Assembly (NCBI RefSeq): GCF_030445035.2
Contig: NC_080699.1
Location: forward strand, 1-64,000
From: Dasypus novemcinctus
Taxonomy: Eukaryota > Chordata > Mammalia > Cingulata > Dasypodidae
Length of the DNA: 64,000 nucleotides
Reading direction: 5' to 3'
Made by a program: the position numbers and the translations under genes. Below are positions 1-64,000 of this stretch, piece after piece (position 1 is the first letter of the stretch; every line of letters starts with the position of its first letter). The notes under the pieces are model-generated. The model was not told the DNA's origin. It saw only the letters and a program-made list of their open reading frames with translations, and ran no database searches.

Positions 1-800
1 CTAACCTGAACCCAGCACATGACAGATCTATACCTAACTTCTTTCAGAACCACCAAATGGACTCCCCAGTGGCTGTACCATTCTACATCCTCAGCAACGG
101 GGAATAAGCACTGCTATCTCTCCACATCCTCTCCCACACTTGTGGTTCTCATTGCTGTTGTTGTTTTAAATACTGGTCACTCGTAATAGGTGTGAAATGA
201 TATCTCATTGTATCTGTGATTTGCATTTCCCTAATAGATAGTGATGTTGAGCATTTTTGTGTGTTTTTTCACCATTGGCACTTATCCTTTAGCAAAATAT
301 CTGTTCAAGTCCTTTGCCCATTTTTAAATGTGTCTTTTTATTGTTGAGTTGTGGGATCTCTTTATAACTCATGCATATAAAACCCTTATCAGAGGTGTGT
401 TTTCCAATTATTTTCTGACATTAAGCAGGCTGCCTTTTTTCCTTTTTCTTTCTTTTTTTTTTTTTTTTTTTTTTGTATTTCCTCAGGCTGCCTTTTTACA
501 CACTTCTTAAAGTCCTTTGAGGTGTAAAAGTCTTTAATTTTGAGGAAGCCCCATTTATCTATTTTTTCTTTTGTTGCTCATGCTTTGGATATAAGGTTTA
601 AGAGGCCCCACCTACCACAAGATATTAAAGAAGTTTCCCTACATTATCTTCTAGGAGTCTTAGAGTCCTGGCTTTTATGTTTAGGTCTTTGATCCATTTT
701 GAATTTTTCCCTGTAGAGGGAGTAAGATCAGGGTCCTCTTTCATTCTTTCGGCTGTGGACATGCAGTTCTCCCAGCACCATTTGTTGAAGAGACTTGGTA
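1..800 (-). mobile_element. LINE-1 fragment (ORF2 C-terminal region)
   Basis: Read on the minus strand, this stretch matches the end of L1 ORF2 and its flank. It has the same order of short motifs as the better preserved minus-strand L1 at 60.0-60.9 kb. Examples are the block around 110-140 with the 'cctctcccacactt' motif, and the block around 775-790 with 'ccatttgttgaagagac'. It contains a T-rich tract at about 440-475. No open frame survives, so it is a dead 5'-truncated copy that may continue beyond the left window edge. The right boundary is approximate. Confidence 0.85.
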
Positions 801-802
801 GC

Positions 803-1370
803 TGTATTAGTCAGGATTCTCTAAGGAAACAGGACAGGAAATATCTGTAAATAGTATGAGAATTTATAAAATTGTCTCACACAACCATAGTAATGCACAA
901 GTTCAAATTCTTTGCCTGGTGAGGTGACCTAAAATTTTTTTGAAGATTCGGAGCCATTGTGAGTCCTGCTTGAATAGGGTTGTTGCAAATTACTACTGAC
1001 TTTAATCATAGGACATGGTAGTACTAAGAGATGCCCTAGTAGATCTACAGTATTCCAGGCAAATGTTTCTTTACCTCCACTGTGTAGGTACAGTCCTAAT
1101 TCCTCTTTTTTTTTAAGAGGTATTGGGGAATGAACACAGGACTTTGTACATGAGAAGCAGGTGCTCACCCACTTGAACCACATCCATTTCCCCCATTTCC
1201 TCTTGATAGTCAGGATCAATCATCCTAGCCAGTATGGTAATTCCCTTCTTCGTCTATTAATTCAAAAGCACAAGAAGCCCAAAGTGGCAGTCTTAACTTC
1301 CAGTTCAAAGGAATCATTGTTCTGTTCCCTGGATGAAGCACTCCTCCTTTTTGAACTAAGACCTGTAGAC
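803..1370. other. Unassigned repeat-like sequence, probably LTR/ERV 3' flank
   Basis: No gene is seen. The block starts where L1 similarity stops and is interrupted by a short tRNA-derived SINE. It lies just downstream (in minus-strand sense) of the old retroviral integrase remnant, so it may be the 3' end or LTR of that element. I cannot prove this without the family consensus. Confidence 0.35.
1108..1195 (-). mobile_element. Short tRNA-derived SINE
   Basis: On the minus strand this reads as a tRNA-like head, with an A-box-like stretch and a B-box-like GGTTC-type stretch ('ggacctcgtacat'-like words are shared with the copy at 21.44-21.53 kb). The flanking 'ttcctctt' at both ends looks like an 8-bp target duplication. 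It is not a tRNA gene, because the stem pairing is degraded and the same sequence recurs in the window. Confidence 0.6.
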
Positions 1371-1372
1371 CA

Positions 1373-1789
1373 TGGGAAGCAGATGTGGCTCAACTGATAG
1401 AGCATCTGTCTACCATATGGAGGGTCCAGGGTTCAATCCCCAGGACCTCCTGATCTGTGTGGTAAGCTGGCCCATGCACAGTGCTGCTGCATGCAAGGAG
1501 TGCCATGCTACACAGGGGTGTCCCCTTGTAGGGGTGCCCCACATGCAAGGGGTACACCCTGCAAGGAGAGCCACCCCATGTGCAAGAAGTGCAGCACACC
1601 CAGGAGAGGCACTGAACACATGGAGAGCTGCCACAGCAAGATAATACAACAAAAAAAGAGATGCAGTTTCCCACTACCACCAGATAATTTAAGCAGACAC
1701 AGAAGAACACACAGCAAATGGACACAGAGGGTAGACAATGGGGGGAAAGGGGAGAGAAATAAGTAAAAAAATAAAACTTAAAAAAAAAA
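1373..1789 (+). mobile_element. DAS-type SINE (tRNA-derived)
   Basis: The element starts with a tRNA-like head (A box near 1385, B box with 'gggttcaatcccc' near 1428). It continues with the GC-rich body shared by all DAS copies here and ends in A-rich sequence at 1776-1789. It is flanked by a 14-bp target duplication differing at one base ('agacctgtagacca' at 1359-1372 and 'agacttgtagacca' at 1790-1803), so it was inserted by L1-type retrotransposition. It sits inside the old retroviral pol remnant and is therefore younger than it. Confidence 0.93.
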
Positions 1790-4150
1790 AGACTTGTAGA
1801 CCAGCAGAGCTTAAGGTTGCAGGGACAAGAAGCAAAAATTTCCCTAGGGGATCACTAAGCGCAATAGTGAGTGGTGCCACTTCCATTTCCACCCCTTGAT
1901 TATTGGACCCATGAATCCTGGCTATGGGAGAAAGAGCACCATTGAGTGGATACTGATTTAGAGCACACACAGATCCTAGAGAACATTGCCCCAGCCCTTC
2001 AAGGTTTTCCCACCTAGTTGGCACTGTGAGTCTTTATAAGGCCATTCCACCATTCTATCAACCCAGCTGCTTCAGGATGATGGGCAACGTGGTAAGACCA
2101 GTGAATTCCATGAGCATGTGCCCATTCACACACACTACTTGCTGTGAAGTGCATTCCTTGATCAAAAGCAATGCTGTGTGGGATATAATAGTGGGGGATA
2201 AGATATTCAGTAAACCCACATATGTTAATATTTGTTGAGTGCAGGAAAGGCAGCCCAATGTCCACATGATGTGACTATTCCAGTTAGAACAAATAGCTGC
2301 CTCTTCCATGGTGGAAGTGGTCCAATTTAATCAGCCTACCGCCAGGTAGCAGGCTGATCACCTCGGGGAATGTTACCATATTGGGGGCTGTGTGTGTCTC
2401 TGCTGCTGGCAGATTGGGCACTCAGCAGTGGTTCTAGTCAGGTCAGCCTTGGTGAGGGGAAGTCCATGTTGCTGAGCCTGTGCATAACTCCCATCCATAC
2501 CACAGGGCCACATTATGCATGAGCCCAATGGGCAATGACAGGAGTGGCTAGGGAAAGAGGCTAAATGCTAGCCACAGAGTGGGTCATCTTATCCACTTGA
2601 TTATTAAAATCTTCCTCTGCTGAAGTCACCATCTGGTGAGTATTCATGTGGGACACAAGTATTTTTGTGTTTTTGCCCACTCAGAAATGTCTATCCACAT
2701 ATCTCTTCCCCAGACCTCTTTGTTACCAATTTTCCAATCATGTTAACTTCCAAGTCCCTGACCATCCAGTCAAACCATTGGTGACAACCCATGAATCACT
2801 GCACAAATGCACCTCCAGCCATTTCTCCTTCCAAGCAAAATGAACTACCAGTTGCACTGCTCAAATTTCTGCCAACTGGGAGGATTTGCCCACACCACTG
2901 TCCTTCAGGGACATAACAGAAAGGGGCTGCAATGCTACAGTTGTCCACTTTAGGTGGTACCAGCATATCATGCAGAACCATCGGCAAACCAGGACTGAGT
3001 TTTCTCTCCCTCAGTCAGTTGATTGTGAGGAATGCCCCAGGAGGCCAAAACTATGGACTGGGAAAAAGAAAGCAACATGACAGGAGTGGTGACCATGGGC
3101 ATTTGGGTCACTTCCTTGTGTAACCTATTTGTGCCTTCAGGGCCTGCTCAAGCCCTATCTCATTTATACCACTTCCACTTTGTTATGGGGTGCTGCTATG
3201 CATGCCCAACTTTATGGTTTGGTGTGTCAGACAATACCCAGCTCATGATAGGAAACTCAGGTCTCATAGTAACTTGGTGGCCCATAGTTACATATTCAGT
3301 CTCTACTAAGGTCCAGTAGCAAGCCAAAAACCATTTCTCAAAATGAGAGTATTTATCTGCAGAGGATGGCAGAGTTTTGCTCCAAAATCCTAAGGGTCTG
3401 CATTGTGATTCTCCTGCAGGGGCCTGCCAAATGTTCCAGACAGCATCTGTATTTGTCACTGACACCTCCAGCACCATTGGATCTGCTGGAGCATATGGTC
3501 CAAATGTCAATGCATCTTGTACAGCAGCCTGGGCTTGTCAAAAAGCCTTCTCTTGTTCCACTCCCTACTCTCCTATTTGGCCTGCATCCATGGACAAAAC
3601 AGATGGATCTTGTAGGATTTTCTCAAACAGTGATACCACATCTCTGACAGTGGCTACAATTGGAGTCATCACCTGGTTAAGTTTACAATAATCTACTGTC
3701 ATTCTCTAAGATCCATCTGTTTTCTGCACAGTCCAAACAAGAGATTTTGAATGGGGTGTGGCGGGAATCACCACCCCTGCATCCTATAATCTTTCATGGT
3801 AGCCCTCATTTCTGCAATCCCTCCAGGAATCCGGTATTGCTTTTGATTTAATATTTTGCTAGGTAGGAGCAGTTTTAGTGGCTTCCACTTGGGCCTTTCC
3901 TAATAACCCTCACTCTGCAAGTCAGGTATCCAATGTGAGGATTCTCTCACTTACTGAGTATATCTATTCTAATTATGCATTCTGAAACTGGGGAAATACC
4001 ACACAGAATGATGACCCATGCTATTCACTGTGAGATGGACCTGAGCTAAAGCTCCATTGATCACTTGGCCTCCATAAGCCCCTACTCTGGTGGGCTACAG
4101 TGACAATGTTACTTATGAACCAGTGTCTAATAATGCCCAAAATGTCTAAT
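1400..4150 (-). pseudogene. pol remnant of old ERV (RT, RNase H, integrase)
   Basis: Minus-strand reading gives an RT-like 'MTVDYCKLNQVMTPI' near 3700 and an RT/RNase H connection at 3510-3196 ('PLGFWSKTLPSSADKYSHF', then 'MGHQVTMRP'). An integrase core end follows at 2265-2014 ('HPEAAGLIEWWNGLIK'), with an integrase C-terminal stretch at 2024-1800. The catalytic part of RT between the first two blocks appears to be missing. Stops and frame changes occur throughout, so this is a fossil. Confidence 0.72.
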
Positions 4151-4201
4151 CATTTCCTTTTCCTCAATGCACAGTTACCCTGGTAAAAGGATGTAGGTCA
4201 T

Positions 4202-4707
4202 TATAGCAGTTTGATATGGTTATGAATTCCAAAAGTAGGCATTGGATTATGCTTGTAATCTTGTCTGTACCTGGGCATGATTAAGTTATGATTAGGGCTT
4301 TGATTGGGCCATGTCATTAAGGTGTTAAGTTCCTACTTCTTGGTGAGTGGGGACTCACAGATAAAACTCATGGAAATGGACAGAGTTAAGAACTTTTAAT
4401 GGAGTTTTGATGTTGGAGCTTGATGCTGAAGCTGGAGATCTGGGGAGAGAGACAGAGCCATTTGCCTGATAGTCTACAGCTGACCTGTTGAGAAAACAGA
4501 GGCGCTGAGCCCAGAGGAACCGAGGAAACCTGAACCCTTGCAGACATGAACAGCCATCTTGCTCCAACACGTGAAAATAGACTTTGATGAGGGAAGTAAC
4601 TTATGCTTTATGGCCTGGTATCTGTAAGTTCCTACCCCAAATAAACACTTTATAAAAAACAACCAATTTCTGGTATTTTGCATCAGAACCCCTTTGGCTG
4701 ACTAATA
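4202..4707 (+). repeat. Solo LTR, MaLR/ERVL-like
   Basis: A 506-bp block begins near 'cagtttgatatgg' and ends '...ctttggctgactaata'. It is flanked by a direct 5-bp repeat 'gtcat' (4197-4201 and 4708-4712). It contains a TATA-like 'tttataaa' and an 'aataaa' near the 3' end. A related copy lies in reverse at 50,378-51,012. Target duplication plus internal promoter and poly(A) motifs fit a solo LTR. The MaLR label is by structural resemblance. Confidence 0.7.
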
Positions 4708-5137
4708 GTCATTTTGGGGAAAGCTGGGAGGAAGGTTAACAGTATAAATTTTTAGCAGTGTCACAGGATCCTTCCCGAAGGGCAGATGATCTCCTTATTC
4801 AAGGGGCTCTGGGTCTGTAAACTGCCTCAAGTCTGGGAATTGATTAAGAGACCATTCTCTGTTTCTGTAGTTCAAGTTAAGGTTTTGTGCACTCGACCTA
4901 GAACTCTTCTGTTTATACGGATAAAGTAGGAATTTAGTAGACTTCCCATCTATTTTACTTTTAGATATCCTGTGATCTATTAACTAACACCATAGGTCTA
5001 TGGCACTCAAACTTGATTGATGCTTTGAGTCTGCCTTTCATCGTGGCAGCCACATCCACCTTGTTTGGGGGATTAAGTGGTGATGCAAGGCTTCTTCCAT
5101 CCTGGGACCTGATCCTCCCCGTAGTGTTTAAGGATTC

Positions 5138-5899
5138 TCATTCCGTGATGGCAGCCACCACAATGGTATCTGGCCTACAGAGAAGATCAGTCACAATGGT
5201 CTCAGGGAAGATGGAGTTAGCTATAGATCTCATAGTGAAGTCATGTGCTGGGTGAGGGTTAAGAAGATGGAAGTTAGATATAGACCTCACGGTGCTGGTT
5301 AAAAGTGTGTCCTCTGGACTTTCCTGGGGTGGGTGGGCATGTCTTAAATGGTGAATCCATTCTAGCATTCCAATCTCTCTAAGCCTCTGGATCTCCTCAT
5401 CTACAGTATACCAGGATAAATCAGGAAACTTGACCTCATACATTCTAGGCCATCTTTTGATCCATGTTTCAGCCAGTTACCCAAACTGTTAAAGCCCTCT
5501 CAAACCCCTTGGGTTATAACCTTGAATCCAGAATCTCTGCTTCGTGGGCCCATACAATAAATTTAGCCTGATCCAACTTTATATTTCTTCCAGTATTATC
5601 CCCTACCCTTAGTATGCATTTCCACACATATTCCCATGATTCCAGTCTATATAAATTGAAAAACTCATGTAGTTCTTTTAGAGTATAGTGTACTTCTTCA
5701 TGGGTCACTCTCTGTACTTCAGCTTTGGGAGTCTTTGTGATTTTATTCTAGTTATAGGTCTGGAAGAGAAGAGGGATGATGGGGATAGGTAAGGAGAGGA
5801 ATTAGAAATGTCTTGCAAGCTACTGATCTCAGGCAATTCCTTTGTAGTTTCAACTGGTGAGATAGGATTAATCTGTTCAGGCAGTGGGTAGATGACCAT
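5138..5899 (-). pseudogene. gag remnant of old ERV
   Basis: Three adjacent minus-strand fragments (5899-5705, 5708-5514, 5443-5138) read as parts of one retroviral Gag. The middle piece has 'TLKELHEFFNLYR' and 'NIKLDQAKF', and the last has 'DEEIQRLREIGMLEWIHHL'. This pattern fits the capsid-side region of Gag-like proteins in old mammalian ERVs. The pieces are separated by frameshifts and stops, so no Gag can be made. The family assignment rests on resemblance only. Confidence 0.6.
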
Positions 5900-6529
5900 C
5901 TCCTTAGGGCAGGATGGAGATAGGTGATGATTTTTTCAGGGCAGGGAGCAGGTCCGGACTCCCTGGGTCAGGCTGGAGGCTGGGTGATACAAGCTTGACA
6001 TATTGTGGTACCCCACAGGGCAGACCATTACAAGTTTTCTGGCAAAGTCTCAGCAGAATTTAGGGTTTCCATGTCCCCACCAATATCATTATCAACCTCT
6101 ATGTCCATCCCCAATCCTCAGGGCTCCTCTCTTTTCCAAACAATGCCCTCACGTTAACAGCTGACACCCTACAAGTTTGATATTTTAGTTCCTGTTGTAA
6201 ATCTGCTACTCATACACTTTTTCAGAGGTATCAAATGTGCAGCTGTGTAAAACAAGATTTTCTTTTAGAGCACACATAGAAATTTTAACATCATTCAACA
6301 TCATTGCTTGAGTTGCAAATCTGAGATCTTCAATTCATCCCTTTCTTTCATAACTGTATCCAGCATATTTAGGAACAGTCATCTAACATCATTGTACCTT
6401 TTAATGCCACAAACCTCTTATGGTGTTAAAAACATCCCTGTCTCTTATAAGCCTGGAAATAGTAGTATCCAGTGGTGATATATGGCATATCTCACATTAG
6501 ATTATCCATCACAGTAGGATTATTTAAAA

Positions 6530-7395
6530 AACCAGTTGATCATACATGTGAGGGTGTATTAACTATCACTCCAATTCCATTGATCAATGTGTCTACTTTT
6601 ATGCCAATAACATGCTGTCTGACCACTGGGGCTTTGTAATATGCCTCAAGTTAGAAAGCATGAGTCCCCTGACTTTGCATTTTCTTAGGATTCTTTAGGA
6701 TATTTTTGGCTTTGGGGGGCCCCTTTCCATTCTAAATAAATTTGGCTTTCTACTTCTCTAAAGTAAGCCGTTGGAATTTTGGGGGGGTGGGTTGTGTTGA
6801 GTCTGTAAGTCAGCTTGGGTAGAATTGACATCTTCATATTATTTAGTCTTCCAGTCCATGAACATGGAATGTCCTTCCATTTGTGTAGGTCTTTTCTGAT
6901 TTATTTTTGCAATGTTTTATAGTTTTCTGAATACAGGTCTTTTACATCCCAGGTCAAGTTAAATCCTAAATATTTGGGGCCTTTTGTTACTATGGTAAAC
7001 GGATTTTTTCCCTTGATTTCCTTCTCAGCTTGTTCATTAATAGTTTATAGAAACACTACTGATTTTAGAGTGTTGATATTATATCCTGCCACTTTGTTGA
7101 ATTCATTTATTAGCTCTAGCCTTGTTGTAGGTATTTCAGAATTTTCTAAATATTAGATCATGTCATCTGCAAATAATGAGAGTTTTACTTCCTCTTTTCC
7201 AATTTGGATGCTTTTTATTTCTTTTTCTTGCCTAATTTCTCTACCTAGAACTTATAGGACAATGCTGAATAATAGTGGTGACAGTGGGCATCCTTTTTCC
7301 CAATCTTGGAAATCTTTCAACCTTTCCCCATTGAGTATGATGTTGGTTGTGGGTTTACTTCCTAACACATTATAAGAGCACAGCACTACTCTGAT
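6530..7395 (-). mobile_element. LINE-1 fragment (ORF2, minus)
   Basis: The minus strand matches the L1 ORF2 reverse transcriptase to C-terminal segment. The same blocks appear in order in the L1 at 61-62 kb, for example 'gtcttccagtccatgaaca', the T-rich stretch near 6960, and 'atcatgtcatctgcaaat'. Frames are broken. It abuts a plus-strand L1 piece at about 7430, suggesting an inverted (twin-priming) insertion or two separate insertions. Confidence 0.85.
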
Positions 7396-7566
7396 ATCAA
7401 AGCCTGGTAAAGACAACACAAGAAAAAAAAATTCAAATCAAGTTCCTTTATAAATATAGATGCAAAAATCCTCAACAAAATCCTCCCATGACCAAGCAGG
7501 ATTTATCTTAGGTATGCAAAAGTGATTCAACTTAAGATAATCCATTAATGTAATACACTGCATGTT

Positions 7567-7990
7567 TTTGTTTCCTAGACTGCTCAAAGCAGATACCATG
7601 AAATGGGTTGGCTTAAGTGATGGAAATTTATTAACTAACAGTTTCAGGCTACAAAAATGTCCAAATCAAGGCATCATCAAGGCAATGCATTCTTCCCAAA
7701 GACTGGCTGCCAGTGATCCTTGACTCCTCTGCCACATGGCAAGGCATGTGGAGGCAACGGCTTCTCTCTCTCTTCTCTACCAGTTTTGTTTCTTTCAGCT
7801 TCTTGCTTCCATGGTTTTCTCTCTTTGTCTTGCTTCTGTTTATAAAGGACTCTACTAATAGGATTAAGACCCATCCTGAATGAGGTGAGGCCTTAGCAAA
7901 AGGTCCTACTCACAATGAGTTCACACTCACAGGAATGGATTAACCTTAAGAACATGTTTTTCTAATGTATATACAGCTCCAAATCACTAT
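7567..7990 (-). repeat. LTR-like element (MaLR-type), minus
   Basis: This block interrupts L1 ORF2 and has a second, clearly related copy at 15,868-16,335. On the minus strand it carries a TATA-like 'cctttataaa' in the middle and an 'aataaat' near the 3' end, the arrangement expected of an LTR. It ends near 'tagtctaggaaaca'. The resemblance is to the MLT1/MST type of mammalian LTR. No clear target duplication was identified. Confidence 0.6.
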
Positions 7991-8527
7991 ACTTTATTGC
8001 AGTACAGAAAATACCACAAAATCATCTCAGTAGATGAAGAAAAAGTATTTAACAAAATCCAGCACTGCTTCTTGATAAAACCCTTAGAAAACTAGGAATA
8101 GAAGGAATCTTCCTCAACATGATAAAGGGTATATATGAATAACTCACTGCTAACATCATACTCAATGATAAAAGGCTAAAAACTTTCCTTTTAAGATCAG
8201 GAACAAGACAAAGATACCCACTGTCACCACTGTTATTCAACATTGTACAAAAATTCTAGCCAGAGCAATTAAACAAGAGAAAGAAATAAAAGTCATACTA
8301 ATTGGAAAGGAAGAGGTAAAACTTTCACTATTTGCAGATGGCATGATCCTATATACAGAAATCCTGAAAAATCCAGAACAAACCTCCTAGCACCAATAAA
8401 TGAATTCAGCCAAGTGGGAGGGTACAAGAGCAATATGCAAAATGAATAGTGCTTCTACTATACACTGGTAATGAAAATTCCGAAGAGGAAATTAAGAAAA
8501 TTCCATTTACATAGCAACTAAAAGAAT

Positions 8528-9015
8528 TGTTAGAGGAAACAGAGACTGATGATTGCAGGCAGAAAGTTTTTGGGGAAGCTCCCCCAATGGAATGTGTCTG
8601 AAGAATAGATCTCAGCCTCCCCACCCCCAATGGAATGTGTCTGAAGAATAGATCTCAGCCTCCCCACCAGCATGGTGGGGGTCTGAAGAGAGACTTCAGC
8701 CTACCTCTCACAGAGGTGGTCATGAATTTATACAGTACATCTATAGGTAGGACAAAGCTTAGTGGGAAGCAGTTTGGGCTTGGGACTTGGGTAAGACCTG
8801 AGGGCCAATAGGGATGGCTAGGGAGTGGTGGGCCAGAGAAGCAGGAGGGGTTGGTGGTGTCATGTGGCTCCTTGGTCTATTGTTGTGAGGAAATGAACTG
8901 TATCTGAACATGCAGGCTTTGGATGGGGGCTGTTCTATGTCACAGAAATACAAATCACTGTTAACAACTGTAAACCTTGTGATCAGTTAATCATTATAAA
9001 AAACCTTGTAGGGGA
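8528..9015. repeat. Unclassified insertion in L1 with 43-bp tandem repeat
   Basis: L1 ORF2 similarity stops near 8527 and resumes near 9020 ('tctaggaataaatttaacc'). The inserted block holds a 43-bp unit present twice (8581-8623, 8624-8666), with part of a third variant to about 8705. Its right end has 'cattataaaaaaccttgt'. It may be an LTR remnant, but no convincing termini were found. Confidence 0.55.
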
Positions 9016-9666
9016 GAAACTCTAGAATCAAATATCTAGGAATAAATTTAACCAAGGGTGTAAAGGATTTATACACACATACAAAAAAAATAACACAGAA
9101 CATTACTAAAAACACCTGAATAAATGGAAGGACATTCCATGTTTATGGATTGGAAGACTAAATATTGTCAAGATGTCAATTTTATCCAAAGCAATTTATA
9201 GATTCAATGTAATGCCATTCAAAATTCCAACAGCCTTCTTTGCAGAAATGGAAAAGCCAATCACCAAACTCATTTGGAAGTGTAAGTGGTCCCAAGGTTA
9301 CAAAACCATCTTTAAAAAGAATGAAGTAAAAAAAAAAAAAATGAAGTCAGAGGAATGATACTTCCTTATTTTAAAATTTATTATGAAGCTGCAGTGCTCA
9401 AACAGCATGGTAATGGCACAAAGTGTCAAATTATCATTGGAATCTAATAGAACTCAAAAATAGACCCCATGCATCTACAGCCAAATGATTTTTGACAAGG
9501 GTGCCAAGTACACTCAAGTAGGAAAGAACAGTCTCTTCAACAAATAATTCTGGGAAAACCGGATATCCATATGCAAAAGAATGAAGGGGGACTCTTATCT
9601 TACACCATATATAAAAATTAACTCAAATGGATCAAAGACCTAAATATAGTAACAAGAATCAGGACT

Positions 9667-10044
9667 GGGAAACGGACTTTGGCCCAGTGGTTAGGGCGTC
9701 CGTCTACCATATGGGAGGTTCGCGGTTCAAACCCTGGGCCTCCTTGACCCGTGTGGAGCTGGCCCACTTGCAGTGCTGATGCGCACAAGGAGTGCCGTGC
9801 CACGCAAGGGTGTCCCCCGCGTGGGGGAGCCCCACGCACAAGGAGTGCGCCCGTGAGGAAAGCCGCCCAGCATGAAAAGAGGGAGCAGCCTGCCCAGGAA
9901 TGGCACCGCCCACATTTCCCGTGCTGCTGACGACAACAGAAGCGGACAAAGAAACAAGACGCAGCAAATAGACACCAAGAACAGACAACCAGGGGAGGGG
10001 GGGAAATTAAATAAATAAATAAATCTTTAAAAAAAAAAAAAAAA
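9667..10044 (+). mobile_element. DAS-type SINE
   Basis: The tRNA-like head has box B 'cgcggttcaaaccc' near 9720. It is followed by the shared DAS body and a poly(A) tail at 10,026-10,044. A perfect 13-bp target duplication 'aagaatcaggact' lies at 9654-9666 and 10,045-10,057. It is inserted in L1 ORF2. This is one of the least decayed copies in the window. Confidence 0.95.
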
Positions 10045-10814
10045 AAGAATCAGGACTGTAAAATTCCTAGAAGAAAATGTAGGGAACCACCTTCAGTACC
10101 TTGTATAAGCAATGGTTTCTTAGACCTTACACCAAAACCACATTCAACAAAATAAAAAATAGACAAATGAGATGTCATCAAAATTTAAAACTTTGTACAT
10201 CAAAGAATTTGAAAGCCACATATATTATAAGGGTTTACTGTCCAGAATTTGTAAAGAAATCCTACTACTCAACAACAAAGAGATTACTACCTGAAAAAGA
10301 ATGGGCAAAAGATTTGAAAAGACATTTCTCCAAAGGTGATATACAAAAGGCCAAAAAAGCACATGACAAGATGCTCATCATTGTATACCAGAAAGATGGA
10401 AATCAACAACATGAGATACCACTTCACACACACTAGAATAGCTAATACTAAAAAAGATACCAACTACTGGAGATGATGTGGAGACACAGGAACACTCATT
10501 TTTGGTGGAATTGTAAAATGGTACAGCCACTGTGGAAAACAGTTTGGCAGTTCATCAGAATATTAAGTACCATATGACCTGGCAATTCCACTTCTAGGGT
10601 TATGCTCAAAAGACTTGAAAGCAGGGACTCTGACAGATATTTGCATACTGATGTTCATAGCAGCATTATTCACAATTACCAAAAGGAAAATAGTGATGGT
10701 AGAACAACATTGTGAATTATATATTTGCTGAATTATATATTTAAATATGATTAAAGGGAAAATTTAGGTTGTATACATCTGATTAAAATAAAATATTTTT
10801 AAATAATTATACTA

Positions 10815-11385
10815 CAAGTCTAAGTGATATTTTTTCCAGGAATATAAGGATGGTTAAACATAAGAAAATCACTCAATGTAATAGACTACATCAATAGAAT
10901 GAAGAAAAAAACCACATGATTATCTCAATTGATGCAGAAAAGGCATTTGACAAAATATAACATCAGTTCATGAAAAAAACAAACTCAGAAAACCAGGAAT
11001 AGAAGAGAACATCCTCAATATCATAAAGGAAATTTATGAAAAACTTACAGCAAATACCATAAACAGTGGTGAAAGACTGAAGTTTCCCCTAAGACCAGGA
11101 AGAAGACAAGGATGCCTGCTGTCACCACTGTTATTCAGTATTATACTGGCCATTCCAGCCAAAGCAATCAGATAAGAGAGAGAAATAAAAGATGCCCAAA
11201 ATGGAAAGGTTGAAGTCAAATTATCCCATTCTCGGATGACATGTTCTGATACATAATAAATTCCAAGGAAGACATGATGCATCTCTATGAAAACTCCAGC
11301 AGCATTTTTGGTAGAAATGGAAAAGTTGATCCTCAAATTCATATTAAATCACAAGGAGCCCCAAATAGCCAAAACAATCTCTTTT
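10815..11385 (+). mobile_element. LINE-1 fragment (ORF2 RT region)
   Basis: A second plus-strand L1 piece restarts at the RT region just downstream of the preceding L1 3' end. It contains the words for the fingers/palm region ('agaccaggaagaagacaagg') and then jumps to a later ORF2 block near 11,290, so it has an internal deletion. It is not coding. Confidence 0.8.
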
Positions 11386-11429
11386 TTTTTCAAATTCTAC
11401 TCAATTTATTCATTTTTTTAAAAGACATT

Positions 11430-12135
11430 ACATTAAAAAGATATGATGGGGCACCTCCTTACTTCCTGGCACTAAGGGGTGCTTGAGGCTCCCCTTTTAT
11501 GTTCCCTGCCCATCTCTCCAAGGAGCCCTGGTGCCCTTCCACAATCCAGCTGTGCACCATCCCTTCTAATTTAGTCCCAGAGCATGTACCTGAGTGAGAC
11601 TGGGTCGGGGGCTACACAGGGTGCCTGCCGGCAGGGCCGTCTGCCCAGGAGGGCCCAGGACTTTCTCCACAGTAATAAGGTGAAGCTCTACACCCAAGGG
11701 CGCCCTGTGACCCCAAGCAGCCCCCAGGGACTGTGCCAGGTGCCCAGGACTTCTCTTGGACCATGGGTGTGCTATTGGCAAGGTGGGACCAAGCAGACCT
11801 GCAGCCTCACTTTGCAGGGGTGAGTCCAGGGGCCCTCATCCCACGGTGGGGTGCGAACACGACTTGCCTCATTTTAGCCTCGCCTTTGCCTAACTCCCTC
11901 CGAGCCTGTGTCCTGAGATGCATGTGGCTGGCCTGGGGTTTCTGTGGCTGCTGCCCCTTCAGAAGGGCTGCAGGGGGTGCTGCCTTGGAACAGCTGCTTT
12001 CCCACTGCTTGGCTCGCGGCACAGACAGGACACGCTCAGCCTGTCCACTCCGCAAGTCCTAACATTTCTACTCCGTTACTTGTCCCTTTTAAAACCGCAC
12101 TGGTGTTACTTCTTCATCATCATGAAGCATATGAT
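11430..12135. other. GC-rich unassigned sequence
   Basis: This block is not recognisably repetitive. It is much richer in G+C than its neighbours. Several overlapping reading frames of 70-110 codons exist on both strands, but none shows a recognisable domain, signal peptide or convincing start. It could be ancestral unique DNA between the L1 insertions. Confidence 0.4.
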
Positions 12136-12139
12136 GTGG

Positions 12140-12568
12140 TTTTTTTATTAAAGATTTATTTTTTATTTTAAAAAAAAAGATATGAGGTCCCCATTCACCC
12201 CCACCGCCCCCACCCCACCACTCCCCCCACAGTAACACTCTCCCCCATCATCATGTCACATCCATTGCATCTGGTGAGTACATCTCCGGGCATCACTGCA
12301 CCCCATGTCCCGTGTTCCACACCATAGCCCACACTTTCCCACGTTCCATCCAGTGGGCCATGGGAGGACATATAACATCCAGCAATTGTCCCTGGGGCAC
12401 CACCCAGGACAACTCCAAGTCCCGAGAATGCCTCCATATCTCTTCTCTTCCTCCCATTCCCAGCACCCAGCAGCCACCATGGCCACTTTTCCACACCAAT
12501 GCTACATTTTCTCGATTATTAACCACAATAGTTCATGAATAGGATATCATTAAGTCCACTCTGATCCT
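12140..12568 (-). mobile_element. 5'-truncated LINE-1 3'UTR tail
   Basis: On the minus strand this is the last ~400 bp of the long L1 3'UTR. Matching copies lie at 24,865-26,069, 26.4-46.9 kb and 54,585-55,482. It includes the G-rich tract (C-rich here at about 12,195-12,240) next to the A-rich 3' end (T/A-rich here at 12,140-12,180). It holds only 3'UTR. Confidence 0.85.
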
Positions 12569-13313
12569 TATTGTCAAAACAACCTTGAAAAAGAACAAAG
12601 GTGGAGGTCTCACATGCCAGATTTTAAACCTTACTACAGAGTTAAAGTAATTAAGAGTGTGGTAACCGCCTAAAGATAGATTTATAAACCTTTGGAATAT
12701 AATTGAGAGCCCAAAATTAAATCCACACCTCTATTGCCAGTTGATTTTCAAAGAAGGAGCCAATGTTCATTCAATGGGAAATAATTGTCTCTTCCATAAA
12801 TGGTGTTGGGACAACTGAAAATCTACATACAAAAGAATGATTGTGGAACCCTATCTCTTACCAAATTTAAAAATTAATTTTAAAATGTATCAAATATCTA
12901 AGTGTAAGAGCAAATACTATAAAACTCTTACATGAAAACACAAGGAAATGTCTTCAGGATCTAGAAGGAGACAATGGATTTTCAGATTTTATACCAAAAT
13001 CACACATACCAAAGTAAAAATAGATCAAAGGGACTTCATCAAAATTTTAAAATTCTGTGCATCAAATACATTAGCAAGAAAGTGAAAGACAACCTACAGA
13101 ATGGGAGAAAAAAATGGAAACTGTGTATCAGATAAGAATTTAATATCCACAATATAGGAAGAGATTCTACAATTCAACAACAAAAGACAAACAACCCAAT
13201 TTAAAAATGAGGCAAGGATTGGAATAGACATTTCTACAAAGATGATATTCAAATGGTCAGTAAGTATATGAAAAGATAAACATCATTAACATAATCAAAT
13301 TAAAACTGTGAGA

Positions 13314-15553
13314 GTCCCAATGCCCTCCTCTAGTCATGCCTTACAGGAGTTCAAGTGGAACCATTTGAATTCTCCCACCCCCTTCCCCCAAGTCTTCATC
13401 TTCACCCTTCTCCTTGATCTGTGCCCAGGATCTGAGAGCCTTTGTGGTTCTTGGCTGGAGTGGCCTGCTTACTTGCAACAGTGGCCACCAGGAGTGAAAG
13501 CTTGGGGCTTCCACTCCTAGGAGTTGGGGCTTCTGGGCATGGTAGGGAGGGCTCTGGTGAGAGGACGAGCTTTTCAGGGCAGAAAGTTTGGGAAAAAGCC
13601 TGCAGTATTGAGTGGACCATTTGCTGAGAGCCATAGAGAGCAAGCTGCAGAGGAGGCAGTGAGAAAGGGTCCCCACTGAGCATGAGCTGGTTATCTACCT
13701 GGAACAGAGCAACCTGTGGCTGTACTCAAAGAATTCCCCAACCAGATAAACATCACTAAGGATGGCCAAAGGACGTTCCTGGTGCTGAAGGTGAATGTGT
13801 CTCTCCTGGACACCGTGTTACTTCCTCCAGGACTTGACGACCAACAACTACCACCAGAGATACATGATCGGGAAGTGGGTGCCAGGGGCAAGTTTGAGCT
13901 GCAGGTTGTTGCTGTGTCTCCATTCGCCATAGCCCACCCATCTTCTGGACACACCGGGTGAAGGTGCCCATCTCTTTCATCAAAGTCAAACTCACCAGCA
14001 AGCTCAACAGCAGGGGCCAGATCATGTTGGACTCCTTACATAAATATGAGCCCTGCATTCACATAGTGAGGGTTGAGGGACCCCAGTGGATGATCACCAA
14101 CCATTGCTTTCCAAAGACTCAGTTCATAGAGGTGACAGCTTACCAGAATGAAGAGAACATAACTCTTAAAATTCAATGTAATACAGTGGCAAAAGCTTTC
14201 CTTGATGCAAAGAAAAGAAGCAATCAAAGATGTACCAGAAGGACCTGGATTCATCAAACTGGGTGTTCTCAATGAATCCAGTGCCATCTGTCCACCTGCC
14301 AGCCCCCAGTCTCAGGTTGGAGGTCCTCTCTCACTCTCCTCCATGCATGGCTGTGGAAGATACTCTGCCCTGAGGAGCCACCACTCAACCCACCACCCCA
14401 GTCCTGATATTCATAGGAATACTCTCCAACCTATCCTGACAAGTCATCTGCAAGTCTATCCATGTTCCAACCTCATGACAAGTGGTCCAGCCTTGGGATG
14501 CCTGCCCATACCAGCATGATACCCATGAGCACCATGAGAACATGGATCCACCTACTGGTTCTAGCCAGAACCACAACCTGTGGTCTGTAAGTAATGGCTC
14601 CAGCACACCTGGCTACCAGACACTAGGGATGTGCAATGGGCTGGGAGCCCAGTTCTTTTCAGGCTCCACTGCACGCTGTGCATCAGTCACCCTCATGATC
14701 TCAGCTTCTTTCTCAGCTTCTTCCCTGCTGTATGAAGAGGGTGCCATGGACACAGACATTCTTGACAGCCAGTATGATAACTCAGCAGAAGTTTGACTCA
14801 TAGCCTTATGAACACCATGTTGCCACCTTCTATGTGGATTACAGACTTTTTCTTGAAAGATACACTGATTTTTTTGCTGTGGCAACCGAGGGTTGATTTA
14901 CTTGTCTACTAGAGAGGTATAACATGGGGCAAGGGAAGGAAATAAAGCATTTTAACTTCATTGTAAATTAAGAGGAGGAATGCACATTCTATTTAACAAA
15001 CACACCAGAACAAAACAAACTAGCACTAATGCCACCACCATCTATTTTTCCATTATCTGCAACAGCAGTTTAGTCCTGTAGCAGTTTATATGCTACAGGT
15101 GAAGGTAAGTTTGAAAACAACATATTTTTTGCCTAAATCACCATTATTCATAATAAAATAAATTACTCGCTAGGGTCCAGAAACTTAATTTTTGTATCAT
15201 ACAGCATAAAGATCACTTTGGTACAATAGAATTTATAAACTCTGCTGGTCTTATTTCAGAAATATAAAAAGCACACTTTTAATTCTCGCCTTGCTTTGAA
15301 GTAGTTTTCAGGACCATTTTGTGACAATTGCCATAGTTACAGGTTAGCTCTTATGAACGGAACTAATCTGAATACAACAGATTTTAGTTGAAATGTATAT
15401 TTGCTCTGTCTACTAGAAATTGTGTCACTTTGAGTAGAGTTATTTCCTTGTATTGGTAAACCTAGCACTGGTCATATTTTTCTTCTGACAAAGTAGCCAA
15501 AGACTATCAGAAGAAAGCATTTTCTATGAAATAAAGGCAATATGAAAAAAAGA
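13314..15553 (+). pseudogene. TBXT: Processed pseudogene (retrocopy) of brachyury TBXT
   Basis: Intronless cDNA-like copy of a T-box transcription factor. The T-box is recognisable over 13.70-14.24 kb ('LKVNVS', '[17 protein letters not shown]', '[18 protein letters not shown]', '[11 protein letters not shown]'). The C-terminal transactivation region follows at 14.2-14.8 kb ('LWSVSNG', 'GLGAQFF', 'DSQYDNSAEV'). These C-terminal words fit TBXT rather than TBX19. An N-terminal part is present at about 13,620-13,720 and a likely 5'UTR begins at 13,314. A long 3'UTR with AATAAA at about 15,530 runs into an A-rich tail at 15,543-15,553. Several frameshifts and stops (for example near 13,660, 13,740 and 13,955) destroy the frame. 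It lies inside an L1, with an imperfect target duplication (aaaactgtgaga left, a related stretch right). It cannot encode full-length protein. Confidence 0.88.
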
Positions 15554-15867
15554 AAAAACCTACAGTGAGATACCATTGCACATCCACTAGGATGGTTACT
15601 GTTTTGAAAAAAACCTAATAATAGCAAGTGTTGGGAACACTGTGGACAAATAACAACCTTCATACATTGTTGGTGGAATCGCAAAATGGTGCAGCCATTG
15701 TAGAAAAGAGTTTGGTGGTCTCAGAAAATTATCCATATAATTAATATATGACGCAGAAATTCCACTTGTAAGTATACACTGAAAAGAATCAAAAGCGGTC
15801 TCAAACAGATATTTGTACACTAGTGTTCACAGCAACTTTATTCATAATAGCAAAAAGGTGGAAGCAA

Positions 15868-16335
15868 TCTGTTTTAGTTTCCTAGGCTGCTCAAACAAAT
15901 ACCAGGAAATAACTCAAGTTCAACAATGGGAATTTACTTGCTCATGATTTCGAGGTTAGGAAGAAGTCCAAATCTAGGTATCATCAAGGTGATACTTTCT
16001 ATCTGAAGCCTGTGGTGTTCTGGGGCTAACTGCTAGCAATCCTAGATTCTTAGCTTGTCACATGGCAAGGACATGGCATCATCTCCTGGTCCCTCCCATC
16101 TCTTCTGGGTCCCATTGATGTCTAGCTTCTGGCTGCTCCCTCTGACCCTCTCTCTGTGTCTGAATTTCATTCCACTTATAAAGGACTCCAGAATTAGGAT
16201 TAACACTCATCCTGATTAATTTAGGCCACACCTTAACCTCATCAAAAGGTCCTACTTAAAATGGGTTCACACCCACAGGAATGGATTACATTTAAAGACA
16301 TATTTTTCTGGGGTACATACAGCTTCAAAATAATA
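15868..16335 (-). repeat. LTR-like element (MaLR-type), minus
   Basis: Related along its length to the copy at 7567-7990. The two share the order 'tttcctag.ctgctcaaa', 'tcatcaaggtgat', 'cacatggcaagg', 'tataaaggactc', and 'cacaggaatggatta'. On the minus strand it has a TATA-like box. It splits the L1, which continues on either side. Confidence 0.65.
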
Positions 16336-16689
16336 TGCAAACCAAGTGTCCCTCATCAGATGAAGGAATAAACAAGATGTGGTATATCCATACACTGGAA
16401 CATTATTCAGCCATAAAAAGAAAGGAGACTTGAAGACATTGTGTTCAGTGAAATTATCCAGAAATTATGCAGAATTTATTCTAAAATTATCCAGAATAAA
16501 AGGGCAAATACAATATGAAATAATTATAATAAGGAAATACATAGTGACAGAGAGCAGAATGATTACAAGAGGTGGTAGGAAATAGGAATGAGTATGAATT
16601 GGGCTTAGGATGATGAAAATGGTCCTGAATTAGTGGGGAAAGTTACACTATTGCCAATTTGTACTTAATTTCAAAGCACTGTTCAGCAT

Positions 16690-19600
16690 CACTTGAACCC
16701 TCCATCCAATGTCAGTACTGTGGACTGTATGCTGTGCTTATCACCACTCTACACTTCTCATGAACATGCATTAACAACCAGCCCCTTGGCAATCTCTCCA
16801 TCCATGGTCTACTCATTGGGTTCCATATTCAGCCAATTGCATCCAAAAATCTGAAGTCAGAATACACTGGATGCATGAACACTAGTGAACCATCCAAATG
16901 TCTCATATTTGGACTCTAGTTAGAGTACACTGGATGCCCAACCACTAGTGAGTCCTCAACCAAAGATCTCCATATTAGACTCTACAATCAGCCAAAGGCC
17001 TGTGATAAGCCCCACTCAGAGTGGGGTTCATCCAAAGGCAAATCCTCCATCTAAGTTCTCCAAGTAACCTCCACACTCAGCCAAAAGTGAAATATCACCC
17101 CACACACACACTCAGAGTACATAGACCCCTGCCCTTGGCAAAACTTTCTTCCAACATTTCTTCATTAGACTCCACATAAACACCATGGAAACCACAGATA
17201 GCAATCCAGTATACACAGAAGGCCAGCCCACCAGTACACCCTCCACCCAAGTTCTTCTCATTGGAATTTATACTCAAACAAGAACGACCACAGGTCCCCA
17301 AGAGTGTACTGTGGTCCAGCATCCACCTACAAGCCCTCCATCCAAGGTCCCCATAGTGGATCCCAAACTCAGCCAAAGGCATCCAAAGTTCACCAGAGTA
17401 CACTGGATGACTGCTTCACAAAGGTCTACATGCATACAAAGGCATCCATGAGCAACCACTCAGAGTGCTGGGGATTCCTGCCAGGCATAGAACTCTACAA
17501 TCAAGGTCTCTGCAGTAGACTCCACGGTCATCCAATCACATTACTGAGTCCAACACAGAGTGTGGTGGAGGCCCTCATGGCATGGAACATTACATCTAAG
17601 ATTTCCATAATGGATTCTGGACTCATCAAAGGGATGACAGGGTTCCAAGAACCCTGTCGAATACACTAGATGCCTTTCCATCAATGAACCCTCTACTCAA
17701 AGTGTCTTCTTCAGACTCTATGCTAAATCAAGTACAACATAAGATCCCAACACAGAATGCTATGGATTCCAGCCCTCCATGAAACCCCTCATCCAATGTC
17801 TCTGCACTGATATACATGCTCAGTGAATCACAATTGTAGATGGCAACTCTGGGTGAATTGGACTCACAACCACCAAAAATCCTTCATGCAAAGCTTCTAC
17901 ATTGGACACCCTGATCAAACAAGGGCAAACATGGAGAGCCACTAATAATACACAGGATGCTGAACAAATGGTGAGTCATCAATCCAAGGTCTCAACTTCG
18001 GAACAATTTTGCAACCACAGACTACCACTCATTATACTCAGGACACCAGTCCAACATCTTGACCTCAACACAAGGTATCTGTGGGTGATTCCTTGCTCAG
18101 CCAAGAGCATCCAAAGACACCTAGTCAAAGTACATTGTAGGTTGAAATCCCCACCAATGGTCTCCTTGTTGAACTCTACATTCAGCCAAGGGCAACTGTG
18201 GACACCCACCCAAAGTGCACAATTCTCCTGCAAGTCAGTGTACCCTCCATTCAAGGTCTCTATTATGGACTCTGTGCTCAGTCAATCACAACTGCACACT
18301 TTAATACAGAGTACTGTGGCCATCCACCTGCCAACAACCCCTCCATTCAAGGTCTCCACAGTGCCCTCCATATTCATCTAATCACAATCACAGACTCCAA
18401 CTCTGAGTGCACTGCATTTCTAAGCATCTCCATACATGGTCTCCACATTGGACTCAATGCTTAGAACCACCATGGACTCTCACTCAAAATACACAAGATG
18501 CTTATTCACTAGCAAGCCCTCAGTCGAATTCTCCACATTGGATTTCACACTTACCCAATCACAGACAGAACAAAACACATAATACTGTGGAAACCCCATC
18601 CACCCATCTCATCTACCATGAGGCGCCATGATCAACCAAGGCAAATATAGACTAACTCAGAATACCCAGGATACCCATACAGTGGCAGTCCCTTTATCCA
18701 AGTTCTCAACTTTGGACTCTATGCACAGCCAAGGCTATCTGAGGACCAATGGTGGCACTTTACACCACCATTCAGCCGATGCTCCCTCCACTTTCTCTCA
18801 TTGGACTCTATGCTTATCCAAGGGCAACCGAAGAACCCCACCTTCAGCGCTGTGGACCCTCACCTGCCAGCAAACACATCACCACAAGTAGTCACTGCAT
18901 ACTCCATGATGAGCCTAGGGCATCTGAGAACCCCCCATCAAAGTTCATAGGGCACCTGCCCATGAGCAAATCCTCCATCTGAGTTCTCATTAGCTTCTAC
19001 AGTCAGCCAAAGGCAACCACTCACCCGTATTAAGAATGCTATGGAGTTCTGTCTGTTGGAAAACTCTCCATACATCTCCACTCTGGACTCCACCTTCAGA
19101 TAAACATAAATGCAGATTCAAATACAGAGTGCTGTGGAACTCCACTCAAGGTCTCGATATTGTGCTCCACAATCAACCAAGGGTAACTGTGGAACCCTCC
19201 CCACCCCCATGCAAAGTTCAGTGATTCCTCCATACTGGTAAACCTCAACCTAAACTTTCTGCATTGAATTCCACCCTCAGCGAAGGACAATCTCAGACCT
19301 ACATTCAGAAGTTCATGAACCTCTACCTGCTAGCAATCCCTCCACCCAATGGCTACACAGTGCCCTCCATGGTGTCTGCGGAGGATACCATACTCAAACA
19401 ATTACAACCTCAGATTCTCAGATTTCAATTGACCCCAGACAACTGGCACATCCCCAGTCCAAGGTTGCCCAGTTCAACTCTACACTCAACCAAGGGCCAC
19501 TGCTCATCTCCACTCAGCATGCCATGGTCCCTTATCTCCCAGTGAGCTCTCCATCCAAGCACTCTGCCATGGACCCTGCTCTTAGCCAGTTACAATCAGA

Positions 19601-19850
19601 GAACCCAAATTCAGGACCCAAATTCAGGGCCCTTTGGCCCTCCATCTTCCAGCATTATCTCCAGTGAATTCCATGTTCAGCCAAATTCAATCACAGAATC
19701 CCACTTAATGTACATTGTACCTACTCACCAGAAATCCCTCCATCCAAGGTTTCCACATTGGACACCATGTTCAACCAAAGACATTGCAGATTACCACTCA
19801 GAGTACACAAGGAACCCACTCACCTGAAAGCCCTCTTCACAGATCATTTC
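16690..19850 (+). repeat. Decayed tandem array, ~97-bp unit, about 32 copies
   Basis: A ~3.2-kb stretch is built from a degenerate unit. The landmark words 'cctccatccaaggtctcc', 'cactcagccaa' and 'cactcagagtacactgg' recur about every 94-100 bp. For example, the first word or variants occur near 17,045, 17,240, 17,337, 18,245 and 18,342. Copies differ by many substitutions and small indels, so the array is old. Stop codons are sparse in one plus-strand frame (the longest open stretches are 120-160 codons, such as 17,902-18,381). This partly reflects composition but also fits descent from a coding repeat. No unique gene sequence is seen inside it. Confidence 0.88.
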
Positions 19851-20340
19851 TTTCTACACCAACTAATATTCCATTTTATTGCTGTATCATAATTTATTTA
19901 TCCATTCACTTATTAAATGGCATCCTGGTTGCTTCCAGTTTTTTACAAATAAGAAAATAATTTTATGACAATTATGAATAAAGCTTCTATAAACCTCACA
20001 TGCAGGTTTCTGTAAGGATGTGTATTTTCAGATCAATTTGATCTAGAAGTGTGAAAGCTGGATTACATGGTAAACCTCTATTTAGCTGTCAACTGCCTTA
20101 CAAATTGCCTTTTTGCATTCCACCAGCAATGAGCATTCCTGTTTTTGTTGTCAGTTTGGGGGACTTTAGCTATTCTAATGGGTGCATAGTGACATTTCAT
20201 TGTTTAAATTTGCAGTTCTGTAATGACAAATGATGTTGAGCATCTTTTCATGTGCTTATCTAACACCTGTATATCCACTTTGATGAGATGTCTATTCATA
20301 TCTTTGGCCAATTTGGAAATGGGTTGCTTGTTTTCTTATT

Positions 20341-20760
20341 TTTTTTTAAAGATTTATTAGTTATTTCTTTCTTTCCCCCTCCCCCCGCCCTGGTTTGTCT
20401 GTTCTCTGTGTCTACTTGCTGTGTCTTCTTCTTTGTCCACTACTGTTGTTGTCAGCGGCATGGGAATCTGTGTTTCTTTTTGTTGCGTCTTCTTGTTGCA
20501 TCAGCTCTCTGTGTGGGTGGTGCCATTCTTAGGCAGGCTGCACTTTCTTTCAGGCTAGGTGGCTCTCCTTATGGGGTGCACTCCTTGCACGTGGGGCTCC
20601 CCTATGCGGGGGACACCCCTGTGTAGCACGGCACTCCTTGCGTGCATCAGAACTGTGCATGGACCAGCTGCACATGGGTCAAGGAGGCCCGGGGTTTGAG
20701 CCATGGACCTCCCATATGGTAGGCAGACACCCTAACCACTGGGCCAAGTCCACTTTCCCC
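20341..20760 (-). mobile_element. DAS-type SINE (minus)
   Basis: A poly(T) start at 20,341-20,348 is followed by the DAS body in reverse, and the tRNA-like head lies at 20,680-20,760. A perfect 12-bp target duplication 'tgttttcttatt' lies at 20,329-20,340 and 20,761-20,772. It is inserted in an old L1. Confidence 0.95.
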
Positions 20761-21433
20761 TGTTTTCTTATTCTAGAGTTTTGAGACTTCTTTGTATGCT
20801 TTGGATACAAATATACAAATACTTTCTCCCAATATATGGCTAATGTCTTCATTTTTTTAATATGTCTTTTGCAGAACAAGAGTTTTTTATTTTAATGATG
20901 TCTAACAACTTTTCCTGAATATGGAATATCTCTCTTATTTCAATCTTTTATTTCTTGCATTGGAGTTTTATATTTTCTGCATATAGCTCCTATACATATT
21001 TGGTTTGATCTATACCCAGGTATTTCTTTTTTGATGCTATTGTAAATGGTATTTTGTTTCTAATTTCAAATTCCAGTTGTTCACTGATGGTTTGTTGGAA
21101 AGAAATTGCTTTCTGTATACTAACCTTACAGAAGGCGAAGGTGAATTTACTTTAATCACTTGTTAGTTCTAGGACTCTTTTCTTTTATTTTTTTATTTTA
21201 TAGATTCTTTTGTATTGCTACATAGCTAAACCATGTAATCTGTGAGCAAAAAGAGTTTATTTCTTCTTTCCCAATCTGTATACCTTTTATTTCCTTTTCT
21301 TATTGTTAGCTAGACTTCCAGTAAGATGTTGAATGGAGTGGTAAGAGGAAGCATTCTTGCTTTGTTCCCAATCTTAGGGGAAGGCATCCAGTTTCTCACC
21401 ATTAGGAGTTTTAGTTTTGTTTTATTTTGTTTG

Positions 21434-21530
21434 TTGGTTTGTTTTTTAGGAGGTACTGGGGATTGAATCTGGGACCTCGTACATGGGAAGAAGGCGCTCA
21501 ACCACTTGACCTACACCTGCTCCCAAGAAA
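21434..21530 (-). mobile_element. Short tRNA-derived SINE
   Basis: The same short tRNA-like unit as at 1108-1195, in the same orientation. On the minus strand it has an A-box-like and a B-box-like block ('ggtcccagattcaatcc'). It is preceded by a T-rich/pyrimidine stretch. It lacks the DAS body, so it is a separate short SINE or a head-only form. Confidence 0.6.
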
Positions 21531-21790
21531 TTTTACTGAGATTTTATTTAAAATAACATGAATGGGTGTTGGATTTTGTCAACACTTTCTCTGCATCAAT
21601 TTACATGATCATATGACTTTTCTTCTTTACCATGATGTGATGGACTACATTAATTGATTTTTGAATGTTGAACCACGTTGCAAACCTGGAATAAATTCTA
21701 TTGTTTGTGATATATAATTCTTTTTGTATATTGTTGGATTTAATTTGTGAACCTGATTAGTGATGAGTACCAATGTTAAAACCTATGAAA

Positions 21791-24257
21791 GTGAGGGGAT
21801 CCCCCATTAGACTGCAACATCTGGGAGTTTCTCACTCACAATAGTATCCACTCCACCTCAGCGTTTGAGTTTCCTGCCCATTCTCAGCTCCAGCAGCTTC
21901 TCCAAGTGAGTTGATCTCAGCTGTGATTCTCAGGATCTGCCTGTCTCTCCAGATTTCAGGTTGGTCGTTTGCCCTGTGACCTCAATTCTCTGATGGGTCC
22001 AAGAAAAGCCATTGATCTTCAGGTTTTGCTTTGTTTTGTTATGTGGCTAGAGTGATGGCTTTCCAGCTCTTTAAATGTCTTAACTAGAAACATAACTGGT
22101 ATTTTTATATGAAAGTATTTTTTAGTCTAATTCACTAAAACGTATGCTTCAGGAGGCAACAGCTTTGTTATATTCACTGCTGAATGAGTCACAGTTGCTG
22201 AATGAATGAGTAAATGGATGAATGAAGCTGGTGGGTCTGCAGCACAGCTTCACCCTGGGACTTCTCTGTGTTGAGTGGCTCATTTTCTGATTCCACCTCT
22301 TCCTCTTTTCTCATTTGTGCCTTCATTTTGCTGAAGTGCTTCCTCCAGTAGCTTCTGGAGAATGGGGCAGAGGAGATAACTTTGTGAAACCTAACACGTC
22401 TGAAATGGTCCCTTTCCCAGGCACACTTGATTGATGGGTGGAGAAGCCCACCTGGCTGGGTGGCTGTCCCAGAAGGCTCTCAGGGTCTCCCTTCCCATCC
22501 CCGAGGTTCTCTTCCCACTGAGACTCTCTACCTGTTGAGGCTGCTGCTGAGATGGTTTTTCCTTGAGGGTCTCCTGTGTCCACAGTGGGGCCAGAGGGCT
22601 GTACCCTGGGGTGGGGGCAATCTCTACCAGAAGCTCCCCTGGGGAGCGCAGGCTCAGACACGTGCATGAGCTGGGAAGGACCATGAGGTTGTGGGGAGGT
22701 GGACAGGGTGTTCTCCGGGGTAGGAGTCCCCATGGGGATCCCGGCTCTGTCCAGTCCCTTGGACCCTTCCTCAGTGCTGCCGCACTCGGAACCTCTGGTT
22801 GCTGCCCCCTCTCCACCCATCTAACCGCCAGAAACAGTCAGAGGGTCCTGGTCTTGAAAGTGAAACCTCCCCCTGGCCCCCTAACAGCAGCTCCACGATG
22901 AAGGGACTTCCTCACCGCTGACCCCGCCCCCTCGGTGTGAACCCCCTCCCCAAGACTTCATTCCCCACCTAGAGCCTTGGACACGGCCCTGCAGCTGTGA
23001 CCCAGGTACCCCCTGCACCCCCAAAGGCTGTGAGAGCCCTGGCCCAGTCTGGAGTGGTGACACCCAGTGGGCTGCCTCTGCTGCAGTGGGCGGCCTCTCC
23101 CAGGTCCGTGTCCTGCCCCCCACCCCAGCACAGACCCCTGGCTGCTCTGCAAGGAGCCTTGCCTCACTGTACCCGACACCTCGGCCCCCAGTCACAGGTG
23201 GCTGCAGACACAGCAGACTGGACGCTGGAGGTGGGGAGCGGGGAGAGGGGTGGAGGAGGGGTGACTACGGTGCCAAAGGCACCTGCCTTCTCCCAGAGAT
23301 GGGAGTCATTGTGGGTCGGGGCTGCACTTCAGCCCTGCACTTACACTGTGGCCTTGGGAGGTAACTCAGTTTCCCCATCTATGAAAAAGACTGATGACAG
23401 TAGACTCTGGCATGTCGTTTTGTGGAGGGCACCTGCTGCCTCCCCAGGACTGAGCTCAGTGAACTGGGCCCCCTGATCTCTCCCTACCTCTGACCTCATG
23501 GTGGAAGCACCTTGACCCTGCAACTAGCTACACATGGCTCCCTGTCTCCAGACATCACCCTCCAGCTGCCCCAGCACACAGGGACTGTGGACAAGCCTGT
23601 CCCTCCTGGCTGGCTCTGCCTGGGCCAGGTCCTGGGCCCAGGATTGGTTCCAAGTCAAGTTCCCTATCTATAAAACAAGGATCACAGTTCATCTCCCTAG
23701 AGATAGGGGCTCCCATAGTTCATCTTCCACTGGAGGTCATGACCAAGGCTATAAGATAAGAACAGGAAATGAGGTGTTGAGTGTTGCAAGGGAAGAGCTA
23801 ACCCTGTCAGTATTTGTCCACAGTTTCTGTATAGAAAGCCCAAAAACATCCATGAACTCACAGAATGAATCAGAGGAAGAGGTTGCTGCACTTGGCTTTG
23901 CTGAAGGCTCCCAAACTCTTCTGACCAACCATGGAAAGAAATACCAAAGGGAACAAAGTGTTTACAAAATCACTACAATTGCACACAAGCACTTTGAAAT
24001 GTTCTATTCTGTCCTCTTCCACTGTCTTCTATTTCTTTTTTTTAAGATCCAGGTTATGACTCACTATGTGGATTCTATGATGAGCAAATAAAATGGGTTA
24101 GAACCTGGTACCACCCAGCTTAGCGACACATTTTATGAATAGCCTAGCAGTTAACAAAGGATGCATTTCATTGTTGAGGTGAACACATAAAGTCTCTATT
24201 CAAGGATATTAAAAAGGAGTCAGTTCCATAGTAGAGATGACCTGACCACATGAGGTT
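21791..24257. other. GC-rich unassigned sequence, no confident gene
   Basis: Apparently low-copy DNA, G+C rich between about 22.4 and 23.6 kb. Overlapping frames are open on both strands (for example 22,323-22,820 minus, 22,997-23,476 plus, and 23,534-24,091 plus). None has a recognisable domain, signal peptide, promoter and poly(A) set, or splice pattern I would trust. The open frames are what such composition gives. I see nothing else specific in it. Confidence 0.4.
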
Positions 24258-24864
24258 GATTCTGAAGGTGCTCAACCATGTCTGAGCAGATCAGAGTCCT
24301 TGTGTCAACAGCAGTTGGTCAAATTGCATACTCACTGCTGTGTAGTATTGGAAATGGCTCTGTCTTTCATAAAGACCAGGCTTTGGTTTTCATGCTGTTG
24401 GATATCCCCTTCACCATGGTGGGGATCCTGGACAGGGTCCTTATGGAATTGCAAGACTGTGCACTTCCTCTACTGAAAGATGTCATCAAAACAGATGAAG
24501 AAGAGGTTGCCTTCAAAGACTTGGATGTGCCCTGAAAGCAAATGTGAAAATCTTCCAAGTCCAAGGTGCAGCCTTGGAAAAATATGCCAAGAAGTCAGTC
24601 AGGGTTATTTTCATGGGAAACCCAGCCAATACTGACTACCTCAAAGTTGGCTTCATCCATCCCCAAAGAAAACTTCAGTTACTAGAACCTTTGGATCAAA
24701 ACTGAGCTAAATCTCAAACTGCTCTTAAACCTGGTATAACTGCTGATAACATAAAGAATGTTGGGGAAATAATTCCCCAACTCGGTATCCAGATGCCAAC
24801 CATGCCAAGGTGAAATTGCAAGGAAAGGTAGTTGGTGTTTATGGAGCTCTAAAAGAAGGCAGCT

Positions 24865-26069
24865 AAACTCAGCATGTAAATGCAATCCTTCCCCCCAGCG
24901 TGGGACATGACACCCGGGGATGAGCCTCCCTGGCAACGAGGGACCACTATCAACTACCAACTGATGATGCAACTGGAAAATGACCTTATACGGAAGGTTC
25001 AATGCGGATCAGCAGAATATCCATGTCTACATAAAATACCATGACTTTAAAATGCTGTTTGACCTAAAGTAAGGGGGAAATGGAAAGGAGAAATGAGTTT
25101 ATATGGCTACGAGTTTCTAAAAAAGAGTCTGGAGGCTGGCAGAAGGTTTGCCCTCATGCACAACTGAGCAGAGTCAGAGAGACAGATAAAGCAGATACAA
25201 CCCCCAGATATTGGTTCCTTTGAGGGCTAAAGAGACCCATGGGAGTTATGGTCATGGCCGATGGGGTTAACTACCAGGGCAGATGGCCCCTCTTTGGAAA
25301 TGGTGTTTATGTGTGATGAATCTGGACTCAGATGGGATCTCCCTTCATAAGACTTTCATGCTAATGTGCTGGAGGTGCAGTTAATGTTGGGGTTTAAGAT
25401 ATATTTAGGGGATTTGAATCTCTGGACTGACAATGTGATAGCCAGATCCTGAGCCTCAACAGACTCCAGCACCTACAATCTGATTTATTGGACTTACCAC
25501 ACTCAGCTAAGATGGAGGTGAAGAAGGACAACCACCACACCATGGAGCCTAGAGTGATTACAACTGAAAATGGGAGGATTGCATCCAGCATCCAGGTGGA
25601 ATCTGAGCCTCCTCTTGACATAAAGGTGCAATGGACACACCCAATCCAGTGTCCACATAGAAGAGGTGGCATTGGATTGGGAAAAGTGGACATAATGGAC
25701 AAAGGGTATGGGGAAAGGCAGGAAGAGATGAGAGGTGGAGGCGTCTTCGGGACATGGAGCTGCCCTGGATGGTGCTTCAGAGGTAATCACCGGACATTGT
25801 AAATCCTCACAGGGCCTACATGATGGAATAAAGGAGAGTATGGGCCATGATGTGAACCAATGTATATGAGGTGCAGAGGTGCCCAAAGATGTACTTACCA
25901 AATCCAATGGATGTGTCATGATGATGGGAACGAGTGTTGTTGGGGGGGGGGGGAGAGGGGGGGTGGGGGGGTGGGGGTGAATGGGACCTCACATATATAT
26001 TTTTAATGTAATATTATTACAAAGTCAATAAAAAATAAAAAAATTAAAAAAAAAAAAAAAAAGAAGAAT
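24865..26069 (+). mobile_element. 5'-truncated LINE-1 (3'UTR only) inserted in the MDH1 retrocopy
   Basis: A 1.2-kb insertion is flanked by a perfect 14-bp target duplication 'aaaagaaggcagct' (24,851-24,864 and 26,070-26,083) and ends in a poly(A) tail (about 26,030-26,062). It matches the 3'UTR of the full-length L1 at 45.66-46.88 kb through the words 'cttccccccag', 'gatgagcctccctggca', 'tggaatctgagcctcc', and the G-rich tract near 25,940-25,980. It contains no ORF2. Confidence 0.95.
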
Positions 26070-26444
26070 AAAAGAAGGCAGCTGACTCAGGGAGGCTTCC
26101 TCATGACGGTGCAGCAACATGGTACTGCTGTCACCAAGGCTCTGGAACTCTCCATGCAATATCTGCTGCGAAAGTCATCTGTGAGCACCTTAGAGATACC
26201 TGGCTTGGAACCACAGAGGGGGTATTTGAGTCCATGGGCATTATCTCCGGTGGCAACTCCTATGGCATTCCTGATTATCTGCTCCAGGTGTTCACAATCG
26301 TGAGCAAGAATAAGACCTGGGAGTTTGCTGAGTCTCCCTATTAATGATTTTTCATGTGGGAAGATGGATCTTACTGCAGAGGAACTGGCAGAAGAAAAAG
26401 AAACTGCCTTTGAATTTCTTAACTCTGCCCAGCCAATCATTTTA

Positions 26445-26874
26445 TTTATTGTTTTAATACTTTATTTTTTAAAAAATACTTTAGATTACATAAATTTTAC
26501 ATAAAAAGTAGGAAATTCCCATATGTCCCACTCCCTAGCCCCCACACACTTTCCCACATTAGCAACATCCTTCATTAGTGTGGTACATTTGTTAAAATTG
26601 ATGAACACATATTGGATCACTGCCATTAAGCGTGGATAGTTTACAGTTTACACTCTGTCCCACACAATTTTGAAAGTTATGACAAAATATATAATGACCT
26701 GTATCCATCATTGCAATGTCATACAAGACAATTCCAATGTACCAAAAATGCCCCCATATTACACATATTACTCCTGTTTTTCCCTCAGCCTCCCCTCAGA
26801 ATCTCTGGTGGCAATGCCTCCACATCAATGATTAAAGTTCCTCCATTGCTAGAATAAGTTTATAGTAGAATAGA
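26445..26874 (-). mobile_element. LINE-1 3' fragment (alternative 3' end), minus
   Basis: A 430-bp insertion in the MDH1 3'UTR, with an 11-bp target duplication 'caatcatttta' at 26,434-26,444 and 26,875-26,885. On the minus strand it resembles the upstream part of the long L1 3'UTR (compare 58.92-59.27 kb) but ends in 'tttatgtaatctaaagta'-type sequence. It is thus a shorter L1 3' end. A related end lies at 57,215-57,344. Confidence 0.8.
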
Positions 26875-27020
26875 CAATCATTTTAATGTTACTAAATGCC
26901 CCAAAACAGAAAGATCTAAATGTCATCTTTGACTCTAGTAACAAATAATACTATACTTAAATTATTTGTAAAAAAAAAAAAAAAAAAGCACATTTGAAAG
27001 CTATGTGCTTTTTGATACAA

Positions 27021-27724
27021 ATGGAGACTTCAATCTCTGGTCTGTCTATGTGCCAACTGGTCTCTGAGCCTCAGCAGAGTTGCAGCTCCTACTCTCTGGT
27101 TTGTTGGGCCTACCCAGGTCAGCTAACAGGGAGGTGAAGATGGTCAACCGCCATACCAGGGAACCAAGAGTGCCTACAACTGCATGGAGGAGAAGCACAT
27201 CCATCAACCAGGAGATGCTCCCTTTTGATACAGAGGTGGAGTGGACATCACCATCAAAGGGTCCAGAGGATAGAGGAATAAAATATGGATTAGAGTGGAC
27301 TTACGGGTATTCTACTATAGAACTATTGTGACTAGTAATGGAAGAAACTGTAGCATTGATGTGGAGATAGTGGCCATGGGAGTTGCTGAAGGCAGGCAGA
27401 GGGAAGAAGAGAAGTGATGTGGGGACATTTTCAGGACTTGGAGTTGTCCTAAATGATAATGCAGGGACAGATGCTGGACATTATATATCCCACCGTAATC
27501 CCCTGAAAGTACTGGGGGAGAGTGTAAACTACAATGTAAACTCTAATCCATGCAGTACAGCAGTGTTCTAAGAAATATTCACCAAATGCAATGAATGTGC
27601 CACAATGATGAAAGAGGTTGTTGATGTGGGAGGAGTGGGGGGTGAGGGGGGTATATGGAAACCTCTTATATTTTTTTTGTGATCTATGTATCTTCAAAAA
27701 ATACAATTAAAAAATAAATAAAAT
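27021..27724 (+). mobile_element. 5'-truncated LINE-1 3'UTR tail
   Basis: Starts in the same 3'UTR block as 25,405 ('ttcaatctctgg', then 'gagcctcagcaga'), passes through the G-rich tract near 27,630-27,655 and ends in an A-rich tail. The tail is broken by the provirus. The 6-bp proviral duplication 'taaaat' lies in it at 27,719-27,724, and A-rich sequence continues at 35,714. Confidence 0.85.
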
Positions 27725-28158
27725 TGTCGGAGTCACGGACCCGAAGGGTATCGGGAATGAAAGATAAAGAGAGATTGGGATCAGGGAATCTGAGAGCATT
27801 GAAGCCTCAAGCTCATCAGACAAGTTCATTAATATCAGGGGCTTCTTTATATACCCCAAGCAATCGTGAGAACCAGCAACTATTCTAGCTAACTATTCCC
27901 ATTACCTCATTCTTGAAAACACAATGTACAGTGGATAAGACAGTAACTAAAGCTCAAGATGTTCTATTATGTTATTGAAACAAATATACTCATAAATCTT
28001 GTTGCCCAGGTTACTCATACTATCAAGTCTGGGTTCTGCTGGAATGTTATGTTTCCCTGAGAGATTAGCCACCTGCATGTATATCTCTAGGGACAGCATG
28101 ACCCAGTGGTCAGAAAGTAACTTGCTACTATGAAAACAACATGCCTTTGTTTCCCACA
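27725..28158 (-). repeat. 3' LTR of the class II provirus
   Basis: On the minus strand it starts TGTGGGAAAC directly after the polypurine tract and ends ...CTCCGACA, a TG...CA LTR. A TATA box, TATATAAAG, reads on the minus strand at about 27,845-27,853. Its partner is 35,281-35,713. Confidence 0.95.
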
Positions 28159-28176
28159 TTTCCCCCTTTTTGTTTT
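28159..28176 (-). promoter_or_regulatory. Polypurine tract of the provirus
   Basis: The minus strand reads a purine run of A5 G5 A3 type immediately before the LTR start TGTGGG. In a retrovirus this primes plus-strand DNA synthesis. It marks the exact LTR boundary. Confidence 0.88.
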
Positions 28177-28578
28177 AGTCAGGGTGACTGTGCCTGTCTT
28201 AGGTTGCCCTCCTCTGAGAGTCTTACCCATCATTAACTACCAGCCAAGCACTCTGACCATGGAGAACTATATCAGATTTTTTGCAAGTACCAAATTATTA
28301 GCTTATCCCATCGCATCAACATGGTGCAGTCTTCAGCATACCTCTTATCCCAGGCAAGCAACTACAATGAGCAACAAGACTAACACACAAAGTTCTATTC
28401 CTAATGCTGATAAAAATTGTTGAAAATTCCACCAATATACTGGATTAAACTTATTGAAATGAGAAATCAAATCATTAAAGATATCCTTATCTTCAGCTAC
28501 ATAAATCTGATTATGAGACATTTCTAATATTTTTTTGTAATTCTTCTATTTCTAATGACATATTACCTATATGACCTA

Positions 28579-30002
28579 TCAAATGATTTTTAATCTTTTC
28601 CAAATTAAACATAGAATTATTATAAGCAAGTGGAGTAATACAAAAGAGTTACTTTCATTCCAATCACATTTCAAACCCTTAAGTAGATTTAAGTTATATA
28701 CTTGATCTCTAAGATGTAAAACTGCTGATTCTAAATCATCAACTCTACTATTTAATTCTCCATCAATATATTCTTGACTATGCCATAAGTCACTAGCATT
28801 CTTATGCCAATCATGCATGTATTGTTGAGTCTGCACTGTCTCATGCAAGGTCACTGTAGCTGTAGTAGCAGCTGCAATGACACAAATCAGTCCTAATATG
28901 CCATCTATTATCAGTCCCACAAATCGCTTCGAGCATTTCAGGATTTCTTGAGCCATACAGAACAGCAGTTGACTCTGTTGGCAGGTGACGATTGCCAAAT
29001 TCGGTTCAGTCACTCTGGGATCCATACTCCCTGCCGCCTTCGAACCATTGTAATGAAATCTCCATTCTGTAAAATGTTCTCAGACAAACAAGTATGCAAG
29101 GCCCCACTTTTATAAAATAGAGCATTCTTGGTTATGGTTAATTTTCTGACCACAAACACATAAGGATGTCTTACACACAATTGAAAATGATGAATTTGAT
29201 CTAAATGCAGATATTGACCATTCTTACTATTATTCCCAATCCATTCTATAGTAGGAACTATTCCTAAAAAAAAAAACTTTCCACAAATTCTTCTGTTTAT
29301 GTATAGATGTAATGTTACACCATGGAGAAGGGATCCATTTCCCTTTATATTTCTAAACACTATTATTTTTGGTAAAAATCATTTTTTCATCCAAATCAAG
29401 GGATTCATGAAAAGGATATTGCATATTTCTAATTTGCTGTCCTTTACTATTTAGACCATACCAAATAAATCTGCCATTATATGGAAAGGGACTCCCCATT
29501 GGGGCACTCTCCCACACTATTCCATAGGAATCATTAAAAATGACAGATCATCTTCTTATATGGCACTCTTGCCATCCTTTTTTATCCCTACTGTCTTTTT
29601 GTGGACAATCATAAGTAGGATTTTTGGTTGTGATAAAATTGTAAGAGGGAAATAAAGTCACAATAGACTGAGTATTATTATTTTTAATATAATCATGGTC
29701 CGATTTTTAACATACATGCAGGAAGGATGGTTACCAATACATAAGGGTCAATAATCAAATAGTAATATGAGATTATAGATTCTTTGTCCTTCCTCATGGG
29801 GTTTAATTGGTAACCGATCATCAATTGGTCCAGGGAATATATGGGTCTTATTCAGATATATATGAAAGAATGGATCTTTCCAGGTTAACACTCTAAGTAA
29901 CGGAGGGTTAGGTATATAGGCTCAATAAGTGTAATTACTGGCAGCTTCCTCATTACTTATGATCACCATCATCAGAAGTTGTAGGAGACCCCACCTCTTC
30001 AT
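28579..30002 (-). pseudogene. env: Defective env of the provirus (SU and TM)
   Basis: Env frame beginning near a start codon at 30,002 (minus), followed by a hydrophobic, signal-like 'WGLLQLLMMVII'. The surface part (30.0-29.05 kb) is broken by many stops and shifts; one open piece is 29,360-29,010. The transmembrane part (29,025-28,579) is still open for 148 codons. It shows a hydrophobic, alanine/glycine-rich stretch resembling a fusion-peptide region ('LGLICVIAAATTATVTL'), a helical region and a C-terminal membrane anchor ('LLHLLIIILCLIW'). The expected role is receptor binding and membrane fusion. The interrupted SU makes a working envelope impossible. TM is the only preserved part. Confidence 0.82.
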
Positions 30003-30072
30003 TCTGAAGTTTAATCCTCTTCACAGGTAGCCAAATTTGTCCTCCATTTTCTGAAATTACAAGAGCATAGCC

Positions 30073-32200
30073 TCACCCCCATACTTTGATCCTGCCTTTT
30101 TTCCATTCATTGCTTAAAATATCTTTCCAGAATATTGGTTGGTCTTTATTTCTTGTGTCCACTGTAGATGTTTGACATTTTCTAAAGTGACATTCCACAG
30201 TTGTCAATGAATTATAAATATTAAGAAATTTTAAAGTAAATAAAGCTTTTGCCAATTGATCTTTTGGTGTTATAATACCATCATCTCCCCCTTTTTGTTT
30301 TAAAAGCATAGTTTTTAGGGTATGATGGCTGCGTTCAACTATGGCTTGACCTGTAGGATTATAAGGAATACCAGTAACATGCTCGATAGCATACGTAGAA
30401 CAAAAAGAAGTAAAAGACTTACTTATGTAAGAAGGACCATTATCAGTTTTAATTTTCAAGAGGCATCCCATTACAGCAAAAGCAGACCATAAATGGGAGC
30501 GAACATGATGAAAACGTTCACCACTTTGTGCAGTAGCCCACAAAAAATGAGAGTAAGTATCAGTGCAAACACGGACATATCGTAATTTACCAAATGATGG
30601 TATGTGAGCAACATCCATCTGCCACAGTTGATTAGTAATAAAAATATGAGCTGTTTCAATATAGCCTACAGTTAAACACACATATTCGGAGTCAGAGACA
30701 ATATTCAAGGGCTCTTGAAACGTTTGTAAAACCTTAATAATGGCTGAAAGCACCGTGCATTGAGCAGACGAATAAGGAGTCTGCCAAACCTGTTCTTTTT
30801 GAGAAGTAACGTATGCTGCTTTTCCATTACTATGACCATCAGTAAATACTGTACATGCATTTTCAATAGGAACAGTTCTCACAATTTTTGGTAAAATCCA
30901 AGTGGTTCTTTGTAAAAATGTTAACAGTTTGGAAGTAAGATAATGATTATCAATAATGCCTTGAAAATCACTAATAGCAATTTGCCATTGAGGATTAGTT
31001 ATATATAAATGTTGAATTTCTTCATGAGAAAGATTGCAAATAATTCTATCTGGATCAGACCCCTTTAACTGTAACAACCTCACATGGCCTTTTGCTAGTA
31101 TGGAAATCATTTTTTGGCGATATGTTTGCAATCTCTTTTGTTTATTATTAGGTAGAAAAATCCATTCCAATATACCTTCTTGCCAAAATAAAGCTGTAGG
31201 AGATTGAGGGGTTGAGAAAATAATTAAATCAACAGCTTTATCAGGGTCTATTTGTGTTAATTGCCCTTGAGAGATTCAATCCTCTATCAATGCGAATTCT
31301 TTTTTCAGCCTCTTTAGACAAGATTCTAGGGCTAGACAGATCGGAATCTCCTGTTAATGTTTGAAATAAATGAGTTAACATATAATTAGAGATTCCTAAT
31401 GTTGGTCAAATCCAATTAATATCTCCTAGCAATTTTTGGAAATCATTTAAAGTATTTAACTTGTCTTGGCATATTTGTACCTTTTGTGGTATAATACGTC
31501 CATTAGCTAATTTCATACCCAAATAACAATATGGTGCATTCCTTTGAATTTTTTCAGGGGCAATTTGCAAGCCATACTCAGGAAGAATTTGTTCAGCATA
31601 CTGAAATAACTGTTGCAGTTTGTCATTTGAAGCATGAGCAAACAATATATCATTCATATAATGAATAATCATTGCTTTTGGAAATTTTGCTCTTAATGCT
31701 TCTAAAGGTTGATGCACAAACAATTGACACATGGTAGGACTATTCATCATACCTTGCGGTAATACACACCATTGATATCTTTGCATAGGTGCCTAATTAT
31801 TAAGAGCAGGTACTGAAAAAGCAAAGTTTTCTTTATCAGCAGGATGCAAAGGAATCATGAAAAAGCATCCTTTAAATCAATAATAATTATGTGCCAATCT
31901 TTTGGAATCATGGATGGTTGTGGAGCCCCAGGTTGCAAAGGTCCCATAGAGCTCATGACCTTGTTGATAGCTCTTAGATCAGTTAACAGTCTCCAATTGC
32001 CTGATTTTTTTCTTAATAACAAACACAGAAGAATTCCATGAACTACTAGGAGGCTCAATATGTTTTTGCGTTAACTGTTCTGTTACAAGAATATGAAGGG
32101 CATTAAGTTTTTCAACTGTGAGGGGCCATTGATCAACCCATACAGGTGTATCTGTTAGTCAAATTATAGGTATTGGGCTGCCCTTTTGTTCAATGACCCC
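30073..32200 (-). pseudogene. pol: Defective pol of the provirus (RT, RNase H, integrase)
   Basis: The RT starts near 32,200. 32,058-31,855 holds the fingers ('[13 protein letters not shown]', '[10 protein letters not shown]') and 31,786-31,406 the palm ('LPQGMMNSPTMCQ', then YMND where YMDD is expected). After a stop and a frame change, 31,170-30,073 is open for 365 codons. It holds the RNase H start ('VFTDGHSNGKAAYV', 'SDSEYV') and the integrase core. The integrase triad is visible: Asp in 'WQMDVAHI', Asp in 'KTDNGP', and Glu 36 residues later in 'GQAIVE' (DD35E). The RNase H end and the zinc-binding N-terminus of integrase are missing by an apparently in-frame deletion after 'SDSEYV'. Stops between pieces make pol non-functional. 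Confidence 0.92.
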
Positions 32201-33260
32201 TATGGTAAATTTTCCTGCCCAGAATTTTGTTGACCTAAATGATACCCAAATCCTCTGTGATCTCCTTTTCTTCTAGTATTATATTGCATATCCATATATT
32301 AAAACTTTGCTTGTTCTGACAAAGTAGGAATGTGAATAAAAGCTCCCCAATGACCAAGCAAATCACATTCCCACAAGTTGATACCCACAACTGCTACATA
32401 AGGTTGTAAAGTAGATTTTTGTCCATCCAGACCTAAAACATCAAATATAGCAGTACTCTGGTATACATCATTCATTGTACATATGCCAGTAAGCACAGTG
32501 GGTACTTTCTGCAATGTCCAAGATTGAGGCCAATGTCACTTAGCAATAATAGATACATCAGCACCAGTATCTACTGGTCCAAAAAATACCTTCCCATTGA
32601 TGGTAATTGTTGTCTCTGGCCTGTCATCACCTACAAAAGTCTGCCAATAAATTCTTTCTCCTGTAGAACCAAATCTACCTTTTCTATTAAAGGGGAGGGT
32701 ACTTGGTTTATGATAAGGAAGCAATAGTAATTGAGCAATCCTTTGTCCAACATTAATTTGAACTTGACTCACTGCTTGTACCATTACTTTTATTTCTTCT
32801 TTAAAGTCACTATCAATAACACCAATTTGAACCAATAATCCCTTCATAGTCAGACTACTTCTTCCTAATATCAAACCAACAGTATCAGAGGGCAACGGTC
32901 CTTTTACTCCAGTAGATATAGTTTGCATACCCATTGCCGGTGTTATAAGCTTAGTTTCAGTAGATGGGAGATCTACTGCAGCACTGCCTCTTGTGGCAGC
33001 TTTTAATTCTGAAATTGGGATGCATGTAGCTGGCCATTGCTGACTGGATATTGTTTGGCCAGGCTCATATTGTTTGTCTGAGGGCCCTGAGCTAGGCCCA
33101 CAAAGTGGTTTCCTGACCCAATTGGAGTTCCATTTTTTTTGAAATTTAGACCTGCACTCATTGGCCCAATGATATCCTTTCCTACATACTGGACATATCT
33201 TAGATGGAGATTGCTGACTTCTATTCTGAGTGGGATGAGCCGGATAAGATTGACACTCTG
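32201..33260 (-). pseudogene. pro: Defective dUTPase-protease region of the provirus
   Basis: An open segment (33,282-32,536) begins in the second Gag zinc knuckle ('CPVCRKGYHWANEC'). It runs through a trimeric dUTPase-like domain ('GSAAVDLPS', 'MKGLLVQIGVIDSDF', 'GQRIAQLLLLP') into a retropepsin active site ('PVDTGADVSIIAK'). A stop codon at 32,538-32,536 cuts the protease just after the DTGA motif. Reading continues beyond it to about 32,299 ('INLWECDLLG'), followed by a G-patch-like stretch ('GFGYHLGQQN') at about 32,240. dUTPase upstream of protease is a betaretroviral arrangement. Confidence 0.92.
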
Positions 33261-34714
33261 ATAATGACCAAGCTTTCCACATTTAAAATAATTTCCTTTC
33301 TTTCTTTCCTCCTTTTTACTACCTTTAAAAGCTGTGGCCAAGACCGCCATCTGGTGGGTGGTGGAGCCAATATCCTGACAAGCTTTAACATAATCCTGGA
33401 TTGAACCTCCTGCTGCCTTTAAGGGTCGAATTCCCCTTTTACGTTCACTATTAGCCTGATCAAATGCAAGCGTTAACAAAATTAACTCTCTTGCTTCAGG
33501 TATCTCAATTGTTTTCATCAGAACGTCGGTTAATTGGGCTACAAATTCTACATAAGTTTCATTAACTCCCTGTATTATTTTAACAAAAGACTGCATTGGC
33601 CTTCCAGGAGCACAAATCCATTTCCAAGCAGCCAAACATGAATTGCGCACCTGGTTTATGGCCTGATCATCATAATGAAGCTGCTGTTGAATGCCAGACC
33701 ATTCACCAATACCTAATAACTGTTCAGCAGAAATAAGAACAGGAGGATTTTGCACAGCATTACGGCGCGCAACCATATTGGCTTCATCTGCCCAACAGGT
33801 TTTAAATTGTAAGAGTTCAGCTGGATTTAAAACTGTTCTAGTTAACATTTCCCAGTCCCATGGAATAAGGCAGTCAGTTTGAGCCAACCCTTGTACCAAA
33901 CCAAAAGCATAAGGGCTATTAGTTCCAAATTGTGCACACGCTTGTTTAAGTTCTTTCAAAATTTTAAATGGCAATGGTTCATGATGAGCATATATTCCTC
34001 CTTGGGGGTTATTGGCATCAGGGGGAATTTGTTGAATATTTACTGGGAATGCTTGTAATAATTGCATTGCCTCAGGATCCCCTTCTCGGGATCCTTGTAA
34101 TAAGCAATGCATCATTGGGGTTGTAGGAGCCAGATTGGGTATAAATATGCTTTTAATATATGGTTGGGTGTCAATGGCATCAGTAAATATCCCCGGGGCT
34201 ACAGGCATAGTAATCGCTGGAGCCATAGGTCAGCATTACATAAATTAGGATAAATGCCAGCTTTAGAAATATTCAATTTAGACATTTGTTTAGGTAGAAA
34301 AGGATTAGTTTCTTTTTCATTGGAAGGCTCATCCTCCTCCTTGTCCTCTATTTCCTCCCTGTCCTCACTCTGATGACCCACGTCACGGGGCTCCCTGGAA
34401 AAGATGGTCATTTCTTCCTCCTCCGTTTCAGACCGCAGAGGATCTAAGGCTGCTGCAGTCTGTTGCCCTAGCGTCCACACTGATAACGGTATGGTTTCTC
34501 CTTTTTTATATGCTCTACGTAGCGGCTTCATTATCTGTTTCTACTGTTTAAGATTTAAAAGATTTTTCCCTTGTGGCTGAAACCAGTAACAGTGTTTTTG
34601 TACTAGAGCAAAAAGTTCAAGTAAATCTGCTGTTTTTACTGAGACTCCAACAGTATTTAAAAGAGTTTTTAGTGCCTGTGAATATTCTTCCAGATGTCCT
34701 GGTTGATTACCCAT
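33003..34714 (-). pseudogene. gag: Defective gag of the provirus
   Basis: The start codon at 34,714 gives 'MGNQPG', a glycine-2 myristoylation-type matrix start. One in-frame stop (34,543-34,541) is followed by a further open stretch to 34,199 (acidic, 'EDKEEDEPSNEKE'). A frameshift near 34,200-34,226 leads to the long capsid frame (34,226-33,003), with 'YAFGLVQGLAQTDCLIPWDW', 'LLQFKTCWADEA' and 'GVNETYVEFVAQL' near the major homology region. The first zinc knuckle has Tyr for its first Cys ('YFKCGKLGH'), and a frameshift lies inside it near 33,260. The second knuckle continues in the pro frame. Gag builds the virion shell. This copy cannot make a full one. Confidence 0.92.
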
Positions 34715-34832
34715 ACCCTGATGCTAGCAGAAACAAAATTAAGATTCTTACCACTGTATTGTCAGACTCGAGTCACCTTTTGATGGATGCCTCAAACTTT
34801 CCAGATGGTTTTCAATCAATTTCCACGTTCTT

Positions 34833-35214
34833 TTTTTTTTTTTTTTTTTTTTAGATTTTATTTTTATTTATTTAATTCCCCTCCCCTCCCCCAGTTGTCT
34901 GTTTTCTGTGTCTTTTCGCTGCGTCTTGTTTCTTTGTCCGCTTTTGTTGTCGTCAGCGGCATGGCAAGTGTGGGTGGCACCATTCCTCGGCAGGCTGCTC
35001 CCTCCTTCGTGCTGGGCGGCTCTCCTTATGGGTGCACTCCTTGTGCGTGGGGCTCCCCTATGCAGGGGACACCCCTGCGTAGCACGGCACTCCTTGCACG
35101 CATCAGCACTGCGCATGGGCCAGCTCCACACGGGTCAAGGAGGCCCGGGGTTTGAACCGCGGACCTCCCATGTGGTAGACGGACGCCCTAACCACTGGGC
35201 CAAAGTCCGTTTCC
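34833..35214 (-). mobile_element. DAS-type SINE inside the provirus
   Basis: A poly(T) run and the reverse DAS body, with the tRNA-like head at about 35,140-35,214. A perfect 16-bp target duplication 'caatttccacgttctt' lies at 34,817-34,832 and 35,215-35,230. It splits the leader between primer site and gag, so this SINE jumped after the provirus integrated. Confidence 0.96.
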
Positions 35215-35260
35215 CAATTTCCACGTTCTTGATACTGCCATGGAAGAATCTCTGCTTCAG

Positions 35261-35278
35261 GCCCCATGTTGAGTGCCA
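35261..35278 (-). promoter_or_regulatory. Primer binding site, Lys-tRNA-like
   Basis: The minus strand reads TGGCACTCAACATGGGGC two bases inside the 5' LTR edge. It differs from a Lys(1,2)-tRNA-complementary site at three positions, all G-to-A or C-to-T changes. Its place right after the LTR fixes the element's orientation. Confidence 0.85.
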
Positions 35279-35280
35279 GA

Positions 35281-35713
35281 TGTCAGAGTTGTGGACCCGA
35301 AGGGTATCAGGAATGAAAGATAAAGAGAGATTGGGATCAGAGGATCTGAGAGCATTGAAGCCTCAAGCTCATCAGACAAGTTCATTAATATCAGGGGTTT
35401 CCTTATATACCCCAAGCAATCATGAGAACCAGCAACTATTCTAGCTAACTATTCCCATTACCTCATTCTTGAAAACACAGTACACAGTGGATAAGATAGT
35501 AACTAAAGCTCAAGATGTTCTATTATGTTATTGAAACAAATATACTCATAAATCTTTTTGCCCAGGTTACTCATACTATCAAGTCCGGGTTCTGCTAGAA
35601 TGTTATGTTTCCCTGAGAGATTAGCCACCTGCATGTATATCTCTAGGGACAGCGCGACCCAGTGGTCAGAAAGTAACTTGCTACTATAGAAACAACATGT
35701 CTTGTTTCCCACA
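35281..35713 (-). repeat. 5' LTR of the class II provirus
   Basis: Partner of 27,725-28,158, about 95% identical by eye. The TATA box reads TATATAAGG on the minus strand near 35,402-35,410. It ends ...TCTGACA next to the primer site. The differences from the 3' LTR are mainly transitions, several at CpG sites. Confidence 0.95.
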
Positions 35714-36245
35714 TAAAATAAAAAAAAACGAAAAGGGTCAATTCCTTAAGAATATATAAAAACATATTAAGAATAAAGGATATATACAAAGAAAAAAAAC
35801 TTATGACCATTTATCATCATGGTGTTAGTGCTGTTATCTAAATAAAATATATATTCAAATGAAAAGAAAAGGTGAGAGACCTGTATAACTAGAGAAAGAG
35901 TCTATGTTTTTGGATGGGAAGAATTGATACACATTTTGTCCAAACCAACCCCAATAAAATTTCCAGCTGCTTTTAAAAAAAGAAAACAAATCCAAAGGTT
36001 TAATCCCAAAACGTACATGAAATACCAAGGGTCTGTGAACTTGGTCTTATATGACTGAGAAAGTGTACATAACAGAAAGTCTGGTCTGACACAAACACAC
36101 AAAGACATCAACGGTCTCAACAGATGGAGAACCCTGAGGGAGCTGGTTTGGTGCCTGTGTGTGCGTGTGAATGGGTGTGTGTCCATACATGCCCAGCTGT
36201 GTGTGCACCTGTGTGCCTGCACACGTGTGTGTAAACTGGAGAGAT
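35714..36245. other. A-rich L1 tail remainder, degenerate L1-like piece, imperfect TG repeat
   Basis: 35,714-35,730 is the proviral target duplication plus the rest of the L1 poly(A) tail. Around 35,890-35,975 a weak plus-strand L1 ORF2 resemblance is seen ('ttttggatgggaagaatt'). 36,150-36,235 is an imperfect TG/CA-rich simple repeat. No gene is seen. Confidence 0.45.
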
Positions 36246-36879
36246 GACCCAGGCACAGATCATAGGCAGGATGGCGTCCTAGTGGCTGGTGCTGGGGAAA
36301 GATGGGGGTGGGCTCCCCCTGATGCTGTCAGGGCAGACGGCAGGTGGGGCAGACGGCAGGTGGGGCAGACGGCAGGTGGGGCAGAGGCCTAAGGCCAACA
36401 GGAGGCAGGAGGGCACTCTCTAAGCAGGGCAGGGCAGCGGATTCTTAACCAAGGCTGCAAACGCACAGACCATGTGGCAACTGCCCTGACAGGCATCCTG
36501 CGTCCAGCGCCGAAAGGAGAGGCAGGCCCAGGCCCGGGAGCCCTGCTCAGGCCTGGAGTCACCTGGATGGCTGGCCAGGGAGTGGGCAGGCCGGGAAGCA
36601 CCAGCTGCTCTGCATCCTTGGGCAGTGGCCATCACTCAGGGGTGATTCCAGCAGGGTGGAGGGCAGGCAGCAGACCTGCCTGCAGGTCTGCAGCAGATTT
36701 AGCAGCAAGGGCATTTAATCCAAGGACTCCTAATGGGACGTGGCTGGAGCCAGGAGGCACTGATACATGAAAGTTGGGCCTCCAGGCCTGCTTTGATTCA
36801 AAACCCCATAGAGAGAACCCTTCCCTGGGGGCCAGGAGGCTCAGGGCTCCAGGCCTGCTTTAATCCAAAACCCTGCAGG
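36246..36879. other. GC-rich low-copy sequence with a 17-bp minisatellite
   Basis: 36,326-36,382 has about 3.5 copies of a 17-bp unit (gcagacggcaggtgggg). 36,745-36,877 has two diverged copies of a ~70-bp block ('gccaggaggc...ctccaggcctgcttt'). A third version appears at 46,905-46,975, on the other side of the full-length L1, showing that the L1 split this tract. No gene is recognised. Confidence 0.6.
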
Positions 36880-38671
36880 GGGGGAGGTGGGGCAAGATGG
36901 CGACTGAGTGAGTGCACTTTACAGTCTCTCCTGCAAAGAGGCAGCCAAGTGGGGCTGGAGTCTTGTCAGAGTGGGCTCTCTTGGGGGCTTGCAGGGTGGA
37001 GGGTGGGTGGACATGGATTTGGAGAGAGTGGCAGAGGTGGAAGGTAGAATTGGGCTTACAAGTACAGAGGTCGGAAGCTGTGGACTGGCTGGACCCTTCC
37101 CCCTGGGGCTGAAGGCCACGTGTTTCCTGAGATCTGTTGGTTGTGCAGTGGCATTCCTGGGCCCCGTGGCCCCCAGATGCATTGTCCCCAGGTCAGTGCC
37201 CCCTGAGCGCCCATAGCCTGTGTTCCATGAACTTACATGCCCTGGGTCTGCAGAGTCCTGGACTTCCCTTTCCCAAGTCCAGCGTTCCTGGAGGTCCAGA
37301 ATTGCCTTAGCCCTCCGGTTTTGGACCGACTCTGTGGGTGGGAGGGATTCAGTGGGGGGTGCAGTAGGGGGGCCTGGCTAGTATGGGTTCAATTTTCTGG
37401 TGTCCCCCCCCTTTTTTTTTTTTCTTTTCTTTTTTTCTTTTCTTGTGCTAGGAGGAGCATACCAGCTGGCTTGGGGAGAGTCTGGGAAGAGAGGAGTGGC
37501 GAATCTGCTGAGAGAGGCTGATTCACCTAAACACCCTGGGATAGGAAAATTGGCCTGGCAGAAGGTGGAGTCAGAAAATCAACAAGCCCTCTCATAGCAC
37601 ACCTAAAGGAGAGGGACTGTAGGAGCTGCTTTCCAAGCCTTCAATAGCATACTTGATGTTCCTGGTGAGGTGTGGGTGCTCTCTCTCTGGAAATTAAGAG
37701 TCATTGTTTCCTGTGTGGAGCTGATTCAACAAGGACCCACTTGAACCTCTTATGGGACCTTTCAGGCAGCTTTCCTACTGCCTGGGAGAGAGGGAAGTGA
37801 GGAAGGAAGAAAAGGGGGAACGTCAGATCCCTAAGCGTTTTATTTAACTACAAACAGGATTCCTTGCTTGAAACTTTCCCTAGTATTTGGTTGGTTTTTC
37901 CTTGTTTTTCCTTCCTCTTTATCCCCACAAGGTCCTTTTTTCTTTCTTTCTCTTTTTCCTGCTTACTTCCCCACTCCCTTTTGTCTCTTTTTTTTTTTCT
38001 CATTCTTTCTTTCTCTGCTTTCTTATTCGTCTTACATTAGGTGCAGCAGGGAGAGCTTCACATTTGCTGTATTTCCTCATCCTCCATTTACTCTTTTCTG
38101 TGTGAATTGATTTTGGCCACCAACACTATTCCCTTTCCTCTACATCTTTCTATCCTCCATCATTGATTGTTTCTCTTAAAACACATCTCTCTTTGTCTGC
38201 CCCCCTATTTTTTTTCACTTTTTATTACTAATACCTTTGTTCTGTTTTCTGCCTTAGATGCGCTCTTTATATTATTGTCCTCTCTTTTCTCTTTCCCTCT
38301 TTCCCAAACACACAGACCTTTTAATTCACACTGTATTCCTCCCCATATTCAGATTTTTATGTACTCTAGCTTCCTTACTGTTATAACTCTACATACCTTA
38401 CATGAGTCTAATATCCATTCTCCTATATCTCACATGGTCCCTCTGTTAAAATTTACTATCAATACTACAATTATTCATTTTCTTTTCTTACTCCTTTTGC
38501 TTTCTCTGGCCCTAATATTTTCCTTCAAGTGAACTTAGCCAAAAAAAAGGAAATAGAATAAGAAGAACAAAGTGACAAAGAGAAGACTTAACATGCATGC
38601 AAAAACAACAACTAATTAAACTCCAAACTAGACAAAGAATCTAAGTAACTGACTAAACCTGTCAAGATAAA
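36880..38671 (+). promoter_or_regulatory. L1 5'UTR / internal promoter region
   Basis: Begins with CAAGATGGCG at about 36,893, the YY1-type core found at L1 5' ends, in a GC-rich first ~700 bp. An interrupted C/T-rich tract lies at 37,405-37,445, followed by pyrimidine-rich sequence to ~38,500. This is where L1 RNA transcription would start. Confidence 0.7.
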
Positions 38672-39633
38672 ATGATGACCAGACAGCAACAAAAAACTAC
38701 AAACCAAACCAATAATCAGGAAAACATGCCCCAATCCAATGAACAAACTAAAAACCAGGAAGAGGAGCAGAACATCGAACAAGTAATTAAAGATCTCAAA
38801 GCATATATTAGGGACCAGTTTGATGAGGTGAAGGAAGAGATTAAGAATATGAAGAAAACAATTGGAGAGAATACAGAAGAAATTGCAATCATACCCAAAA
38901 ATATAATGGATATGGTGCTGATGAACAGCACAATTCAAGAAATCAAAAATACACTCTCAGTAAATAACAGCAGACTTGAAGAGGCAGAGGAGAGATTAAG
39001 TGATGTAGAAGACAGTACATCTGAAATCAAACACATAGTAGAACTGATGGATAAAAAGATAGAAAAAATCCAGCAGGGGCTTAGGGACCTGAATGACAAT
39101 GCAAAACATGAAAACATACATATTATAGGCATCCCAGAAGGAGAAGAGAAGGGGAAGGGGACAGAAAGGGTGCTGGAGGAAATAATGACTGAAAACTTCC
39201 CAAACCTATTGTCCAGGAAGCACAATACACCCCAAACAGTATAAATCCCAACAGGCCTACCCCAAGACATATACTTGTCAAGCTACCCAACACTCAAGAC
39301 AAAGAAAAAATACTAAAAGCAGTGAGAGAAAAGAGAACCATCACACACGAAGGAAGGTCCATATGATTAAGTGCTGATTTCTAATCTGAAGCCATGGAGG
39401 CAAGAAGACAGTGGTATGACATAGTCAAGGTACTAAAAGAAAAAAATTTCCAACTGAGAATACTCTAGACAGCAAAGTTAGCATTCAAAAATGATGGAGA
39501 GTTCAAAATATTCACAGATAAACAGAAACTAAGAAAGTATGCCAACAAGAATTCTGCCCTTCAAGAAATACTACAGGGAGTTCTGCAGGAAGAAAGAAAA
39601 AAACAAGAGAGACAGAGTTGGAGGAGAGTTTAA
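38672..39633 (+). pseudogene. L1 ORF1 (RNA-binding chaperone), frameshifted
   Basis: The start codon at 38,672 opens 190 codons: a polar N-terminus and a long coiled-coil-like region ('EVKEEIKNMKKTIGENTEEI', 'RLEEAEERLSDVED'). The start of the RNA-recognition part follows ('NIHIIGIPEG'). A frameshift near 39,235 ends the first frame. The C-terminal domain is still readable to 39,633 in another frame ('EARRQWYDIVKVLKEKNFQ', 'DKQKLRKYANKNSALQEIL'), with two stops. L1 ORF1p forms trimers coating L1 RNA. Uninterrupted length would be ~320 residues, normal for the family. Confidence 0.92.
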
Positions 39634-39714
39634 GAGCAACTAAAAAGACAAAAACAGAAAAAGAAAATCAAACAGAATATGACAAACACAAATCCAAAGA
39701 AAATATGGCTAATA

Positions 39715-42700
39715 TAAGTAATTCCTTGAAAGTTATAACACTGAATGTTAATGGATTAAAGTCACCTGTCAAGAGACTCAGACTGGGAGACTGGATAAGG
39801 AAATATGACCCATCTATATGCTGTCTGCAAGAAACACATCTTAGACCCAGGGATTCAAGGAGGCTGAAAGTGAATGGCTGGGGAAGCAGACTTGGCCCAA
39901 TGGATAGGGCATCCACCAACCACGAGAGGTCCATGGTTCAAACCCTGTGCCTCCTTGACCCATGTGGAGCTGGCCCATGCACAGTGCTGATGCATGCAAG
40001 GAGTGCCCTACCATGCAGAGGTGTCCCCCGTGTAGGGGAGCCCCACACACAAAGAGTGTGCCCCGTAAGGAGAACCGCCCAGTGCAAAAGAAAGTGCAGC
40101 CTGCCCAAGAATGGTGCCATGCACACAGAGAGCTGACACAACAAGATGACGCAACAAAAAAAGAAACAGAGATTCCCAGTGCTGCTGATAAGGATAGAAG
40201 CAGTCACAGAAGAACACACAGCGAATGGACACAGAGAGCAGACAACTTGGGGGTGGGGAGGGGAAGAGGAGAGAAATAAATAAAAAATAAATAAGTCTTT
40301 AAAAAAAGAAAGTGAATGGCTGGAAAGCAATCTTACAAGCAAACAGTAATCAAAAAAGGGCAGGAGTAGCTATATTAATATCAGACAAAATACTTTGAAT
40401 GCAAAACAATTGTGAGAGACAAAGATGTACACTACATAGTAGTGAAAGGGATAATCTTTCAAGAAGAAAGAACAATCATAAACATTTATGTTCCTAACAA
40501 GGGTGCCTCCAAATACATGAGACAAACACTGGAAAAAATAAGTGAAGGAATAGATGCCTCTAAAATTATAGTGGGGGACTTTAATACACCACTATCTGCT
40601 TTGGACAGAACATCTCAAAAGAGAATCAATAAAGAAACAAAAACTTCAAACAATATATTAGAGGATCTGGATCTAATAGACATATACAGAACATTACACC
40701 CAAATACAGCAGGATATATATTTTTCTCAAGTGCACATGGATCATTCTCCAAGATAGACCACATTCTAGGCCACAGAAAAAGTCTCAATGAATTCAGGAA
40801 GATAGAAATCATACAAAATAATTTCTCTGACCACAGTGGAATGAAGCTGGAAATCTGCAAGGGCCAGAGACCCAGATTTGGCACCAAGATTTGGAAGTTA
40901 AACAACACACTCTTAGAAAAACAGTGGGTCAACGAGGAAATCTCAAAATAAATTAATAACTACCTTGAAACTAATGAAAATGGTAACACAACATATCCAA
41001 ACTTATGGGATACAGCAAAAGCAGTACTGAGAGGGAAATTTATAGCCATAAATTCATACATCAAAAAAGAAGAAAGAGTTAAAGTTGAAGAACTAAATGC
41101 ACACTCAGAGGAATTAGTTAAAAAACAACTAACCCCAAAGGAAGAAGAAAGAAAGAAAGAACAAAGATCAGAGCAGAACTAAATGAAATAGAAAATAAGA
41201 AAGCACTTGAAAAAATAAAACCAAGAGCTGGTTCTTTGAGAAAATCAATAAAATTGACGAACCCTTAGCTAGATTAACAAAGAAAAAAGACAGAAGATGC
41301 AAATACACAAAATAAGAAATGAGAAAGGAGATATCACCACTGATACCACAGAAATAAAGACTATCATAAGAGGATACTTTGAAAAACTATATTCCAACAA
41401 AAACAACTATTTAGAGGAAATGGACAAATTCCTAGAAACACATAAGCAGCCTACATTGACAAAAGACGTTGATGATCTCAACAAACCAATCACAAGTAAA
41501 GAGATAGAATCAGTCATTGAAAGGAGCCCTGGGCCAGATGGCTTCACAGGTGAATTCTACAAAACATTCCGGAAAGAACTAATACGAATCTTGCTTAAAC
41601 TCTTCCAAAAAATTGAAACAGAAGGAACATCGCCTAACTCATTCTATGATGCCAACATTACTCTAGCACCAAAGCCAAAAAGAGACATCACAAGAAAGGA
41701 AAATTACAGACCAATCTCTCTAAAGAACTTTGACATGAAAATCCTCAACAAAATACTTGTTAACCATATTCAACAACACATTAAATGAATTATACACCAT
41801 GACAAAGTGGGGTTCATTCCTGGTATGCAAGGATGATTCAACATAAGAAAATGAATTAATGTAATACACCACATAAACAGATTGAAGGGGAAAAAATCAC
41901 ATGATCATATCTACAGTTGCAGAAAAAGCATTTGACAAAATAAAGCACCTTTTCTTGATAAAAACACTGCAAAAGATCAGAATAGAAGGAAACTTTCTGA
42001 ACGTGATAAAGGGTATATATGAAAAACCCACAGCTAACATCATTTACAATGGTGCAATCCTAAAATCTTTCCCTCTAAGATCAGGAACAAGACAAGGATG
42101 CCCACTATCACCCCTCCTATTTAACATAGTCTTAGAAGTACTTGCTCAAGCATTGAGGAAAGAACCAGACATAAAAGGCATCCAAATTGGAAAGGAAGAA
42201 GTCAAAATTTCACTATTTACAGATGATATGATCCTATACATAGAAAACCCTTAGAAGTCTACAACAAAGCTTCTAGATCTTATAAATAAGTTCAGCAAAG
42301 TCACAGGTTACAAGATAAATGCACAAAAATCAGTAGCATTTCTGTACACCAATAATGAGAAAGCTCAGGAGGAAATCAGGAATCAAATACCATTCACAAT
42401 AGTAAATTAAAAAATCAAATACCTAGGAATAAATTTAACTAAAGAGGTAAAAGACTTATACACAGAAAACTACACAACACTGTCTAGGAAATCAAAGAAA
42501 AGCTAAATAAATGGAAGAATATTTCCTGTTCATGGATAGGAAGACTAAATATTATTAAGATATCTATCCTACCAAAACTGATCTACACATTCAATGCAAT
42601 CCCAATAAAAATCAACACATCATTCTTTAATAAACTAGAGAAACTAACTATGAAATTTATTTGGAAAGGAAAGAGGCCCTGAATAACCAAAGACATATTG

Positions 42701-43787
42701 AAAAAGAAAAATGAAATTGGAGGAATCATACTACCTGACTTCAAAACATACTACAAAGCTACAGTAGTGAAAACAGCATGGTATTGACACAAGGATAGAC
42801 ACATTGACCAATGGAACCGAATTGAGAGTTCTGATGCAGATCCTCATATATACGGCCATATGGTGTTCGACAAGGCCACCAAACCCTCCCAACAGGGAGA
42901 GAATGGCCTCTTCAACAAATGGAGCCTGGAGAACTGTATATCCATATGTAAAAGAATTAAAGAGCATTACCAACTCACACCTTACACAAGAATCAACTCA
43001 AGATGGATCAAAGACCTAAAAATAAGAGCCAAGACCATAATGACTTTGGAAAGCAGTGTAGGGAAGCATCTACAGGACTTTGTAATAGGAAACGGCTTTA
43101 TGAACTTCAGACCAAAAGCATGAGCAGCAAAAGAACAAACAGATAAATGGGACCTGCTCAAACTTAAAGCCTCTGCACCTCAAAGGAGTTTGTCAGGAAA
43201 GTGAAAAGAGAGCCTATGCAATGGGAGAAAATATTTGGTAACCATATATCTGATAGGAGACTTATATCTTGTATATATAAAGAACTCCTATATCTTGAAA
43301 ATAAAAAGACAAACAGCCCATTTTTAAAATGGGAAAAAGATTTGAACAGACACTTCTCCAAAGATGATATACAAATGGCTAAAAAACACATGAAAAATGC
43401 TCAAAATCCGTAGCTATTAGGGAAATGCAAATCAAAACAACTATGAGATATCATCTTACTCCCATAAGACTGGCAGCTATCAAAAAATCAGAAGACTACA
43501 ATTGTTGGAGAGGATGTGGAGGAATGGGAACACTCACCCACTGCTGGCGGGAATGCAGAAGGATCCAGCCATTCTGGAGGACAGTTTGGCTGTTTCTCAA
43601 AAACCTAGCTATAGATTTGCCATATGGTTCAGCAATTCCACTGCTGGGTATATACCCAGAAGATGTGAAAACAAGAACACAAACTGATATATGCACACCA
43701 ATGTTCATGGCAGCACTATTCACTATTGCCAAAAGTTGGAATCAACCCAAATGCCCATCAACAGATGAATGGATAAATAAAATGTAG
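39715..43787 (+). pseudogene. L1 ORF2 (endonuclease-reverse transcriptase), interrupted
   Basis: Starts 'MANISNSLKVITLNVNGLK', the apurinic-type endonuclease N-terminus, with 'CLQETHL' following. A DAS SINE (39,882-40,307) interrupts at 'LKVNGW'. The endonuclease continues at 40,412-40,951 ('GDFNTPLS', 'SKIDHILGHRKS'). RT follows at 41,297-42,254 ('[13 protein letters not shown]', 'RPISLKNFD', '[13 protein letters not shown]', and FTDDM at the catalytic site, where FADD is usual). The C-terminal cysteine-rich end runs to 43,787 ('HCWRECRRIQPFW'). Stops and shifts separate the pieces, so the enzyme cannot be made whole. Confidence 0.93.
39882..40307 (+). mobile_element. DAS-type SINE inside L1 ORF2
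   Basis: DAS head with box B 'catggttcaaaccc' near 39,930, shared body and A-rich end. A perfect 16-bp target duplication 'gaaagtgaatggctgg' lies at 39,866-39,881 and 40,308-40,323. It post-dates the full-length L1. Confidence 0.96.
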
Positions 43788-46700
43788 TATATACATACAA
43801 TGGAATACTACTCAGCTATAAGAACAAGTACAGTACAAACATGTGATAATATGGATGAATCTTAAGAACCTTATGTTGAGTGAAGCAAGTTAGGCATTGA
43901 AGGGCAAATACTACATGACCTCTCTGATATGAAATAAGTAAACCAAGCTGTCTCAGAGAGCTAGAGACTGGATGATAAGTTTAAAGGTAGTTGGTGGGTA
44001 GAGGAAAGTTGCGAGCTGACAGCTACTTGGGTGAAATCTATGATAAGCTGGAGGTAGGTATTTGTACAGGGAAGGGATAAAATGGGGGCATAGGGATAAC
44101 TTTGGTTGGAGCTGCATGGGCTTTATGGGTGCTAGGGATGGGAGGATGGGTCAGATTGCCCAAGAAATTGGGGAGAGGGTGAAGGGAACATTTGACCATG
44201 GAGAATTGTCAGGTATGTGGTTGAAATTGTGGTGCAGAGAAAACTCTTTAGAGAATGTAATATGGAAGTTTGCCTGTTTGGGATGCTTACGGGGTGGGGC
44301 ATCTGACACAGGGCAAGCTTCTGGGGAGTGTGTGAGTGCTCATTTTGTCATAGTGGATTATATCATTGGGTGGAGACCCATATAATGAGAGTGAAGGTAT
44401 ACCCACATCCTGGGGAGGACTGATGTTCTCAGAAGGAATTGTATCTCTTGAGAGAATCAGTGGCTTCCAATGGGTTAGGGCAGTCAAGTATGTCAAGCCC
44501 TCAACAATTTTGCAAGTATCTCTGAATATGGTCCCTCAAGTAATGAAGATGGTGGGCCCTGAGGGAAGGGGGAAAGAGGTGTTGAATACATGAAATCAGG
44601 GTAACTGTGGGGCAATGCAAGTGTTCCACAAGATCATGCCATGATGGATATAGGTCATGTTAAATGACACCAAAAATGTATAAAAGTCTATAGGCTAAAA
44701 TGTAAACCATAATGTAAAACATAAGATAACTAAAAATTTAGAAAATTGTAGTCTAAAATATAAACTATGATGTAAACCCAAATGGAACCATGTTTGAAAG
44801 CTATTGTTTCAATATTTGTACATTAGCTGGAGCAAATATAATATGAACATGTAAAAAGATCACTGTTGGAGAAGGGACAAAGGGTTTGATGTTGGCTATG
44901 TGGGAGTACCATATATTGTATATGTGAATTACTGTGACCTAAAACTTGTGTCAAGAGAAACTTAATAATCAGGGGAAAAAAAATAAAAGAAAGGAGGTAG
45001 ACACTAAGGAAGAAATGGAAGAAATTTCCTTGCCACTGTACATACAGGGCAACACCTGTGGCAGTGATGAAAGGCAAAATGTCAAAAACAAAGCTTTTTC
45101 ATTTTTTCATTTCTTTGATACCCCAATTTATTTTTCCTTTATTTAATTTTTCTAAATTTCTATGCAATCTATATCTAACCTTTAAACCCACACTCTATTC
45201 CATTTTTCTATTAATGGAACCTGGCAATATATTGGGCTTCCTTTTTGAAAAAGTTTTGGACTACAGAGAGGTTCAACTATGGCAAGGGAGGAGCACTTGT
45301 ATAGGGTGTCATTAGTGGGGGGTACACAGTTGGGAGAGAGTTCTCCAGGGCATGTATACAGGGTACATAGAAAGGTTTGGATATTTTCATAGTGGTTTCA
45401 GTTGGAAACAACAGATGAGAGAGTCCTGAGTTCCTGACCAGGGGAGCTCTATCACATTCCCCAAGTGGAACAACAACAATCCCCCAAGTGCAATGGCAAA
45501 GACCAATAAAGATGGATGGTCCAATGATGAGCCCTTGATATGGATGGCTCCGATTATGAGCCTGTGTGCCTGAAATATGAACTTGGCCTGTAGCTGTGGG
45601 GTGCCTAAGAGTTACCTCCCAAGAGCCTCCATGTTGCTCAAATGTGGCCACTCTCTAAGCCAAACTCAACATGTAGATGCATTGCCTTCCCCCCAGCATG
45701 GGACGTGACTACTGGGGATGAGCCTCCCTGGCACCGAGGGATTACTACCAAGCACCAGCTGATGATGTAACTACAAAAAGACCATGAACAAAGAGGTCAA
45801 CTCAGACAGGCAGAATATCTCAGCCTACATGTAATATCAGGTGTTAAAAACTGCTTTTTGACTTTGGATAAAAAGGTGGAAATGGAAAGGACAAGTGAAA
45901 TATATGGCTAAGAGTCTCCAAAAAAGAGTCGGGAGGTCATCAGGGGGTGATGCTTATGCATGCCTCAGCAGGGTACCAGAGACAGCCAAGATGGAAACCC
46001 AGGTGCTGGTTCTCCTGAGGGCTGCAGTGACCCACAGGTTCTATGGTCAAGGCAGATGGCTCTGGCGTTCAGGGCCATGTCAGTTGGCCCTACTTAGGAG
46101 TTTGTCTTCCTGAGTGTGATGGAGTTGGACTCAGATATGACCTTTCTACACAAGCCTCTTCTGTTATTTTTACCAGACCTGTGGTTAGTGTTTGGGTTGG
46201 TGTATACTCAGGAGACCTGAATTTCTGAACTATTCATGTGACAGCCATGCCTGGACCTCAGCAGACTTGTGGCTCCTACCCTCTGGTTTTTTGGACTTAC
46301 CCTGGCCAGCTGACAGGGAGGTGAAGAGGGTCAACCACCACACCAGGGAGCTGCAAGCAGGAGAATTGCATCCATCATCCATGTGGAATCTAAATCCCCC
46401 CTTGATGTAGAAGGGGACTGGACATAGCCATCCCAGGTCCACAAGATGGAGGAATAGAGTATGGATTAGAGTGGACTTACTGGTGTTCTGCTGGGGAACA
46501 ATTGTTATTAGTAAGGGAAGAAATTGTAGTAGTGATGTGCAGAGGGTGGCCACGGTGGCTGCTGATGGTCGGGAGAGGGAAGAAAAGATATGGTGTGGGG
46601 GCATTTTCAGGATTTGGAGTCGTCCTAGGTAGTGCTGCAGGGATGGATGCTGGACATTATGTGTCCTGTCGTGGCCCACTGGGTAGACTGGGGGAGAGTG

Positions 46701-46890
46701 TGGCCCACAATGTGGACCACTGTCCATGTGCTGCAGCAGTTCTCCAGAATGTATTCACCAGGTGCAGTGGATGTGCCACAATGATGGAAGAGTTTGTTGA
46801 TGTGGGAGGGGTGGCATGGGTGGGGTGGGGGGTATATGGGGACCTCATATTTTTTTAATGTAACATTTAAAGTAAAATAAAGCAGGAAAA
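43788..46890 (+). repeat. L1 3'UTR, ~3.1 kb, shared by several truncated copies
   Basis: Collinear matches show that it belongs to the L1. The first 1.3 kb matches the minus-strand L1 at 58.9-60.0 kb (for example 'agaaatggaagaaa', 'tgtaaaccataatgtaaa'). The last 1.2 kb matches the tails at 24,865-26,069, 27,021-27,724 and 54,585-55,482. A G-rich tract (46,800-46,842) lies just before the tail. The usual L1 3'UTR in other mammals is only several hundred bp. Confidence 0.88.
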
Positions 46891-46902
46891 AAAACCCTCA
46901 GG

Positions 46903-48442
46903 GCAGACCTCTTCCCTGGGACCAGGAGGCACTGGTGGTGAACTCAGGGCTCCAGGCCTCCTTTGGACCTCTTGCCTGGGAGCTGTCACGTAAGGAAGAA
47001 GCCAGGATTAGTGAAGCAGCAAGTTTCTGCATGGAGCAAAGAAACCAAAACACCAACTGCAGAGGAGAGAGACCATCGTGTAAGAGAACGTGGTGCTCCC
47101 TCCAACATGAGACCCCCAACTCCACCCTCCATGAGCCACCTCATGGTCTCAGCGGCCTGGGGAGCTCCAGCCATCACACCCACTCTCCAGACCTGCAGCA
47201 GGAAGCAGGAATGGCAGTGAAGGGCTGCTGCCTCCCTTTCAGATCTGCAGAAATCCTGTGTAGACCCTCTACTCAAAACTAGTCAGGTGGCCACACCAGG
47301 GGGCCAGGGAGACGCTGTCCCACTCAGCGGGGCCGGCCGACCTGGTACATTCCCACTGTGGGAAGGTGGAGGGAGCGCTTCAAGGCAAAGAACTGCTGTC
47401 CAGCCACCAGCGCTCCGGGCTTAGCCCACGGGGAGGGTCTGGCCGGAGGTGCATTCCTGCCTGCAGGGAGGGTTCCCTGTGAGGACCAGTGACTCAGGCC
47501 CTTCCATCCTCGGGACCCCCGCCCAGGCCAGGCCTGGCTTGCCCTGGCTTGCTTTCACAGCAGTGACAGCACAGAGACCCCGAGGCTGGTTACTCTGTCC
47601 TGTCAGGAAGGACAGGCTTTAGCATCAGCTTCTCAGAGGGTCTTGACCTCTTTCCTCATGGTCTCATTTTGACTGCCTTAGCTCCTAACATCACGTGTTC
47701 ACCCCTAGGTCAAAATCAAAGAATGATGACTCACTCCTGCCTTCTGCCTTCCTTCTGTTAACGAGCAAAACTTTCAGACGCTGTCCACATCCTACCACCG
47801 ACTGCCACCCCCAACAGTGCTAAAAGGAGACCTGGTTGCTTTCCCCCAGTTAAGATTCACTCCCTGAGTCGGGCCCACTTTCTCTGAACCCATTGCCTCA
47901 AAACCAGAACAGTTTGTATATTCTGGGTGCTATGATTTAGTCAGAAGGAAGACATGGCTGTCGGGGAAATTCCAACAAGTTTGAAACAGATGGCAGAAGG
48001 TGGAGGACCCCAAAGTCCAGGAGTAGAGCAGACTGGCGCCGTGGGTGTGGAGGCGGGACCCTGAGGACAGGGCCTAGTGCCGCAGGGACGGGGGCTAAAG
48101 GCTGTGGCCGGCAAAGGGGCAGCTGAGCCAGACGGGCGTCAGGTGGGGACGGCAGGACTGTGCCGGCTTCCCAGCCCTCCAGCCCCACGCCCTGGCCCAG
48201 GCCCTTCCTGACGCTGGAGCCTCCCCAGCACCCACCCCTGCCCTAGGGTCTCCCCTCCCCCGTGACCGGGGTCAGGGCCCCAAACTGCACATTCAAAGGG
48301 GGGGGTCACCTCACTGGCGCCTGAGGGGTGCTTACAGTCCCCATGGGACCCCAGACCCACTCGCAGTGCGCCCAGCACAGCTTCAGGTTGTGGCGGGGCT
48401 CCAGGAGGGACGGCACCACGTGACCAGAGGCGCGCGCGCGCA

Positions 48443-48473
<31 letters not shown>

Positions 48474-48604
48474 CTGCAGGCGTTTCAGGTAGTGACAAGT
48501 GCTGGTCACTGGCCCAGACCCACTGGCCGCCTCTGGGACAGCCTGAGAGGGAGGCGGGGGCTGCAAGGACGGAAGGAGGTAGGTATTGGGGATGGAAGGA
48601 AAGA
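46903..48604. other. GC-rich low-copy sequence upstream of a gene, with a CA repeat
   Basis: No gene with supported structure is seen. 48,432-48,473 is a (CG)n/(CA)n dinucleotide repeat. G+C and CpG rise towards 48.6 kb, where promoter elements start. 46,905-46,975 continues the block split by the L1. Open frames on both strands (47,937-48,498) are composition-driven. Confidence 0.5.
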
Positions 48605-48728
48605 TGACATCACGGGAGGGGTGGTGACGTCACAAGAGCCAAGCTGCGAGCCGCCCTCTGATTGGACGAGGGCGTGGATAAAAGGCCGGTTGCTGGGGCG
48701 AGGCCAAGCAGACGCTCCGCGAGTAGCG
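48605..48728 (+). promoter_or_regulatory. Core promoter: two CRE-like sites, inverted CCAAT box, TATA-like box
   Basis: TGACATCA at 48,605-48,612 and a perfect palindromic CRE, TGACGTCA, at 48,625-48,632. ATTGG (inverted CCAAT) lies at 48,661-48,665 and GATAAAAGG at 48,677-48,685. Spacing puts a transcription start near 48,705-48,715, about 15-25 bases before the start codon. CREs are bound by CREB/CREM/ATF factors. The set is what a real RNA polymerase II promoter looks like, and it is not part of a repeat I recognise. Confidence 0.72.
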
Positions 48729-50183
48729 ATGGCGCCTCTGCGGCTGCTGCTGCTGCTGCTGCTCCAGGCGGGTGAGGGGTGCCCCCTCGCCCCCTCGACC
48801 GCTCCCGGACCCCCTGCCCAGACAGCGGGGTTCCCCTTGTTCGCATCTTCCTTCGCTCCCCTTTGCGGGACCGGGAGTCTGCGGACCCGCACTCGACGCC
48901 CTCTGGACCCGCTCCTGCCTGCGGACCCCCCATGGCAGCCGTCAGGGTTCGAGGCCCCGGTGTTACCCCGGCGACCACGGACCCGCACCAGACACCCCCT
49001 GGACGCCCCCCTGCCTGCGGACCCCCCATGGCAGCCGTCAGGGTTCGAGCCCCCGGTGTTACCCCAGCGACCACGGACCCGCACCAGACACCCCCTGGAC
49101 GCCCCCCTGCCTGCAGACCCCCCATCCCAGCCTGCAGTGTGCGAGCCCCTGCCAATCCAACACCAACTATGGAACTGCACTCGACCCCCCCTGGACGCCC
49201 CCCTGCCTGTGGACCCCCCATCCCAGCCTTCAGTGTGTGAGCCCCCTCTGTTACACCAACCAGGGAACGACTCCCAATGCCCCCCGGACACCCCCCTGCC
49301 TGCAGACCCCCCACCCCAGCCTTCAGTGTGTGAGCCCCCTCTGTTACACCAACCAGGGAACGACTCCCAATGCCCCCCGGACACCCCCCTGCCTGCAGAC
49401 CCCCCATCCCAGCCTTCAGTGTGTGAGCCCCCGCTGTTACACCAACCAGGGAACGACTCCCAGAGCCCCCTGGACGCCCCCCTGCCTGTGGACACCTCAC
49501 CCCAGCCTTCAGTGTGTGAGCCCCCCCTGTTATACCAAACAGGGAACGACTCCCAGTGCCCCCTGGATGCCCCCCTGCCTGCAGACCCCCCATCCCAGCC
49601 TGCAGTGTGCGAGCCCCTGCCAATCCAACACCAACTATGGAACTGCACTCGACCCCCCCTGGACCCCCTCCAGCCTGTGGACCCCCCATCACTACCCTCT
49701 GTTGGAGCCCCCGTTTATCTACCACCAGCCAAGGACCTGCACTGGATGCCCCCTGGACCCCCTCCTGCCTGCCCCATCCCAGCCCTTAGTGTCCGAGCCC
49801 CCGCTGTCCCCCTGACGGCCAGGGCTGAAGATCTTCATCTGGAGACTGACCTCCACCTGCTGTCCTGGTGGCGAGTCATCTGGGGAGCCCTCTGCGTGAT
49901 GGCCCTTGTGCTATTAGAAGACAAAGAATGGCAAGAGCTCGAGCAGACATACCTGGACCTCAAAGAGTTGTCAATAACAACAAAAGTCCTACTTTATAAG
50001 TGTGATCAACAACTTGAACTCATAAAAACAACTTTCCAGGCAACGAATAACAACCTCATCAAGGAAGGACAGGACATGAAGAACGTTGCTGAGCGGCGGG
50101 CCTCCCTGAGCACACTCAGAAACGCTGAGGCATTTCCAGCAAAGCCCGGGGATGACCATGCAGAGCAGGGGGTCCCTGGCTGA
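48729..50183 (+). CDS. Unrecognised single-pass membrane protein with proline-rich tandem repeats (484 aa)
   Basis: I do not recognise this protein. The start at 48,729 (gcgATGG) is preferred because it follows the TATA-like box and begins a signal peptide, MAPLRLLLLLLLQAGEG. The frame is open further upstream to 48,366 but would precede the promoter. Residues ~53-355 are 9-10 repeats of 31-32 residues around 'PLDAPLPADPPSQPSVCEPP'. They carry paired Cys (VCEP...SQC) and sequons (GNDS, WNCT), so a glycosylated luminal or extracellular domain is inferred. A membrane segment follows at ~377-396 ('WWRVIWGALCVMALVLL'), then a ~90-residue tail with coiled-coil character ('EWQELEQTYLDLKELS'). Only this frame runs through repeats, membrane segment and tail. 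A strong splice-donor-like GTGAGG at 48,772 is the main caution: the repeats could be intronic. However, a splice from it to the AG at 49,821-49,822 would break the frame. A single-exon gene or an incomplete gene model is possible. Confidence 0.62.
   Translation: MAPLRLLLLLLLQAGEGCPLAPSTAPGPPAQTAGFPLFASSFAPLCGTGSLRTRTRRPLDPLLPADPPWQPSGFEAPVLPRRPRTRTRHPLDAPLPADPPWQPSGFEPPVLPQRPRTRTRHPLDAPLPADPPSQPAVCEPLPIQHQLWNCTRPPLDAPLPVDPPSQPSVCEPPLLHQPGNDSQCPPDTPLPADPPPQPSVCEPPLLHQPGNDSQCPPDTPLPADPPSQPSVCEPPLLHQPGNDSQSPLDAPLPVDTSPQPSVCEPPLLYQTGNDSQCPLDAPLPADPPSQPAVCEPLPIQHQLWNCTRPPLDPLQPVDPPSLPSVGAPVYLPPAKDLHWMPPGPPPACPIPALSVRAPAVPLTARAEDLHLETDLHLLSWWRVIWGALCVMALVLLEDKEWQELEQTYLDLKELSITTKVLLYKCDQQLELIKTTFQATNNNLIKEGQDMKNVAERRASLSTLRNAEAFPAKPGDDHAEQGVPG
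48888..49790 (+). repeat. Coding minisatellite, 93-96-bp unit, 9-10 copies
   Basis: Units are all multiples of three (93 or 96 bp), so the frame is kept through the array. 'cccccatggcagccgtc' recurs 96 bp apart (48,930 and 49,026). A segment of about 95 bp (49,101-49,195) is repeated almost exactly at about 49,569-49,663, 468 bp or five units away. The last unit(s), after 49,670, are degenerate. Confidence 0.9.
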
Positions 50184-50356
50184 GCTCCACCAGGTCCAGG
50201 AGGTGGTGGAGGGTTACGGCAGGAGGCAGAGCAGTGCAATCAGCGTTACAAAATAAACATAGAGTGAAAGCCCTACAACGCCCACCCCAGGAGGACGCGG
50301 AGGGTCCTGAGGCTGTGCCGTCTCCTGGAGGAGAGGTGGCCCTGAACTTGCCCCCC

Positions 50357-50362
50357 AATAAA
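50357..50362 (+). terminator. Poly(A) signal AATAAA
   Basis: AATAAA 174 bases after the stop codon at 50,181-50,183, the likely mRNA 3' end of the repeat-protein gene. Another AATAAA is at about 50,251. The next 15 bases run directly into an LTR. Confidence 0.6.
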
Positions 50363-50377
50363 GGACTTTTATTCCAT

Positions 50378-51012
50378 TATTAGTTTGCCAAATGGATTTT
50401 TATGTGAAGTACCAGAAATCAGATTTTATAAAGGGTGCTTATTTGGGTAAAATCTTAGTCCCAAGGCCCTAAAGATTCCAACTCAAGGCTGCTCTCACCA
50501 GTCTCAACACGTGCTTCCATGCATTGAAGCAAGATTCCGCTGCTCTCTGCAAGGGTTCAGCCTGCCTCTGGACTTCCTCTCTCCTGGCACAGGGCTCGCT
50601 TCTTTCTGGGCTTTTTATGTCAGCCTTGGCTGTCTTCCCAAGGTCAGCTGTGAGCTATCTGGCAAATGGTCCCTCTCTCCCCAGGGCCTTAGCTGTTTGA
50701 GCCTTCTCCTTTCTGTCATGTGGCAGGATCAAAATAACAAGGTTCTCTCCTCTAGTGTCTATGGAGCTCTCTCTGTTCCCGTGCAGCTTGAGTGTCCATT
50801 TATACCAGCCCACCAAGGGGGTGGGACGCAACCTGAGTTACGCCTTACTGATGTAGCCCAATCAGAAGCCCTAAACTGATTTTTATCAAGTAAACTTAAT
50901 CAGAGGCCCCTCACAGACTTTAATACAAAGGGTATCACACCCAGAGGAATAGATTAGTTTACAAATCATCTTCCTCTTTTTGGGATTCATAAATAATCTC
51001 AAACTGTCACTG
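50378..51012 (-). repeat. LTR (MaLR/ERVL-like), minus
   Basis: The minus strand is collinear with the LTR at 4202-4707. It starts 'cagtttgagattatttatg' against 'cagtttgatatggttatg', and both end '...ggc..actaata' after a 'tttataaaa' motif. It has a TATA-like 'ggtataaatgg' on the minus strand near 50,800. The exact right edge is uncertain and no clear target duplication was seen. Confidence 0.7.
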
Positions 51013-52714
51013 TTAGCATGACAAAAAAACACCCCTGGTGTGCAGCCAGGCAAGGCAAGCCCTGGACCACAGCTGGGAGTGGAGTCAGGTCTCTTATTTT
51101 CCAGCTGGATGGACATTATTTTCTGGCTGGCTGGATCTCGAAGCAGCAGCTGTCTGCCTGGAGCCTCAGAATAGTGCCGTGAGGTGGGCAGGGTCTGAGA
51201 AGGTATCTTCACATCTCAACAGTGGTGAGCTCCAGAGAGTTAACAATGAGCACAAACTGCCTATCCTTGTCCCCTATATATCACATATATGGGCCAGAAA
51301 ACCCAGGCCTGTCCCTGTCCTGCACGTCACGTATGGACTTGTTTAATCCACGCCTGTCCCTGTCCTCTCTAAACCACATACCCGGACCCAAAATAGCCAG
51401 GTCTGCTTGCCCTCTACACATCACAGACATGGGCTCATTTAATCTGTGCCTGTCCTTCTCCTTAACATGTTTCATACATGGACTCACTTAGGGCTCAAAA
51501 TGAGCCAGAGAGGTAGGTGCTGCCATGAGGATGATGAAAGGAAAATGAAGGGAGGGAGTCTTGGCTCGTATTTATTTCTACATCAACCATTTTTGGGGTA
51601 TCTTTCCTGAAAACACACGGTGAATTTGTGGTAAAATTTGGATTCTGATCCAGATGTTGTGGCTGGAAACCACTCATTTAACCCCGTCCTATGGTTCCCA
51701 GAGAGCACATCATGACCAACAATTGCACTTACTCCAAGGGTGAAGATGGTCTGGGCGTGGGGAGCGCGTGGCAGGCACCAGGAGACGCCCCACGTCTGAG
51801 CTGAGAACTGGAGCTGAATGGACCCTGGTGACAGCAGGGAGGGGTGGGCTAACTGAAATGGCTGTTACCAAGACTAGGATTGCTACAAGGCAGGGCAGCG
51901 CCTCTTCCAAGGAGCTCCAGCTCACCTCGGTGCTCTTCTCCAGGGGGGGTGACCTGAAGTGATGTGGGACCCCCACCCCAATTTCCACCTGGACAAGAAC
52001 CCCTGTCCTCGTCCCACCGCTGAAAACTAATTGGGGGTCGAGGGTGATCCTGGTGGCACCTCACCTGGAAGCCCCAAAGCCAGGGCAGCCTGCAGCCCTG
52101 GCGAGGGTCTGCAGGAGGGTGGGCTTGCCCAGTACACGCCCCTCCAGGCCCCGTACAAGCAATTCCAGAAGGTTCCCAGGCCTGGCCCAGCCTCCCCCAC
52201 GGTCGCAAGACCCAGGTGAGCCAAGGGCAGCTTCTCTGCTCACACCCGAGGACCCCAAGTGATTCAGAACCGCTGAAAAGTGGACTGCTCGTGTCACCCC
52301 ACCCCTTCCCAGCATAGCTGGATCAGAGGCTTCAAAGAGTGTCTACACCCGGAGGCTTCGGGCTCGCCCGCAGAACCGGCCCGTGAGCAGCTCCCAGTCT
52401 CCCAGGGCCCATCCCTGCCGCGAGCCCCGCGGCTGCCCACCCCCGCGCACACACCCGCACCTCCCCCCACACACACACAGCTGCCGGCCTCCTTCCTCCC
52501 GGTGCTCACCCCCGCGCGCCTCCTTCCAGTAACAGTTACGCTGACCCCAGCCGCGGCCTCCGCGCTCAGGGTCCCAGCCCAGGGCCGACCTCCTGGCCAG
52601 ACCCGCGCCACGGCTGTTTTGCACCCGCGACGCCACATTTCAATAAGGCGCTGACAGCTGCTGTCCACTGTGGATCTGCTACTGGACAGGGGCCCTTCCG
52701 GCCCCGCCAGTATT
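51013..52714. other. Low-copy sequence with a 45-50-bp minisatellite; CpG-rich from 52.3 kb
   Basis: 51,258-51,495 has five diverged units of 45-50 bp built on 'cctgtccctgtcct' followed by a 'cac.tatgga/c' word. 52,330-52,660 is CpG-rich, with CA- and C-rich tracts at 52,440-52,490. Many frames are open on both strands but none has an identifiable product. Confidence 0.5.
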
Positions 52715-53131
52715 GAATCTTTTTTTTTAAATTTATTTGTTTATTTCTCTCCCCTCCCCCCTCTGCTGCCCCGGTTGTCTGTTCTCTGTGTCCATTTGCT
52801 GCATCTTCTTTGTTCGCTTCTGTTGTTGTCAACAGCATGGGAATCTGTGTTTCTTTTTGTTGCGTAATCTTGTTGTGTCAGCTCTCCATGTGTGCGGCGC
52901 CATTCTTGGGCAGGCTGCACTTTCTCTCGCTCTGGGTGGCTCTCCTTACTGGGCGCACTCCTTGCGCGTGGGGCTCCCCCACTCGGGAACACCCCTGCGT
53001 GGTAGGGCACTCCTTGCCCATCAGCACTGCACATGGGCCAGCTCCACACGGGTCAAGGAGGCCTGGGGTTTGAACCGCTGACCTCCCATGTGGTAGACAG
53101 ACACCCTAACCACTGGGCCAAGGCCGCTTCC
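52715..53131 (-). mobile_element. DAS-type SINE (minus)
   Basis: A T-rich start at 52,719, the DAS body in reverse, and the tRNA-like head at about 53,055-53,131. Target duplications are not clean ('tgaatcttt' against 'cagatcttt'). It interrupts a CpG-rich stretch. Confidence 0.92.
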
Positions 53132-53640
53132 CTGATCCCAGATCTTTACCCAGCCCCTGTGCTCTTCCCGTGACCGGGCTCGGCCTGAAGCCTCTTCCCC
53201 GGTCGGGCTTGCTCTGCAGGTGGATAAACCACGAGTGGCCCCAAGGGGCAGGTCCAGGGCAGAAGCTCAGTCCAGGGCCGCCTGTGCTCCTTCTCGGAGG
53301 CACCTCCCGGCCGCCACAGGCCCCACCGGCCGCCCCCACCTCCCCGAGCCACCCCCACGCCCCCCTTCCTGCCGATTCCGCCCCCACCGGCTCACCGGCA
53401 GCATCTCCCGCCTCACCTGGGCCACCCGTCCGGGGAAATCCGGCGTCTGTGCCCCCTGCCCACGGCAGCAGCCTTCGGGTTCCAGGGAAACGGCCGCGGA
53501 ACAGCTGCCCCTGCGTGGCAGCTGCGTGCAGCGTGGGGCCGGCACCGCGAGCCTTCGGAGGGCGCCGGGGGCCACCAGCCGTCTGGAATTACCTGGCATT
53601 TCTCGTGCAGCCTTGGAGGGACCGTGGGCTTAGGAGTCCA
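53132..53640. other. CpG-rich unassigned sequence
   Basis: High G+C with many CpG dinucleotides, especially 53,380-53,600. It is separated from a similar stretch at 52,330-52,660 only by a SINE. Frames of 110-158 codons are open on both strands, without domains. It could be a remnant CpG island or first exon. Nothing confirms this here. Confidence 0.4.
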
Positions 53641-56480
53641 GGATGAATTAAAAGAATTCTATACCGTGACCAAGTGGAATTTATCCCATGTATGCAAGTA
53701 TTTCAACATAAAAAAGCAATTAATGTAATACATCACATTGAAAGAATGAAGGGATAAAACCACATGATCATCTCAACTGATGCAGAAAAGTCATCTGACA
53801 AAGTCCACACCCTTTCTCGATAAAAACACTTAGAAACCTAGGAATAGAAAGGAACTTTCTCAACATGGTAAAGGACATATATGAAAAACTCACCTAACAT
53901 CACACTCAATGACAAAAGACTGAAAGCGCTCCTGTAGGATCAGGAACAAGACAAGGATGCCCCGTCACCACTGTTATCAGCCCTGTGTGGTAGTTATATA
54001 CAGAGCAATCAGGCAAGAGAAAGAGAGAAAAGTCATTTTATTGGAAAGGAAAAAGTGAAACTTTCCCTATTTGTAGATGACATGATCCTATACATGGAAA
54101 GATGTACATACAAATATAAAAAATTGAAGGTGAACCCCTATCTCATACTTGTACAAAAAAAAATTACTCAAAGTGGATCAAAGACCTAAATATAGGAGCC
54201 AAAACTATACAAATCCTAGAAGAAAACATAGGGAAGCATCTTCAAAACCTTGTGTTAGGCAATAGAGTTTCTTAGACTTCATATCTAATGACCAAGAAAA
54301 ATTAGATCGATTGGACTTCATCAAAATTGAAAATGTTTCTGCTTCAAAGGACTTCATTGTGAAAGTCAAATAACAACCTACAGAGTGGGAGAAAATATTT
54401 GGAATCCACTAAGGCTTAATATACCTTAGTAATCCTACAACTCAATAACAAAAAAAGAACAACTCAACTGAGAAAACAACCCAACAGATTTTTCTCCAAA
54501 GAAGGTCTCCAAATGACCAAAAAAGGATGAAAAGATGCTCACGATCATTAGCCATTAAGGAAATGTAAATCAAAACCACAATGATAAAGAGACCCACAGG
54601 TTCTATGGTCATGGCAGATGGAGTTCACTCCCATGTCAGTTGGCCCTTCTTTGGAGCTGGTGTTTCTGCGTGATGGAGCTGGACTCAGATGTGATCTCTT
54701 TTCACAAGCCTTTCATGCTACTTTACTGGAATTGTAGTTGGTGCTGGGGTTTAAGATATATCTAAGGGATTTGAATCTCTGGACTGACAATATGATAGCC
54801 AGGCGCTGAGCCTCAACACACTTCAGCTCCTACACTCGGATTTATTGGACTTACCCCACTCAGCTAACATGGAGTTGAAGAATGTCAACCACCACACCAT
54901 GGAGCCTAGAGTGCCTACAACTGAAAGCAGGAGGATTGCATCCAGTATCCATGTGGAATCTAAGCCCCCTCTTGACATAGATGTGCAATGGACACAACCA
55001 AGCCAAGGTCCACAGGAAGGAGGAATACAGTAGGATTAGAGTGGACTTAATGATATTCTATTCATGAACTATTGTGGTTAATAACCGAGAAAATGTGGCA
55101 TTGGTGTGGAAAAAGTGGACATGGTGGCTGCTGGGTGCGGGGAATGGGAGGAAGAGATGAGAAGTGGAGGCATTTTCAGGACTTGGAGTTGTCCTGGGTG
55201 GTGCTCCAGGGACAATTGCCGGACATTGTATGTCCTCCCATGGCCCACTGGATGGAACGTGGGAGAGTGTGGGCTATGGTGTGGACCATAGGACATGGGG
55301 TGCAGTGATGCTCAGAGATGTACTCACCAGATGCAATGGATGTGTCATGATGATGGGGGAGAGTGTTACTGTGGGGGGAGTGGTGGGGTGGGGCCGGGGG
55401 GGGCGGGGTGAATGAGGACCTCATATTTTTTGAATATAATATTTTTTAAAACATGAATAAATAAAATAAAATTTTAAAAAAACACAATGAGGTACCACTT
55501 TACACCCACTAGAAGGCTACTATTTAAAAAAAAAAAAAAAAAAAAAGGAAAATAACAAGTGTTAGGGAGGATATGGAGAATAGGAGCACTCCTTCATGGT
55601 TGATTGGTCTGAATTGTAAAATGATGCTGCCACTGCGAGTTCTGAGTCTGGTGGCTTCTCAGAAGGTATTGAATTTCCGTATGACCTGGCAATCCCACTT
55701 CTAGGTATACACCCAAAAGAATTGAAAACAGGGACTGGAACAGACACTTGCACACCAAGATTCAAAGTGACACTATTTAAAATTCCAAAATATGGAAGCA
55801 AGCCAAGTGTCCATCAACAGATGAATGGATAAACAAATTGTGGTACATAAATACAATGGAATATTATTCAGTCTTAAAGAGGAATGAAGTTCTGATATAT
55901 ATGACAACATGGATGAACGTTGAAGACAACATTTTGAGAGAAACAAGCCAGATACTAAAGTACAAACATTGTATGATCTCACTGATATGAAATAATTACT
56001 ATAAGCAAATTAGCAGAGTCAGAAACTAGAATTCAGGTTAGCAGGAGCCAGGGTGAGGATAGGGAATGGGGAATTAATGTTTATTCAATAGAGAATTTGT
56101 GTTTGAAATAAAAGAAATTTTTTGTGATAGTAGCACAACATTTTGAATGTAATTAACACTACAGAATTATATACTTGAATGTGGTTAAAAGGGAAAATTT
56201 TAGGGTTTATATGTTAGTAGAGTAATAATTTTTAAAAATTCACTGTAAAACACAAACAGTGAACCCCAAGGTGAACTATGGAATATAGTTAATAGTACAA
56301 TTATAATAATATTCTTTCTTCAGTTGTTAAAAAATGTACCATCCTAATGTGAAGTGTTGATAACTTTGGGAAAACTGTGAGTGAGGGAGAGTATATGGGA
56401 ACTCTATTTTTACCTCATGATTTTTCTTAAACCTACAATGTCTCTAATAGAAATAGAAATATAAAAAAATAACCAGAGGA
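53641..56480 (+). mobile_element. LINE-1 (RT to 3' end), interrupted
   Basis: Plus-strand L1 ORF2 from the RT region ('aggaacaagacaaggatgcc' near 53,942) with an internal deletion near 54,100. It continues to the C-terminal end and 3'UTR near 56.2-56.48 kb. It is split by an L1 tail at 54,585-55,482. Many stops are present. Confidence 0.85.
54585..55482 (+). mobile_element. 5'-truncated LINE-1 3'UTR tail
   Basis: Same 3'UTR block as the tail in MDH1, including the G-rich tract at 55,370-55,412 and an A-rich end. An 8-bp target duplication 'cacaatga' lies at 54,577-54,584 and 55,483-55,490. The host L1 reads through across the insertion. Confidence 0.92.
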
Positions 56481-57214
56481 GGAAAATGGCACCATATCAG
56501 TGGAATAACAAAAAGACTGGCAACCATTCAACAGAATCTATAGACACCAGAATTTAACAGAATCTATAGAAGCCAGAACACAAATAGCATCTTCCAAGAA
56601 GATGGAAAGAACAAAACAAAAACCTTTCTTTCAGTATGTGGTGAACATAACCTCCAAAAATGAAGGCAAAATAAAGAAGTTTTCGGAAAAGCAAGTGGTC
56701 ATAGGTTGTTTCACCAGCAGACCTGCTCAACAAGAAACATTGGAGGAGCTCTTCAGGCTGAAGGGGATCGAATGCTGACGGCCACCAGGACTTGAAGGAG
56801 AAAATGAAAAGCTCCAGACTGGGTGAGCATGTGGGTGAACAGTAACCACTGACTGTTTAAAGCAATACTAATAATGCCATGTAGGCTTTATAAGACGTGC
56901 AGAAGTAAAATACATGACCACAGTAGCACAGAGGAAGAAAAAGGGGTCGATTAATCTATTGAAAGATTCTTGCAATACTCAGGAAGTAGTAAAAGTACTA
57001 ATCTCAAGAAGATTGCAATACAGTGATGCCCACTGTGATCACTAGCATAATAAGAAAATAATAAAGAATGCATCACTAATGTGATAATATGGAAAATTGA
57101 AAAATAAAACATAAATAAACTTGATTATTTTTTAAAAGGCAAAAGGGGTAATAAAGAAACACATAATAAATGGGAAAAATAGAAAACAAACAGCAGGTTG
57201 GTAGGCTTAAACCC
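56481..57214 (+). mobile_element. Old LINE-1 fragment (ORF1 end and inter-ORF region)
   Basis: Plus-strand resemblance to the 3' part of L1 ORF1: 'aatgaaggcaaaataaag', then 'caccagcagacctgct' and 'gagctcttcaggctgaag' at 56,660-56,765. It is followed by A-rich sequence typical of older L1 families. No reading frame survives. Confidence 0.65.
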
Positions 57215-57344
57215 AGCTATATTTTATTTTATTTTATTTTTAAAAGATACTTAGATTACATAAAATGTTACATAAAAAATAGATATATACAAGGGGTTCC
57301 CATATGCCCCACTCCCACACCTCCCACTTTTCCCCTGAAGTGCC
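57215..57344 (-). mobile_element. LINE-1 3' end fragment (short 3' end type)
   Basis: Resembles 26,449-26,560: 'acttagattacataaa', then 'ttcccatatg.cccactccc'. It lies next to an LTR-like block that separates it from the large L1 on the same strand. A T/A-rich run at 57,218-57,241 is its poly(A) side. Confidence 0.65.
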
Positions 57345-57600
57345 TGTTGTTCCTTATAAGGATGTACATCCGGTTAATTAAAAGATGGCGTGTTTTTGGA
57401 GGCAGAACTAGAGACACCTGCTGTTTTCGTAAAAGTCTAAAACAGCTTCATATATAAGCATCATTGTACTAATATGAAATAAAAGCATGGAGCTGACTCT
57501 GCTTTGCTGAATGCCTGAGCGAGCTTCGTCCTCCTTACTACTAATTATCCTGGCTGCTGACTCTTATCTCCATCTCCGTTCCATAAAATTTTACACAACA
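57345..57600 (+). repeat. Probable solo LTR (256 bp)
   Basis: Starts TGTTGT and ends ACAACA, a perfect 6-bp inverted repeat of the TG...CA type. An AATAAA lies near 57,478, followed by a C/T-rich 3' part, as in LTR U5. L1 3'UTR sequence lies on both sides. I could not find a matching target duplication, so it may be a recombinant or a boundary of two insertions. Confidence 0.5.
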
Positions 57601-60600
57601 GGACTCTCTTGCTTGTAGTTGTAGATTCTCTCAGTTCCTTGGTGTGGTGGTTGTCCATCTTCACCTCCTTGTTAGTTGTCCTGGGTGAGTCCAATGAACC
57701 AGAGAGTAGGTGTTGCAACTCCACTGAGGCTTAGGCCCAGCAGGCACATAGACAGCCCAGAGATTCAAGTCTCTTGAATGTACACCTACCAAGTCCAGCA
57801 TCTACTATAGGTTCAAATAAAAGGGACAAAAGAGTCATGTGTAGAGAAGTCACTTCTGAGTCCAACTCTTCATACTTGGGAGCACAAACTGCAAAGTAGG
57901 GCCCACCAACAAGATGACAAACTCTGGAGCTATTTCCCATGACCGTAGGACCTGGTGTCTCATGAGCCCTCAGGAGCCCCACTATATGGGATAGTATCTA
58001 CCTTGGCAATTTGTGAGATCCTGCTGAGACATGCATAAGCATTACCTCTCTGATGACCTCCTGACTCACTTTGAAGTCTCTTAGCCATATAAACTCATTT
58101 GTCTTTACCTTTACTGCTTTTATTCAAGGTCTTTTTCCAGTTGCATCACCAGCCATTGCTTGGTAGTAATCCCTCAGTGCCAGGGAGGCTCATCCCCAGG
58201 AGTCATGCCCATGCTGGGGGGAAGGTAATGCATTTATATGCTGGGTTTGGCTCAGAGAGACGCCACATTTAAGCAACATGGAGACTCTTGGGGGTAACTC
58301 TTAGACACCCTACAATACTAGGCTAAATTGCCATTTCAAGAGCAAAGGCTCATAAGCATAGTCATCAATATCAAGGACCCATCAATGAATCATCCTTCTT
58401 CATTAGTCATTGCCCCTGTACTTGAGGGATTGTTGCTGTTCCATTAAAGAATGTGCCAGAACTCCACAGGATGGGAATTCAATATTCTTTTGGTTATTGT
58501 GTAACTCCCTACCCACTATGGCAATGAACCATGAATACTGGAACACATATATATACCTTATATGTATGCCCGGGTGTACTTCCTCCAATATATCCCCTAT
58601 CACTGACACCCCACACCAATGATCCTTCCCTGCCATAGTTATAACCCTTCTTGTGATCCAAAACTTCATAAATGAAGCCAAGAATATCACCAAATACAAT
58701 TAATAGAAAAATGAAATAACAATATGCGGTTTAAACATAAGAAATAAAATACATAATCATTTAGAAAAACTAAAACTAAACTAAAGTTGAAAATGAGATA
58801 TTGAAAAAATAGTGAAAAATATTAAAAATTTTTTTGACATTTTACCTTTCATCACTGTAGTATCTGTTGTCCTATATGTAAAGTAACATTTTCTTCCATT
58901 TCTTCCCCAGTGTCTTATTTTTTTTCATTTTGTCTTCATAGTTTTAGGTCACAGCAAAGTCACATACATAATAAAGGGGACCCCCATGTACCCAACATCC
59001 TCCCCCTTTTTCCTCCTCCCATATTAATAAATTTTTTACATGTGGGTGGTACATTTAATACAATTGATGTTTAAATACTGAAACATAGCTACTAACCATG
59101 GTCAATGGTTTACATTATGGTTTACATTTTAGGTCATACTCTTTTATACATATTTGGTGAAATTTAATATGGCCTATACCCATCATTGCAAGATCATGAA
59201 TAACACTTTCATTGCCCCCTAAATATGCACTCTTTCATCTATTGTATTCCTCCCTTCCCCTCACCTCAGGGCCCACAGCAACCACCAGGTTACACTCCTT
59301 GAAGGATAAGATTCATAGATACTTGCAACAATGCTGAAAGCTTGACACACTAGTTTGTTCTTCCCTATTAGGAACCACCCATACTCTCAAGAGACACCCT
59401 CTCCTCTGTTTGAGAACATATTGGGCCTCCGGAGGATGGGCATCTAATTCCTTCCCGCTCATTATATGGGTGTCCACCCACTGATACAACACACGATGAC
59501 AAAACGGTCACTTGCATATTCCCTAGAAGACTGCCCCAGATGCCCCATCTGTACCCTAAACCAGTAACCCTTCCTTGTCATATTGCCAAAAGAACTTTCT
59601 CAACATTGCAGTTTCAACCACGTACCCGCCGATCCTCAGTGTTCACCTGCTGCCTCCCCCAACACTCCCCCCAGTTCCATGGACCATCCAACCCATCCTC
59701 CCCACCCTAGCCCTCTGTCAAGCCTGCCCCACCCAAACCAATAGTATCACTACACTCCTGTCATATCCCTTCACTGCACAGTTACTCACTTCCCCCTTAT
59801 CATAGATTTTGCCCATATTGGCTCATTCTTCTCCCTATTTCCTATAAATCTATCTTCCAGACTCTAGCTCTCTGAGTCTCCTCAATTTGCTTAATTCATA
59901 TCAGAGAGGTCATGTAATATTTGTCCTTCAATGCCTGGCTTGCTTCACTCAAGACTGACCTTCACTCAAGGTCCTCAAGATTCATCTACGTTATCCTGTG
60001 TGTTAGTACTGTATTTCTTCTTGCAGCTGAGTAATGTTCCAGTGTATATATACCACATTTTTTTAGCCATCCTTCTGTTGATGGACATTTGGGTTGATTC
60101 CAACTTTTAGCAATAGTGAATAATGCCACTATGAATGTTGGTGTGCATGTATTTGTGCATGTCCTTGCATTCAATTCTTCTGGGTATATACCCAGCAGTG
60201 GAATTGCTGTATGATATGGCAGCTCTATAGTTAGTTTTTTGAAGAACCCACCAAACTATCCTCTACAATGGCTGGACTATTCCCAGAAGCAGTGGATGAG
60301 GGTTCCCATTCCTCCACATCTTCTCCAACACTTGCAATCTGCTGTTTTTTTGATGGCCACCAGTCTAATGGGTATAAAATGGTATCTCACTGTAGTTTTG
60401 ATTGGCACTTCCCTAATAGCTAATGATGTTGAGCATCTTTTCATGTCCTTTTTAGCCATTTGTATTTCTTCTTTGGAGAGGGTCTGCTCAAATCACTTGC
60501 CCATTTTTTAAATGGGTGGTTTGGTTTTTTTTTATTTTCAAGATATAAGATTTCTTTATATATGCTGGATATCAGGCTCCTATCAGATATATGGTTACCA

Positions 60601-63450
60601 AATATTTTCTTCCATTGGGTAGGTAGTCTTTTCACTTTCTTGACAAACTCCTTTGAGGTGCAAAAGGTTTTGATTTTGAGGCAGTCCCATTTATCTATTT
60701 TTTTCTTTCATTGTTCATGCATTGGGTGTGAAGCTCATGAAGACATTTCCTATTACAAAGTCCTGTAGAAGCTTCCCTACATTATCTTGGAAGGTCTTTA
60801 TGGTCTTGGTTCTTATATTTCAATCTTTGATCCATCTTTAGTTAGTTTTTATAAGGTGTAAGTTGGTATTCCTTTCTTATTCTTTGGGATATGGATATCC
60901 AGTCCAAGCACCATTTGTTGAAGAGGCCATTCTCTCCCAGTTGAGTGGGCTCAGTGGCCTTGTTGAATATCAGATGTCTGTGTATGCAAAAATCTATATC
61001 AGAACTCTCAATTTGATTCCATTGGTCAGTATGTCTAACCTTGTGCCAATACCATGCAATTTTGGCCACTGTAGCTTTGCATTGTGTTTTAAAGTCAGGT
61101 AGTATGATTCTTCTGATTTCGTTTTTCTTTTCCAATATGTCCTTGGCTATTTGGGGCCTCTTCCTCTTCCAAATAAATTTCGTAGTTAGTTTTTCCAATT
61201 CAGCAAAAGAATGCTGTGTTGATTTTTATTAGGATTGCATTAAATCTGTAAATTAGTTTGGGTAGGATAGACATCTTAATGATGTTTAGTCTTCCTATCC
61301 ATGGACAGGGAATATTCTTCCATTTATTTAAGTCTTCTTTGATTTCCTTTAACTGTGTTGTGGTAGTTTTCTGTGTATAAGTCATTTACATCTTTTGTTA
61401 AATTTATTCTTAGGTATTTGATTTTTTCAGTTACCATTGCAAATGGTATTTTTTTTCTTGACTTCCCCCTCAGATTGTTCATTATTGATGTACAGAAATG
61501 CTACTGATTTTTGCACATTGATCTTATAACTGCGATTTTACTGAATTCATTTATAAATTCTAGAAGCTTTGTTGTAAATTTCTCAGGGCATTCTATGTAT
61601 AGGATCATGTTTTCTACAAATAATGAAATTTTTACTTCTTCCTTTTTATGTCTTTTTCTTGCCTCAGTTCTCAAGCAAGTACTTCTAACACAAGGTTAAA
61701 TAAGAGCAGTGATAATGGGCATCCTTGTCTTGTTCCTGATCTTAGAGGGAAAGATTTTAGGATTTCACCATTGAATATGATGTTGGCTCTGGGTATTTCA
61801 TATATACCCTTTACAATGTTCAGAAAGTGTCCTATTCCTATTTTTTGCAGTGTTTTTATCAAGAAAGGGTGCTGTATTTTGTCAAATGCTTTTTCTGCAT
61901 TTACAGAAATGATCGTGTGATTTTTTCTTCAATCTCTTTATGTGGTGTATTATAATGATTGATTGTCTTATGTTGAACCATCCTTGCATACCCACGATGA
62001 AACCAACTTGGTCATGGTGTATAATTCATTTTATGTGTCATTGAATACAATTAGCAAGTATTTTGTTGAGGATTTTATCATCTAAGTTCATTAGAGAGAT
62101 TGGTCTGTAATTTTCCTTTCTTGTGGTGTCTTTGTTTGGCTTTGGTATTAGGGTAAATTTGGCATCATAGAATGAATTAGGCAATGTTCCTTCTACTTCC
62201 ATTTTTTGGAAGAGTTTAAGCAGGATTGGTGTTACTTCTTTCTGGATTGTTGGGTAGAATTCATCTATGAAGTCTTCTGGTAGTGGACTCTTAGTTGTGA
62301 GGTTGTGATTGGCCTATTGAGTTCATCAGTTTCTTCTTTCACCAATGTAGGCTGTTTGTGTGTTTTAGGAATTTGTCCATTTCCTCTAAATTATCCTTCT
62401 TGTTGGCATATACTTTTTCAAAGTATCCTTCTATTATACCTTTTATTTCTGTGGGGTCAGTAGTGATATCCCCTTCCTCATTTCTTATTTTGTGTATTTG
62501 CATTGCCTCTCTTTTTTTCTTTTTCAGTCTAGCTAAGGCTTTGTCAATTTCATTGATCTCAAAAAACAAGGTTTTGGCTTTTTTAATTTTTTTCTAAAAC
62601 TTTCTTATTTTCTACTTCCTTTAGTTCTGTTCTAGTCTTTGTTATTTCCTTCTTTCTACTTTCTTTGGGGTTAGTTTGTTGTTCTTTTTCTAATTCCTCC
62701 AAATATGCAGTTATAGGTCTTCAATTTTAGTTCTTTCTTCTTTTTTAATATATGCATTTATGGCTATGAATTTCCCTCTCAGCACAGCTTTTGCTGCATC
62801 CCATAGGTTTTGATATGTTGTGTCATCATTTTCATTCATTTCAAGGTAGTTACAGATTTCTTTTGCAATTTCCTCCTTGACCCACTGCTCGCCTAAGAGC
62901 ATGTTGTTTAACTTCAATATCTTCGTGCCTAATCTTGTTCTCTGGCCCTTACTGATTTCCAGCTTCATTCCATTGTGGTCAGAGAAGTTACTCTGTATAA
63001 TTTCAGTCTTTCTGAGTTCATCGGGAATTTTTCTGTGGCCTAGCACATGGTCTATCTTGGAGAATGATCTGTGTGCCCTCAAGAGGAATGTATATCCCAC
63101 TGTATTTGGGTGTAGTGTTCTGTATAGGTCTATTAGGTCCAGATCCTCTAATGTATTATTCAAAGTCTTTGTTTCTTTATTGATTCTCTGTCGGGATGTT
63201 CTGTCTAATGGTGATAATGGTGTGTTAAAGTTCCCATTACAATTGTAGAGGCATCTATTTCTCCACTTAGTTTTTCCAGTGTTGGCCTCATGTATTTTGA
63301 GGCACCCTGCTTAGGTGCATAAATGTTTATAATTGTTCTTTTTCTTAAAAGAGTATCCCTTTTATTGATATATAGTGTCCATGTTTGTCTCTTACAATAG
63401 TTTTGCATTTAAAGTCTATTTTGTCTGATATTACTATAGCTACTCCCACC
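57601..63450 (-). mobile_element. LINE-1 (5'-truncated; ORF2 plus long 3'UTR), minus
   Basis: The minus strand reads L1 ORF2 from the endonuclease domain (63.4-62.7 kb: '[20 protein letters not shown]', '[16 protein letters not shown]') through RT (61,862-61,671: '[18 protein letters not shown]') to the C-terminus near 60.0 kb. The long 3'UTR then runs to 57.6 kb, where about 0.6 kb of the 3' end is missing next to an LTR-like block. The first part of the endonuclease and ORF1 are absent. Frames are broken (for example near 62,339 and 62,711). Confidence 0.92.
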
Positions 63451-64000
63451 CTTGGATGTTAAACCTCTGGCCCTAGTGGTGAGCAGCAGGTGCCAGCTGC
63501 CACATGACCCTGGTGGCTGGTGGTTGGTCCAGGTGCACAGAGGTGGCTGAGGGGGTCAGAAAGCAGGACAACTTCTCCTGCAATGCACAGTATTTCTCAG
63601 GCAGACCCAACCATCTTATCTACCCACCTGGGTATCATGAAAGAACTCCATATAACTGCACTAAGACCTCTGTCGGAGAGTTAACCATGCATGGAACACT
63701 TGGGGTGAATTACTCAACATTTTGCCCCACCCCCACCTGGTTATATGGTTACCCTTTCCACTTGGGAGGATGCCCAGGAGGACACAAGTGGGTGGATAAC
63801 CATCCTCAGTTCCTCACCCCTCAAACAACACTGAGTCCTTCCAAGTCAATTACTGGGACTCAAGTTAAGGCAAGACTTGAAGTTCATTTTAGATTAATTT
63901 ACTGGACTAAGCTATTGCTGTCCTTCTGGCAGGAGAGGAACAAAGCACAGAGAAGCCACAGCATTTCTCTTTTTCTTCACTGTCTTCTTCTACCAGGAAA
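63451..64000. other. Unassigned sequence
   Basis: L1 similarity ends near 63,450. The last 550 bases show no repeat I recognise and no convincing frame. I see nothing specific in it. Confidence 0.4.

What the first reader, a model, noticed from the sequence alone, without database searches (positions are those of the whole stretch)
48605..50362. Candidate unrecognised gene: proline-rich repeat membrane protein in a sea of repeats
Seen: CRE, CCAAT and TATA-like elements with proper spacing, a start codon in good context, a signal peptide, 9-10 in-frame repeats with Cys pairs and N-glycosylation sequons, one membrane segment, a coiled-coil-like tail, and an AATAAA. Only one of the six frames links all parts. 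Inferred: a type I membrane glycoprotein. I match it to no family I know. CRE-driven promoters of this compact kind are common among testis-expressed genes, so male germline expression is a guess.
Basis: partly seen in the sequence, partly recalled or inferred. Interest (0 to 1): 0.85.

Follow-up and report, generated by a model that had tools for sequence, protein, structure and literature searches.

The report
Small membrane-protein gene with intronic minisatellite
This stretch of what is probably a mammal's genome looks like a small two-exon gene for a membrane protein with a helical tail, and the proline-rich repeats that were read as protein are more likely a tandem repeat inside its intron that happens to lack stop codons.

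Summary
The listed parts are mostly present: CRE, CCAAT and TATA-like boxes, a leucine-rich start, a 93/96-bp array, a hydrophobic segment, a helical tail and AATAAA. "9-10 in-frame repeats" is overstated: unit 9 carries a 2-bp deletion, so unit 10 is read in another frame. The open frame is weak evidence: four of six frames are open over units 1-8, some + frame is open in 59.6% of 20,000 shuffles, and this frame is already open from 48099. Differences between units fall evenly over codon positions (14, 13, 13 of 29). A strong phase-1 splice donor follows the signal peptide (48772); an acceptor in the last unit (49783) joins it in frame to the tail. Best model: a two-exon, 147-residue membrane protein with nearly all of the array in its intron. 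The tail looks coding. Four better-scoring acceptors inside the array also keep the frame, so partial inclusion of repeats is not excluded. No homologue was found, in collections not shown to hold vertebrate proteomes; splicing and expression were not observed.

The parts
48605..48683 (+). Promoter-like cluster: TGACATCA (48605-48612), CRE TGACGTCA (48625-48632), inverted CCAAT (48661-48665), TATA-like GATAAAA (48677-48683)
   Evidence: 0 of 20,000 shuffles hold CRE, CCAAT and TATA-like words in this order
48729..48771 (+). Exon 1 coding part: MAPLRLLLLLLLQA plus one base (signal-peptide-like, ends in phase 1)
   Evidence: splice donor at 48772 ranks 14 of 3,075 GT sites
48772..49782 (+). Proposed intron (1,011 nt) holding all but about the last 25 bases of the tandem array
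   Evidence: Donor 48772; phase-matched acceptor 49783, score 2.82, reached by 199 of 4,282 AG sites
48882..49807 (+). Minisatellite of 93/96-bp units, 9.9 copies; unit 9 has a 2-bp deletion and unit 10 is partial
   Evidence: variation even over codon positions
49783..50183 (+). Proposed exon 2 coding part with stop: short ectodomain, membrane segment, long helical tail
   Evidence: 3-base periodicity, hydrophobic segment, structure model with mean pLDDT 84
50357..50362 (+). AATAAA polyadenylation signal
   Evidence: Read; a dispersed repeat with inverted matches at 4440-4707 begins about 50378

Best explanation
A compact two-exon gene. Exon 1 encodes a leucine-rich signal peptide and ends in phase 1 at 48771. 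The intron, 48772-49782, contains nearly all of a minisatellite that probably grew by repeated duplication of the 3' end of the intron, including the acceptor word and the start of exon 2. Exon 2, from 49783, encodes an ectodomain of about 27 residues, one membrane helix and a long cytoplasmic helix, probably a coiled coil. The product would be a 147-residue type I single-pass membrane protein whose tail works as an oligomerisation or partner-binding rod, made from a CRE/CCAAT/TATA-like promoter. Shown: the promoter words, donor and acceptor words with matching phase, lack of constraint in the array, a coding-like and helix-forming tail. Inferred: that splicing occurs, how the array grew, membrane topology, the role of the tail, and expression.
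For: Donor 48772 ranks 14 of 3,075 GT sites and is the only one above score 3 in 48700-50380. Acceptor 49783 keeps the tail frame and gives 147 residues. Phase-1 introns are in excess around the signal-peptide cleavage site (PMC1626468, abstract and passages); here the intron falls in codon 15. The matching acceptor word in units 1-8 is out of phase in 8 of 8, and the frame homologous to exon 2 meets TGA in 4 of these 8. Array variation is flat over codon positions, pN/pS 0.94 in the claimed frame, while two other frames are lower (0.74 and 0.79). Tail 3-base periodicity has chi-square 24.2; outside the main ERV (28-34.6 kb) and L1 (38.4-44.3 kb) stretches 20 of 1,705 windows reach it: 9 in an ERV pol remnant near 3.3 kb, 2 near 13.6 kb, 7 in the array and 2 on the tail. 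AlphaFold2 on the tail alone gives two helices (residues 2-30 and 34-104), mean pLDDT 84.2, against 45.3 for one control ORF of equal length.
Against: Four acceptors inside the array (49117, 49306, 49399, 49585) score 4.28, higher than 2.82 for 49783, and also keep the frame. The splice matrices were typed from general knowledge. Within the most alike units, 4-7, pN/pS in the claimed frame is 0.77 on few differences. An open stretch of 120 codons has a chance of 0.6% in one frame but 6% in any of six. The tail's codon-usage score is reached by 1,673 of 5,000 shuffles. The structure model has pTM 0.42, its five models range from 61.6 to 84.2, and the single control was not matched in composition. 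No homologue supports the protein, and no transcript data were available.
Confidence: 0.5

Rival explanations
1. Spliced gene with an acceptor inside the array, so that part of the proline-rich repeats is translated as an ectodomain of variable length (proteins of 213, 275, 306 or 369 residues).
For: Acceptors 49117, 49306, 49399 and 49585 score 4.28, the best in the locus, and all four keep the frame from exon 1 to the tail.
Against: No constraint in that frame. The CAG is present in 4 of units 1-9; the other five have CGG (2) or TGG (3) at that place, which looks like decay of a CpG (units). The frame reaches the tail only because of the 2-bp deletion in unit 9.
Confidence: 0.2
2. One reading: an unspliced 484-residue type I glycoprotein with a repeat ectodomain.
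For: One + frame runs from the ATG to the stop at 50183, with six sequons.
Against: Open frames are expected in such an array; the same frame is open for 630 nt before the ATG; flat substitution pattern; change of repeat frame at unit 9; strong donor after the signal peptide.
Confidence: 0.08
3. A decayed gene or chance assembly: promoter-like words beside a GC-rich minisatellite and an unrelated or pseudogenised tail.
For: No homologue in the searches made; any-of-six chance of an open tail is 6%; codon usage unremarkable.
Against: Ordered promoter words (0 of 20,000 shuffles), tail periodicity, confident helices against one control, phase-matched splice sites.
Confidence: 0.2

Closest known systems
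FAM209 (testis-enriched small membrane protein)
   Same: Similar size (mouse 170 residues), predicted cleaved signal peptide, short luminal part, one membrane segment, C-terminal part inside (PMC8627553, passages).
   Different: No FAM209 match in the Pfam scans; no direct sequence comparison was made; expression and function here are unknown.
CCDC107 (recalled, no call)
   Same: Signal peptide, one membrane segment and a coiled-coil tail in the same order, from memory only.
   Different: No sequence comparison was made.

Membership tests
FAM209 | Match to a Pfam model of the family | tested here: not met
   hmmscan against Pfam-A of the tail and the whole ORF (E up to 1) and of the 147-residue product (E up to 10): only DASH_Duo1, 14 and 13.1 bits against a cut-off of 25.4. 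That Pfam holds a FAM209 model is recalled.
FAM209 | Signal peptide, short ectodomain, one membrane segment, cytoplasmic tail | tested here: inconclusive
   Leucine-rich start and one hydrophobic segment are present; no signal-peptide or topology predictor was available.
FAM209 | Testis-enriched expression | not testable with these tools
   No RNA data.
Type I membrane protein with a phase-1 intron at the end of the signal peptide | Phase-1 donor at the end of the signal peptide and an in-frame acceptor | tested here: met
   Sites present by sequence; their use was not shown.
Proline-rich repeat (mucin-like) glycoprotein | Repeats constrained and translated in one frame | tested here: not met
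   pN/pS 0.94 and flat codon positions over units 1-8; frame change at unit 9.
CCDC107 | Sequence similarity to CCDC107 | not tested
   Recalled architecture only.

The most novel reading that the evidence does not exclude
A minisatellite that carries a splice acceptor in several of its units, all in the same phase, so that splice choice and copy number set the length of a proline-rich glycosylated ectodomain on one small membrane protein.
Probability: 0.1. Interest if true: 0.6.

Novelty: new member of a known kind. Interest (0 to 1): 0.3.

Why it matters
If the two-exon model holds, this is a small membrane-protein gene that gene prediction could easily get wrong, because a stop-free intronic minisatellite fuses its exons into one long false reading frame. 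It is also a worked example of why an open frame through repeats whose unit length is divisible by three should not be taken as coding.

Tried and rejected
Homologue searches found nothing: the tail (10 candidates, none at E up to 10), the last 200 residues scored on the final 120 (31 candidates, none at E up to 10), the whole ORF (the 7,993 candidates sharing most words, none at E up to 1), and the tail against viral contigs. These collections were not shown to hold vertebrate proteins, so this says little. Pfam and NCBIfam gave only matches far below their cut-offs for the tail (DASH_Duo1, E 0.045; PRK08862.1, E 0.15) and none for the whole ORF. The PDB sequence search gave none at E up to 1, Foldseek against PDB none at E up to 10, and Rfam none at gathering thresholds over the window. 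Ten ORFs elsewhere in the window, some overlapping, were scanned against Pfam to place the locus by its neighbours; 0 of 10 matched at E up to 0.1. Codon usage did not separate the tail from shuffles. Two recalled SINE-like words did not settle the species. A scan for bacterial-type promoters found none and is not relevant here. Acceptor 49823 was rejected because it breaks the tail frame, and 49831 because it scores -7.96. Acceptor 49729 (score 2.35) also keeps the frame, gives 165 residues and is a variant of the best model. One search for papers on intronic minisatellites with five terms returned none; a search for armadillo or testis membrane proteins led only to the FAM209 paper.

Full report
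What is there. The stretch 48605-50362 holds an ordered set of promoter words, a leucine-rich start at 48729, a tandem array at 48882-49807, a hydrophobic segment and a helical tail ending at the stop 50181-50183, and AATAAA at 50357-50362. CRE, CCAAT and TATA-like words in this order occurred in 0 of 20,000 Markov shuffles of 48451-48728 (words chosen after seeing them). One CRE somewhere in 64 kb is not rare by itself: 20 of 100 shuffles held at least one. The block 48501-49000 has GC 0.69 and CpG observed/expected 0.68.

The array as protein. The unit is 93 or 96 bp, so a frame free of stops in one unit tends to be free in all. Over units 1-8 four of six frames are open, and over units 1-9 three of six. 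When the alignment columns were shuffled 20,000 times, some + frame was open in 59.6% and a given frame in 24.4%. Between units 1-8 the variable columns are 14, 13 and 13 of 29 at codon positions 1, 2 and 3, and pN/pS is 0.94; two other frames give 0.74 and 0.79, so the claimed frame is not the most constrained. In the subsets, units 3-8 give 0.90 against 0.66 and 0.76, and units 4-7 give 0.77 against 0.48 and 0.30, on few differences (nine columns around the 3-bp gap, and units 0, 9 and 10, were left out of these counts). Unit 9 has a 2-bp deletion and unit 10 is read in another frame; the array's own frame stops at 49813-49815 (position read).

The splice model. A donor at 48772, right after MAPLRLLLLLLLQA, ranks 14 of 3,075 GT sites on the + strand. 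Acceptor 49783, in unit 10, scores 2.82 (199 of 4,282 AG sites reach this) and joins in phase to the tail, giving 147 residues. The matching acceptor word was found in units 1-8; it is out of phase in 8 of 8, and the frame homologous to exon 2 meets TGA in 4 of these 8. This fits an array grown from the 3' end of the intron, which is an inference. Against it, four other acceptor words inside the array, in units 3, 5, 6 and 8, score 4.28, better than 49783, and keep the frame, so partial inclusion of the repeats remains open. An excess of phase-1 introns around signal-peptide cleavage sites is reported in PMC1626468 (abstract and passages). The matrices are approximate and recalled.

The tail. 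Codon-position periodicity of 49821-50180 gives chi-square 24.2. Of 2,122 windows 90 reach it; outside the main ERV and L1 stretches 20 of 1,705 do: 9 in an ERV pol remnant, 2 near 13.6 kb, 7 in the array and 2 on the tail (the ERV and L1 labels are judged by eye from translations). The hydrophobic segment is reached by 71 of 5,000 codon-order shuffles. AlphaFold2 on the single sequence gives helices at residues 2-30 and 34-104 with mean pLDDT 84.2 and pTM 0.42; one control ORF of equal length, 53270-53629 on the minus strand and not matched in composition, gives 45.3. Codon usage is not informative: 1,673 of 5,000 shuffles reach the score, though only 4.1% of 25,458 windows do. An open run of 120 codons has a chance of 0.6% in one frame and 6% in any of six.

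Comparison. Pfam and NCBIfam gave only matches far below their cut-offs, the PDB sequence and fold searches gave none, and the protein searches found no homologue. In architecture the nearest protein I came across in print is FAM209 (PMC8627553, passages), but there is no sequence evidence of membership. The CREM/CREB paper (PMC3091680, passages) says that CRE and TATA do not predict regulation by CREM, so testis expression is not established.

Verdict. Probably a real, small and rather ordinary gene whose intron carries a minisatellite; the long repeat protein is probably not real. Neither splicing nor expression was observed.

Noticed in passing
window 28582-34229: Long minus-strand ORFs with a zinc-knuckle-like and a polymerase-like stretch: an endogenous retrovirus, judged by eye from the translations.
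   Followed up: no
window 2017-4100: Decayed retroviral pol-like pieces on the minus strand, with strong 3-base periodicity near 3.3-3.5 kb.
   Followed up: no
window 38657-43940: L1-like ORFs and repeats on the + strand, judged by eye.
   Followed up: no
window 50378-50684: A dispersed repeat begins just after the poly(A) signal; three pieces match 4440-4707 in inverted orientation.
   Followed up: partly
window 53057-53127: tRNA-Gly (anticodon ACC) call on the minus strand in a GC-rich stretch.
   Followed up: no
window 8581-8668: Perfect tandem duplication of 43 bp.
   Followed up: no
window 36331-36385: Perfect 16-bp tandem repeat, 3.4 copies.
   Followed up: no
window 13561-13950: A stretch with 3-base periodicity as high as the tail; translations viewed, no gene assigned.
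   Followed up: partly
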